The position numbers and the translations under genes were made by a program. Shown here piece after piece: positions 1 to 64,000 of a DNA stretch of 64,000 bases (its first letter is position 1; the number at the start of each line of letters is the position of its first letter). The notes below the pieces were generated by a model. The model was given only the letters and a program-made list of their open reading frames with translations. It did not search any database and was not told the DNA's origin. This DNA is from Neoarius graeffei (taxonomy: Eukaryota > Chordata > Actinopteri > Siluriformes > Ariidae): contig NC_083583.1 in the NCBI RefSeq assembly GCF_027579695.1, positions 18,316,257 through 18,380,256 on the forward strand, given 5' to 3'.

Positions 1-84
1 AGGAACTGTCATGCTTGAACACCACTGACAAGGTCACCATCACCACAATGTTCCTAACCACTTGATCTCAAACCTAGTCTCTCC

Positions 85-618
85 TTGTCAGACTGTAAAT
101 TGTCATATTTGCACTGTAAATGTCACAAGACTGTCATATTGCACTATCATATCAAGTCAGTTCATCTGTTCTTAGACATCCTCTTTTTTGTCATTTTAAG
201 TACTGTAAACTGTCATATTTGCACTGTTAATATCATAGCTATCTGTAAACTGTCTTATTGCACTATCATACTAAGTCAGATCATCTGTTTTTTAGTTGCC
301 TACATACTGAAAATAGGCGTCTGTACATGCCAGTGCTACCTCTATCACTTGATGCAGCTAGTCACTTTATTCTCAACCCTGTTACTGCTATGCACCTGTG
401 TTCCTTCAGGGACTTGCACAAGTTTATGTATAGTTTATGTATAGTTGTCAGTAGTTTTTAAGTAGTAGTTTTATATTAATTTTATTGTACATATTTTCCT
501 ATGTTTATTTTAGTATTTATGTGTGCACTTTATGGTGAAGCTGTAAATCTCATTGTACTTGTATAATGACAATAAAGGCTTTCTATTCTATTCTATTCTA
601 TTCTATTCTATTCTATTC
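85..618 (+). repeat. Retroposon 3' region with (TTCTA)n tail
   Basis: 85-310 contains imperfect repeats of CTGTAAACTGTCATATTTGC-like blocks. The segment ends in TGACAATAAAGGCTTTCTA followed by pentamer repeats to about 617, the usual 3' tail of fish non-LTR elements. No reverse transcriptase reading frame remains. Confidence 0.5.
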
Positions 619-739
619 CCTATATCTTGACTTGAGCCCCAGTCCCAACTGAAGAGACCCAGCCCTATAGCACCACCATTTTTCACCATGGGTATGGTGT
701 ACTTTGGGTAATACATTGTCTTGTTCTTGCATCAAATAG

Positions 740-1232
740 ATCATTTATAATTATACCCAAAATTTTATACCTTGCTCTCATCAGACCAGAACACATTTCT
801 CCTTTAATGTTACCATTGGTCTCTTGGCAGCTTCCCTGATATGATTTCATCTTGTCATTTCAGCTATTTTGACTCATGTCCTGTTTTTGATATTGTCATT
901 GTGGTTCCTCAATTTCCCCACTTGCTGATGAAGGCCTTCACATTGCTTCATGGTACATTTAATTTTTGGAAATTCTTTTATACTCCTCCCCTGATTGATA
1001 ACATTCAACAATCATGCTTTGTAAGCCCTTTGCCAGCCAGTCAGATGAAACCAAAAAGAGGTCAAGAAAACCTTACAGAAACGGTAGTCTTTATTTGGAG
1101 TTAATCAGAATCAGTTCACTGATGACAGGATTATGATACTTAATTTTGAACATGAATTTGAATGTCCCATTATAAAAAGGTGTGCACACTTATGTAACCA
1201 AGTTACTATATTTTGGTTTATTGTATAAAAGT
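740..1232. mobile_element. Degraded Tc1/mariner remnant
   Basis: The block starting TCATCAGACCAGAACACA and the end AGGTGTGCACACTTATG resemble the transposase core and the terminal repeat of a fish Tc1 family. No coding frame or opposite end survives. Confidence 0.4.
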
Positions 1233-1512
1233 GGGGCGGCACGGTAGTGGAGTGGTTAGCACTGTCGGCTTACAGCAAGAAGGTTCTGGGTTCAAGCCCA
1301 GTGGCCAATGGGGGCCTTTCTGTGTGGCGTTTGCATGTTCTCCCCGTGTCTGCATGGGTTTCCTCTGAGTGTTCCGGTTTCCCCCACAGTCCAAAGACAG
1401 GTTAGGTTAATTGGTGGTTCTAAATTGGCCATAGGTGTGAATGGTTGTTTGTTTCTATGTGTCAGCCCTGCGATGACTTGTCCAGGGTCTACCCCGCCTC
1501 TCTGGGGTGTTT
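1233..1512 (+). mobile_element. tRNA-derived SINE, truncated copy
   Basis: The head GGGGCGGCACGGTAGTGGAG carries an A-box (AGTGGTTAGC) and a degenerate B-box (GGGTTCAAGCCC), followed by the central domain with CCCACAGTCCAAAGACA. The 3' end is truncated compared with the other copies here. Confidence 0.85.
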
Positions 1513-1759
1513 AAGGTTTTTTATATCAACTGTATAATAAATTATTTCTTTATTTCTCTTTTTCATATATGATGCATGGTAAATACACATAACAGATGAC
1601 TGTGGTTCAGTATTCATGACAAAGAGTTGGTAACTTCTGAAAATAGGAAACTTACTGGATAAATTGAGAATTGAACTGAGAAATAATTTGAGAAATCTGA
1701 TCATTTTCTAGTATTGTGAAATAAATTTAGAAGTCACATGTAACCCACTGCTTTCACAG

Positions 1760-1885
1760 ACTCAACTGGTGACGAAAGATGGGCATGTAATCCATATTCC
1801 CCATGAAGCCCTCATGAAAAGCGGTTTGACAAAGAACAGTAGTGTGTCCCTGGTTGTATCAATATTCAACAACCGTATTTTCAAG
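1760..1885 (+). CDS. Adhesion GPCR exon a (GAIN domain)
   Basis: The acceptor ttcacag precedes 1760 and the donor gttagt follows 1885. The 42 codons are phase 0 at both ends. The product has the hydrophobic beta-strand pattern of a GAIN domain ([20 protein letters not shown]). The preceding exon is not recognised, so the true 5' end is unknown. Confidence 0.8.
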
Positions 1886-2769
1886 GTTAGTGTCAGATTT
1901 TGCCCAATGCTATCACTTTTTACTATTTACCATACTTGTTACAAACAAAACCACCTTTAAAATCTTCCATTCAGTCATAGAACCACATGGCCTTCTGATC
2001 TCACATCCTTAAAGTGTTCAGCTCATTCTGAGAAGAAACCACTCTGTTGTTGGGTTCATATTTAGCTTTTAAGGGTTCAACAAAAGGTACAATCAAATAA
2101 CCTTTAAGAGGTTAACATTTTTGCATGTCATTTCAATTTCCCCATATGGCAAATGCCCCTAATTTTTAAAATGTTTTTTTTCCTATACTATTGTAATATT
2201 TTATTTAATTTCTGTATAAACTTTCCATTTTTCTGTTTTGATCAAATTGATTTTCTAATTTATGTTTACTAACCTACTTCCTAAAATCTCACAGATCTTC
2301 AACAAAGACTGGCTGTACATAAAGGGCATGAATATGTAGCTTATGGTTAGGCTCTCATCAGTAGCAACTGGTGCTGTTTAAAATAGGGGAAGTATCTCCA
2401 TAACCTTGCTCCTTCTTACATCTGTGATCTTCTGACCCCTTATACTCCATCCTGTTCTCTCAGGTCCTCTAGCTGTAATCTCCTTGCTGTTCCTCACACT
2501 TGACTCTCTACCCTGGGTGGCAGGTCCTTCAGTGCCATGGCCCCTAAGCTCTGGGATTCCTTTCTTCAACCCTTCCATGACTGCTCTTCTCTTCCTTTCC
2601 TTCAATCCTCATCTCAAAACCTTTCTGCTTCATGGACATTTCTCTACCAGTGCATAAACTCACCACTCTTTAGCAACTCCTTTTTTTTTTGGGGGGGGGG
2701 GGGGGGGTTGTTTTCTCTGACCTATGTAAAGCGACCTTGAGTTTGAGAAAGGCGCTATATAAATGTAAC

Positions 2770-2815
<46 letters not shown>

Positions 2816-5800
2816 GTTCACATATCTGTTATTGATGTATGTATTTTGTGTTCTGTTTTATCTGTTTCATCTGTTGGTCTGGCTTCTTATTTATTTCTCA
2901 GCCTCTCGTCATGCATGAGAGCAATCTGACTTTTGAGACAGATAAAACTATAAATAAACCAAAAATGAATGTAAATAATCAAACAATTTTATATTGACAA
3001 TATTTATGAAATACAATGATAAAATAACAAGCTATGCTATTGTTTAAAACTGTTACGGATTTGGTTACTGACTGCTGAAGCTCAGAGCACTCCAAGTTTG
3101 AGTGAAGCTGCCAATATGTTTAATTTTGAATTTTTAGTCATGTTCATTACCACTTCAGTCATTGGCAGGTAGTTACAAGGTACAATCCCTTTGAGAGATC
3201 TCGCAATTATCATACAGAGAAGCCATGCATCCAGGCAACGCAAATGAAAAGTGCACTGTCCAAGAAATTCTGATTTTTTTCTCTGCAAAGCACACCCACT
3301 GAATCCCAAATTGACATAATAAAATCTGTTGTTCAATGAGCAGTAATCTTTGCTCACATTAAATCACAGTGTATTTGAATCTGTCAGAGGACCCCAAAGA
3401 ATTCATGCTTCACTGGAGTTGTATTAGTGATGTGTCTGTGGGTTTCAGAGGAGATTTTCAGGCAGTCTGTGCTGTCCACAGAATACAGTTGGTATTAAAG
3501 GAACAAACAGCGTGATACTGCAGTGAGATATTCGATTATTTGAACTGCTAACATATTAGCGGCGCTCCCCACATGCAAAGCACATGGAGCGAAGCTCCAT
3601 ACTTAAGAGAATACACTGTAAAAACTGGGATTCAGGTTAATTAATATTTAGTAAATAAATAATAGTAACCTGTAAATAATAATAAAGACTTTATGCAGTT
3701 TGGAATCACATTGAGCTGAATTCAACCAGCTTGAATGATTTAATAATTGCATTTTACTCAGTTTTTGTTTGAATAAAATCAGCTGTGAAGAAATGAGTAG
3801 AATTTAATTGCATTTTAGTGTGAAAGTCAAAGATGCAGGAAATTGATGAGTTTTACTCATTGAGAGGTATTTACTTTTAAATCACCTTACACTTCCGGTC
3901 AAGGCAATTTGTGCCACATCTGTCAACGTCTGCCACCTGCTTCAGCATTCCATGGACTGCCATTTTCCTAAAGGTAAGACCTGTTTAATTATTGTTAGCT
4001 GATGAACAATTTGTAACCAAGTTGCATAGTTGAACATTGTTTTGTGTTACTGTTAATTTAACGTGGGTGGCACAGTGGTGTAGTGGTTAGCACTGTCGCC
4101 TCACAGCAAGAAGGTCCTGGGTTCGAGCCTAGCGGCTGGAAAGGGCCTTTCTGTGCGGAGTTTGCATGTTCTCCCCGTGTCTGCATGGGTTTCCTCCAAG
4201 TGCTCCTGTTTCCCCGACAGTCCAAAGACATGCAGGTTAGGTTAACTGGTGGCTCTAAATTGACCGTAGGTGTGAATGTGAGTGTGAATGGTTGTTTGTC
4301 TCTGTGTCAGCCCTGCAATAACCTGCCGACTTGTCCAGGGTGTACCCCGCCTCTCCCCCATAGTCAGCTGAGATGGGCTCCAGCTTGCCTGCGACCCTGT
4401 AGAACAGGATAAGCGGCTACAGATAATGGATGGATGGATTAATTTAACGTGCTAACTTTACTGCGCTGTAAATCAAAATTAAGCTCTGTAGTGATTCAAA
4501 GTCAGTCTGTGTTGTCTTTTTATTTGACTACAAGCATGGGAAAGACTGAAGAGTTGGTCAGTCAGCTTGGTGTCACAGTTTCATGTGACTTTCTGAAGTA
4601 TAACGCCATATGCTGTATCTAATGTTCTTTTATCATACCATCTAATCTACTTTTACGGCACATGTTCTCAAGTAAACTGTATTCAAGTAATATTTTATTA
4701 CTCAAGTAACATGCTGTTAAAAGCAGTATACGTTTTTAGTTTTTATACATGGGGGGGTTTCCACGCTGCTCTCGGTTTCTTTTGACAGGATGCTGTTTCA
4801 TGTCTCTGTTCATGACACTGAGGCCACAGCAGGAAATTCAGATGACATAACCGGCCTTTTTCACTTTCTCTGTCAGACTAAGCTGTGAAACAATAGTTGT
4901 AGCTCCTGCTGTCAGATTACATCGCATTGTGTTTGTGAGTGCTAGCTTAAGGTCAGTAAATTAGTGCATGGTGCAGACTGTGGAGCTGCAAAATTTTTGT
5001 TAGTCCGTTTTTTTTTTTTGCGATGACCCATTTAACGCTGTACATATTATGTTAGCATGTCACATTGTATATCTGTAAAGCCAATACTTATTCTTTCTAA
5101 TTAATTTGCCTGATAATATTTCAACCGCTAAGAGTCTTCCTCAGGTGTAAATGAAAAGGAGAACATAATTAATAATCTTAAAGTGCCATTCCACCATTGG
5201 ATGTATTCTTTGGCATAAAATACAATATATTTTGGCAACATATATAAATGGTATCACTAGATAGAGAAATCTTTTAGCTTCAAAATGATATATCAAACAT
5301 AATTTTTTGACAACGACAAGTATATTAATTTTGCGACCAAAGTCACCTACCCTTTTAATTTCCGCACGTGATGTCATCGGCAGGTTCCCCTTCTTGTGTA
5401 CCACGTGACGTGTGACGTGGCACATATTATCAGCAATGGCGGATAGAATGCGATAAAAATAATACCAATTAATCTAGCTAATACCAATAAATCTAGCTAA
5501 CTGAAAGATTAACTCAAAATTTTTTGCAATTTTTTTGGCCCCCATATACGAGGAGAAATGACTCTCTCACTTTGGGGGTTTCCTGGTCTAAAAATAGACC
5601 GACACGTGGTACACAAGAAGGGGAACCTGCCGATGACATCATGTTTCACTACCGCGCGGAAATTAAAAGGGTAGGTGACTTTGGTCGCAAAATTAATATA
5701 CTTGTCGTTGTCAAAAAATTATGTTTGATCTATCATTTTGAAGCTAAAAGATTTCTCTGTCTAGTCATGTTGTCATAAAATATATTGTATTTTATGCCAA

Positions 5801-8800
5801 AGAATACATCCAATGGTGGAATGGCACTTTAAAGTAAAGGATCTACATAGATTCATGTTAAATGTGTAATTTGCCATATTTTATGGGAACAAATCTACCG
5901 TAATGGTGTCTGACAAGTTTGACTCTTCTCTCAGAGGCTACTGGGTTATTTCCTGTAAATGCAGATCTAGGATGAGTTTTATAGAATCTGTGCAGTCTGA
6001 AATAAACATTATTGTTTCAGGATGCTGATGAAGACAGTGTGTCGCAGGACCTTGCTATCCAAGAGATGAAAATTTACAGCATCATGACTGCTACGTCAGA
6101 GGGTCCCAACTATATTGGCATCGTGGTTGAGGGCATGAAAGTTCTGATTGCACTGGGTAACTTTCCAAGGGCTTGCTTCATGGTCATTGGGTTGGCATAC
6201 GTAGTGAATCTTGCCTATCTGAAGGACCTCAGGTACACATTTTAAGTCTTCCAGAAACTCTTCCTTGAGCTGGATTGTTCAAAGCTGTCCCACAAAGTCA
6301 ACAGCTTCAAGAATAAGCTACTAGCTTAAAGCATATACGCAGAACCATGGCCTCACTTTCGTTTATACATGCCTTGAGACCTCAAGAATGGCACAGGAAT
6401 AGTTTTAAGCATTAACAATAAATCTAATATAGTAATTTTTACGATTAAAGTGATTTATATAGGTAGCGGTCTGAGTGAATGACCTTGATGTCCATAACGT
6501 CACAGCAGGAAGTCTATCGGTCTCATCGCCATTTCTGCTATACTAAAACACAGAGCTGACTGCAACTCTGATCCTCCATTTTGAGCTAATTTATCACCAT
6601 GCCACATAGATGTGTTGCTGCACCTGCCAGCAACATGACAGAAGGTGGATTTACGTTGCATTCATGGTCCAAGAATGTTCAAACTGCAAAGATTTGGACG
6701 TGTTTTGCAAGAAGTTCACGGGCACATTGGGCGCCTATGAAGTGATCTGTCCTCTGCTCTGCACATTTTACTGAAGACTCGTACAAGACCTCTGATCTGT
6801 TGAGGAGCGTTGGCTATAAGCCCGTATTGAAAGAGGGTGCAGTACCAACAATTAAAGAAAAGGAAACTATTTGTTTTATTTATTTTTTTAAAAAGCAAAG
6901 TTCAGTTGCAACAGTCTTCCTGGAGTGAGCCGAGGGTTGTTGCTAAAACCTGGGATGGAACGGGACGTGACATATCGCTCGGGCAGTGACCTCCTCACAG
7001 TTGTTGCTAAAACCAGTGACTTCCCATTCCGTCCCGGGTTTTAGTAATTGCCTGAGCTGAGCAGTAATGGCGGAGTACTCCGTATGGACAAAATAGAGAA
7101 TGAGTGGCCCAGTCGTAAAATTTCTAAACTGGATATTGCTGCCATCTCGCCCTTACGTGGAAGAAGTAAATGAACGGAGAACTGAACAAACAACTGAAAG
7201 TCAGATTGTTTCAAAACAATTGGCCACAAGATCGGCCTTCAAGAAGCGAGAACACAGATGGGTAAGCTCCGACTCTTATTTGGATACAAAAAAAAAACAG
7301 CACGTTGTTTACCTGCATTTAGATTAATACATGTAACTTGGGCGGCACGGTGGTGTAGTGGTTAGCGCTGTCACCTCACAGCAAGAAGGTCCAGGTTCGA
7401 GCCCCGTGGCCGGCGAGGGCCTTTCTGTGCGGAGTTTGCATGTTCTCCCCGTGTCCGCGTGGGTTTCCTCCGGGTGCTCCGGTTTCCCCCACAGTCCAAA
7501 GACATGCAGGTTAGGTTAACTGGTGACTCTAAATTGACTGTAGGTGTGAATGTGAGTGTGAATGGTTGTCTGTGTCTCTGTGTCAGCCCTGTGATGACCT
7601 GGCGACTTGTCCAGGGTGTACCCCGCCTTTCGCCCGTAGTCAGCTGGGATAGGCTCCAGCTTGCCTGCGACCCTGTAGAACAGGATAAAGCGGCTAGAGA
7701 TAATGAGATGAGATGAGATGAGATGAGACATGTAACTTGTATTGTGTATTTAAGTTACCGGTATAAGATTATTTAATTTGCTTCAGAATGTGATTGTCTC
7801 AGTTCATCTGATTATTTAATTAGCCTTTTACGTTTTATCAGTGAAAATGCATGCATGTACATGTATGTTGCGTAAGTTAAAACACCTATCCTGTTTTAAT
7901 GAGAGTCAACCCACAATCAATGACGTCAAATCAGTCTTAGTTGAGCAAGTCGGGAACGGTATTTCTTACTTTCACCATAAATTTTTATTTATATGACTTT
8001 GGTCTATAGCTGTAAAAAGCCTCGGCCTTAAAACTGGTTACCACAGTGACATCACGCGCTCAGGGCTGGCTGGCTTAGCGGGGCAGCTCGAATGCCAACT
8101 TTGTGGTCGATTTTAACTCTCAAAAATATATATTTTGTTATTCCCATTTATGCAGCATACAAGAGTCAAGGATGGAGATATTATCCACTCAGAAATTTAT
8201 TTAAAAATAAAGGTTCTGCATATCTCCTTTAAGAAAATTGACCCTTGTGGAATGAAAGGGAATTGCTAAGTGACTGTCAAAACATGTCGCAAGGTTACCT
8301 TCAAGGCTTTGTTGAATATGTTGTTAATTGTTGGTCAGGTCGTCATTGAGGGGAGTGTGTGGGGCCATTATTGTAGCAAAACTATTTACAAATGTGAGTG
8401 GATAGTTGTGTAACTGTATCTCAATCTGTGTGTGTAATCAGATTTGCAAATGTGTAAAAAAAATCTCTAAATATGTACTGAGTTTCGTGAATGTGTACAG
8501 TAATCTACAAATCTGTATTTGGATTTGTGTACAAGCGTATATAGCTCTGTAAAAGTGTAGACAAATATACATGCATAGATCAGTACATGGGCGGCACGAT
8601 GGTGTAGTGGTTAGCGCTGTCGCCTCACAGCAAGAAGGTCCTGGGTTCGAGCCCTGGGGCCGGCGAGGGCCTTTCTGTGTGGAGTTTGCATGTTCTCCCC
8701 GTGTCCGCGTGGGTTTCCTCCAGGTGCTCCGGTTTCCCCACAGTCCAAAGACATGCAGGTTAGGTTAACTGGTGACTCTAAATTGACCGTAGGTGTGAAT

Positions 8801-11157
8801 GTGAGTGTGAATGGTTGTCTGTGTCTATGTGTCAGCCCTGTGATGACCTGGCGACTTGTCCAGGGTGTACCCTGCCTTTCGCCCATAGTCAGCTGGGATA
8901 GGCTCCAGCTTGCCTGCGACCCTGTAGAAGGATAAAGCGGCTAGAGACAATGAGATGAGATGAGATCAGTACATATGTCACAAATCTGTAAACTCAGTTT
9001 GCCTCTCAACTGGTTCCTTTTACTTTTGATTTTTCTGATTAAATACACATGGCTTGAGATGTAGTTACACAACTGGACAGTTGTGTAAGTCACATTTGTA
9101 AATTGTTTTGGTACAATAAAGGCCTCACTGGAGTGGTATCATGTTTCTGAGCACAGGCAGCTGTTCTTGTACCTTGTGATTCAAATGTGTACACAAGAGA
9201 TGCAGATTTTACATGTTTTAATTCAGGAACTTGAATTTGCACATGAATGTGCTTGTTGAAGTCGGTCACATTTTAGCAATTTAAATTTAAAAAGTATTTT
9301 TTGCAGTCTGAGGGCCCGTCCACACGAGTAAGCGGCCTCACCCAATACGCTGTCGTTTTGAAAAAAATCTCCGTAAACACGGCGTCATTTCCAGAAATAT
9401 CTGTGTCCACACGGATTCACTGGAAAAGACCCAAAATGCTGTAGTACATATGCCAGGCCTGTATGTGGCACTGTGACGCCACCACACCAATACACTAAAA
9501 CCAGAAGAGAAGCCATGGAGCATGCGTATAAAGGTCACGCGCTGTTTACAAACAAGCTCATAACACGAGAAGAGGACGATCATGGCCAGCGCAACTCTGA
9601 GAGGAAGAGGAGAGTCTTTTGTGTGGACCGACAATGAAGTGGAACTTCTACTTCATGTCACATTGGACGTTTCTGCAGTACGAGCACAAGCCTGTAGTCC
9701 GCCATTGTTGTTGTTATGACGCATCTAGCGGCGGCGGCTGAGGTTAAAGGTTAGAGAGGCGGGGCTTATACGTCATTGTTTCTGAAAAAATCCGCATTCG
9801 CCGTCCAGACGACTCCGGGCTATCCGGCGTTTTAGGATTTTCCCCACTCTGAGACCCGTTTTCAAAAAATACCGGTTTCACACCTCGAAAAAGCCAGATC
9901 CATCTGGACGCGAGGCCGAAACGATAAAGTATTTATGCAGATTCGACAAAAACGTACTCGTGTGGACGGGCCCTAAAAGCACTGTCGGAATTTAAGTGCA
10001 ATTTCTCAGGTAAAACATGAATCGTGGACAATTAAGCCAATGGTGTAGGACAAAAAATTACACCTTTATCAAGATTATTGACAAATAGATTGCCAGGATA
10101 CAGTTTATCCCTGTTGTACACACTGTACAATACTGTACATGATTACTGTCTTATAGCGACTCTGTGTATTTTATTGTTGTATTTTGGCATTTTGCACTTG
10201 GAAAATTTTGTATGTCCATGTTTAGATGCAAATAAATGTTTACCTGCTGTTCCTTTTATGCCTATTGTTCTATTGACTCAACTTAATTAAGCTGTGGTAC
10301 CAAAAGTACACGATTTTGTGTAGAATAGAAATTTTGACAACAAAGTGGCATGCAATAATATTGAATAGTTTTAAAGTCCTGTGATACCAATTAAAACTGT
10401 AATTTAAACAATTTATGTAGGCACAGATATAAAAGAATAGTAATGTAAACGTAGTGAATTAAGCAACAATGTGCTAAAATATGAGTTAATAATTTATTTT
10501 AGTCAGTGAATCCAAATCATTTTTATCCAGATATTTATTAAGCTTATGTTAATTTCACCCTGATAACTAGTAAATATAAATAAATATCACCTAGATATTT
10601 AGTAAATCTAAATTACCTTTGCTCAGATATTTAGTAAATATAAATAAATTTTTCTTGTGAAATTGATTTGGATTTACTAAATATTTTTGGGCTATATAGC
10701 TCATCATTTGGCATGCTATTAGTAAATCAAACACATTTTAACTGTTGCTTTTATTACCATGTACTTATTTTTTCTGTTTAAATGTAGTTAATTTATTAAA
10801 TAATTTTTAATCAAAATTGTAATAGTAAAACCTATTCAATTATATTACGTGTCACTTTGTTGCCATAATTTTTTAAAGTAACCTTAGGTCAAACTTTTTA
10901 CAGTGTATAGTAATACATCGACCTGATTTTTTATGGCTTTTGCAACTGTACGACATCCCTATGTATGTACATGCGAACAACATACATGTAACACCACAGA
11001 GTACCCAATCATAAGTGCAAGGCAACATATCTCATAAACACTTAAGCACCGGACAATGAAATTTGTATCTTTATTTACACAAAATGAACCGCAAGCTGGC
11101 CTAGTGGTTAGCATATCCAACTCTCAACCGGGAGATTGCAAGTTTTAGGCAGTACAT

Positions 11158-11206
<49 letters not shown>

Positions 11207-14200
11207 TTTACAAATATTGATGTAATAGGCAAGAGGCCGAGGGCTATAGAAACGGCACCACCCAATGCACCTTAAGGGCATTGCCTGGGAAGCTCAGGTC
11301 CTGGCATGGGAGGGACTGGATAGATTTCTTATAGATTTCAATGTGTAGATGCATTTCTACATTTAAAATAAAAATATTTCATTGGTATGTTTTAATGAAA
11401 TTTTAGGGGAGGAAGGTCTTGCCATGTAGCCTTAAAGCATTCGCCTTTGGCTACCACTTGTATTTACAGTTAGTGATGTGTCTTAAAATTCCAGATGATG
11501 AAGAATCCTGTCTCAAGGGTTCTTCCATCGTAATGAGTTATACTGTTCCCAGTGATGGCTGATCATATTATTAAATGGGATTTCACTCAAGGGAGTAATC
11601 ACTTGACATAACTGTCACTGATGGGCTACGTGAATTTATGGTATGGGTAAGAAAGAAATCAGCCCCAACCTTGCTTCTTGTGATCATTTGTAGTAGAGCT
11701 GTTGCACTTGGTTCCACAAAAGTCCAAACTAATCTGCCTTAAGATATTTGCTCCGAGCAAATAATTGTACAGTATGTGGATCCCAAAAATGAAACCTGAT
11801 ATTGATGTCTTTTTTCTTTGAAAGACAAGAGCTTATCCTTGCTAGAACATTGATACCAGCCATTCCTGATTATTCCTTTCTACATTCTTACACAGGCACC
11901 TGCTGTTCAAGGATCTGTTCAGGAGAAGGTCTTAGGTGTGTGGCTTGGTACACAAGATCTCCACGACCTTTCTCAACCTATTAAATTGCAATTTGTGAAC
12001 ACCAATCAAGTAAGAAATGCCAGTTTTCCAATGAATGACACAAAAAAATGCATGCTTGTATACTGTAACTGTAGGTTAAAGGAAATTTTACTTTAAATCA
12101 TTGTTTAACATATGACAATTTTAATGAAGGGTAATTTTGGCAAATGCAATACAAAAGGTTTTCTGATTTTGTTTTCCTAAAAATGCATATTTTTCAGAGT
12201 GTGAATGGGAATTGTGTCTTCTGGAAGCATTCAAATAATTCAGGTCCTGAAACAAATTTTCAGATTTTTCAAAATGTTTGAATTATTAATAACAATCACC
12301 TTCATAAGGAAATAATAATGAGAAGGCAAAAGGAAATAGATTATTCTTATGCTTATGCTTATTGTTGGTGGAGAAAGATAGCATAATGAAATTCAGGATA
12401 TTATTATGATTGTATTTTTAGATGTGCATATTTCTATTTGTTCCTCAGGTCATTGGAGCAGTGACGGATGTATCACAAGCAGGAACGATACAAATTTTAT
12501 CTGCAGTTGCAACCACCTCAGTTTTTTTGCAGTTCTCATTGTGAGTTGATGTCGCAATACATACTCATATACGTATTGTCTTTCAACAAGCAATGTCTGG
12601 ATTGTTCATCTTTATCATATTTCTGGATATCTCTCTTGTTCATAATGTTGGGCACCGGCAGAATCCTGGGAGTGTGCAAGATGCTGAAGATGTTCGCCGT
12701 CTTGAATATATTACCTACATTGGGTCTTCTTTCTCTGCGCTATTCACAGCCCTCATCATCATATTGTTTTTAATTCAAAGGTATGTAGGTTAGTAAATTA
12801 TGCTAATAGATCACACTGGTTTATACCACAGCATTTTTAAATGATCACTTCTCGGTGTTGATTAATTTTCTGTAATAGCACAGCTATGACAATAGTTCTA
12901 GCTGCAAGGTTTATATTAATGCACTCATTCTAATATATTATTATTTCTGTAGTACAGTGACTTTTATTGTGGGTGCACCACATAACATCCATCCATACTG
13001 CTAATCCATCAGGGTCATGAGGTAAGCTGGAGCCAAGGCTTCAGGCAAGAGGTGGGGTACATCCTGGGCAGGTCACCTATCTATCACAGGGCTAAAACAC
13101 ACACATACGAACAACAATTCACAATCACATTCACACCTATGGGCAATTTAGAGTAGCCAGTTGACCTGCACGTCTTTGGACTGAGAAAGGAAACCCACAC
13201 AGGCATGAGGAGAACATGCAAACTCCACACAGAAAGGCCCCAGTTGCCATGAGGTTCAAACTCGGAAGCTTCTTGCTGTGAGGCAATAGTGTTATCCACT
13301 GCAGCACCGTGCCACCTCCGCCATATACAAAAACTTGAAAAATGTGTGCAGTTGTTGCCATGGTGAATTTTTCTGTGACTTTTCTTTTAAAAGGTGTCTC
13401 CAGTGTCCATGCTTTGTAACTAATGACTGTATATATGGGTAGACCCTGATGGATTACCCCCAAGGGGTAGTGGGGGTATACCAAGTGCTGATCACCCCAT
13501 CCTTGACTAAGGCTACATCCACACGACAACGGCAACGAGATGTTATTTAAAAATATATCGCGTCCAAATGGGCAATGATCAGTAAAATATCAGGTCCATA
13601 TGGCAACGCAACGCTTGCTGAAAACGATGCAATACACATGCCACACCTCTAGGGGCGCTGTAAGACGGTCCCTTCGGAGACACCAGAACAATAGAAGAAG
13701 TAAGGACGCATGCGCATAAACTATTATGCGCGAGACTTCATATTAGCCACAAAGTCAGGAAAATCTGTTCGTAAAATTACATTATAATGACCAAATACAA
13801 TGAAAAGTATTTTTCCAGTCTCACCTGTGAAAGGTAATCCCATGTGATCTCGTTTGGACGGCAAACCTGTTGGTACAGTTAAACGCAGCTAATCTTTATT
13901 CTCCGCTTTGACCTATCCAATATGGCGGCGAGGATGACGTATGATTCTACGCGGAAGGCGGCGTCTTTAATGGTCCGGAATAAATTGAATGCTACACGTT
14001 GATGGATTAATTTGCTCTTCTACGCCCTTTTTGAGGAATGTATTGTAGGACTAAAACCAACATCTGAAGAGGTGAGATCGCTCCTTTTTTTCCCTATTTT
14101 TGCTGGCGGGATTGACTCTGGCCTAAGGGCAGAGTCTCTCTCTCTCTCTCTCTCTCTCACTTTGCACCATTACACAATAAATATTCACAGTGAAAATATT

Positions 14201-17200
14201 TTGTAAGCGCGTTTCATGAACCAAGTTATAGGATTTGTTGACAACTCGCATCGAGTTCGTTACACTTCTACCCGGCGTGAAGCACTCACAGTCATGTAGT
14301 TGTGACGTCATTGTAAACAAATCCGTTCTACTCATCCAGACGACTTCACAACGGCAACGTTGCCAGATCTTTCCACTCTGGAACCCGTTCTCAAAAAGAT
14401 TGCGTTTTGGGCACCCAAAACGCCGGTGCCGTGTGGACGCCAGGCCTAAACGATAAGCAATTATATCGGAGTCACCTGAATCCATTGCCGTGTGGACAGG
14501 GCCTAAGTGGTTCTTTCCAGAACACGATCTGTTAAGAGTCATTAGATGCTTTCAGATCAGGTCATGTATAGTATGGACCCCTGCTGCACTGCTTAGTGTG
14601 CAAAGGGTTCAGGGGTTAGCAGCCCCTGTTCCTGTTTTTCATCTTGCTACGAAGAAACAGATAAAGCCTCGATTGGATGGATCAACACGGAAATGACCAA
14701 AGTCTGCCTACCGGTTATGCGAAAAGGAAATGCAAATCATAGAAGTTAACATCCATGGACTTGGGTCTAATGTGGGAGAACTATCAAATCTTTGCAAGGA
14801 AGAAAAGCCCACCATTGTCATCACAGTAGAGACCTTTTAGATGCAACTGTTCAGGATAATGCAGACTGCATCGCCATACCAGGTTATAATTTATGTTGTA
14901 GAAAAGACAGAATTGAAGCATCAGAAGAAGGCATAGCAGTGTACTGCCTAGATGGGACTGCTGTCCATCATGACTCCCAAAAAGACCCTGATTAACTAGT
15001 TTGGTTCTCTGTAGCTCTGCGGTCTGAAAAGATACTTATTGGAGCAGTATATAGACCACCTAGTGCCAACAATGACATCAGTGAACATCTAGATTGACAC
15101 ATCTTGTCCAAAATGGAGGATTTTGGTGCACGGTCCATGATACTCACTGGTGACTTCAATGTTCACCATGTAGACTGGCTAGGAAGCCACAGTACTGATA
15201 GAGCAGGACACCAGACTCTCCAGCTTGCTAACAACCATGGTCTAGAACAGAAAGTCAAATCACCAACTAGAAAGGATTAAATCTTAGACCTTGTACTGAC
15301 TGACCTGCCTGTCTCTACCACCACCTTTGCCAACGTAAGTACATCAGACCATCATCCAGTGCTCATCACTCTAGATACCCCTGTATTCAGGGACAGGCCA
15401 TATAAGAGAAAGGTCTGGCTTTATGACAAAGCTGATTTCTGGGAAATGAGAGGTTACATCTCCTCTACCAACTGGACTCAGGTTTTCAATGAGAATAACC
15501 CAGACAAGGCATGTACAATTCTTACAAAGGTAATTTGTGATGCTATGGACCAGTACATTCCAAGCAAAACAGTGATCTGGAAAACAGGTGACAAAGCCTG
15601 GTTTAACAACAAGTGTGGAACAGCTGCAAGGAAAAAACACAGGTTATTCAAACAACTTAAAAAGAACAATATAACATCTAACAAAGAGAAATTTGCCAAA
15701 GCTAGAAGCATATACAACAAAGTCAAAAAGGAAGCCAAACAACCTTACAACATCAAGCTAAAAGAAGATCTAACCAACAATAATCTCAGTAGTAAGAAAT
15801 GGTGGAGGATCGTCAGCTAGGATCAGTCTTAGGGCCACTTCTATTCTCAATATTTATTGATGACCTTACTGATGTGTGTAATAATGAAGTTTATCTTTAT
15901 GCAGATGATGTCACTCTTTATGCACCAATACTATCACAAAAGGACAGATCTACTGTTGAACTCAGCCTCAGTAAAGATCTTGAAAGAATACAGTACTGGA
16001 CTGACAGCTGGAAAGTCACATTTGAACCATCAAAGTGCAAAGCAATGATGATATCAAGGAAGTGAGTACCATCTAGGTTGACTCTGCACCTAGATGACTC
16101 TGTGATAGCCATAAAGGATGATATCAATATTCTGGGTGTGACTGTTGACAGTAAACTCCCCTGGTCAAAGCATAGAACAACCATTGCCTCCAGAGCATGA
16201 AAAAAACTAGGAGCATTAAGAAAGGTTGCAAAATGTCTTGACACCAAGGGGAGAGCCACAGTGTACAATACACAAGTCCACAGCATCATGGAATACACAT
16301 GTCTATGTTGGATAAATGCTGCCCTGACTATCCTGAAGCAACCTGATGTCATCCAAAAAAAGGCAGTAAAAATCATAGAAGTTGACGAAGTCACAGCCAG
16401 AACCAAGTATTCCATTTCTAGCCTAGCTCATAGGCACAACGTTGCTGCAGTATCAGTGATATTCAAAATGCACACTGGACATTGCCCAGCAGACCTACAC
16501 TCCATTCTTCCAAGTAAACCAAATAAACAACATATCACCCGAACATCAACATCCCTTCCAGTCCATGTCCTTGCCATTCCAGATGCCAGGACTCACAGAT
16601 TGGACAGAAGCTTTATCCACCAAACAGTCCAAGTCTGGAACACTCTGTGGGGTTGGTGACATCAACCTGGCAGGCCTGGCATCATTCAAAACTCGGGCTC
16701 ACTGATTTCTTCTGGATGTCTAAGCTGCTGTGAACCATTTAATTAGTCCTTTAGTTTCAGAAACTACTTGGCTATTGTTCACTATAGTGCTATATATACA
16801 AAAGAAAAAAAAGTCATAGTAGGAATTCAAAAGAGAAGCCAAATGAAGCCCTCTGGTGGCTGGCTGCAGTACAATTTTTAACCCGCTTTAAGCCCACTTA
16901 CATTTTTGGTTACTTGACCACAAATTCATCTCATCTCATTATCTCTAGTCGCTTTATCCTGTTCTACAGGGTCGCAGGCAAGCTGGAGCCTATCCCAGCT
17001 GACTATGGGTGAAAGGCAAGGTACACCCTGGACAAGTCGCCAGGTCATCACAGGGCTGACACAGACACAGACAACCATTCACACTCACATTCACACCTAC
17101 AGTCAATTTAGAGTCACCAGTTAACCTAACCTGCATGTCTTTGGACTGTGGGGGAAACCGGAGCACCCGGAGGAAACCCACGCGGACACGGGGAGAACAT

Positions 17201-20200
17201 GCAAACTCCGCACAGAAAGTCCCTCATTGGCCACGGGGCTCAAACCCGGACCTTCTTGCTGTGAGGCGACAGCGCTAACCACTACACCACCGTGCCGCCC
17301 ATGACCACAAATTATTTTTGTGAATAGTGTTCTATCTTTTTTTTTTTTGCAAATTCTACTGACCTTGATATCTCCCTCAATATTTTTCCTTACAATAAAT
17401 ATGTTTTATAGTAGTTGTTTGATGATAAATAAAAGGACATGGTTGAAGAGGTGATTGACAGATTAGGGTCGGGCTTGAAACGCGCTAGAAATCTAGCTTC
17501 ATGAACATGCATACATTTTCCAACATGGACCTGAAGCTCTTACTGACATTACAGCCCAGCAAACTTCATTTAACATCTTTGAAACTTTACAGATTTACAG
17601 TGTTGACAGTTCTATAGGAAAGCCATGTCTTGTTCTTTGGTTAACTTTTGGAACAGACCCTTAGTGGTGAATTCTTTGCAGTTTTTCTGGTATGTTGGTC
17701 ATTTCGATGTCTAAGTGAGCTTCTTACTATCCAAGATACCAACACAAGTGAATAAAATTATGGCATAAACCAAGACAGCCAAAATTAGCAAAATTTTAGA
17801 ACAATTTAACTACAGCAAGACCTCAGTGAGCACTCAGTGTAGCTATCCAAGTAAGGTTAGCCAGTCACTTTTTTTTTTAAACAAACTCCACCAACAGAGC
17901 AGCAAAAATAAATACAACCCCGATTCCAAAAAAGTTGGGACAAAGTACAAATTGTAAATAAAAACGGAATGCAATGATGTGGAAGTTTCAAAATTCCATA
18001 TTTTATTCAGAATAGAACATAGATGACATATCAAATGTTTAAACTGAGAAAATGTATCATTTAAAGAGAAAAATTAGGTGATTTTAAATTTCATGACAAC
18101 AACACATCTCAAAAAAGTTGGGACAAGGCCATGTTTACCACTGTGAGACATCCCCTTTTCTCTTTACAACAGTCTGTAAACGTCTGGGGACTGAGGAGAC
18201 AAGTTGCTCAAGTTTAGGGATAGGAATGTTAACCCATTCTTGTCTAATGTAGGATTCTAGTTGTTCAACTGTCTTAGATCTTTTTTGTCGTATCTTCCGT
18301 TTTATGATGCGCCAAATGTTTTCTATGGGTGAAAGATCTGGACTGCAGGCTGGCCAGTTCAGTACCTGGACCCTTCTTCTACGCAGCCATGATGCTGTAA
18401 TTGATGCAGTATGTGGTTTGGCATTGTCATGTTGGAAAACGCAAGGTCTTCCCTGAAAGAGACGTCGTCTGGATGGGAGCATATGTTGCTCTAGAACCTG
18501 GATATACCTTTCATTGATGGTGTCTTTCCAGATGTGTAAGCTGCCCATGCCACAGGCACTAATGCAACCCCATACCATCAGAGATGCAGGCTTCTGAACT
18601 GAGCGCTGATAACAACTTGGGTCGTCCTTCTCTTTAGTCCGAATGACACGGCGTCCCTGATTTCCATAAAGAACTTCAAATTTTGATTCGTCTGACCACA
18701 GAACAGTTTTCCACTTTGCCACAGTCCATTTTAAATGAGCCTTGGCCCAGAGAAGACATCTGCGCTTCTGGATTGTGTTTAGATACGGCTTCTTCTTTGA
18801 ACTATTTATTTATTATATTATTATTTATTTAACTATAGAGTTTTAGCTGGCAACGGCGGATGGCACGGTGAATTGTGTTCACAGATAATGTTCTCTGGAA
18901 ATATACCTGAGCCCATTTTGTGATTTCCAATACAGAAGCATGCCTGTATGTGATGCAGTGCCGTCTAAAGGCCAATTTATGCTGACAACCCAGTCCTCGC
19001 AGACGGCGCCGCAGATAGCATCTGCGTAGCCCCCCCCACCTTCGCAGACGCTCTGCGCGCACCTCCCAAAAATTGTGACCACCGCAGAAGCCTTGCAGAC
19101 AGCGTCGCAGACAAGAGGGCTCTGATTGGTCCACTCTACGTCCGCTGTACACGCACTTCCACTTCCCTACTTTCCCGGTTTGGTTTGTTTTCACGACCGC
19201 CATTTTAAAAACACGAGCGAAGATGGAGCAGCACGAAGAGCGGTTGATTGAGGAAGTGAGGAAGTACGTACATCTATACGACTCCAGTTCTAGTCATTAT
19301 AAGTAACCGGAGGATAAACACTCCACTAACCACACCCACCAACTACTCCTAGCGATTTCGCGACTTCGCGCCCCCTTGCGTTGTGGCGGTGAATAACATC
19401 GCGCCCGCCTATTACTCCCCGCTCAACGATAAATTACAACTGTCTGCGAAAAGCTATCTGCGAAAGCCTTGTCGCAAGAGCATGCAGAGGCCTTAAGGGC
19501 CCGAAGATCACGGCCGCCCAGTATGGTTTTCCGGCCTTGACCCTTACGCACAGAGATTCTTCCAGATTCTCTGAATCTTTTGATGATATTATGCACTGTA
19601 GATAATGATATGTTCAAACTCTTTGCAATTTTACACTGTCGAACTCCTTTCTGATATTGCTCCACTATTTGTTGGCGCAGAATTAGGGGGATTGGTGATC
19701 CTCTTCCCATCTTTACTTCTGAGAGCCGCTGCCACTCCAAGATGCTCTTTTTATACCCAGTCATGTTAATGACCTATTGCCAGTTGACCTAATGAGTTGC
19801 AATTTGGTCCTCCAGCTGTTCCTTTTTTGTACCTTTAACTTTTCCAGCCTCTTATTGCCCCTGTCCCAACTTTTTTGAGATGTGTTGCTGTCATGAAATT
19901 TCAAATGAGCCAATATTTGGCATGAAATTTCAAAATGTCTCACTTTTGACATTTGATATGTTGTCTATGTTCTATTGTGAATACAATATCAGTTTTTGAG
20001 ATTCGTAAATTATTGCATTCCGTTTTTATTTACAATTTGTACTTTGTCCCAACTTTTTTGGAATCGGGGTTGTAAATAAAATTCCTCAAACAAAATTGTG
20101 TTTAATGTAAATGTTGACTGCTGTTTTCAGTTTGTACCTTACTGTAACTACTTTTACTTACATTACTTTGATGGATATTGACAGCTCTCTACCAAATGGT

Positions 20201-23200
20201 AGCTCGGTCTTTCATGACTCAAAGCTCTAAAAAGCTTCTTTTTTTTTTTTTGACACCGATGAATAATTTAGAGTAGCCAGCTGTCCTAATTTACATGTGT
20301 TTGGACTGTGGGAGGAAACCCACACCGCAATGGGGAGAACATGCAAACTCTACATAGAAAGGCTCCAGTCAGCCACGAGGTTCAAACCCAGAACCTTCTT
20401 TTTATGAGGTGACCCTGCTAACCACTATACCAATGTTTCATTTTAAAAAAATATATTGTTTGATTAGTCATCCAATTTTATTTTTAAAAAAATTAAGTGA
20501 ATTTAGTGTGTTTTAATACTATTATAAGGAAGTACTTCAGAGTGACAAACCTACCAGAGGATCTCCATCATGTTTCCAGAAAGTTCTCTTAGGTTTATAT
20601 AGCACTAATGACAGCTGACCAGTAGATTGCACTGAATACACTTGTAAAATTTGCATAAATATAATCATTGGCAAATTGCTGTGGTATAAGCAGCATCGGG
20701 GCAGCCATGGCCTGATAGAGATGTAGCCTTGGGCCCAAAGAGTCACAGGTTTGATTCCCGGGACTGACTGGAAAAATTGTGAGGGGAGTTGACGGAATAA
20801 ACAGAACTTTCCCCTCCCTCTGTATCATGGCTGAAGTGCCCTTGAGCAAGGCACCTTACCCCCAACTGCTCCCCAGGTGCTGTAGCATAGCTGCCCACTA
20901 GGGTGCATCAGTTGCCCTCACTTTCATAAAATCTGATGCATTTTTGTTTGGGTGTTCCTTTTCACCAATAAAGACATCCTGTAAAATTTTTTGACCATAT
21001 TCAAAAGTCTAATGGTGGCACCATTAGGTTCATTTTTTGCCAAAAAACGCTTATTTTATGTTTTCGCATAAGGTTTGAATCACAATGTTGGACTCCATTT
21101 ATTGATTTCTTGTGACCCAGAGATCATGTTAAGAACCTTTGCAAGGGATTGAGAAGCATTAATGTGATTCATAATACATTTGTATTGTTTAAAAGTAGTT
21201 GAACAATGATTTAATCAACAGCTAAAACTCAAACTCATCTCATCTCATCATCTCTAGCCACTTTATCCTGTTCTACAGGGTCGCAGGCAAGCTGGAGCCT
21301 ATCCCAGCTGACTACGGGTGAAAGGCGGGGTACACCCTGGACAAGTCGCCAGGTCATCACAGGGCTGACACATAGACACAGACAACCATTCACATTCACA
21401 CCTACGGTCAATTTAGAGTCACCAGTTAACCTAACCTGCATGTCTTTGGACTGTGGGGGAAACCGGAGCACCCGGAGGAAACCCACGCGGACACGGGGAG
21501 AACATGCAAACTCCACACAGAAAGGCACTTGCCGGCCACGGGGCTCGAACCCGGACCTTCTTGCTGTGAGGCGACAGCGCTACCCACTACACCACCGTGC
21601 CGCCTTAAAACTCAAACTGTGCTTGATAATATATTTAGAATATGTACTAAAAATGAGTATCTAAGATATTTGGTATACTCTATAAGGTGCCATAATGTTT
21701 CATGAAAAGTGATCGAAATTTTGTCATAAAAGTCATAAAATAGCAGCTTTTTCCATAACTTTGAGCTCCTGGTGCCACCATTAAACTTTTGAATTTTGTC
21801 AAAATATTTCACCCAGTGTGTTTTCTTACCAAAAGGAACATAAAAACAAAAATGCATCATGATCGGAGGAACTTTTCATTTTTAGGGGGCAACTGATGCA
21901 CCCTACTGCCCACTGCTCTGTGTGCATGCGCGCGCTCATTGCTTACTTGTGTGTGCTTGTGTATGTTCACTGTTTCAGATGGGTTAAATGCAGAAGAGGA
22001 ATTTCACTGTACTTCTTCTTCTTCTTCTTCTTCATAAAACACTTCCTGTTATTGAGTGAATTGAGAAAATAATCAGTTTCAGAGTGATTAAAATAACTAG
22101 TTTCACCTTGGGGTGCATCACAGCAGCCCCCAAGTGTTTATTCTTTACTTATGTGTGATAATCTTTTAGATTTTAACTGTTAACGATTTTGTGCCGTCTC
22201 CACAGGAAGAGGAAATCGGAGCACTCTGTGGTTATTCATGTGCAGCTATCAGGCTCACTATTCCTACTGCACCTCTTCTTTCTGGCCAGTGCATTGGGGT
22301 CTGGGGCAGAAAACAAAGCAGTATGTCAGTGCCTTGGCCTCATTTTACACTGGGCCTTGCTAGCCACTTTCACATGGACTGCTATTGAAGGTTTCCACTT
22401 GCACCTACTCCTTGTGCGGGTCTTCAACATCTATATCAGGAGATATTTGCTCAAACTAAGTTTGGTGGGCTGGGGTAAGTAGAGGTCCTACATCATGGTG
22501 ATCACAATTGTTTCTTCTTAGTCATGACAAAAGGGTTAAATCTAGAATACTACATGGTTTTTGAAAGCCTTAATCAAAATATCTCTTGAACAATCCTTTT
22601 GCTAGAAGTGTATGAGCCATGGTGTCCATTTGGAAATGTAATTTTTCGACATTGGACTGTTTTTCCCTTCTTGCTGTAGGATTTCCTACAATTACTGTGG
22701 TGATCTGTGGACTGACTGGTGAATATGGCAACTACAGCTTAACAGAAAGTAACAGCAATGAAACAAATCTGTAAGACAAACAATTCTGAAATAAACCGTA
22801 ATGCTTTACATTAAGGTTCCCTTAACTGAAATGATTTACTGTATTAGTTAACAGTAACAAACCATTGCGTTCAGCCTTAATACCCTTTATGTAACGTTAA
22901 CCAATACACCAAAAATGACTAAAATAACTCCACAGTGATCAACTTGAACACCTTCATCAACACGTTTGAGGTTGTGAGAATGAAATACCGGTTTTACACC
23001 CGGAGATCAGCGTTTTGATTTTTCAATTTTGCTTATTTTTATTCATTCACTGAATAAACAGTAAATGCTGTTGTATTATATTAGCATTTAAAAGTGTCAA
23101 TTAAATCATGTGATAAAGCTGTAGTCAGTAGGATTGAGAAATATTAATGCAAAATAAGCAGTCAGAATATTTAGCTGTGAAAGCACAGATAAAGACACAT

Positions 23201-26200
23201 AAATATCAGGATAAACACCAAATCGATATGACTACCTGGGCACTTCACAAAGATATTTTCAGTAGCTTTTGAATAAAACAATGCTAACCAGTAGCTTTCA
23301 CATCAGAAACAAGCTAACATTAGCCTGACTGTAATATCACAGTCACATGAAATATGCACTATGGTGTGTTACTGTAAACATAACCATCTTAGCGTTGTGG
23401 TTAATTTTTTTAACACAAATCAAATGTAAATCATCTCATCTCATCATCTGTAGCCACTTTATCCTGTTCTACAGGGTCACAGGCAAGCTGGAGCCTATCC
23501 CAGCTGACTATGGGCGAAAGGCGGGGTACACCCTGGACAAGTCACCAGGTCATCACAGGGCTGACACATAGACACAGACAACCATTCACATTCACGGTCA
23601 ATTTAGAGTCACCAGTTAACCTAACCTGCATGTCTTTGGACTGTGGGGGAAACTGGAGCACCCGGAGGAAACCCACACGGACACGGGGAGAACATGCAAA
23701 CTCCACACAGAAAGGCCCTCGCCGGCCACGGGGCTCGAACCCAGGACCTTCTTGCTGTGAGGCGACAGCGCTAACCACTACACCACCATGCCGCCAAATG
23801 TAAATCAAGCAGAGGTAATTAATTACATGTCAAGTAGAAATGTGTCTAACTCAGCATTGATTTGGAATCCTTTCAAGTGTTCACAAGTGAGACTTGTGGG
23901 GGGCTGCCCACAGTGTGTGCACAAGCAATGATTGACACTCCGTCAGACACTCCTCCTCGCTCTGATTGGTTGTTTTGAATCAGATGTAGTGGATTATTGC
24001 AAATGGCATTATGAGCACTAGGTGGATCCAGAGGAGCCTGATATTTTCACAGATTATCTGTTTTATGTTCTAATGTCAGGACATAGTGACAGTTTTAGAA
24101 AAAAAATAAAAAAAATAAGTGGTTTGATGCAGCACCACACAAAGCAGACTTACCTTTACCACCCTAAAGTGCTGCTGTTATTCCAAAAGTGTTATATTCC
24201 TCTTATTGTATACCCGACCGATTTGACAACAATCATACTTGTATATAGTTACATTTAAAGCTGTACCACCTTTCAGGTTTTTCAAGTTTAGGTCATAAAA
24301 AGAATTTTCCCCGACACCCAATTACTTTTGTTTAGTGGACTGAAAGCTACTGAATTCTAATCACAAACTTCCAATTTTATTAGTTTTTTTTTTAATAGAA
24401 CAATTAATCAATTTAGGGCCATGTGGCCCTAAATTCTCTGCTATTTTTTCTTGCTTCACCATGATGCAAAACAAGAGACTACGTCATGCATCACGTGGTG
24501 GCCTTTCTCTCCCCTGAAACAGAAGAGAAAAATGGAGGACATGAGTGTGAGAATGAAACGCGAAAGACCGACTACAGTAATGGAAAGCGAGAAGAAAAGA
24601 AGTTACGTTGTGAAGACAACATATCAAATGTTGAAACTGAGAAATTTTATTGTTTTTTGAAAATTTTTAGCAAAAAATGAAATTAAATAAAATAAAAAAT
24701 AAAGTGGTTTGATGCAACGCCACACAAAGCAGAGTTACCTTTACCACCCTAAAGTGCTGCTGTTATCCCAAAAATGTGATATTCCTCTTATACCCGAGCG
24801 ATTTGACAACAATCATACTTGTATATAGTTACATTTAAAGCTGTACCACCTTTCAGATTTTTCAAGTTTAGGTCATAAAAAGAATTTTCCCCGACACCCA
24901 ATTACTTTTGTTTAGTGGACCGAAAGCTACTGAATTCGAATCACAGACTTCCAATTTTATTAGTTTTTTTTTAAATAGAACAATTAATCAATTTAGGGCC
25001 AGGTGGCCCTAAATTCTCCACTATTTTTTCTTGCTTCACCGTGACGCAAAACAAGAGACTACGTCATGCATCACATGGTGGCCTTTCTCTCCCCTGAAAC
25101 AGAAGAGAAAAATGGAGGACGTGAGTGTGTGAATGAAATGTGAAAGACCAACTACAGTAACGGAAAGCGAGAAGAAAAGACATTATGTTACGAAGGAAAG
25201 GAAATGCAGGACCAAATTAATAAATATCAGTGGTCAGAGAGCACCTCAGTGTGATCAGCTGTTTGTTTAGTGACAGTATGATGTAACTGTCAGTGCACAG
25301 ACAAGGTAAACCCGCGCATGTGCACACGGACTTCCTCTGTCTGCTTGACTGCGCAAAACGAGCGATTTCATGCACATTATTTGCTAGGGAATCCCCTCAA
25401 ATTAAATAACTTCCCAGCCACAGAATGGCCTGGTTTTTTTTTTTTTTTCGATATTACAGAAATAAACATATATCACAATGACCAAATTTCAGAGGGAACT
25501 AAATTTCACCGATTTTATGAAATCGAAAGGCCATCTATATTTTATGTTATGGAATAAGTGTGAAAAAGTTAGTTCCTGTTATCACTTACATTATAGCAGC
25601 TATAAATAATCCTTCCCTTGCAAGACAGTTCTACTTTTTTTCTCTCTTGAAGTTAATTAGATGAAAACTCCAGCTTGTCGGGTTACTGGGAAGCTAGAAA
25701 GCCCTCCGTCCTGAAGAATTTTCTTCTCCTATGTACATAAGTTCCTGTGTAAGCTGTTACTATGGAACAAGCACAATATTATAAACCTTGAGGTTAGCAC
25801 TATTGTCAGAGGTTTTATTATAGAAAATGAATTAACACCTTCTGACCAATCAGACTGTGGTATAATTTTTGTTATTTTGTTAACATTAATGCTGAAGTAC
25901 CTGTTTATTAATGCACTACTGCAGTAAATAAGGGTAGTTAAGGGAACCTTAAAGTGTTACCAAAGTCATCATTTACTGTATGTCTGTGTTGTGTATCTTC
26001 ATTACAACATTTACATTTCTTGCCCATTGTGTAGCTGCTGGATAACCAATAAGACAGTGAGTTACATCACAGTGAATGGTTATTTGGGGCTGGTGTTACT
26101 CTTCAACACAGTGATCATGGTTATAATCATGCTGAAGTTATGGCAGTTAAAATGGCAAGGTGTCCAGACTGGGAACAGACTAAGAAGGCTGTGGAAAGAC

Positions 26201-26541
26201 TGGGCCTCTCTGCTGGGGATCAGCATGGTTTTGGGGCTCCCATGGGGACTGGCATTTAGCACCCATGGGCCTCTGAGTCTACCAGGGATTTACCTCTTTA
26301 CCACCCTAAATGCTTTTCAAGGTAAGTGTACCATAGTGGTAACTGTCCTCAACCTTGATTTGTTTCCACTTCCTCCAGTCATGGATTGCCTCTAATGTCT
26401 TTTAAGGAGTGGATGAACATGATGTGTTTTCATCTTCCAGGTGTTTTTGTGTTCCTGTGGTTCTTATCAATCATGTGCAAGTCAAAGTATGAGGAGAAGA
26501 ATTCAACAAAAAATTTCTCCATGAGTAATTTCAGCTCATGA
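1760..26541 (+). CDS. Adhesion G protein-coupled receptor, ADGRG-like (3' nine coding exons)
   Basis: Gene-level entry, partial at the 5' end. Coding exons: 1760-1885, 11896-12009, 12198-12243, 12449-12540, 12662-12780, 22206-22474, 22680-22770, 26035-26321, 26441-26541. All junctions are GT/AG and the phases chain without a break to 414 visible residues plus TGA. Residues 1-80 are the C-terminal part of a GAIN domain. Residues 81-126 hold a canonical GPS: C86, W89, W98, C103, C114, C116, then HL/SFFAVL with predicted autoproteolysis between L119 and S120, leaving a tethered agonist that starts at S120. The rest is a seven-helix bundle and a tail of about 20 residues. The TM3-start and ECL2 cysteines expected for a disulphide are present (AVCQC; CWITNK). 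Family knowledge: such receptors self-cleave at the GPS and signal through G proteins at the plasma membrane. The resemblance is to the GPR56/GPR97/GPR114 group. The paralogue cannot be fixed here. The N-terminal exons are missing from view. Confidence 0.9.
1886..2364 (+). other. AT-rich intron sequence, nothing recognised
   Basis: Start of the 10-kb GPCR intron. No repeat, ORF or RNA signature is recognised in this stretch. Confidence 0.5.
2365..2815 (+). mobile_element. L2-like LINE, 3' end
   Basis: Reading +, residues such as [28 protein letters not shown] and APKLWDSF match the C-terminal end of L2-clade reverse transcriptase proteins, with in-frame breaks. It is followed by AAAGGCGCTATATAAATG and a (TTA)n tail at 2770-2815, which is the normal L2 terminus. 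A G-run sits at 2691-2707. Confidence 0.7.
2816..3613 (+). other. Intron sequence without recognised features
   Basis: AT-rich. A short hairpin-prone block at 3565-3600 has CATGTGCTTT and AAGCTCCAT motifs. No gene evidence was seen. Confidence 0.4.
4066..4438 (+). mobile_element. tRNA-derived SINE with 13-bp target duplication
   Basis: Full length with A- and B-boxes, central domain and a (GGAT)n tail. Flanked by TTAATTTAACGTG at 4053-4065 and 4439-4451, a perfect duplication that indicates a fairly recent insertion. Confidence 0.92.
5178..5832. mobile_element. TTAA-flanked foldback element (Kolobok/piggyBac-type MITE)
   Basis: Two arms of about 230 bases (5178-5410 and 5600-5832) are inverted copies. 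They start TTAAAGTGCCATTCCACC and end GGTGGAATGGCACTTTAA. The TTAA ends are the target duplication type of Kolobok and piggyBac. The arms produce matching ORF shadows on opposite strands, which are not genes. Confidence 0.8.
6021..6329 (+). pseudogene. SAMD3-like multicopy fish gene, broken terminal exon
   Basis: An acceptor-like tttcag precedes 6021. The frame reads [20 protein letters not shown], then [20 protein letters not shown] and a stop (6243-6245, TAA where GAA would be expected), after which the same frame continues [16 protein letters not shown] to NKLLA and a second stop at 6327-6329. This C-terminal signature is recalled from fish proteins annotated as sterile-alpha-motif-domain 3-like, which are multicopy and likely transposon-borne. 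No upstream exons were recognised. Confidence 0.6.
6599..6865 (+). pseudogene. THAP-domain remnant of the Kolobok-like element
   Basis: ATG CCA opens MPHRCVAA, then IWTCFAR, an in-frame TGA after [18 protein letters not shown] (the C-x2-H zinc ligands) and GAVPTI, the canonical THAP C-terminal motif (AVPTIF-like). The second zinc cysteine is missing. The THAP domain is a DNA-binding zinc finger found in P, Kolobok and ISL2EU transposases. Confidence 0.7.
7341..7727 (+). mobile_element. tRNA-derived SINE with 12-bp target duplication
   Basis: Full-length copy with an (ATGAG)n tail, flanked by ACATGTAACTTG at 7329-7340 and 7728-7739. It is nested in the Kolobok-like element. Confidence 0.93.
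8589..8963 (+). mobile_element. tRNA-derived SINE with 11-bp target duplication
   Basis: Full-length copy flanked by GATCAGTACAT at 8578-8588 and 8964-8974. It has the same central domain and (ATGAG)n tail as the copy at 7341. Confidence 0.93.
9312..9973. mobile_element. Harbinger-like non-autonomous element
   Basis: Terminal inverted repeats GGGCCCGTCCACACGAGTA and TACTCGTGTGGACGGGCCC. The flanks TGA and TAA fit a decayed three-base T-N-A duplication. It contains a relic of the Myb/SANT-like gene of PIF/Harbinger elements. Confidence 0.65.
9582..9719 (+). pseudogene. Relic first exon of Harbinger Myb/SANT-like protein
   Basis: 45 codons from ATG to TGA with [19 protein letters not shown], the opening helix of the Myb/SANT-like DNA-binding protein of Harbinger elements. 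After about 29 residues the sequence is unrelated, so it is a captured 5' fragment and not a working gene. Confidence 0.6.
9974..10900. other. AT-rich right flank of the 7.3-kb unit
   Basis: Contains several TTAGTAAATATAAATAAA-like blocks (10570-10680) that echo 3640-3665 near the left end. No gene evidence. Confidence 0.4.
11090..11320 (+). mobile_element. Second SINE family, tRNA-like head
   Basis: The head GCAAGCTGGCCTAGTGGTTAG is followed by CTCTCAACCGGGAGATTGC, a tRNA-like fold. It is interrupted by a (TA)n tract at 11157-11200 and followed by a GC-richer body. Poorly preserved. Confidence 0.45.
11896..12009 (+). CDS. Adhesion GPCR exon b (GAIN subdomain B)
   Basis: Acceptor cacag, donor gtaaga, 38 codons, phase 0 at both ends. 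The motif VLGVWLG followed by [11 protein letters not shown] is the typical strand pair that precedes the GPS in ADGRG proteins. It joins in frame to exon a across a 10-kb intron filled with mobile elements. Confidence 0.85.
12198..12243 (+). CDS. Adhesion GPCR exon c (start of GPS)
   Basis: A short 46-nt exon encoding [15 protein letters not shown] plus one split base. C86 and W89 are the first two invariant GPS residues. Acceptor tttcag, donor gtcctg, which is a weak donor. The reading frame continues exactly into the next exon. Confidence 0.85.
12449..12540 (+). CDS. Adhesion GPCR exon d (GPS cleavage site)
   Basis: Encodes the rest of the GPS: HWSSDGC, then [13 protein letters not shown]. 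It supplies W98, C103, C114, C116 and the H118-L119/S120 cleavage triad. Acceptor cctcag, donor gtgagt. Serine in place of threonine at the new N-terminus is allowed in the family. Confidence 0.92.
12662..12780 (+). CDS. Adhesion GPCR exon e (TM1)
   Basis: Acceptor ggcag, donor gtatgt. It encodes a short linker ([15 protein letters not shown]) and a hydrophobic TM1 helix ([20 protein letters not shown]), ending in a split Arg codon that is completed at 22206. Confidence 0.9.
12986..13317 (-). mobile_element. tRNA-derived SINE, older divergent copy
   Basis: The right end is the inverted head (gcagcaccgtgccacctcc). The central domain is diverged and no duplication is visible, so this is older than the other SINE copies. 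Confidence 0.8.
13511..14503. mobile_element. PIF/Harbinger MITE with TAA target duplication
   Basis: Starts GGCTACATCCACACGACAAC and ends CCGTGTGGACAGGGCC. TAA at 13508-13510 and 14504-14506 is the three-base duplication of Harbinger. It has an internal (CT)n run at 14133-14158. No transposase remains. Confidence 0.7.
14560..16800 (+). mobile_element. Non-LTR retrotransposon with EEP endonuclease and partial RT
   Basis: Endonuclease block: [39 protein letters not shown] (catalytic D) and [11 protein letters not shown] (catalytic SDH). RT block: [16 protein letters not shown], then [11 protein letters not shown] with the YADD active site at about 15899-15910, and a C-terminal thumb/connector to about 16650. 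Stops and shifts break it (15095, 15278, 16063, 16198). The endonuclease-side product runs KKWWRIVS directly into GSVLGPLL near 15815, so the RT fingers are missing (internal deletion). The clade is Jockey/CR1/I-like and not resolved. Confidence 0.8.
16927..17301 (-). mobile_element. tRNA-derived SINE with 12-bp target duplication
   Basis: Flanked by TGACCACAAATT at 16915-16926 and 17302-17313. Full length, (CTCAT)n at the 3' tail side. Confidence 0.93.
17314..17912. other. Intron sequence, nothing recognised
   Basis: AT-rich sequence of the 9.4-kb GPCR intron between a SINE and a Tc1 element. A T-run lies at 17339-17348. No repeat or coding signature is recognised. Confidence 0.4.
18969..19493. 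mobile_element. PIF/Harbinger MITE nested in Tc1 copy A
   Basis: TAA at 18966-18968 and 19494-19496 flanks a block starting AGGCCAATTTATGC and ending GCATGCAGAGGCCT. Tc1 copy B lacks it at the equivalent site (about 61941), which proves the boundaries. Confidence 0.85.
19223..19306 (+). pseudogene. Relic MADF/Myb-like start of Harbinger protein 2
   Basis: 27 codons from [23 protein letters not shown], the first helix of a MADF-type domain, then a stop. This is the fragment expected from the DNA-binding partner gene of an autonomous Harbinger. Confidence 0.6.
20263..20440 (-). mobile_element. tRNA-derived SINE, truncated old copy
   Basis: Contains the inverted central domain (ttggactgtgggaggaaacc) and an inverted head (aaccactataccaatg). 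The 3' half is missing. Confidence 0.7.
20698..20898 (+). mobile_element. SINE of a second family, 5' part
   Basis: Head GGGGCAGCCATGGCCTGATAG with a B-box-like GGTTTGATTCCCG, then TGCCCTTGAGCAAGGCACC. The element continues at 21906 after a hAT insertion. Confidence 0.7.
20899..21905. mobile_element. hAT-type MITE with 8-bp target duplication
   Basis: Terminal repeats TAGGGTGCATCAGTTGCC and GGCAACTGATGCACCCTA. Direct repeat CTGCCCAC at 20891-20898 and 21906-21913. It splits a SINE and itself holds a younger SINE. Confidence 0.9.
21236..21605 (-). mobile_element. tRNA-derived SINE nested in the hAT MITE
   Basis: Flanked by TAAAACTCAAACT at 21223-21235 and 21606-21618. Full length. Confidence 0.92.
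21906..22035 (+). mobile_element. SINE of second family, 3' part
   Basis: Resumes with CTGCCCACTGCTCTGTG and ends TTTCAGATGGGTTAAATGCA, then a (CTT)n run at 22013-22033. The same tail occurs in the chimeric SINEs near 54.6 and 58.5 kb. Confidence 0.7.
22206..22474 (+). CDS. Adhesion GPCR exon f (TM2-TM3)
   Basis: Acceptor ccacag, donor gtaagt. It encodes TM2 ([20 protein letters not shown]), ECL1 with the conserved TM3 cysteine (AVCQC), TM3 with the family motif [20 protein letters not shown], and the start of ICL2. Confidence 0.93.
22680..22770 (+). CDS. Adhesion GPCR exon g (TM4, ECL2)
   Basis: Acceptor tgtag, donor gtaaga. It encodes TM4 ([13 protein letters not shown]) and the start of ECL2, with several Asn-X-Ser/Thr sequons (NYS, NET). 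Confidence 0.88.
23434..23795 (-). mobile_element. tRNA-derived SINE with 12-bp target duplication
   Basis: AAATGTAAATCA at 23422-23433 and 23796-23807 flanks a full-length copy. A short deletion removes part of the (TGTGAATG) region. Confidence 0.92.
24105..25545. mobile_element. TTAA-ended element with tandemly duplicated body
   Basis: The block from AAGTGGTTTGATGCA through CTCCCCTGAAACAGAAGAG occurs twice with a period of about 584 bases (24117 and 24703). The right end GAAAGGCCATCTATATTTTA and the left TTTAAAGCTGTACCACCTTT match the ends of the copy at 55716-56366. A fragment of a Tc1 internal repeat (24614-24672) lies at the duplication joint. Confidence 0.65.
26035..26321 (+). CDS. Adhesion GPCR exon h (ECL2, TM5-TM6)
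   Basis: Acceptor gtgtag, donor gtaagt. It opens with the conserved ECL2 Cys-Trp (CWI), followed by TM5, ICL3, TM6 with the family motif LGLPWGLAF, and the LNAFQG that precedes TM7. Confidence 0.93.
26441..26541 (+). CDS. Adhesion GPCR terminal exon (TM7, tail, stop)
   Basis: Acceptor ttccag. It encodes the TM7 stretch [11 protein letters not shown] and a Ser/Asn-rich tail ending SNFSS, then TGA at 26539-26541. The tail is short for the class, and the TM7-C-tail boundary resembles GPR56-type receptors. Confidence 0.9.
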
Positions 26542-26924
26542 TAGTGACACAAAGTACTAAACTATAATGGGTTGAATTGAGATGCAGTAGATGAGGATTT
26601 GTCATGAGACAACTTTGTCATACCGGAAATCATCGAAGTTGAACTCTGTCTGTCTTTAAATTATGAATCAAAACTCAATTCAAAAAAGAAATTCATACTT
26701 TACAGTATTCTGCCAAAATGGAAAGTTCAATGGAAATGGAAAGGAAACTTAGATTTAGATTTATGTCTTCTGTATAAGTGTGTCTGAAGGAAAGAACAAA
26801 TTTTATATATGTTTAAGTGAACACAACACTGTCTACCTTCAGATTAGTTCAATTTATGACTAATGGATTAAAACCCGTGTCTTTATCTGTTTTCCTGAAA
26901 TCAGCCAATGGCTTTACAACTGTT

Positions 26925-26947
26925 GTTGTTGTTGTTGTTGTTGTTGG
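26925..26947 (+). repeat. (TTG)n microsatellite
   Basis: About seven TTG units in the 3' UTR of the GPCR gene. Confidence 0.9.
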
Positions 26948-27386
26948 ATTTAGTTTGCATTCCCATTTAAAGGTCATCTAATTTTTTTTTTTTTTACCAT
27001 TAAAAAATTGGAAACACTAACACCAGTTTACATCTGGGCAAAGAGTATAATATGATAATCACCTTATGAATAGATAACCAGATATCATAATAACAATCAT
27101 AATTCTGCTATGTATGTAAGTAAACATGATCTGCTATATTTCTAGCCATGGGACACGTTGTTTAAATGATACACAACAGAGACGTTCAAATAGTTTGAGC
27201 AGATGATCAACAGTGAAAACTATTCATGGCGTCTTCAAGGGACATTAGACAAGTGATTTGTAAAAGGATTATATTGAATATATGCTGGGTTTGTTTGTTT
27301 GTTATATTGTTCACTGCATTTACACTTCGCACTGTTGCACAACTCTTATTTTCATGTGATTTTACTCTAATTTCATTCCAACAGGC

Positions 27387-27392
27387 AATAAA
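27387..27392 (+). terminator. Polyadenylation signal of the adhesion GPCR
   Basis: AATAAA about 850 bases after the stop codon in otherwise unique sequence. It implies a 3' UTR of roughly 26542-27410. The UTR contains a (TTG)n run near 26925. Confidence 0.6.
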
Positions 27393-27640
27393 AGCCTGAC
27401 ATGAATGGGATTTGCTTGGTCTGTTTGCAAAAAGTATCCACTGCAGTAATTAATATTTACTTTATTTTTTTTTATTGGAAGGAGTGTCTCAGTGCTAAGT
27501 GCTCATAGAACTGAAGAGTTCTGAAGAGAACTCGGACACAGCATTTTCTTTTGCATGTTCATGTGGAACTCACAACACCTTGTGCTCATTTTAATGACTA
27601 TGTTCTTTGCTACTGTTTTTCTCACTCCACCTTCATGCTC

Positions 27641-27642
<2 letters not shown>

Positions 27643-27701
<59 letters not shown>
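27643..27701. repeat. (TA)n microsatellite
   Basis: About 29 TA units without interruption. Confidence 0.95.
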
Positions 27702-27705
<4 letters not shown>

Positions 27706-27788
27706 AATCAAGACTGAAAAGCGGAGCTCTGGATGAGTGTATGAGCAAAATACTTGTAAGGGCACAAAATGGACCTGAATACAATAAT

Positions 27789-28165
27789 CTCATCTCATTC
27801 TCATTATCTCTAGCCGCTTTATCCTTCTACAGGGTCGCAGGCAAGCTGGAGCCTATCCCAGCTGACTACGGGCGAAAGGCGGGGTACACCCTGGACAAGT
27901 CGCCAGGTCATCGCAGGGCTGACACATAGACACAGACAACCATTCACACTCACATTCACACCTACGGTCAATTTAGAGTCACCAGTTAACCTAACCTGCA
28001 TGTCTTTGGACTGTGGGGGAAACCGGAGCACCCGGAGGAAACCCACGCGGACACGGGGAGAACATGCAAACTCCACACAGAAAGGCCCTCGCCGGCCACA
28101 GGGCTCGAACCCGGACCTTCTTGCTGTGAAGCGACAGCGCTAACCACTACACCACTGTGCCGCCA
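27789..28165 (-). mobile_element. tRNA-derived SINE at the edge of the tandem array
   Basis: AATACAATAAT at 27778-27788 and 28166-28176 flanks it. The right duplication runs into the first array unit, so the SINE landed at the array border. Confidence 0.92.
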
Positions 28166-28386
28166 AATACAATAATAAATATAGCTGCAAGCAGCAATCC
28201 GGGGCCAAGCAGGGTGACCCAGCCTAAGTTGCCATGGCAACAGAAAGAACTGACCAGGCAGACGGTCATAGGCACGCACAGGAAGTGTTTACAAGCAGGA
28301 ATGTACCTCCAACCAGACGGTTAGAGGCATGCACGGCTTCACCGTCAAATTCGATTGACTGTGATGGCTGAAATTACTTCCAGTGT

Positions 28387-28417
<31 letters not shown>

Positions 28418-30039
28418 CTGTGCTAAAAGACTGCTGAGATATGAGCTCAATGATGTAAGAGCCAAAACACATTTTGGAAAGTTATAGCGCCCCCTAATGG
28501 CCAATGTGCACCAAATGTGGTATGGGCCATTTTGGAGGGGTGGTGCATAATCCCACCAAGTTTGGTTAAGAAAGGTCAAAGGGCTGCCGAGATATGAGCA
28601 CACTTCCTGTTTCGCGTCTGCACAGCCAAATTTGATTGGCAGCCACGGCCAAACGCTTATGAAATTCGAAAAACCGGGTAAGTTTTTAGTGCAGCTTAGT
28701 CCAAAGTTGCCATCTACCAAGTTTGGAAGGAATTGGTCAAAAATTGAGGGAGGAGAAGCATTTTAATTGATTTTCACAAAATTCAAAATGGCGGAAAATA
28801 TACCAGGCCGAATATGACGCCATAGGGTGCGTTGGATTCGGGTTGACCCAAGGATTCCAGCCATACTAAGATTTTGACGATCAGACATACGGTTCAAAAG
28901 TAACAAGCAGAAATGTACTTGCAACTTTGACCTGTTGTTGGCGCTAGAGAGTTTGAGATGCTGAGTTGAAATTTGCTGACAAGAACCGTGAGGCAGCCTA
29001 GAATCAGTGTGCCAAATTTGAAAACCTGTCGTCAGACGGTTCTATGGGTTTCCATAGAATTTCATTGATTTTAACAAAATTCAAAATGGCGGAAAATCCT
29101 CAAGGCAGAATATGACGTCATAGGGTGCGATAGATTCGACTTGACCCAAGGATTCCATAGGCAGTGGAATTTTGTTTCTAGCCAAAACGCATCATGAGAT
29201 ATGAGCCAAAAGACATTTTTCCTAGTTATAGCGCCCCCTAGCAGCCAATTTGTTCCAAATTTTTTGGGGTCCTTCATGGAGGGGTGTGGCATAAAGTCAC
29301 CAAGTTTCGTTAAGATACGCCAAAGGGCGGCCGAAATATGAGCACACTTCCTGTTTGGCGTCTGCGCCGCCAATTTTGATTGGCTGCCACGGCCAAACGC
29401 TTATGAACTTCTAAAAACCGGGTAAGTTTCTTGTGCAGCTTAGTCCACAGTTGCCATCTACCAAGTTTGGGAGAAATTGGTCCAAAATTGAGGGAGGAGA
29501 AGCATTTTAAGTGATTTTCACAAAATTCAAAATGGCGGGAAAACTATATGGGCGGAAAATGACGTCATGGGGTGCTTTGGATTCGTCTTGACCCAAGGAT
29601 TCCAGGGATACCAAGTTTTTGAAAATCGGACCAACGGTTCAAAAGTTACAAGCAGAAATGTACCTGCAACTTTGACCTGCTGGTGGCGCTAGAGGGTTGG
29701 GGCTGGGGACCTAAAAATTGTTGTGGGGAATGCTGAGACTGTCTCGAATGTGTGTGCCAAATTTGAGCATTTTCCTATGTGTGGTTCTATGGGCTGCCAT
29801 TGACTTCCCATAGGAGAAGAAAGTTGAATAAATATAGCTGCAAGCAGCAATGCGGGGCCAAGCAGTGTGACCCAGCCTAAGTTGCCATGGCAACAGAAAG
29901 AACTGACCAGGCAGACGGTCATAGGCACGCACAGGAAGTGTTTACAAGCAGAAATGTACCTCCAACCAGATGGTTAGAGGCATGAACGGCTTCACCGTCA
30001 AATTCGATTGACTGTGATGGTTGAAATTACTTCAAGTGT

Positions 30040-30071
<32 letters not shown>

Positions 30072-31479
30072 CTAAAAGACTGCTGAGATATGAGCTCAAT
30101 TAAATATGAGCCAAAACACATTTTGGAAAGTTATAGCGCCCCCTAATGGCCAAAGTGCACCAAATGTGGTATGGGCACTTATGGAGGGGTGGGGCATAAT
30201 CCCACCAAGTTTGGTTAAGAAAGATCAAAGGGCTGCCGAGATATGAGCACACGTCCTGTTTCGCGTCTGCACATCCAAGTTTGATTGGCAGCCACGGCCA
30301 AACGCTTAAGAAATTCGAAAAACCGGGTAAGTTTTTTGTGCAGCTTAGTGCAACGTTGCCATCTACCAAGTTTGGAAGGAATTGGTCAAAAATTGAGGGA
30401 GGACAAGCATTTTACTTGATTTTCACATAATTCAAAATGTCGGAAAATATACAAGGCGGAATATGACGGCATAGGATGCGTTGGATTCGTTTTGACCCAA
30501 GGATTCCAGCGATACACAGATTTTGACGATCAGACATACGGTTCAAAAGTAACAAGCAGAAATGTACATGCAACTTTGGCCTGTTGTTGGCGCTAGAGAG
30601 TTTGAGGTGGTGAGTTGAAATTTGCTGACAAGAACCTTGAGCCAGCCTATAATCAGTGTGCCAAATTTGAAAACCTGTCGTCAGACGGTTCTATGGGTTT
30701 CCATAGAATTTCATTGATTTTAACAAAATTCAAAATGGCGGAAAATCCTCAAGGCAGAATATGACGTCATAGGGTGCGCTAGATTCGTCTTGACCCAAGG
30801 ATTCCATAGGCAGTGGAATTTTGTTTCTAGCCAAAACGCATCATGAGATATGAGCCAAAAGACATTTTTCCTAGTTATAGCGCCCCCTAGCAGCCAATTT
30901 GTTCCAAATTCTTTGGGGTCCTTCATGGAGGGGTGGGGCATAATCCCACCAAGTTTCGTTAAGATACGCCAAAGGGCGGCCGAAATATGAGCACACTTCC
31001 TGTTTGGCGTCTGCGCCTCCAATTTTGATTGGCTGCCACGGCCAAACGCTTATGAAATTCTAAAAACCGGGTAAGTTTCTTGTGGAGCTTAGTCCAAAGT
31101 TGCCATCTACCAAGTTTGGGAGAAATTGGTCCAAAATTGAGGGAGGAGAAGCATTTTAATTGATTTTCACAAAATTCAAAATGGCGGGAAAACTATATGG
31201 GCGGAAAATGACGTCATGGGGTGCTTTGGATTCGTCTTGACCCAAGGATTCCAGGGATACCAAGTTTTTGAAAATCGGACCAACGGTTCAAAAGTTACAA
31301 GCAGAAATGTACCTGCAACTTTGACCTGCTGGTGGCGCTAGAGGGTTGGGGGTGGGGACCTAAAAATTGTTGTGGGGAATGCTGAGACTGTCTCGAATGT
31401 GTGTGCCAAATTTGAGCATTTTCCTATGTGTGGTTCTATGGGCTGCCATTGACATCCCATAGGAGAAGAAAGTTGAATA

Positions 31480-31560
31480 ATAATAATAATAATAATAATA
31501 AGAAAACCGACAAACTCATTAGGGGCCTTCGCCAGCTTCGCTGCTTGGCCCCTAATAAAT
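31480..31560. repeat. Unit terminus: (TAA)n plus inverted copy of the unit head
   Basis: (TAA)n, then AGGGGCCTTCGCCAGC and GCTGCTTGGCCCCTAAT. CTGCTTGGCCCC is the reverse complement of GGGGCCAAGCAG in the unit head. The same terminus occurs at 34855-34950 and 37326-37420 and is absent after units 1 and 3. Confidence 0.85.
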
Positions 31561-34500
31561 ATAGCTGCAAGCAGCAATGCGGGGCCAAGCAGTGTGACCC
31601 AGCCTAAGTTGCCATGGCAACAGAAAGAACTGACCAGGCAGACGGTCATAGGCACGCACAGGAAGTGTTTACAAGCAGAAATGTACCTCCAACCAGATGG
31701 TTAGAGGCATGCACGGCTTCACCGTCAAATTCGATTGACTGTGATGGCTGAAATTACTTCAAGTGTACTAGGTGTGTGTGTGCGTGTGTGTGTGTGTGCT
31801 AAAAGACTGCTGAGATATGAGCTCAATTATATATGAGCCAAAACACATTTTGGAAAGTTATAGCGCCCCCTAATGGCCAAAGTGCACCAAATGTGGTATG
31901 GGCACTTATGGAGGGGTGGGGCATAATCCCACCAAGTTTGGTTAAGAAAGATCAAAGGGCTGCCGAGAAATGAGCACACGTCCTGTTTCGCGTCTGCACA
32001 TCCAAGTTTGATTGGCAGCGACGGCCAAACGCTTAGGAAATTCTAAAAACCGGGTAAGTTTTTTGTGCAGCTTAGTGCAACGTTGCCATCTACCAAGTTT
32101 GGAAGGAATTGGTCAAAAATTGAGGGAGGAGAAGCATTTTAATTGATTTTCACATAATTCAAAATGGCGGAAAATATACAAGGCGGAATATGACGGCATA
32201 GGATGCATTGGATTCGGGTTGACCCAAGGATTCCAGCGATACACAGATTTTGACGATCAGACATACGTTTCAAAAGTAACAAGCAGAAATGTACATGCAA
32301 CTTTGGCCTGTTGTTGGCGCTAGAGAGTTTGAGGTGGTGAGTTGAAATTTGCTGACAAGAACCTTGAGCCAGCCTAGAATCAGTGTGCCAAATTTGAAAA
32401 CCTGTCGTCAGACGGTTCTATGGGTTTCCATAGAATTTCATTGATTTTAACAAAATTCAAAATGGCGGAAAATCCTCAAGGCAGAATATGACGTCATAGG
32501 GTCCGATAGATTCGTCTTGACCCAAGGATTCCATAGGCAGTGGAATTTTGTTTCTAGCCAAAACGCATCATGAGATATGAGCCAAAAGACATTTTTCCTA
32601 GTTATAGCGCCCCCTAGCAGCCAATATGTTCCAAATTCTTTGGGGTCCTTCATGGAGGGGTGGGGCATAAACCCACCAAGTTTCGTTAAGATACGCCAAA
32701 GGCCGGCCGAAATATGAGCACACTTCCTGTTTGGCGTCTGCGCCTCCAATTTTGATTGGCTGCCACGGCCAAACGCTTATGAAATTCTAAAAACCGGGTA
32801 AGTTTCTTGTGGAGCTTAGTCCAAAGTTGCCATCTACCAAGTTTGGGAGAAATTGGTCCAAAATTGAGGGAGGAGAAGCATTTTAATTGATTTTCACAAA
32901 ATTCAAAATGGCGGGAAAACTATATGGGCGGAAAATGACGTCATGGGGTGCTTTGGATTCGTCTTGACCCAAGGATTCCAGGGATACCAAGTTTTTGAAA
33001 ATCGGACCAACGGTTCAAAAGTTACAAGCAGAAATGTACCTGCAACTTTGACCTGCTGGTGGCGCTAGAGGGTTGGGGGTGGGGACCTAAAAATTGTTGT
33101 GGGGAATGCTGAGACTGTCTAGAATGTGTGTGCCAAATTTGAGCATTTTCCTATGTGTGGTTCTATGGGCTGCCATTGACATCCCATAGGAGAAGAAAGT
33201 TGAATAATAAATATAGCTGCAAGCAGCAATGCGGGGCCAAGCAGTGTGACCCAGCCTAAGTTGCCATGGCAACAGAAAGAACTGACCAGGCAGACGGTCA
33301 TAGGCACGCACAGGAAGTGTTTACAAGCAGAAATGTACCTCCAACCAGATGGTTAGAGGCATGAACGGCTTCACCGTCAAATTCGATTGACTGTGATGGT
33401 TGAAATTACTTCAAGTGTACTAGGTGTGTGTGTGTGTGTGTGTGTGTGCTAAAAGACTGCTGAGATATGAGCTCAATTAAATATGAGCCAAAACACATTT
33501 TGGAAAGTTATAGCGCCCCCTAATGGCCAAAGTGCACCAAATGTGGTATGGGCACTTATGGAGGGGTGGGGCATAATCCCACCAAGTTTGGTTAAGAAAG
33601 ATCAAAGGGCTGCCGAGATATGAGCACACGTCCTGTTTCGCGTCTGCACATCCAAGTTTGATTGGCAGCCACGGCCAAACGCTTAAGAAATTCGAAAAAC
33701 CGGGTAAGTTTTTTGTGCAGCTTAGTGCAACGTTGCCATCTACCAAGTTTGGAAGGAATTGGTCAAAAATTGAGGGAGGACAAGCATTTTACTTGATTTT
33801 CACATAATTCAAAATGTCGGAAAATATACAAGGCGGAATATGACGGCATAGGATGCGTTGGATTCGTTTTGACCCAAGGATTCCAGCGATACACAGATTT
33901 TGACGATCAGACATACGGTTCAAAAGTAACAAGCAGAAATGTACATGCAACTTTGGCCTGTTGTTGGCGCTAGAGAGTTTGAGGTGGTGAGTTGAAATTT
34001 GCTGACAAGAACCTTGAGCCAGCCTATAATCAGTGTGCCAAATTTGAAAACCTGTCGTCAGACGGTTCTATGGGTTTCCATAGAATTTCATTGATTTTAA
34101 CAAAATTCAAAATGGCGGAAAATCCTCAAGGCAGAATATGACGTCATAGGGTGCGCTAGATTCGTCTTGACCCAAGGATTCCATAGGCAGTAGAATTTTG
34201 TTTCTAGCCAAAACGCATCATGAGATATGAGCCAAAAGACATTTTTCCTAGTTATAGCGCCCCCTAGCAGCCAATTTGTTCCAAATTCTTTCGGGTCCTT
34301 CATGGAGGGGTGGGGCATAATCCCACCAAGTTTCGTTAAGATACGCCAAAGGGCGGCCGAAATATGAGCACACTTCCTGTTTGGCGTCTGCGCCTCCAAT
34401 TTTGATTGGCTGCCACGGCCAAACGCTTATGAAATTCTAAAAACCGGGTAAGTTTCTTGTGGAGCTTAGTCCAAAGTTGCCATCTACCAAGTTTGGGAGA

Positions 34501-34850
34501 AATTGGTCCAAAATTGAGGGAGGAGAAGCATTTTAATTGATTTTCACAAAATTCAAAATGGCGGGAAAACTATATGGGCGGAAAATGACGTCATGGGGTG
34601 CTTTGGATTCGTCTTGACCCAAGGATTCCAGGGATACCAAGTTTTTGAAAATCGGACCAACGGTTCAAAAGTTACAAGCAGAAATGTACCTGCAACTTTG
34701 ACCTGCTGGTGGCGCTAGAGGGTTGGGGGTGGGGACCTAAAAATTGTTGTGGGGAATGCTGAGACTGTCTCGAATGTGTGTGCCAAATTTGAGCATTTTC
34801 CTATGTGTGGTTCTATGGGCTGCCATTGACATCCCATAGGAGAAGAAAGT

Positions 34851-34881
<31 letters not shown>

Positions 34882-36439
34882 GAAAACCGACAAACTCATT
34901 AGGGGCCTTCGCCAGCTTCGCTGCTTGGCCCCTAATAATAATAATAATAAATATAGCTGCAAGCAGCAATGCGGGGCCAAGCAGCGTGACCCAGCCTAAG
35001 TTGCCATGGCAACAGAAAGAACTGACCAGGCAGACGATCAGAGGCACGCACAGGAAGTGTTTACAAGCAGAAATGTACCTCCAACCAGATGGGTAGAGGC
35101 ATGCACGGCGTCACCATCAAAATCGATTGACTGTGATGCCTGAAATTACTTCAAGTGTACTAGGTGTGTGTGTGTGCTAAGAGACTGCTGAGATATGAGC
35201 TCAATGATATATGATCCTAAATACATTTTGGAAAGTTATAGCGCCCCCTAATGGCCAATGTGCACCAAATGTGGTATGGGACCTTTTGGAGGGGTGGGGC
35301 ATAATCCCACCAAGTTTGGTTAAGAAAGGTCAAAGGGCTGCCGAGATATGACCACACTTCCTGTTTCACATCTGCACGGCCAAATTTGATTGGCCGCCAC
35401 GGCCAAACGCTTATGAAATTCGAAAAACCGGGTAAGTTTTATGTGCAGCTTAGTCCAAAGTTGCCATGTACCAAGCTTGGAAGGAATTGGTCAAAGATTG
35501 AGGGAGGAGAAGCATTTTAATTGATTTTCACAAAATTCAAAATGGCGGAAAATATACCAGGCGGAATATGACGCCATAGGGTGCGTTGGATTCGTGTTGA
35601 CCCAAGGATCCCATAGATACTTAGATTTTGACGATCAGAAGTACAGTTCAAAAGTAACAAGCAGAAATGTACCTGCAACTTTGACCTGTTGGTGGCGCTA
35701 GACAGTTTGAGATGATGAGTTGAAATTTGCTGACAAGAACCTTGAGGCAGCCTAGAATCAGTGTGCCAAATTTGAAAACCTCTACTCAGACAGTTCTATG
35801 GGTTGCCATAGAATTTCATTGATTTTAACAAAATTCAAAATGGCGGAAAATCCTCAAGGCAGAATATGACGTCATAGGGTCCGATAGATTCGTCTTGACC
35901 CAAGGATTCCAGAGATAGTGGAATTTTGTTTCTACCCCAAACGCATCATGAGATATGAGCCAAAAGTCATTTTTCCTAGTTATAGCGCCCCCTAGCAGCC
36001 AATTTGTTCCAATTTTTTTGTGTTCCTTCATGCAGGGGTGGGGCATAATCTCACCAAGTTTCGTTAAGATACGCCAAAGGGCGGCCGAAATATGAGCACA
36101 CTTCCTGTTTGGCGTCTGCGCAGCCAAATTTGATTGGCTGCCACGGCCAAACGCTTATGAAATTCTAAAATCCGGGTAAGTTTCTTGTGCAGCTTAGTCC
36201 CCAGTTGCCATCTACCAAGTTTGGGAGAAATTTGTCAAAAATTGAGGGAGGAGAAGCATTTTAAGTGATTTTCACAAAATTCAAAATGGCGGGAAAACTA
36301 TATGGGCGGAAAATGACGCCATGGGGTGCTTTGGATTCGTCTTGACCTAAGGATTCCAGGGATACCAAGTTTTTGAAAATCGGACCAACGGTTCAAAAGT
36401 TACAAGCAGAAATGTACCTGCAACTTTGACCTGCTGGTG

Positions 36440-37188
36440 GCGCTAGACAGTTTGAGATGATGAGTTGAAATTTGCTGACAAGAACCTTGAGGCAGCCTAG
36501 AATCAGTGTGCCAAATTTGAAAACCTCTACTCAGACAGTTCTATGGGTTGCCATAGAATTTCATTGATTTTAACAAAATTCAAAATGGCGGAAAATCCTC
36601 AAGGCAGAATATGACGTCATAGGGTCCGATAGATTCGTCTTGACCCAAGGATTCCAGAGATAGTGGAATTTTGTTTCTACCCCAAACGCATCATGAGATA
36701 TGAGCCAAAAGTCATTTTTCCTAGTTATAGCGCCCCCTAGCAGCCAATTTGTTCCAATTTTTTTGTGTTCCTTCATGCAGGGGTGGGGCATAATCTCACC
36801 AAGTTTCGTTAAGATACGCCAAAGGGCGGCCGAAATATGAGCACACTTCCTGTTTGGCGTCTGCGCAGCCAAATTTGATTGGCTGCCACGGCCAAACGCT
36901 TATGAAATTCTAAAATCCGGGTAAGTTTCTTGTGCAGCTTAGTCCCCAGTTGCCATCTACCAAGTTTGGGAGAAATTTGTCAAAAATTGAGGGAGGAGAA
37001 GCATTTTAAGTGATTTTCACAAAATTCAAAATGGCGGGAAAACTATATGGGCGGAAAATGACGTCATGGGGTGCTTTGGATTCGTCTTGACCTAAGGATT
37101 CCAGGGATACCAAGTTTTTGAAAATCGGACCAACGGTTCAAAAGTTACAAGCAGAAATGTACCTGCAACTTTGACCTGCTGGTGGCGC
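36440..37188. repeat. Extra B half in the last array unit
   Basis: 36440-37188 repeats 35695-36440 with only a few differences (period 745). The last unit therefore reads A-B-B, a product of unequal exchange. Confidence 0.85.
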
Positions 37189-37323
37189 TAGAGGGTTGGG
37201 GGTCGGGACCTAAAAATTGTTATGGGGAATGCTGAGACTGTCTCAAATGTGTGTGCCAAATTTGAGCATTTTCCTATGTGTGGCTCTATGGGCTGCCATT
37301 GACTTCCCATAGGAGAAGAAAGA

Positions 37324-37354
<31 letters not shown>

Positions 37355-37420
37355 GAAAACCGACAAACTCATTAGGGGCCTTCGCCAGCTTCGCTGCTTG
37401 GCCCCTAATAATAATAATAA

Positions 37421-37580
37421 TACAACCCCAATTCCAAAAAAAGTTGGGATGCTGTGTAAACTGTAAATAAAAACAGAATGCAATAATTTGCAAATCATGG
37501 AAACCTGATATTTCATTGAAAATAGTACAAAGACAACATATCAAATGTTGAAACTGAGAAATTTTATTGTTTTTTGAAAA
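37421..37580 (+). mobile_element. Solo end of a Tc1 element
   Basis: TACAACCCCAATTCCAAAA and the following 150 bases match the end of a Tc1 family related to copies A and B. No other end or transposase follows. Confidence 0.75.
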
Positions 37581-38147
37581 TTATATGCATGTGCTATACT
37601 TTGTGCTGCTGTCGCATACATGATTGGCTGATTTTTTTTCATACAAACGTTGTTATAAATTTCTATTTTATGACTTGTACATTATCAAGTCAGTACAAAA
37701 ACATTTTAGAGCTCCAAACGTTTGTTTTCAAGCACAAAATTAAATGTTACAGAAAAAAAATGTATCTGAGCAGCATATTACAGAAGAGACCACTTTTCAA
37801 ATTAAAAAAAGAAGAAAACATAATGAAGGCTACTGGGTTTTGGTGCAAAATGAAGAAGCGAGTGTGACAAAGTGTCCAGAAGAACTGTGGCTGGTTCTGC
37901 AAGATGCTCAGTAAAACCTACAGCTCATTTCCTTACAAAACTGCACTCATCATACTTGGGACTACCATTTTTTTATTTTTAAGCGATGGGTCGTCTCACA
38001 CCAAATACTGATTTTGTTTCATTGATTATGTCTTACTGCTGTTTATAGCAATTTTTTTTAATGTTAAAATATTTCATTATTTTTAAGCCATTTTTGGTCT
38101 ACAGCATCTCTTAACTTGTGCCTAAGATTTTTGTACAGTACTGTGTA

Positions 38148-38155
<8 letters not shown>
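37581..38155. other. AT-rich intergenic sequence
   Basis: Includes TTTTGTACAGTACTGTGTATG next to a (TA)n run, which suggests an old Tc1 end. No gene is seen. Confidence 0.4.
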
Positions 38156-38189
<34 letters not shown>

Positions 38190-38193
<4 letters not shown>

Positions 38194-39790
38194 GCACCCT
38201 CCACAATTATTGGCACCCCTCGTTAAGATATGTTCTTAGGCTTCTAATAAATTCTTTTTTTTAATAATATAGGACAACAATGCAAAGAAAGAGAAAAATC
38301 CAACCTTTAATTCAAGTGCATTTATTCAGTGGGAAAAAAAATCCCACATTAAGAAATAATTCTTTTACATGAAATCATGTATGCCACAATTATTGGCACC
38401 CCTGATGTTAATACTTTCTACAACTCCCTTTTGCCAACAAGACAGCACTTAATACTCTCCTATAACATTTCAAAAGATGGGAGAATACAGAGAGAGAGGG
38501 ATATTCAACCATTCCTCTTTGCACAATCTCTCTAAATCATCCAGAGTCCTGGGTCCTCTCCTATGCACTCTCCTCTTCAGCTCACCCCACAGGTTTTCAA
38601 CTGGGTTGAGGTCTGGGGACTGAGATGGCCATGGGAGGAGCTTGATTTTGTGTCTGGTGAACCATTTTTGTGTAGATTTGGCCACATGTTTAGGGTCATT
38701 ATCTTGCTGAAAGACCCAGTGACGACCCATCTTCAGCTTTCAGGCAGAGGCCACCAGATTTTGATTTAAAATGTCCTGGTATTTCAAAGAGTTCATGATG
38801 CCATGCACCCTAACAAGGTTCCCGGGGCCTTTAGAAGAGAAACAGGCCCACAGCATCACCGATCCTCCCCCATACTTCACAGTGGGCATGAGGTGCTTTT
38901 CCGCATACTCATCTTTTGTGATGTATTAGAGTGTTTGTTGCCAAAAAGCTCTATCTTGGTCTCCTCTGACCAAAGCATACGGTCCCAGTTGAAGTTCCAG
39001 TACCACTTAGCAAACTCCAGACATTTACGTTTATGCTTGTAAATGAGAAAAGGCTTTTTCTGTGCATGCCTCCCAAACAGCTTGTTGGCATATAAATAGC
39101 GCCTGATGGTTGTTATGGAGACTTTGTGACCCCAAGATGCTACTCTTTGATGCAATTCTCTAACAGTGAGCTTTGGAGAACTTTTTACTTCTCTTACCAT
39201 CCTCCTCACTGTGCGTGGTGGCAAGATAAACTTGCATCCTTGTCCAGGCTTGTTTGCCACTGTTCCAGTTGTTTTAAACTTCTTGATGATTCCTCTGGCT
39301 GTAGATATGGGCAGGTGTAGGCGAGTGGCTATTTTCTTGTAGCCATTGCCTGACTTATGAAGGTCGACACACATCTGCCTTACTTGAATGGTGTGTTCTC
39401 TTGTCTTTCCTGTGTTGAAGAATGGATAAGAGAAATAGGCTTCTGTGTCACATTATATTTATACCCCAGGGAAACAGGATGTGATGAATTACTAATTAAA
39501 GGTTCCTAGATACTCCTGATCAACTTTATAAACTACAGTAGAAATGACAGAAATGCTTCAATTACATTTATTTTTTAGGAATTGTTATAAGTGCCAATAA
39601 TTGTGGAACAGGTGATTTTATGAAAAATAATTATTTCTTAGTCAGAGATGTTTTTTTTAAATTCACTTGAGTTAAGGGTTACATTTTTCTACAATTTTCA
39701 GTGTGAGATTATGCTTCTGCAATAAAAATTGAATTTATTTTAAGGCTTTTAACACATCTTAACCAGGGGTGCCAATAATTGTGGAGGGCG

Positions 39791-39795
<5 letters not shown>
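38190..39795 (-). mobile_element. Tc1-like element inserted in a (TA)n tract
   Basis: Inverted ends CAGCACCCTCCACAATTATT and AATAATTGTGGAGGGCGCTG. (TA)n runs at 38155-38187 and 39796-39841 on both sides show insertion into a microsatellite. About 1.6 kb with an internal transposase relic on the minus strand. Confidence 0.92.
38470..39400 (-). pseudogene. Tc1 transposase relic (first Asp mutated)
   Basis: The N-terminal HTH part is 38877-39374 (GYKKIATRLHLPISTARGII). The first catalytic position reads MLWSEETKIELFG, Glu in place of Asp. The second part has FQQDNDPKH and NPVENLW, 34 residues apart. A frameshift near 38880 separates the two parts, and the C-terminus is altered by SLYSPIF. Inactive. 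Confidence 0.88.
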
Positions 39796-39799
<4 letters not shown>

Positions 39800-39849
<50 letters not shown>

Positions 39850-40207
39850 AGTGTAAAGGGGCTGAAAGCAAAATGACTACTGCTGAAATAAAAGGCAGAA
39901 CTGGGTGATATTTTGTCTGACCTCTATTGCTCGAAGACAACAAGGGAGGCTCAGCCTCCTCTAAAAATGACGAACATCGTGTAGGATGAATTGCGCTAGG
40001 CTTATGTTATAGCCGACCTTATAACATTGCTATTTCAGATCCAGAATCATAGAAATATATGTGCTCAACCCAACTACAGTGCGAAATTATTCCGTTATAA
40101 CTTTCCCCAGTTCGCCTAATGTGTGCATGAGTTTTTCCCCCTCGTGACAGCACGATGCAGCCCAGCCTCAGTGGACTTCAATGGCATTTGGGAGCTATGT
40201 GCTTTTC
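39800..40207. other. Intergenic sequence with a possible hAT left end
   Basis: GGGAGGCTCAGCCTCCTCT at 39943-39961 is a short palindromic block seen at the ends of fish hAT elements. GACTACCAGCCGCCACTG near 45200 could be the matching right end. Not proven. Confidence 0.3.
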
Positions 40208-40287
40208 AATAGACCCCTTCGCAGTAAACGTCATTCATACATAAGAGGAAATTGCGCGCGCAGCCTGGACTCAAAAAAGACTCAGCG

Positions 40288-40477
40288 ATGCCTAGTTGTT
40301 GTGTTGTCGGGTGTCAGAATCGTAGCAGTGATGGGGTTAAAATGTACAGAATTCCAGCAAGATCTCACCCATTCCAAAAAAATCGCCGACGTCTATGACT
40401 ACAAGCCATCAAACGTGTAGACTGGGATGAAAGCACTATCAAAAATGCGCGGGTTTGCAGCGCCCACTTCATCACAG
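40288..40477 (+). pseudogene. THAP domain exon 1 with stop at a conserved Trp
   Basis: MPSCCVVGCQNRSSDGVKMY (zinc ligands C4 or C5 and C9), then a TGA at 40396-40398 where THAP domains have Trp, and VCSAHFITG with the C-x2-H ligands. The donor gtaaga follows. One base change inactivates an otherwise canonical domain. Confidence 0.85.
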
Positions 40478-40647
40478 GTAAGATCAGGCTATTTATTAAA
40501 TCTTTCTTTTTTATTCTTTCTAGTCTTCGTTTATTGATGTAGCAAAATACTTTGGTAACGTTTGTCTGATTAGCTGGGTCATAGTTACACAATGTAATGA
40601 ATATTGTTAGCATGTTAACTTAGCTTTGCATGCAATTTTGTTTGTAG

Positions 40648-40738
40648 GAGAGGTCTCGCTTGACTCAAGCAGTCCAGATTTTGTGCCATCATTATTTGTG
40701 TATGCCGAAAATCACAATTTTAAAGCAAGGATGGAAAG
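40648..40738 (+). pseudogene. THAP domain exon 2
   Basis: Acceptor tttgtag. It continues the frame as GEVSLDSSSPDFVPSLF, the THAP C-terminal motif (P-x-hydrophobic-F), with a donor gtaaaa after 40738. Confidence 0.7.
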
Positions 40739-41177
40739 GTAAAATTGTGTGCCCTCACTCTAAATGCCAACTTACGTTGACTGCTCTAACCTAGCTCCCG
40801 CCCCGTTCAGTTTCATTTCTGGTCTCTGCCAGGGGCGCAGATACATTTTTTGAACTGGGGGGGACAAAGCTGCCAGCAAACCAACCCCACCCCCACCCCG
40901 TGTTGTGCGAGGAATATACTCTGATGCCCTCAGGGCGGCGACATTACTCAGCTAAGACAAAAAAACCTAGCCTAGTAAACTAGACCCACCCGCCTAGTGG
41001 CCAAAAATATTTTTTGCCTGCGAGTGGGTCTAGCCTCACACCATATCAACAAAACACCCCGGGCATCAAATCGTGCCCGCCAATCACAACGCAAGGTTTT
41101 TGTTTGGATTCTTTGGGCAGGCTTTTGCAGGAGTGAGGACAAGGCTGCGCGACGCTGGAGAAAGCACAACAGGAAAG

Positions 41178-41387
41178 ATGGCTACGGCTAGTGAACAGCG
41201 CGTGTTTGACTCCGCTTTGGAATCAGTTTTAGAAGAATTAGACTTGGAGTTTTGGTTGAAACATGAGCAGGAAGAGGCTCTCCGCTCATTCCTTTTCAAG
41301 AAGGACGTTTTCGCTGTTTTGCCGACCGGCTATGGCAAAAGTCTGATCTACCAGCTAGCTCCGCTGGTAGCCAAAAGGATGGGCTAG
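41178..41387 (+). pseudogene. RecQ-like helicase N-terminal fragment
   Basis: 69 codons: LDLEFWLKHEQEEALRSF (Q-motif region), then KDVFAVLPTGYGKSLIYQLA with Walker A GYGKS. It ends at TAG after AKRMG. RecQ-like genes with this start are multicopy in fish genomes and thought to ride on transposons. Only the first motif is present, so it is a fragment. Confidence 0.7.
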
Positions 41388-41890
41388 TTTGTGCAGTACA
41401 AAGAATTAATGAACAGCTTTGAAACATTACTTTTTGATTGTTTCTTATTTTCCCGTTATTTTAAATTTAAGGGAAATTATTTCACCAAACACCACTAAAT
41501 AAAAACTCTCAAAAACAGTTTAAGCAAACCCTTGAAAAACACTTGAAAAAAATAAGAGTGTATGTTAAGTATGTGGTACAGACTCCAAACTTGTGGTCAT
41601 TATCTCCAAACTTCTTAATATCTAGAACCTGTTTATTAATTAATACGCATTTTGAAAAATTATTTATTTCAAGGCCTCCCCCACTGCTTTCTGTCGCTCT
41701 GACTACGTCACAGTCACTGTTGCACTGATTGGTCAGAGCGTTGGCCTATAGACCCTTTTCAGTCACTTGACCTTCGTAAACGTGACCGCCATTTTGGACA
41801 TGTAGTGGACTTCGGCTCGAATCGGTTTGAATGCGAGGAAGGTGACAAACATAAAAGAAAAAGGAGCGAGATGCAGAAAACTGTATTTAC

Positions 41891-42090
41891 TAGTTTACTG
41901 TAATTATGATCTGGCAGCTATTTACACCGGATCCAGTGTAAATAGCTGCCGGAGCCAACGTCCGAGCTTGCCGGAGCGTGCTCCGGCCGGCCGCGAGCTA
42001 GCACACTCCGGAACCTCGGACGTTGGCTCCGGCAGCTATTTACACTGGATCCGGTGTAAATAGCTGCCAGATCATAATTACAGTAAACTA
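41891..42090. repeat. 200-bp palindrome with nested inverted repeats
   Basis: Outer arms 41891-41966 and 42015-42090 are perfect inverted copies, and the match continues with few differences toward the centre (41990). Each arm holds its own inverted repeat of GGCAGCTATTTACAC: 41913-41927, 41936-41950 (inverted), 42031-42045, 42054-42068 (inverted). Confidence 0.92.
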
Positions 42091-42146
42091 GAATGGAATG
42101 TTAACAGCAATGTAATGCCTTTTCTGGCTAATTTTATTCGTCTTAC

Positions 42147-42294
42147 CTCCAACAAAGTGGTCACTACACAAGCGTTGGTATGCCGCTATCCATCTTCTCC
42201 GTCGGTCAGCATCTACTGGGATCCGATAAAATGATAACCCTTGCCTTGTTTGTTGATGGTTACTACATCCAGGTGCACAACAATATAGTGGCAT
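42147..42294 (-). pseudogene. THAP exon relic with internal deletion
   Basis: MPLYCCAPGCSNHQQTRQGL, then YRIPVDADRRRRWIAAYQ running straight into RLCSDHFVGG. About 15 residues normally present between the Trp helix and the C-x2-H ligands are gone. Donor gtaaga. Confidence 0.75.
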
Positions 42295-44362
42295 GATGGA
42301 AGTCTTGCTGAAAATAAACACTTTCTTTGCTGCCGTTCCTCAATGTTGGCTGTGGTAAACTACTGGTAGTACATGTCCAAAATGGCGGCCGCGTTTGGGG
42401 TCCATACGCACAGAGACAGTTTGAAAGACAGCGGGTTGTTCCACCCCCACCCTTCGGAAATGTCTACGAGCGAGGCCAGACTAAATATTCACATTTAGTC
42501 TGGCTTGCCAGGCTAAAAAAAACCATCACTCCTTCATCCCTGCAACCGTTAGCTTAGGCCTACTAATAAATAAAGAGTAGGAATAGAGCACACCTGTGAT
42601 GTCTGGTGCTCTCATGTGCTATTTACCACTGACACGACAGGATGTTATGTGGGTTGAATATGTGTGTATGTGTGTGTTCTGGATGACTGCTCACTGTTTT
42701 GTCTACCCTTTGTATTTATCTATAGCATCTAGGTCTGTGTATTCTATGTATTGAGACTTGGACTGTCAAACTTAATTACCCATCATTGAAAGAAATAAAG
42801 CTTATTGATTCTGATACTGATTCCAATCACTCCCCAAGCATGCCATATGCCGTATGCAAAAACTGTTTGATGATGATAACATTTTAACATAGCCTATGGA
42901 AATCCAAAGTTTACACATTATCATCACGCACAGAAATTGCAAAACTGCAAAACTAGTTTTAAAACCGCTAAGTTCCAACTGTTAAACATAGCGAGAGGCT
43001 GGGCTACGTGTGTGTATGTAAAGTGTAAACCAGTGCATCCTGACTTTCTAACTATGCCTGTGTGTTGCGTGAGCGGCAGTCAGTCAACAACTCTTCGCAG
43101 AGTTTCCTTATGAAACAATATGCTCGCTGAAATTATGACAGGGAACGCCAGATTAAACATTAAAACTGCCTTCTGAGCACTGTATCTACAGGCTACCACC
43201 GAAAGAAGGAGGCTAATGGTAATTAGTCTTTTGATTTTTCCGTGAGGTTTGCCTTATGCAAAGAAAGACAGCATAGATGTTTTTTCCTCCCTATAAGTGG
43301 GGGGGCCCGAATGAGGTGAATTTAAATCTGGGTGGGACGATTCCCACCCGTCCCACCCTCTATCTGCGCCCGTGGTCTCTGCCTCTCGCTTTTTACGCAG
43401 CTCTGATTTCTCTTAGCTGCACTCTTTACACTATCAATCCTTTCATGCCATTACCTCCTGCAAATTGCTGTTTAGTGTTGGTATTTGCTGTTGTAGCTAA
43501 AGCCACATTGCCATCACATCACTGGCATAATTTGATTAAAACAAAATGAATATGAATGTCCCATTGTTAATCAAGTTGTACATGCCCGCACATAACATAA
43601 TCATATGCGTCTAAAGACTTGTAGGCACGAAGTTTTTCGTGGGTGTACACTGAAGTCTTGTCAATAAGGTACGAGTATATATCTGGCCATTGTATACCAG
43701 GGAACTTACTAACATCCTCCGTCCACTCTTTTTAATTAAATATGGATCCGGTAGGCAATGTCCACTTGTTAGAGTTAACTTATTTATGTAGCATTCTCGA
43801 TCTTGTAACGACAATTGTTTGGCATAATCTGACAGCTCATAATGCCGGTCTATGGGCAGCGCCATTGTTTCTGGGTCCAGGCTGCGCGCGCATCCTGGCA
43901 ACAGTCGGTTTGTTTACAAACATGTGAAGGGGTCTATATCAAAATGCAAGACAATTATTGGACAAATACTGCGAAAATGCCCGCCCCACGGACTCCCAGC
44001 CTCACAGTGGGAGGGACATGGCAAAGCGTTCCGCGAGGAGGCTGGTGATTGGTGAAAGCGGCCGGATATTTTCTTTGATTGACAGCTCGTTTCAAATATA
44101 GACAGGCAGCGGTGAATCTCAGTTCAGTCCCATGCGGATTCGCAAGTGCTGTGGTGTATTGTAAGAGATCGGCTTACATTTCGATTTCATTCATTACATA
44201 CGGTTTCTACCAGCTTTTTTAGTTTGTATATATTTTCATTGTAAATAAAGTGTAAATATAGTGTTGTCAAGTTTGCTATCTTAGTTCCAGAAATTTCGTT
44301 TATTTGAGTGACTGAACTTGAACTTGAGGGGGCTAGTCAGCTAGCAAGAAAGCTGCGCACGG

Positions 44363-44566
44363 ATGCCAAGCATTGCTGATTTAATTTTGGCGAAGCCATT
44401 TGCCAGTCTTCCTTTCGAGGAAAAAATTAAAATTAAAGAGCAGGGTAGACCAACGCCTCAAACTGACTTGGTGAAAAAGGTAGGGAATAATACTCGCTCC
44501 TTTCAGCTCTCCTGGTACGAGAAAGTGAATTGGCTAACAGCAAGTGACCCACATCAACAACAGTAA
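44363..44566 (+). pseudogene. hAT-derived TTF/ZMYM-type N-terminal exon
   Basis: 67 residues: LILAKPFASLPFEEKIKIKE and GRPTPQTDL, then SFQLSWYEKVNWLTAS. This is the opening of the TTF-type zinc finger region of ZMYM1-like hAT proteins (SWYxKxxWLTGC). The expected Cys after the Trp is absent and TAA follows. The transposase core is not nearby. Confidence 0.65.
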
Positions 44567-45499
44567 ATAGGCTACTTTAGTAATATGTCATGGATGGACC
44601 AAAAATATAGAATCTATTTAAAATGTTTATGCTGAGTATATTATATTGGAATATATATTTCTCTGGATATGAATTAAACACAGCTACAATTTGGAAAACA
44701 TTTTTAAACAAAAACACAGCTGAGAACATTTCACACTACAGACCTGGATTAAAAGTGAAGGGTTATCAAAATTGTCAATAAAACATTTCTCAGTCAAAAT
44801 AAGTAAAATATAGGGAAAGTGTCATTGAATGAAATGTGTGGCACCCAGCTCTATGTTTGGCTCCCCAAGGTCAGTGCTTGTGCCTATTCCAGAACACTCC
44901 GCTGTTACTGCTGACGTTCCTGACAAAGAGCTGCTTTCAGTAATGATCAATTTTTAAACAACATGCCACAATTTTAAAATATAAAATGTTAAAATATACC
45001 CCCCCCCAACACCACCATCATGTATATTGGACAGTAGGCTAATGGGCCAAAAGAACCTGTTATTTCACAGTTTGTGACCCTGCCAACAATCAGCCAGATC
45101 AGAGGCAAGAGTATGGGCAAAATTTATGTGTTTTTTCTTTTTTCTTTTAAAATCTGGAAATATCGTAACTGACCAGCCTCCCCTGTTTGAAAGACTACCA
45201 GCCGCCACTGATATATGCCTACTAGTATGGATTGGCCGTATTTTGTACGGAAAAGTTACGTAAATACGATGTTACGGCAAACAGTGTTATTCTGTACGGA
45301 ATTATTATAAAGTCTTAAATTCCAGTGAGTTGTTTTTAAATGTCCAAGCGACTTTTTCAATCCATGCGCGATTCACGGCTAGGCTATTTATTTTTACGAC
45401 AACCACACATGCTGTGTGTGACATGCGCAGATTCCGCATATGCTGTGTGTGACATGCGCAGATTCCGCACATGCTGTGTGTGACATGCGCAGATTCCAC

Positions 45500-45835
45500 A
45501 CATTTGTTCGCGCTATTTTTGATACGGTGGAATGGCCGTGCATTACACCCAGTCAAAAGGGCAATGGATACGCGCACTGCAAACTGTGTAGAACTGACAT
45601 TAACATCACTCATGGTGGTCGCGATGACTGCACGCGGCATGTCAACTACAAAAAAACCATATGGAGTATGCTGAAATGGCGAGTCAGGCGGAAAGTAAAT
45701 CTGGGGGTATCCAGCATTTTTTTATGAAATCTGTGGATGAAAAGACACGGAACGTGACACATGCTGAAGCGGTGATGGTTGACCTGTGCTTGGAGTTGAA
45801 CTCGCCAATTAGTGCCATGAAATGTGAGTTAAACT
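45500..45835 (+). pseudogene. BED-type hAT transposase fragment with frameshift
   Basis: Frame one: GNGYAHCKLCRTDINITHGG and DDCTRHVNYKK, the C-x2-C and H of a BED-like zinc finger. Near 45655 the frame shifts and continues MEYAEMASQAESK, IQHFFM and VTHAEAVMVDLCLELNSPIS, as in fish hAT proteins. Nothing of the catalytic core follows. Confidence 0.7.
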
Positions 45836-45859
45836 TATTCAGTTTCTTTTTACATGTCT

Positions 45860-46540
45860 GATTTTTATTCACTGAAATATCAAACACTGGCTGTACTTCT
45901 TTAATTCAAAGTCTTTTCAGTGTTGCAAGTGCAAATGTACATGTAGTATGATCAAAAACAGAATTTTATGATTAGTGCTGTTGGGATTGTGGCAAAAAAT
46001 TGATCATTCCACTGTTTTAAATACAATTATAAAAAATGTCATTTTACTCAATGTCTCTTCTGAAGCATTATGCTGAAGTATTTATATATTGGGACATTAA
46101 GATAACAGTGTCGGACTCTCTTTGGCATGAAATAAGAATTTTTTTTTTTTATTAGAATCCGTTAACAGGTAGAACATTTTGCCAGGCAATATAATATAAG
46201 ACTTTTGAGGAGTTACATTCAATACCAATGATTGGTAGTCAACCATAATGTCTGCAAACAGGGAACACTATTGTATTTATAAAAATTTGATATATTGTAG
46301 GCTCTAGAAATTTGTTGAGTGGAAATTCAGTTGAGATGGCTGCTCGCGTTTTGTTTATTCAATTCACACAAAACAGTTCTTTTTAATAATTTAAATGTTA
46401 AACATATTGGTATATATACCTCTTTATAATGGAAATGCGCATAAATTAATGTTACTGAAAGTCATTCCAAAATACTGAAAAATGTTTTCAAGAATACTGA
46501 AATTCAAAATTTGGGGTAGGCATCTCTGTGTGTATGTGTA
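45860..46540. other. AT-rich intergenic sequence
   Basis: No element boundary or coding signal seen between the hAT fragment and the next Tc1 insertion. Confidence 0.4.
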
Positions 46541-46550
46541 TATATATATA

Positions 46551-48159
46551 CAGTGGCATGCAAAAGTTTGGGCACCCTTGCTGAAAATGTCTGTTACCGT
46601 GAATGGTTAAGTGAGCAGAAGATGAACTGATCACCAAAAGGCATAAGGGTAAAGATGACACATTTCTTTAATATTTTCCACAAGATTACATTTTTATTTC
46701 CATCATTTACAGGCATAAAATACAAAAAAATGAAAAGGACCTGAAGCAAAAGTTTGGGCACCCTGCATGGTTAGTTTCTAGTAACACCCCCTTTGGCAAG
46801 CATCACAGCTTGTAAACACTTTTTGTAGCCAGCTAATAATCTTTCAGTTCTTACCTGGGGGATTTTAGCGCATTTGTCCTTGCAAAAGGCTTCCAGTTCT
46901 ACAAGTTTCTTGGACTGTCTTTCATGCACTGCTCTTTTGAGATCTATCCACAGATTTTCAATGATGTTTAGGTCAGGGGACTGTGAGGGCCAGGGCAAAA
47001 CCTTCAGCTTGGGCCTCTTGAGGTATTCCATTGTAGATTTTGAGGTGTGTTTTGGATCATCGTCTTATTGTAGGACCCATCCTCTTTTTAACGTCAACTT
47101 TTTTTTTTTACAGATGGTGTGATGTTTGCTTCCAGAGTTTGCTGGTATTTATTTGAATCCATGCTTCCCTCGACCAATGAAATGTGCCCTGTGCCACTGG
47201 CTGCAACACAACCCCAAAGCATGATTGATCCACACCCATGCTTCAGAGTTGGAGAGGTGTTCTTTTCCTGGAATTTGGCACCCTTTTTTTCTCCAAACAT
47301 ACCTTTGCACATTGTGGCCAAAAAGTTCTATTTTGATTTCATCAGTCCACAGGACTTGTTTCCAAAATGCGTCAGGTTTATTTATATGTTCATTTGCAAA
47401 CTTCAGACGCTGAATTTTGTGGCTCAGACACAGGAAAGGTTTTCTTCTGATGACTCTCCCATGGTCATATTTGTTCAGGTGTCGCTGCATAGTAGAACAG
47501 CGCACCACCACTCCAGGGTCTGCTAAATCTTTCTGAAGGTCTTTCGCAGTCAAACAGGGGTTTTTATTTGCCTTTCTAGCAATCCAACGAGCAGTTCTTT
47601 CAGAAAGTTTTCTTCATCTTCCAGACCTCACCTTGAGCTCCACTGTTTCTGTTAACTGCCATTTCTTAATAACATTACAATCTGAGGAAACAGCTACCTG
47701 AAAATACTTTGTTCTTGTAGCCTTCTCCTGCTTTGTGATCAATTATTTTATTATTCAGAATGCGAGGGAGTTGCTTAGAGGAGCCCATGGCTGTTGATTT
47801 TAGGGACAAGTTTGAGGAGTCAGAGAATTTATACAGCTTTGAAATCTGCATCATCTGACCTTTCCTAATGAATTTGAACAAGTCACAGCTCAATAAGCTA
47901 ATTAAGGTCTGGAACCTTGGTAAAAGTTACCTGAGAACTCAAATGTATTGGGGTGCCCAAACTTTTGCATGGTGTTCCTTTTCTTTTGTCCACTCTCCAA
48001 TTGTACAAAACAAAAGTAATACACAAATCTTGCAGAAAATGCTGAAATGTCTTGTCTCTACCTTTATGCCTTTTGGTGATCAGTTCATCTTCAGCTCACT
48101 TAACTATTCATAGTAACAAACATTTTCAGCAAGGGTGCCCAAACTTTTGCATGCCACTG
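46551..48159 (-). mobile_element. Tc1-like element (third family here)
   Basis: Ends CAGTGGCATGCAAAAGTTTG and CAAACTTTTGCATGCCACTG, with TA on both sides (46549-46550, 48160-48161). Transposase relic on the minus strand. Confidence 0.93.
46771..47660 (-). pseudogene. Tc1 transposase relic with stop next to the second Asp
   Basis: HTH-region remnants upstream, then VLWTDEIKIELFG (first Asp kept), VLQ-stop-DDDPKHTSKST (TAA at 47065-47067 where the Gln before the second Asp is expected), and SPDLNIIENLW (Glu). Further breaks near 47100 and 47560. Inactive. Confidence 0.88.
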
Positions 48160-48164
48160 TATAA

Positions 48165-48580
48165 ACAGCACCTGAAAAAGGTCAAAATCTAGAGACAAAT
48201 TACAGAAAAGATGAATTAGATAAAACGGTGCACCATGAAAAATAGAAAAGATCAGCACTACCCTAATGATTACACACCAAGCACATGACAAGGATACCGA
48301 TATTTTAAACATTTTAAGCGTTGCAGCTGACCTGCTGGAAGTGTTGCACAGCATTAAAAGATAGAACTGATTTTACTGCTATGCACAATTATACACCACC
48401 ATATCTTTCATCATAATTAAGCAACTAGTTGTACTTATGGGTTTGTGGTGGCTTGCTTTATTTTTCCATCTTATTTAATTCATGCTAATACTGCAAAAAC
48501 CAGGTTTCATAAAATCAATTTAAATTTTGAAATTATAAATCCATAAGACCCAACATCAGAAATAATTTTGCATACAAGGC
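48165..48580. other. Intergenic sequence between Tc1 and the sinhcaf 3' end
   Basis: No repeat or gene recognised. Confidence 0.4.
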
Positions 48581-48586
48581 TTTATT
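48581..48586 (-). terminator. sinhcaf: Candidate polyadenylation signal of sinhcaf
   Basis: AATAAA on the minus strand about 1.4 kb past the stop. The AT-rich stretch 48590-50000 has no recognised mobile element and would be the 3' UTR. Other signals may be used. Confidence 0.5.
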
Positions 48587-50000
48587 AAATTGAAGATATG
48601 ACCAGATAAAAATATATAAAAAAAAAAGTTAAAATGTATAAAAGTGCACAAAACCTCTTTACAGCATCAATTGTACAGACTTTTGAATAAATAGTATAAA
48701 TTAGAAAAGACAAATTCATGTTCAGTTAAATCTCTCATAAAGGCACATTAACAGTAACTGAAAATGTACCAAGTAAATAGTTTCCCTGAACCTTATTGGT
48801 ATTATGCAAATAAACTTGGTAGTCTGGAAGCCAGAGATAACTATTGCTTTTTGTTAATTCACTCCAACAATACAATGAAAATTGAATGTCTTGCTTAATT
48901 TCTATAAATGAAATGCCTTTTAAATGTGTCATTTTAAACGTGAACTTCTTTCACACCACTACTTCGGATTATAAAGCTGCCTGAGTAAGGGAAAAAAAAA
49001 AAAAAAAACCCGTTGCAAAAAGGTGAAGCGCCATCACCTGTAGAATTTAAAAGTTGCACACTATCACGTTTTAAAAAAAAAAAAAAACATTATTGCTGAT
49101 TTTTTTTTTTTACATTAAAACACTTAAGTGAGAAGCATGCAGTGGCTAGAAGCAGCTGCCAAAAATAGTTTGTCTTAAAAAAGTCACAGTATCAGATGCT
49201 GTTAAAATCTGTAGTGAAAAGAATATCAATATTTACAATTAAAAAGTCACACGATCACACTGAACATTAAGTAATATAACCCAAGATGCATTCATCACAT
49301 ACTGACTTAGCATGCTATAATAAATAGCATTTTGAATATTAATATTAGCATGCACTTTTATTTTTGAAAGGTCTGGCAAAAGGTTTGCAGCCTGCGTTTC
49401 ATGGCCTTTGACAATAGTAACCAGGAATGGAGAAATTAACAGACACATGCATTTAATGGACAAATTGAACTATATAGTCACTTTGCCACCATTAGTCAAC
49501 CCATTCAAACCTTGCTAACCAAAACACTTAAAACTGCCCACTCTACCAGCACACCTGGGTCAAATGAGTTTGTAGACAGAGTGGATTTGTTTTACATTTA
49601 ATTTATAAAAAAAAAAAAAACACCTCACACTCAGCACTGTCAGACATCAATATGCCATATTTCATGAACACTTATAATAACTCAATTTACACAAAGGGAA
49701 CTAGGAGCCAGACAGGAGGCTTTTGGTGCACTGGAATTGAAAAATATTTACAAGCACTACAACAAAATGCAAAGATTTTACAGTGCCAAAAAATAATTAA
49801 AAAAAAAAAATTCTCGTCGTATCGGCAACTTGATCCTGATCCTATGAATATTTACTAATGCCCATATTGAATTTAACTGCTTTACCCCCCTTATATTAAA
49901 AATCCAAATCAGCATTTACACAGTCATGTGGGAATGATAGAGTCTGCCACTGGAGACAAAGTAACTGAGCCTTGAGGAGATGCTCGAAGGTGTAACAAGG

Positions 50001-50187
50001 TCACCAGGTCTCCTTCAAGTCCTCTGCGAGGGGAGACGGCAGTGTGTCAGCAGCGCATGGGGAGTCTGTGGCAGGTGAGGTCACTGCTGGTGGCTGCTTG
50101 GGGCTGCAGCAGGGCTTGAAGAGACGAGGGTCGATGATTACTTCACCAAAACGCCCTTTGTACACGATACCACAGCACACTTTCTGT
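50001..50187 (-). CDS. sinhcaf: sinhcaf last coding exon
   Basis: Acceptor tttgtag. It encodes RQKVCCGIVYKGRFGEVIID, then a Pro/Ser-rich C-terminus ending EDLKETW and TGA. The tail differs from mammals, as expected for this variable end. Confidence 0.95.
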
Positions 50188-53100
50188 CTACAAATGTAGA
50201 AGCATAGAGAAGTGTAAAAACAGACTAGGCATGTTTATTTAAAAAAAAAAAAGTCACCCAATTCACAAACAAGGGTCACGATATTGGGTTCACAACTGAT
50301 TCCCCCCCACACACAATCAATCTTTGGGAGGTAGGGAATAAGATATTGCTCCCATCAAATAATGTTTATTTGCCTTTTTCAGTTGAAAGCGTATTACTGG
50401 TTAAATTAAAATAATGTATAAATAAAATAAGTTCTATTGTATATAAAAAACCCTTTGTTTTTCTTTATAACCAAGAATTAGTTTACACACATTTGGAACA
50501 TTTAAAATAAGAATTAGTTAATAGGCCATTATTACAAATGAACGTTAACAAAAATAGACCTTTTCTTAAACTTAAGATTTGTACTACCTCCTCCATTTGC
50601 TTCTCTTTAGCTTTCTTCAGTCTGTAAAAAGAGAGCTCTGGTTTCTTGATAATCTATTTGTACAGTCAATCACAACAGCCCTTTCCCATTTTTTTTGTGC
50701 ATTTAGGGCATTAGGAGGAGAGGCGTTACATTCACCTAGGGAGAAGTCACATGTATTCCTGCTACTGAACGTCCTCTGCCGTCTAAATAGCGTAACTACA
50801 GCTAGGAGAAACCAAGATTACGCAGCTTGACAATCACGATTTATTTTCACAATTTGAATTGTCAAATGTATATCGTGATTGTCACACAATACATCATTAC
50901 ACACCTAGTCCTCCCTGTGCAAGCACCTGGTATTCCTAGACAGTTGCCCACTTAAGTATTAACCAGACCCTTAAGGCACATCAGGCAACACCAATTTCTA
51001 TAGCCCTCTGCCCTTCACTGATTACATAGCTAGGGTTACAGTGGGGGCTGGTTCAACTCCCTACTCATCTGCATTCCTGTATGCCTCACCAGATGGCAGT
51101 AGATACCATTTATGATGGTATGACCTGATCACAAGTAGAACCCACAATCCCCTGGTAGAGAAGCAGACACACTAACCACTGGGCAACTCACTAGGCCAAC
51201 ATGCCTAGTAGAGACTAAAGTCCAGGGATGTCCAGCCAAAACATGAAACCTAAAAATGTCATTCTAAATTAAATCTGCATTAGAATAAATAGAAAACTGT
51301 ATAAGGAAAAACAAAATTTATACTTTCAATTACTGTAGAAGTTGAACATACCTAAATGTGCCTTTTCAAACAAACATGCAACATAAGAATTCATCCACAA
51401 GTCTTCAGGAACTCTCAAAGAAAAAAAAAAAAAAAAAAAGATGCTAGCATCCATGTCCAGTTCCAGCATATTAGTCACTTTTTTCTGCAGTTTCTACTCT
51501 AGCAATGTCAACTTCATATACATAACTATAGTGTTCACTCACCAAAGGATAATCATAACTCCAGTGTTCGCTCACTTAAGAATATTCACAACTTATTGCA
51601 GTGTTCATTCACTTAAGGATATTCATAACTCCAGTGTTCAGAACGAAATCACTGAACAAATGTCACAGTCTTATGTCCAACGTCTGTAGCAACCTCTTTC
51701 TCCAACCATTCCCAGCGGAATTTGTTTTTCACTATTCTGTCGATTTCTTTAACTCGATTTGCATCTTTACGCTCGATCACAGAGGCTGCCATCTTTCAAC
51801 TCTGTTTGAAGCGAGCTTACGTACAGCTAACAAACAAGCGCGTTCATTGGTTGTTACAGAGCGATGGGCCAATCACGTACCTCGTTTCCACTGTTGCCAG
51901 ATTGGGCGGTTTTAAGTGCATTTCGGCAGGTTTTGAACATATTTTGGGCTGGAAGACGCAAGCAGTATATCTGGCAACACTGCGTTTCATCTCAATGACA
52001 GAATTACTGAAAGTCGGAACGAATAGGATACGAATGCGGATTTTTGAGCGAAAAATCAGAAAAAATTTTTCAAACTTTGAGGTGAAAAAAAAGCAGAATT
52101 CTGTGAATTCGTGGAAAAATCACATCCCTGAAAGTCACATAATTACATTTTGCTGTAGACAAAGATATGGTCAGCTTCTGAACAGACATGCATGTTGTGT
52201 TACTGATTGCATTGTATTTAGCAGTGATGGACAGTACACCAATAGAAAGGACCACCTCAGAAAAGGCTTGTGGTAAAATTGCTACACTTATGAATATACA
52301 CACACCCCGATACTGGTATTAGTCCAACACAAAGGCTCAGAAAAATGCTCCGATGCATTTGATACTGTGTGGTACTATGAGACAGAGTACATGGTCATGC
52401 TAATGAACCGACATCATGAAAAGGCAATGGTCTGGACATAATTCACAATAACACCAAAGCAAAGCAGTCTGCATCAAGAGGAGGAACTACAGCATCTTCC
52501 TCCACTACAAATGACCTGATTAAACATCACTGCATATAAACAGTATCCAAGTGCCTGAATATGCAGTGCCACATCAGGAACTGTTGAGAAACTGGCACAC
52601 ACACACACACACACAGTTCAGGTCTGTGAGCACTGAGCAACAAAGTCACCAGTGACTTTGCTCATGATGCAATTCCCAGCATCTTGGGCTTGTTTTTAGT
52701 GGCCATGCTTGCTGAAAGTGCTCTACACACTCACCTTGTCTCCATGCTCTGATATTCCTGCTGTAATCATGTGCCCCTACATAATTAACCGGTCATTTGT
52801 GTTTGAAGTCACTGCTACCACATACATCTATTTTGGCACGTTGCACTTTCTAATGTGTTTTAGATCAAGCCTTGGTTTCCTTTCTTGCAGATTTCTATCA
52901 CACTCAGATCATGCCCCAATTGCCAATCTTTGAACCATTTTATAAGGGAGGGAAGGGACCCCACACCCCTGACATTTTTTCCATCACTCTTTTACCTTTT
53001 CCAGTAGGAGAGGTCAAGAAATGAGAAGCCTGCTGGAGTTGGGCGCCTCTGCTTAGTCTCAATGTCTGAGCCGTCGTCTGATTGGTTGCTGTGGCTGGGA

Positions 53101-55461
53101 GACTGAGAAGGAGACATGCTGGAGGTTGTGCTGTGGGCATCAGAATCTGGAGAGAAAGAAACAATTTTAAAATGACTGACTAATCATAAAAATGTCACTC
53201 AGTCTAGTTACAATTGGACAAACTGCACTGAGGTTCATCAAGTGTGCAATCCAACACCTACTGCTTGTGACAAGCACATTCCACTTCACAGGCTTATCCA
53301 CTTCACAAATTAAAGGAGAACTGAAGTCATTTTTAAATTTCACTTTATTTCTTAATGGAGTTATTCACTTACGTTTTCAGTTTTAGTAACCTTAGAGGAA
53401 TCATGACTCGTTTTGACAACTAATTGTTATTAAACATTACACTTATCAGCCCATTTGGTTTTTAGCCATGTTGAAAGTAGTTGGTTTGGTCCACAGCAGG
53501 AGTCACTTATCCGCACGAGACTTGTGCGAGAGTTCGAAATATGAAGCATCAGCCAGGTGTCCTCAGCATCACGTCACATTTATTCCATCAAATGAACTGT
53601 TTTCCAAACAAAATATTGCACAAAAACCAGTTTAAAATGTCAATTACTGCCTACTTTTCTCAAACTTTCCTGACTGCAATCAAAACAACTTCCGGCTTGA
53701 TTACATCAGCATTCGAAAGAGGGCGCGTGCATCTTTTGACAATGTTGGCCACTTTGATTTCTGCTGTACATTTTACTTCCACCCTATAATGTCTCGCACA
53801 GGTCTCAACAAATCTCGTTTACAGCCATTGCTTTGACATATGGACTGCTATTACATAGTGTATTTCAAACACTCAACTTGCTATAGCAGTGACAAAATAG
53901 CCATCAAAAATGCATTCCTATATTTAATACAAGTGAGAAATAGAATTGACAAATTTAAAATAAAAAACCTTAGCCTTCAGTTCTCCTTTAAGGAATCAAA
54001 ACGACATGCTCGACATTGAACTCACTTTGCCGTTTAAACTTGTGCATCTTCTTCAGCTTGCTCTTTTTCTTCCCATCGATATTCTTCATCTTTTTGGGTT
54101 TCGTCAGCTTGAAGCCGGGCCCTGCTCTCGCATCCACCACCTTAAAGAAATGGATGAAGAAATAAAACTCAAACACTCGGCTGATTTTTAAACACGAAAT
54201 CACTTTGCAAGCTTAATGAACCCAATACGTACATGACTCCAGTTCTTCTTCGAACCATGTGGTAACTTTTTCCATCGCTTTACGAGCAGTACACAGGCAT
54301 TGCAGATGTCACCGACTCGGTCTTCAGATAAACTAACAAAAGAGAATGAAGCAAAGATGAGGAAAATCCGTAAATATCGAACAGTGGGAGAACAGCCAGA
54401 TGAAGCTGTAATATTTATTCCGGGATATTAATGTTGATATTTGAAGGCTTTCATGCATCAAAGTTACAGATAGGAAGTGATGAGCCATTCATTCTTGACA
54501 ACTACCTGCATATTTAATTAAGACAACAACTGTCACATGTGCACTCAAGCACAGTGAAACTCATCCTCTGCATTTAATCCATCTGAAGCAGTAAACACAC
54601 AAGTGAGCAATGAGCACACACCCAGAGCAGTGGGCAGCCATGCAACAGAACCCAGGGAGCATTTGAGGGTTAGGTGCCTTGCTCAAGGGCACTTCAGCCA
54701 AAGGCCACCCCATGTTAACTTAACCCCATGTCTTTGAACTGTGGGGGAAACCAGAGCACCCACAGGAAACCCACACAGACATGGGAAAAACATGAAAACT
54801 CCACACAAAAGTCCCCCCATCAAGCCCAGCTTCCTTTCCTTAAAAATATATTTGCTTTAAAAAAAAAAAAAAAAAAAAAAATTCTTAAATATTATCAAAT
54901 AAAATTTTAGACCAATTCTCATAGTAATAAGCTGGTTGGACATTTGACTGCTTTTCTATTCCTACCTCACTGTGCTAAGTTTCATCTTCTCACCTGTTCC
55001 TTGCTGCCTAGAGTTTCCACAGGCCTTGAAATGTGACATGATTGGCTCATGCTGCCATCATTATCAAACTGAATAGAGATGACGTTTCAATGACATAACA
55101 TTTTCGCTGGAGACAAACACCCCAAACACTTAATTTTGATCAAGCAGTATTAATTCAGGCAACTGGCCTTTGCACCGATAAGCAGCAAAACGCTGTCAAT
55201 TGTTCAGTCATTACAACTTGCTACATCTAGACAGAGGGGAGTGGAAGGGGCGAAGCTGTATGATGCAACACATGAATAAACAGTTAGATGAAAAGAGTAA
55301 ACAGTAATATATTAAGGCTGCAGTCATCCTCACCCGAAGCAGAGGCGGAAGGTTTCCTCGTATCTGCTGCTGTCTGTGAACCGGGAACTGGAGGACTTGG
55401 TCTTGCAAATGCAGCAGCCTTCATGGCTACGATAAATCTTGGATTTGTGAAATCCAAACAT
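50001..55461 (-). CDS. sinhcaf: SINHCAF / FAM60A, SIN3-HDAC complex-associated factor
   Basis: Complete coding gene, five coding exons on the minus strand: 55334-55461, 54233-54332, 54026-54140, 52996-53146, 50001-50187 (stop TGA 50001-50003). All splice sites are GT/AG and the phases join to 226 residues, against about 221 in mammals as recalled. Features: N-terminal MFGFHKSKIYRSHEGCCIC with clustered Cys 16, 17, 19, 41, 53 and 56 (DICNAC) that look zinc-binding; the strongly conserved CVLLVKRWKKLPHGSKKNW; a Lys-rich basic segment at about 85-113; NSDAHSTTSS and SNQSDDGSD; and the hallmark FSFLDLSYWKRQKVCCGIVYKG. Family knowledge: a nuclear subunit of the SIN3/HDAC co-repressor that affects cell-cycle, hypoxia and TGF-beta-responsive genes. 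The frame is intact, so the gene looks functional. Fish may carry paralogues, so which copy this is remains open. Confidence 0.97.
50890..51205 (-). mobile_element. tRNA-derived SINE of a different family
   Basis: The minus strand starts GCCTAGTGAGTTGCCCAGTG, then GGTTAGTGTGTCTGC and a B-box-like GGGTTCTAC, with a body of about 300 bases. Located in sinhcaf intron 4 (between 50187 and 52996). Confidence 0.6.
51528..51645 (+). repeat. Minisatellite, about 35-bp unit
   Basis: Three or four copies of AGTGTTCRCTCACTTAAGRA followed by ATTCATAACTCC-like sequence, in a sinhcaf intron. Confidence 0.7.
51888..51981. repeat. Mini foldback with CAGTGTTGCCAGAT ends
   Basis: CACTGTTGCCAGATTGGG at the left and ATCTGGCAACACTG at the right are inverted, about 94 bases overall. 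It is a common short fish interspersed repeat. Confidence 0.6.
52590..52614. repeat. (AC)n microsatellite
   Basis: About eleven AC units in a sinhcaf intron. Confidence 0.9.
52996..53146 (-). CDS. sinhcaf: sinhcaf exon 5
   Basis: Acceptor ctctccag, donor gtaaaa. It encodes NSDAHSTTSSMSPSQ, then SNQSDDGSDIE and FSFLDLSYWK. The Ser-rich part is likely phosphorylated in vivo (inference). Confidence 0.95.
53310..53991. mobile_element. TTAA-flanked MITE in sinhcaf intron 3
   Basis: Starts TTAAAGGAGAACTGAAGTCA and ends CTTCAGTTCTCCTTTAA, TTAA at both edges. It ends 34 bases from the donor of the exon at 54026-54140. Confidence 0.82.
54026..54140 (-). CDS. sinhcaf: sinhcaf exon 4
   Basis: Acceptor ctttaag, donor gtgagt. 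It encodes VVDARAGPGFKLTKPKK and a lysine-rich segment ending FKRQ. A TTAA foldback element (53310-53991) ends only 34 bases from the donor. Confidence 0.95.
54233..54332 (-). CDS. sinhcaf: sinhcaf exon 3
   Basis: Acceptor tttgttag, donor gtacgt. It encodes LSEDRVGDICNACVLLVKRW and on to SH, the most conserved block of the family, with the CxxC pair. Confidence 0.95.
54535..54835 (-). mobile_element. Chimeric SINE (second-family tail joined to the common SINE body)
   Basis: The left part has TGCATTTAATCCATCTGAAG and GCCTTGCTCAAGGGCACTT (inverted second-family tail). The right part has the inverted common body CTTTGAACTGTGGGGGAAAC. The head is cut. It lies in a sinhcaf intron. Confidence 0.75.
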
Positions 55462-55473
55462 CTCTGGTTGATC
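55334..55473 (-). CDS. sinhcaf: sinhcaf exon 2 (start codon exon)
   Basis: The acceptor ttctcag precedes 55473. Eleven bases of 5' UTR are followed by ATG at 55461-55459 and 128 coding bases to the donor gtgagg. It encodes residues 1-42 and two bases of Gly43. The start is set by the invariant N-terminus MFGFHK. Confidence 0.95.
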
Positions 55474-55715
55474 CTGAGAACGCAATCAAAACAGACAGGG
55501 TATAAAACTCCTAGCAGTGGACGTGATACTTTAACACTTGTTAAACTGTTGCAAACTTGTAAATGAAAAATCCAGACCTTTTGAAAAGGTTTTATAATCC
55601 ACAAAACTCATTACCAGTACAAAGACAAAACCGCTAAAACAAGCAGACTCCACAAGGGAACAACCAATTTATAACCAGTGCCTTGAATTTACTTTGATTG
55701 GGGTGAGGGGAAACT

Positions 55716-56366
55716 TTAAAGCTGCACTGCCTTTCAGATTTTTCAAGTGTAGGTCATTTAATTATTTTTGTTTAGTCGACTCAAAGCTACAGAATTCAAA
55801 AGTCACAGACTTCCAATTTATTCATTTTTTAAAATCTAAATAGAACAATTAATGAATTTACAGCCACGTGGCCCTAAATTCTCCACTATTTTTTCCTGCT
55901 TCACCATGACGCAATACAAGATACTACGTCATGCATCACATGGTGGGCTTTCCCTGTTTGTGCAAGGCATTGTAGGATACAAATTTGAAACAGGAAAGGG
56001 AACCGGAGGACACGTGTGCGCGCATGAAACGTGAAAGACCGACTACAGTAACAAAGTGAGAGGACGTTATGTTGTGAAGGAAAGGAAATGCAGAATGAAA
56101 CTAAACAATCAGTGGTCAGTGAGCACTTTGATCAACTGTTTGTTTAGCAACAGAATGATGCAACTATCAGCACAGTCAAAGGTAAACCAATGCATGCACA
56201 CAGACTTCCTCAGTACACTTGACTGCACGAAGCGAGCGATTTACCCTCAAATTAAATAACTTCCCAGCCACAGAATGGCCCGTTTTAAGATATTACAGAA
56301 ATAAACATACAATCAATGACCAAATTTCATCAGTTTTATGAAAGTCAAAAGGCAGTCTACTTTTAA
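55716..56366. mobile_element. TTAA-flanked MITE in sinhcaf intron 1
   Basis: Starts TTAAAGCTGCACTGCCTTT. The reverse complement of its end is TTAAAAGTAGACTGCCTTT. Same family as the duplicated element at 24105-25545. Confidence 0.8.
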
Positions 56367-56375
56367 GGGCGAAAA

Positions 56376-56841
56376 TGCTGATTCCAGTTCTTCTTGGTAT
56401 ACATTTCATAAGTGTCTGTTTAGGCAGAGAAACTTAAAATAAAATTAAAAAAAAAAAAATGTACCTGGGAATAATGTGTCAATGTAAACTTGACACTGTA
56501 AAGGGATTCATTCCCAGACCTGGAGAGCATGTGGGAATTGAGGGGGGGGAAAAAAAAAACTCTTTGGATAAGTATGAGCTGTCAAATCTCTCAGGCCTTT
56601 TGATCACCTACTTAAAGGGCCTGGGATGGAGATCAGAAAATTAATTTACAACAACTCACTTAGCCAAAGAGCATATTTCCCCTCAATTCCCACATGCTCT
56701 CCAGGTCTGCGAATGAATCCCTTTACAGTGTCAAGTTTACACCGACATTCTGTTCAGATACACTTGCATTTTAAAAAATGCAAAGTTTCTCTGCCTAAAC
56801 GGACATGAAATTTATACCAAGAACTGGGATCAGCATTAGCA
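56376..56841. mobile_element. Foldback element with arms of about 165 bp
   Basis: The left arm begins AATGCTGATTCCAGTTCTTC and the right arm ends GAACTGGGATCAGCATT. The inner pair is CCAGACCTGGAGAGCATGTG and its inverse near 56690. It sits only 10 bases from the MITE at 55716-56366. Confidence 0.8.
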
Positions 56842-57894
56842 TCTATTAAAAGCCTGACTTTTCATATACATTTTTTCTGGCAATCCCTTAAACTTGGATT
56901 CATGCTCAGGAGTCATCCCCAAGTGAAGAGTGAAACCAAGATGATTTGGCTTCAGTCCAAGAGCAAGAAGTGCACCAAAGACAAAAAAAAAAAAAAAAAA
57001 AAAATGTGCTTTATTTTTTTTCAATATCAGATTCATAAAACCGAAAGTACATCAGGACTTGAGTGGAGTTTACAGAGAGAAGTCGGATCCAGCCTTTTTA
57101 AACCGATTGTGCATTAGAGGATTTTAATAGTGGTGTTTATGTGCACAAGTTCAACTTGGAGCGCGCGCGCACCTTGAGTGGATGCTGATCAGATCAGCGT
57201 GAACAGCTGAAGAGTCTCTGCGCCTCGACAAAAAACACCAAATACAGCCACGACACCTCGGATATTTAGTCAGGAAATACTGAGTGTGTTCTGGAAACGT
57301 GCGTCTTTAGGGTTATTTTAATAACAAGCCATATTGAGGTATAAAAAGCAGCGAGTTTGGTAAACTAACGTGTTGTATACTCATGGACGCGCGAGACAAA
57401 AAAAAAAAAAAAAAAACCACCACACAGAGTGGGAGGTCCTCAGTCTTCCCTTCACTCTCTTAAAGATCTGGATTTATACCAAAATTCGTCTTAAGCTGGA
57501 TTTCTACACATGTCGGATTGAATCTTTGAACAAAAACGTGTCTCTGTTCCTTTTCTTCAAACTTTTCAGCCATGGAGAGCGCCAAATCTCCCCTCAGACT
57601 AGAGTTAGCTATTGTTAGCATGTTGCTGCTGCCATGCCATGCCACGCCACGCGCCGCGTCCGTGCACGAAACATACACACATACACACCATTGTTTAAAC
57701 GTACATATTCTCACCGTACACACAAACTAAACACGCAACGCAAACCGTCACGGTGTTTAATTCCCGGCTTCACACAAAACAACAACAACTGCAGTGCTTA
57801 CCGTAGGAAACTTTGAAATTCCGTCCGTTTTTATTCCTCCGTACTGCGCATGTCTTACTACGACGGACCGCACGCGCATGAATGGAGGCGTCTC

Positions 57895-57902
57895 ATTTGC
57901 AT
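57895..57902. promoter_or_regulatory. Octamer motif
   Basis: ATTTGCAT, the consensus for POU/Oct factors, near the proposed sinhcaf start region and 41 bases from the CArG box. Confidence 0.45.
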
Positions 57903-57942
57903 ACAAATACCAGCAGGGGAAACAGCGCGGTTCGCAGGAAAT

Positions 57943-57952
57943 CCATATAAGG
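57943..57952. promoter_or_regulatory. Perfect CArG box (SRF-type)
   Basis: CCATATAAGG matches CC(A/T)6GG exactly. It sits about 140 bases upstream of the proposed first-exon donor of sinhcaf. Its AT core could also read as a weak TATA on the plus strand. Confidence 0.5.
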
Positions 57953-58025
57953 AGTGTCAGCGCCTCAGTTTTTAAACATCCACTCCACCAATCAATGAGC
58001 TCGCTTTTCGCCATTTAAGAATGTT

Positions 58026-58043
58026 GCATCCTGGGATATGTAG
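58026..58043 (-). promoter_or_regulatory. ZNF143/THAP11-type site 1
   Basis: The minus strand reads CTACATATCCCAGGATGC, close to the recalled consensus ACTACAATTCCCAGCATGC. It lies in the upstream region of sinhcaf. Confidence 0.55.
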
Positions 58044-58087
58044 GAGTATATACTCTGAGCGACGTGTTAACGAGCGTTTAAAGGACT

Positions 58088-58103
58088 CGCATTCCCAGAA
58101 TGC
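58088..58103 (+). promoter_or_regulatory. ZNF143/THAP11-type site 2
   Basis: The plus strand reads CGCATTCCCAGAATGC. The 3' core TTCCCAGAATGC fits the motif, while the ACTACA half is missing. It is opposite in orientation to site 1 and about 60 bases away. Confidence 0.4.
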
Positions 58104-58307
58104 TGTGCTCTGGCGTAAATAGCGTCGTGTTTATTTTTTGCAAAAGAGCGCGAATTTTTTTTTTCATCTCCACAAGTATTCAGACAAATCCCGCCTCCTG
58201 CACATATAAACAATTAATGTCTGAAAATGTCTGTTAATGTCTGAAAATTTAGTTTATTGTAGTGCCAATGAGGTGATTATACGTATATGCCTCTATAGAT
58301 AAACAGA

Positions 58308-58340
58308 TATCTCTGTCTGTCTGTCTGTCTGTCTGTCTAG
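58308..58340. repeat. (CTGT)n microsatellite
   Basis: Seven to eight CTGT units just upstream of the sinhcaf promoter region. Confidence 0.9.
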
Positions 58341-58376
58341 ACTTGTCAGGCTTTCCAGTTAGGTATATGAATACTT

Positions 58377-58690
58377 GGGTGGCACGGTGGTGTAGCGGTT
58401 AGCACGGTCGCCTCACAGCAAGAAGGTTCTGGGTTCGAGCCCAGCAGCCGGCAGGGGCCTTTCTGTGTGGAGTTTGTATGTTCTCTCCATGTCTTCCCTC
58501 TGGGTGCTCCGGTTTCCCCCACAGTCCAAAGACATGCGGTTAGGCTGAGGTGCCCTTGAGCGAGGCACCTAACTCCCAACTGCTCCCCGGGTGCTGTTAG
58601 CATGGCTGCCCACTGCTCTGGGTATGTGTGTGTTCACTACTTCAGATGGGTTAAATGCAGAGAGGAATCACACAAGTGTGTGATGAATAA
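58377..58690 (+). mobile_element. Chimeric SINE, plus orientation
   Basis: The common head GGGTGGCACGGTGGTGTAGC with A/B boxes and CCACAGTCCAAAGACATGC switches to the second-family tail GAGGTGCCCTTGAGCGAGGC, then GATGGGTTAAATGCAGAG. Confidence 0.85.
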
Positions 58691-58796
58691 AGTTGTGGTT
58701 GCTTTCTTTCTTATTGTAGCCCATCTGATACCAAACTCCATCCATCCTTCCATCATTGGGACGGGTGACCACCAATGAGTCAATAATCGTTTAAGA

Positions 58797-59157
58797 AGAA
58801 GAACTTTATTTATCACACGCTTGTGCATTTAACCCATCTGAAGCGGTGAACACACACGTGAGCAATGAGCACACACACATACCCAGAGCAGTGGGCAGCC
58901 ATGCCTGGGGAGCAGTTGGGAGTTAGGTGCCTCGCTCAAGGGCACCTCAGCCCAAGGCCGTCCCATATTAGCCTAACCTGCATGTCTTTGAACTGCAGGA
59001 GAAACCGGAGCACCCGGAGGAAACCCACACAGACACGGGGAGAACATGCAAACTCCACACAGAAAGGCCCTCGCCGGCCGCTAGGCTTGAACCTAGAACC
59101 TTTTTGCTGTGAGGCGACCATGCTAACCACTTACACTCATAGGCTAACGTGCCACCC
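58797..59157 (-). mobile_element. Chimeric SINE, minus orientation
   Basis: Inverted tail (TTTAACCCATCTGAAGCGG), then inverted common body and head ending at about 59157 (gctaacgtgccaccc). With the copy at 58377 it forms a widely spaced inverted repeat. Confidence 0.85.
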
Positions 59158-59159
59158 AT

Positions 59160-59985
59160 GAGTGATGGCCCATTATTAGCACCGTGGTGACACGTCATAG
59201 ATCATGATGTTGTTATGAGTGTATCATGTAGAAAAGCATTACTGTGGTTTTACTGTCACTGCAGGGTCGAGAAACAGTTCAACATCCAAAAAAATATCCA
59301 GCCAACAGCAGTACTGTAGTCAGAAACTGTTAATACACACTGTTTATGGAAAATGATGAGTTACAGCCACTAGTTGTACACATACAAGGTTAAATAATAA
59401 AGCTGGTGAGTCTGATAAAGTGGACAGTAAGTGTACAGTACGTGATGCACTCATCCTAGCACCACATACAACAATGCCGGTGTCAAGTAATATCGGTTAA
59501 GTGATGGTAATGCTACATTGATGGACGGTGTACTGTACTGGGGCCAACACAGCTATACGTAGATATGGATATAAAATGTACCTATATGGTAGATGCCAGT
59601 GGTGAGTGAGAAATTATGAGCTGTCCCGCAAAGTACTCCTAAAGCTATAGAAAGAGAAACCAAGAAAAGACTGGCTGACCATTTTGAATTAAGGAAGGTG
59701 TTATCCTTTCCAGTGGTTGAACATGTGAAAACCTGTTCAATATGGAGAAAAAAAATGAAATGAAGGAAGGCAAGGAAACCTAGCTCATCTATACAGCTCA
59801 GGACTTTGGCACCCCATATAATCAATGTTGTTTCAGCAACTAGCACATCAACAACCATACCATCAGCTAGCTGGCTTCACCTCCTACAGTCTCAGAAGTA
59901 CTGTCTGTTCAGTGTACTGCGCTTAACTTTTTTGTATTTTTATAGAGGGAAGTATAGCTTGAAGAAAAGCTTCATGGGGAATCTG
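59160..59985. other. Intergenic, nothing recognised
   Basis: No repeat boundary, ORF family or RNA signature recognised. Confidence 0.4.
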
Positions 59986-60914
59986 GTTGGGGGGGTCCAT
60001 CTCAGAAACCGGTCTCTCATTTGGGACATTATGGTCAAAAAATAAATTTTCTAATTTTACTTTTTTTTTTTTTTTTTTGCATTTACCTAACACTCAATGT
60101 TTCTTTTGTCATGTTTAATAAGAATAAAGATAGCATCTTGCTTTATCTGGCCTCCACTATGGACATTTTGTTTTATTACAATTCAAATGCTTTTGTAAAA
60201 TTGATTTATATATAAAATAACTACATCATGAAGAATTAAAGCCCCTCCTTCACAGATGAGTGAAAATATTGAATAAATTTCCTCTTTTTGATTGCTTGGG
60301 TTAAAAATGCCAAGTTATGATGACTGAATTAATTATTCACTTAAATATGAATAATATGATACATTTTGGGTATTTGATATGGCGAAATAGGACACAATGG
60401 AAAAATCAAGAACACACCGGAAAGATGAGAATAACGGCGGTGGTAAAAGAACAGCGACTGTACCGGCTGAAGGTCGCGCGGGTCTCTGCTGCGGCGCGTG
60501 AGCATCGGGACATCACTACTGCAACGGACAGAGCGCGGAGCGAGGCAAAATAACTGGCCGTAGATTCTATCAAAAATTCGATCTAAATTGACCACGGTTG
60601 CAAAATATTGGCCAAAAATATGCAAACACTACGAAATATGAAAGTAAGATGAAAAAGAAACATTCTATTGCCTTATACTGCAAGACTAAAACAAAATAAA
60701 ACCGTCAAAACTCACCTTTTCAGTGATAACGTCCGAACAGATCACCCGCGTAACAGAAAGACCGCAAATGGAAGCACGATCAACTTCTAACTGTTGGAGT
60801 GGAAAATTCCATTCTACACATGCAAATTGTTAATGTGTGTCCTTCCCCGCACACAAATAACACGCTACGGTAAAAAAATAGACCACAACTCATTTTATAG
60901 CTCAGAAATTCATA

Positions 60915-62519
60915 CAACCCCGATTCCAAAAAAGTTGGGACAAAGTACAAATTGTAAATAAAAATGGAATGCAATGATGTGGAAGTTTCAAAATTCCACA
61001 TTTTATTCAGAATAGAACATAGATGACATATCAAATGTTTAAACTGAGAAAATGTATCATTTAAAGAGAAAAACTAGGTGATTTTAAATTTCATGACAAC
61101 AATGCATCTCAAAAAAGTTGGGACAAGGCCATGTTTACCACTGTGAGACATCCCCTTTTCTCTTTACAACAGTCTGTAAACGTCTGGGGACTGAGGACAC
61201 AAGTTGCTCAAGTTTAGGGATAGGAATGTTAACCCATTCTTGTCTAATGTAGGATTCTAGTTGCTCAACTGTCTTAGGTCTTTTTTGTCGTATCTTCCGT
61301 TTTATGATGCGCCAAATGTTTTCTATGGGTGAAAGATCTGGACTGCAGGCTGGCCAGTTCAGTACCCGGACCCTTCTTCTATGCAGCCATGATGCTGTAA
61401 TTGATGCAGTATGTGGTTTGGCATTGTCATATTGGAAAATGCAAGGTCTTCCCTGAAAGAGACGTCGTCTGGATGGGAGCATATGTTGCTCTAGAACCTG
61501 GATATACCTTTCAACATTGCTGGTGTCTTTCCAGATGTGTAAGCTGCCCATGCCACACGCACTAATGTAACCCCATACCATCAGAGATGCAGGCTTCTGA
61601 ACTGAGCGCTGATAACAACTTGGGTCGTCCTTCTCCTCTTTAGTCCGAATGATACGGCGTCCCTGATTTCCATAAAGAACTTCAAATTTTGATTCGTCTG
61701 ACCACAGAACAGTTTTCCACTTTGCCACAGTCCATTTTAAATGAGCCTTGGCCCAGAGAAGACGTCTGTGCTTCTGGATCATGTTTAGATACGGCTTCTT
61801 CTTTGAACTATAGAGTTTTTAGCTGGCAATGGCGGATGGCACGGTGAATTATGTTCACAGATAATGTTCTCTGGAAATATTCCTGAGCCCATTTTGTGAT
61901 TTCCAATACAGAAGCATGCCTGTATGTGATGCAGTGCCATCTAAGGGCCGGAAGATCATGGGCACCCAGTATGGTTTTACGGCCTTGGCCCTTACGCACA
62001 GAGATTCTTCCAGATTCTCTGAATCTTTTGATGATATTATGCACTGTAGATGATGATATGTTCAAACTCTTTGCAATTTTACACTGTCAAACTCCTTTCT
62101 GATATTGCTCCACTATTTGTCGGCGCAGAATTAGGGGGATCGGTGATCCTCTTCCCATCTTCACTTCTGAGAGCCGCTGCCACTCCAAGATGCTCTTTTT
62201 ATACCCAGTCATGTTAATGACCTATTGCCAATTGACCTAATGAGTTGCAATTTGGTCCTCCAACTGTTCCTTTTTTGTACCTTTAACTTTTCCAGCCTCT
62301 TATTGCCCCGTCCCAACTTTTTTGAGATGTGTTGCTGTCATGAAATTTCAAATGAGCCAAAATTTGGCATGAAATTTCAAAATGTCTCACTTTCGACATT
62401 TGATATGTTGTCTATGTTCTATTGTGAATACAATATCAGTTTTTGAGATTTGTAAATTATTGCATTCCGTTTTTATTTACAATTTGTACTTTGTCCCAAC
62501 TTTTTTGGAATCGGGGTTG
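60915..62519 (-). mobile_element. Tc1/mariner element, copy B (same family as copy A)
   Basis: TA ends at 60913 and 62520, the same IR/DR terminal repeats as copy A, 1605 bases. It lacks the MITE and the AT insert of copy A, so it approximates the original length. Confidence 0.95.
61135..62158 (-). pseudogene. Tc1 transposase, copy B
   Basis: DD34E core is kept ([25 protein letters not shown]). Two lesions relative to copy A: CGA to TGA in the N-terminal HTH region (about 62090) and an extra base near 61817 that shifts the frame. SNVERYIQV carries a two-base-longer joint than copy A (INERYIQV). Inactive. Confidence 0.9.
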
Positions 62520-62804
62520 TACAAGACCAGCTACCATCATAACATATTCTCTAAGAAAGATATTCTATACCTAACTTTCAGCTTTCGTTTTAAAAAACAA
62601 AATCGCAGATTTATAACTAAATTTTTATATGGTGTAGTGATTTTAAGTTCCTACTTTTGGTGAGGTAGTGACCTTGACCCTGAGGCTTTCTGTTTAGATC
62701 AAAACACACGATCGTATTGGTTTGGGGTATGTGGAAAATGGAGTTACAACGGTGATCAAATATTTTGCATGATGTTTTATTACGGTTATGATTATTCTGT
62801 GAGC

Positions 62805-63194
62805 ACAGGCGCAGATAGAGGGGGGGACGGGGGGGACTCGTCCCACCCAGATTTAAATTCACTTCGTTCGGTCCCCCCCACTTATAGGGAGGAAAAAACG
62901 TCTATGCTGTCTTTCTTTGCATAAGGCAAACCTCACGGAAAAATCAAAAGACTAATTACCATTCGGTTTATTGAGGTGCACGGCAGTGTATACATAGTTG
63001 CAACAACTCACATAAAACAAAGACTGATATTCGGTTGGTTGAGCTGCACAGACTGCACAGGTTGCGAGATCGAGCTTGGTTGCTATGGTAACCCACAACA
63101 AGTTTGACAGGCATATCGGGGTTGGTTTGCTGGCAGCTTTGTCCCCCCCAGTTTTTTGTCCCCCCCAGTTCAAAAAACGTATCTGCGCCCCTGT
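62805..63194. mobile_element. Short hAT MITE with 8-bp target duplication
   Basis: Ends ACAGGCGCAGATA and TATCTGCGCCCCTGT. The direct repeat CTGTGAGC at 62797-62804 and 63195-63202 is exact. Same family as 40830-43374. Confidence 0.92.
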
Positions 63195-63532
63195 CTGTGA
63201 GCGCACCAATCCTTAGGTGTATAAAGTTACAACTTAAAATACAATTAGTGATAACTGTAGACTTTTCAGTGGACTACAACCTTTTTAAGGGAATGCGATG
63301 TAGTCAACCATTTATCATGTCCCAGATCAAGCCGCCATTTTTCCACAAATTTGCAGAATTTTTGCCAAATTCTGAATATTCACATCAAAGATTTAGTTTT
63401 ATCTGTATTATTTCTTTCATCATTTTATTTCAAATTAAAACGAACATCACCATTCAAAACCGTACAGTTTATTGACTGTGAGTACATTTAGTGGGGTACC
63501 CCCACAGTACCCAGTTTCTGAGACGGACCCTG

Positions 63533-64000
63533 GGATTAGAGGTGTGCATTGGGATGTGTATCCTGTTGGAGGAATTAAAAAAACCTTCAGGTTTAGGCAA
63601 ATAGATACACAACATTAATCATGTCAATAAAAACAAAGGCTCGTTTTCATTTTGTTAATCTTTTCTCCTTCTAATCATTTACACTTTAAAGATGAGCCAT
63701 AACACCAGTATGGAATTCTCACTTTTAATAATTTTATACACTGTACACTGTTGCTCACTTATTAAACACTACATTACACACAGTCCTGTCTAAAATGTAC
63801 CAAGAGACAAAGGATGCATTTTTAGAGCATTCTGGTGTAGAGATTTCCAGAAAACTTCAGAAGTTTCTGGAATACACATCATACATTACACTAGAACATC
63901 TGGACGAAGCCTCCGTTCTGTCAGTGTATTGTACTGTATATCAGTGGTGGCTTCATGGAGATGTGAATATTGCATAGCAGAAACAAATGACGCTGAGCTT
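63533..64000. other. Right edge, nothing recognised
   Basis: AT-rich sequence without a recognised repeat or exon. Confidence 0.4.

What the first reader, a model, noticed from the sequence alone, without database searches (positions are those of the whole stretch)
28177..37420. Array carries 11 evenly phased CTCF-like cores, all in one orientation
GCGCCCCCT starts at 28487, 29231, 30136, 30880, 31863, 32607, 33513, 34257, 35241, 35985 and 36730. On the minus strand the two versions read TGGCCATTAGGGGGCGC and TGGCTGCTAGGGGGCGC, close to the recalled CTCF consensus TGGCCACCAGGGGGCGC. All point the same way, with spacings of 744-745 and 905-984. A 9-kb array of same-direction CTCF-like sites between two genes could act as a domain boundary. 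The motif match is seen; binding is inference.
Basis: partly seen in the sequence, partly recalled or inferred. Interest (0 to 1): 0.72.

Follow-up and report, generated by a model that had tools for sequence, protein, structure and literature searches.

The report
Mobile tandem repeat carrying CTCF-like boxes
The array is five head-to-tail copies of a repeat found thousands of times in this (probably fish) genome; each unit carries sequences resembling the binding site of the chromosome-folding protein CTCF, on both strands rather than all one way, and nothing here shows that this array is a boundary.

Summary
All 11 GCGCCCCCT cores are at the stated coordinates, and a CTCF matrix recalled from memory scores them far above controls. 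But "all in one orientation" is wrong: the matrix also finds 11 plus-strand sites, 7 of them scoring above the weaker minus-strand class.

The phasing is tandem duplication. The array is five copies of a 1.65-2.5 kb composite element: head, (GT)n, two or three ~745-bp monomers, and in three copies (AAT)n plus a 54-bp hairpin tail. Copies 2 and 4 are 99.88% identical. The family is genome-wide: 6,893 exact TAGGGGGCGCTATAAC cores, reversed control 0. Its anatomy resembles non-autonomous Helentrons (HINEs) carrying satellite repeats.

Both boxes evolve slowly. AGTTATAGCGCCCCCTA has the fewest changes of 644 windows of 17 bp, and ranks 4th, six tied, in loci from five other chromosomes. Yet CTCF position 5, the motif's key cytosine, is the most changeable base of the minus box: constraint is real but not CTCF-shaped there.

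The five A-type sites probably can bind CTCF (inference). A dedicated boundary at this locus is unsupported.

The parts
28177..29829 (+). Element copy 1 (head + A monomer + B monomer; no tail)
   Evidence: Heads at 28180, 29833, 31560, 33212, 34952, each preceded by AAA; 92.7-96.5% identical to copies 2-5
29830..31556 (+). Element copy 2 (head + A + B + AAT tract + tail)
   Evidence: 99.88% identical to copy 4 over 1725 aligned bases
31557..33208 (+). Element copy 3 (head + A + B; no tail)
33209..34948 (+). Element copy 4 (head + A + B + AAT tract + tail)
34949..37420 (+). Element copy 5 (head + A + a mosaic monomer with B-like front and A-like rear + B + AAT tract + tail)
   Evidence: mosaic seen (family D1 groups 35908 with B copies, family D5 groups 36305 with A copies)
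28177..28422 (+). Head: palindrome GCTGC-AA-GCAGC, subterminal inverted repeat GGGGCCAAGCAG, then a (GT)n tract; further heads start at 29830, 31557, 33209, 34949
31500..31553 (+). 54-bp tail with stem-loop and CTGCTTGGCCCC, beside AAT repeats; also 34880-34933 and 37353-37406
   Evidence: folded (-21.8 kcal/mol with RNA, -12.1 with DNA parameters)
28485..28503 (-). A-type CTCF-like site TGGCCATTAGGGGGCGCTA; also 30134-30152, 31861-31879, 33511-33529, 35239-35257
   Evidence: Matrix score 22.08, p 2.2e-8 each
29229..29247 (-). B-type CTCF-like site TGGCTGCTAGGGGGCGCTA; also 30878-30896, 32605-32623, 34255-34273, 35983-36001, 36728-36746
   Evidence: Score 16.29, p 1.2e-6 each; T at the near-invariant C of matrix position 5
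29673..29691 (+). Plus-strand CTCF-like site TGACCTGCTGGTGGCGCTA; also 31322-31340, 33049-33067, 34699-34717, 36427-36445, 37172-37190, and the variant at 35682-35700
28928..28946 (+). Weaker plus-strand sites in four A monomers; also 30577-30595, 32304-32322, 33954-33972
   Evidence: Scores 10.17 (one) and 11.40 (three)
28480..28496 (+). 17-bp slow-evolving block AGTTATAGCGCCCCCTA, first copy; one per monomer
   Evidence: 11 inferred changes against a window mean of 52.5, rank 1 of 644 in 151 monomers; 4 against 25.9, rank 4 with six tied, in a separate set of 46

Best explanation
The array is five tandem copies of a high-copy mobile element whose core is a ~745-bp satellite-like monomer. By anatomy it is closest to a non-autonomous Helentron (HINE).

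Shown: the unit structure, the genome-wide copy number, near-identical copies on several chromosomes, and, in nearly every monomer sampled, a slow-evolving CTCF-like box on each strand.

Inferred: the element spreads by rolling-circle-type transposition and grows into arrays through that process and through unequal exchange at its AAT tracts, which would also add or remove tails. The CTCF-like boxes are fixed parts of the monomer, so arrays of the family carry regularly spaced sites on both strands.

The five A-type sites (CA at the methylation-sensitive position, so no CpG there) probably can bind CTCF. The B-type and plus-strand sites are weaker candidates. If bound, the array would be a two-way, multi-site obstacle to cohesin rather than a one-way anchor. 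A selected boundary role at this locus is not supported.
For: Element structure. Genome-wide copies: head motif 1459 + 984 at up to 2 mismatches, reversed control 0; A-type core 488 + 715 exact, control 0; TAGGGGGCGCTATAAC 2625 + 4268 exact, control 0. Recent spread: the 219-bp head query had 1309 first-look candidates, 40 were scored, and all 40 (the window's own copy included) are 100% identical, on 16 contigs. Copies whose A monomer matches copy 1 at about 100% and B at about 99% lie on C3, C4, C5, C18, C22 and elsewhere on C15, beside differing neighbours. Tail gain and loss: of 97 heads, 51 follow a monomer end with no tail, 43 follow a tail, 1 a different tail, 2 have other left flanks. 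Sites on both strands: in 140 sampled monomers the minus box scores 10 or more in 140 and 16 or more in 132, the plus box 10 or more in 139, 12 or more in 112 and 16 or more in 102. Slow evolution of both boxes. The CTCF core motif is reported almost identical in lamprey, chicken and human, and repeat-borne CTCF sites are reported in lamprey (PMC5504073, passages) and, by footprinting, zebrafish (PMC9341505, passages).
Against: No ChIP-seq, methylation or Hi-C data were available. The Helentron reading rests on anatomy alone: no autonomous partner or clean insertion site was found, and the right-end inverted repeat lies inside the hairpin instead of before it. The matrix was recalled from memory. 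CTCF position 5 is the most changeable base of the minus box, so even A-type binding is a prediction. Conservation does not correlate with CTCF information content at either box (Spearman -0.02, p 0.92, and -0.06, p 0.82). The plus box is only rank 33 of 642 in the full set and rank 30 of 642 in the separate set.
Confidence: 0.72

Rival explanations
1. One reading: a 9-kb, single-orientation CTCF array between two genes that works as a domain boundary.
For: Strong minus-strand matches. The array lies between an adhesion-GPCR-like exon (25928-26392) and a THAP-coding stretch near 40.3 kb.
Against: Plus-strand sites are as numerous. Copies of the family occur on many contigs, on C1 in large clusters. 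The 6 B-type sites lack the key C. No occupancy data.
Confidence: 0.1
2. The conserved box serves the element and is recognised by a factor other than CTCF (a transposition protein, a GC-box factor or another zinc finger). The CTCF likeness is a by-product of the shared GGNGGCGCTA core.
For: The near-invariant block AGTTATAGCGCCCCCTA runs 5 bases past the CTCF motif, while CTCF positions 5-7 split between subfamilies. Position 5 took 6 of 24 and 7 of 15 changes in the minus site.
Against: The plus box keeps C at positions 4 and 5 in 137 and 140 of 140 monomers and is also slow-evolving. The CpGs of both boxes are among the slowest of 21, as binding by a methylation-sensitive factor such as CTCF would also predict.
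Confidence: 0.4
3. The slow evolution is not selection but low mutation or sequence homogenisation in these stretches, and the array is inert satellite-like DNA.
For: Monomers in arrays are clearly homogenised (copies 2 and 4 are 99.88% identical). The 17-bp block is only rank 6 of 644 without A-type monomers and rank 4 with six tied in the separate set; other CpGs outside the boxes are as slow as theirs (positions 228, 366 and 249).
Against: Homogenisation should act on whole stretches, not on two short boxes. The same two boxes are slow in two separate sets of loci.
Confidence: 0.2

Closest known systems
HINE: non-autonomous Helentrons carrying satellite-like central repeats (Crassostrea gigas Cg_HINE, PMC7492417; passages seen)
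   Same: Left module with subterminal inverted repeat and microsatellite, central tandem repeats, ~60-bp right module with palindrome; the paper also says of Helitrons that tandem whole elements often have inner copies truncated at the 3' end.
   Different: Monomers are ~745 bp; AAT tracts flank the tail; the inverted repeat lies within the 3' hairpin arm; insertion site and autonomous partner unproven.
Transposon families that spread CTCF sites (hAT-Tip100 repeat in lamprey, PMC5504073; SINE3-1a and HATN9_DR in zebrafish, PMC9341505; passages seen)
   Same: A dispersed repeat with a CTCF-grade motif inside it.
   Different: Here two boxes of opposite orientation per monomer sit in tandem arrays, and occupancy is unknown.
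CTCF-binding macrosatellites (D4Z4, PMC2639723; tRNA repeat at 1q23.3, PMC4041453; DXZ4, PMC6985041; search listing with abstract starts only)
   Same: Large tandem repeats described there as CTCF-dependent insulators or boundaries.
   Different: Those are named loci studied for CTCF or boundary function; this is a dispersed, probably mobile family with motif evidence only.

Membership tests
HINE / non-autonomous Helentron | Subterminal inverted repeats in left and right modules | tested here: met
   96 of 97 heads hold GGGGCCAAGCAG with at most 1 mismatch; the tails listed hold its complement CTGCTTGGCCCC or close variants
HINE / non-autonomous Helentron | Short complementary IR beside the left inverted repeat | tested here: inconclusive
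   GCTGC-AA-GCAGC precedes the repeat and could pair with part of it; spacing and extent not matched to the published layout
HINE / non-autonomous Helentron | Microsatellite in the left module | tested here: met
   A GT- or CA-type dinucleotide run of five or more units lies within 420 nt after 69 of 97 heads; 28 lack one
HINE / non-autonomous Helentron | Central satellite-like tandem repeats | tested here: met
   ~745-bp monomers in variable number
HINE / non-autonomous Helentron | About 60-bp right module with inverted repeat followed by a palindrome | tested here: inconclusive
   The 54-bp tail folds into one hairpin, but the inverted repeat is in the hairpin arm, not before it
HINE / non-autonomous Helentron | No target-site duplication; insertion between T and T (the latter recalled) | not tested
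   Only 2 of 97 heads have a left flank that is not an array unit or a tail; the window edges are obscured by AAT repeats and neighbouring repeats
HINE / non-autonomous Helentron | Autonomous Rep/helicase partner | not tested
   Four requests for PF14214 did not complete
CTCF binding site | Matrix score well above background | tested here: met
   5 sites at 22.08, 13 at 16.3-17.6, 4 at 10.2-11.4, recalled matrix; permuted-matrix control
CTCF binding site | C at motif position C2 (matrix position 5, my mapping) | tested here: inconclusive
   Met in the 5 A-type and the 11 plus sites of the window; not met in the 6 B-type sites
CTCF binding site | Conservation shaped like the motif | tested here: not met
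   Spearman -0.02 (minus box) and -0.06 (plus box); position 5 most changeable in the minus box
CTCF binding site | Occupancy in cells | not testable with these tools
   No ChIP-seq or footprint data
CTCF domain boundary | Single orientation as claimed | tested here: not met
   11 minus and 11 plus sites
CTCF domain boundary | Insulation in contact maps | not testable with these tools
   No Hi-C data

The most novel reading that the evidence does not exclude
A satellite-bearing mobile element has spread thousands of paired, opposite-facing CTCF-grade sites through a vertebrate genome. The boxes are kept because binding benefits the element, for example by keeping it unmethylated or by stalling cohesin. 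Each array would then act as a two-way, copy-number-tunable loop barrier, including within large array clusters.
Probability: 0.18. Interest if true: 0.75.

Novelty: new member of a known kind. Interest (0 to 1): 0.42.

Why it matters
If A-type boxes are bound, this family could have rewired where CTCF sits across a whole fish genome, and its arrays would give a natural series of few to many sites in both orientations for testing how copy number and direction affect cohesin stalling. If they are not bound, a high-scoring motif repeated thousands of times yet unoccupied would be a useful negative control, and the question becomes which factor holds the 17-bp block constant.

Tried and rejected
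First conservation test (140 monomers): the matches used to cut monomers had to start within 60 bp of the monomer start, and the box lies at 45-68, which favours monomers with a conserved box. I redid it with a query starting 110 bp into the monomer, beyond the minus box, and repeated that on loci from five other chromosomes. The plus box lies inside the matched query in all versions. Monomers cut by a locus end or holding N were dropped. Some loci had been picked from the A-core list, so one search also gives a subset without 8 such loci and one without A-type monomers; ranks fell in some subsets and are given in the report. The within-subfamily CpG figures (2 of 288 changed in the minus box, 3 of 276 in the plus box, 359 of 4509 elsewhere) come from the first, biased sample.

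Idea that versions A (CA) and B (TG) are the two decay products of one ancestral CpG at CTCF positions 5-6: attractive, but the root state is tied (CA, CG and TG all cost 7), so not claimed.

Sequence-string searches of the paper library: (head string) gave 1 paper, (tail string) none, (six strings) four; by title and abstract start all five are unrelated mammalian studies. Topic searches listed 25 of 163, 20 of 21, 12 of 28, 12 of 81, 2 of 2 and 12 of 158 papers; no listed title or abstract start describes this family, which is not proof of absence.

IMG/VR scan with the head motif: 1 locus, whose 9.6 kb gave no alignment to the window at E 1e-3; taken as a chance match. Rfam: no match at gathering threshold in the window.

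Genome-wide baseline for a general CTCF consensus, the count of TGGCCGCTAGGGGGCGCTA, and the Helitron family PF14214: not completed. The tail pattern was also unanswered and not asked again.

Long inserts between family units in fetched loci proved to be runs of N and were left alone.
Full report
What was checked. The 11 stated cores are all present, with a twelfth at 19368 outside the array. A 19-bp CTCF matrix that I recalled from memory gives 22.08 for the five TGGCCATTAGGGGGCGCTA sites (A-type) and 16.29 for the six TGGCTGCTAGGGGGCGCTA sites (B-type); the maximum is 29.36. Fifty Markov controls of the array gave on average 0.1 sites above 14, with a best single score of 19.4. Outside the array the window has 17 sites above 8, one of them above 16 (16.45 at 16844). 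To remove the effect of copy number I tested one unit, 29833-31559: 1 of 5000 column-permuted matrices reached its best score and none of 5000 gave three sites of 16 or more. For the A monomer alone 0 of 5000 reached the best score and 9 of 5000 gave as many sites of 16 or more; for the B monomer alone the numbers are 8 and 0. The CTCF likeness is therefore more than chance.

The same matrix finds a plus-strand site in each of the 11 monomers: six TGACCTGCTGGTGGCGCTA at 17.56, one variant at 16.58, and four weaker ones at 10.2-11.4. The array is not one-directional. Each monomer has a minus site and then, 443-444 bp on, a plus site. The next minus site starts 301 bp after that within an element and 461-540 bp after it across element junctions (positions).

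What the array is. Repeat analysis shows 11 copies of a ~745-bp monomer, alternating between A and B versions that are 68-77% identical over the 300-base stretches compared; in copy 5 the middle monomer is a mosaic with a B-like front and an A-like rear. They are grouped into five elements that each begin AAATATAGCTGCAAGCAGC. Three elements end in a 54-bp hairpin tail beside AAT tracts, and two lack it. Copies 2 and 4 are 99.88% identical, and copy 5 is 91.8-92.7% identical to the rest. The 744/905/983 spacing comes directly from this layout.

How common it is. The head occurs 1459 + 984 times at up to two mismatches, the A-type core 488 + 715 times exactly, and TAGGGGGCGCTATAAC 2625 + 4268 times exactly; each reversed control was 0. 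A 219-bp head query had 1309 first-look candidates; the 40 that were scored, the window's own copy included, were all 100% identical and lie on 16 contigs. Of six further heads fetched from that list, all six lie next to other family units. I fetched 31 stretches by region, 20 of them from C1.

How it probably moves. Among 97 heads in the window and fetched loci, 51 follow a monomer end with no tail, 43 follow a tail, 1 a different tail, and 2 (L010 and the window's first copy) have other left flanks. Of 81 tails with enough sequence after them, 43 are followed by a head, 30 by another tail and 8 by neither within 75 bases; 6 of these 8 show long AAT-type tracts and 2 (L010 and the window) leave the family. 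Subterminal inverted repeats are present in 96 of 97 heads and a GT- or CA-type microsatellite after 69 of 97. Published HINE elements share this layout, and tandem Helitrons are said often to be truncated at the 3' end of inner copies (PMC7492417, passages). Insertion without target-site duplication and an autonomous partner were not tested. I therefore call it HINE-like, not a HINE.

Is the box under constraint? In 151 monomers cut with a query that starts beyond the minus box, AGTTATAGCGCCCCCTA has 11 inferred changes against a window mean of 52.5, rank 1 of 644. The plus 19-mer has 26 against 58.7, rank 33 of 642 (six tied); the full minus 19-mer has 24, rank 25 (five tied). Without A-type monomers (n 95) the ranks of the block, the plus 19-mer and the minus 19-mer are 6, 4 and 74. 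Without 8 loci that stood on the A-core list (n 111) they are 1, 1 (five tied) and 69. In 46 monomers from C4, C7, C18, C20 and C22 the values are 4 against 25.9 (rank 4, six tied), 9 against 29.0 (rank 30) and 15 against 29.0 (rank 76). The CpGs of the minus and plus boxes took 2 and 3 changes in the first set, within the three slowest of 21, and 1 and 0 in the second, within the four slowest of 21; a few CpGs outside the boxes are equally slow.

Is the constraint that of CTCF? Only in part. At the minus box, matrix position 5 took 6 of 24 and 7 of 15 changes. I map it to the cytosine called C2, whose motif-strand methylation plays the dominant part in inhibiting CTCF binding (PMC10325916, passages). 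The constrained block also runs five bases beyond the motif (from the first sample of 140 monomers). Conservation and CTCF information content do not correlate at either box (Spearman -0.02 and -0.06). The plus box keeps C at positions 4 and 5 in 137 and 140 of 140 monomers but has T at position 9 in all 140, where the recalled matrix prefers A. A-type sites have CA at C2; that paper describes such a motif as making a hydrophobic contact with zinc finger 7. B-type sites have TG there and lose the cytosine.

Gene context. An adhesion-GPCR-like exon lies at 25928-26392 (Pfam 7tm_2 E 3e-9; best solved chain ADGRG2, E 3.9e-15), although longer read-through frames did not recover the Pfam match. 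To the right are a THAP domain at about 40297-40470 (E 1e-10) and a RecQ/DEAD-like fragment in the ORF at 41034 (Pfam E 1.8e-5, just below the curated cut-off; best solved-structure E 0.0036, RECQ5). So "between two genes" is plausible, but gene models were not built.

Verdict. Real motif, wrong orientation claim, ordinary origin for the phasing. The interesting residue is a dispersed satellite-bearing element with two slow-evolving, CTCF-grade boxes per monomer. Occupancy and boundary activity are open and need experiments.

Noticed in passing
27790-28165: Dispersed repeat, probably a tRNA-derived SINE in reverse orientation (recalled), with further copies in the window. The flanks read GAATACAATAAT and AAATACAATAAT, which fits a target-site duplication.
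   Followed up: partly
37421-37580: Another dispersed repeat starting TACAACCCC abuts the array's right edge; further copies start near 17916, 20071, 60916 and 62518.
   Followed up: partly
L015:2100-2160: A different tail-like sequence ending TCGGGCCCTAATAAA lies directly before a head, suggesting a second related element family with its own hairpin end.
   Followed up: no
G000 C1, places listed (capped lists, C1 only): All but one of the heads listed are on the plus strand and all but one of the cores on the minus strand, so arrays on C1 share one orientation; many lie between 89.7 and 93.3 Mb.
   Followed up: no
18135-18806, 38880-39452, 47152-47613, 61138-61818: Tc1/mariner-type transposase remnants by Pfam (DDE_3, HTH_Tnp_Tc3_2).
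   Followed up: no
L019:1775-2091, L026:200-500: Runs of five tails in a row separated mostly by AAT-type tracts, with no monomers between them.
   Followed up: partly
40297-40470 and 41265-41378: THAP domain and RecQ/DEAD-like fragment on the plus strand right of the array.
   Followed up: partly
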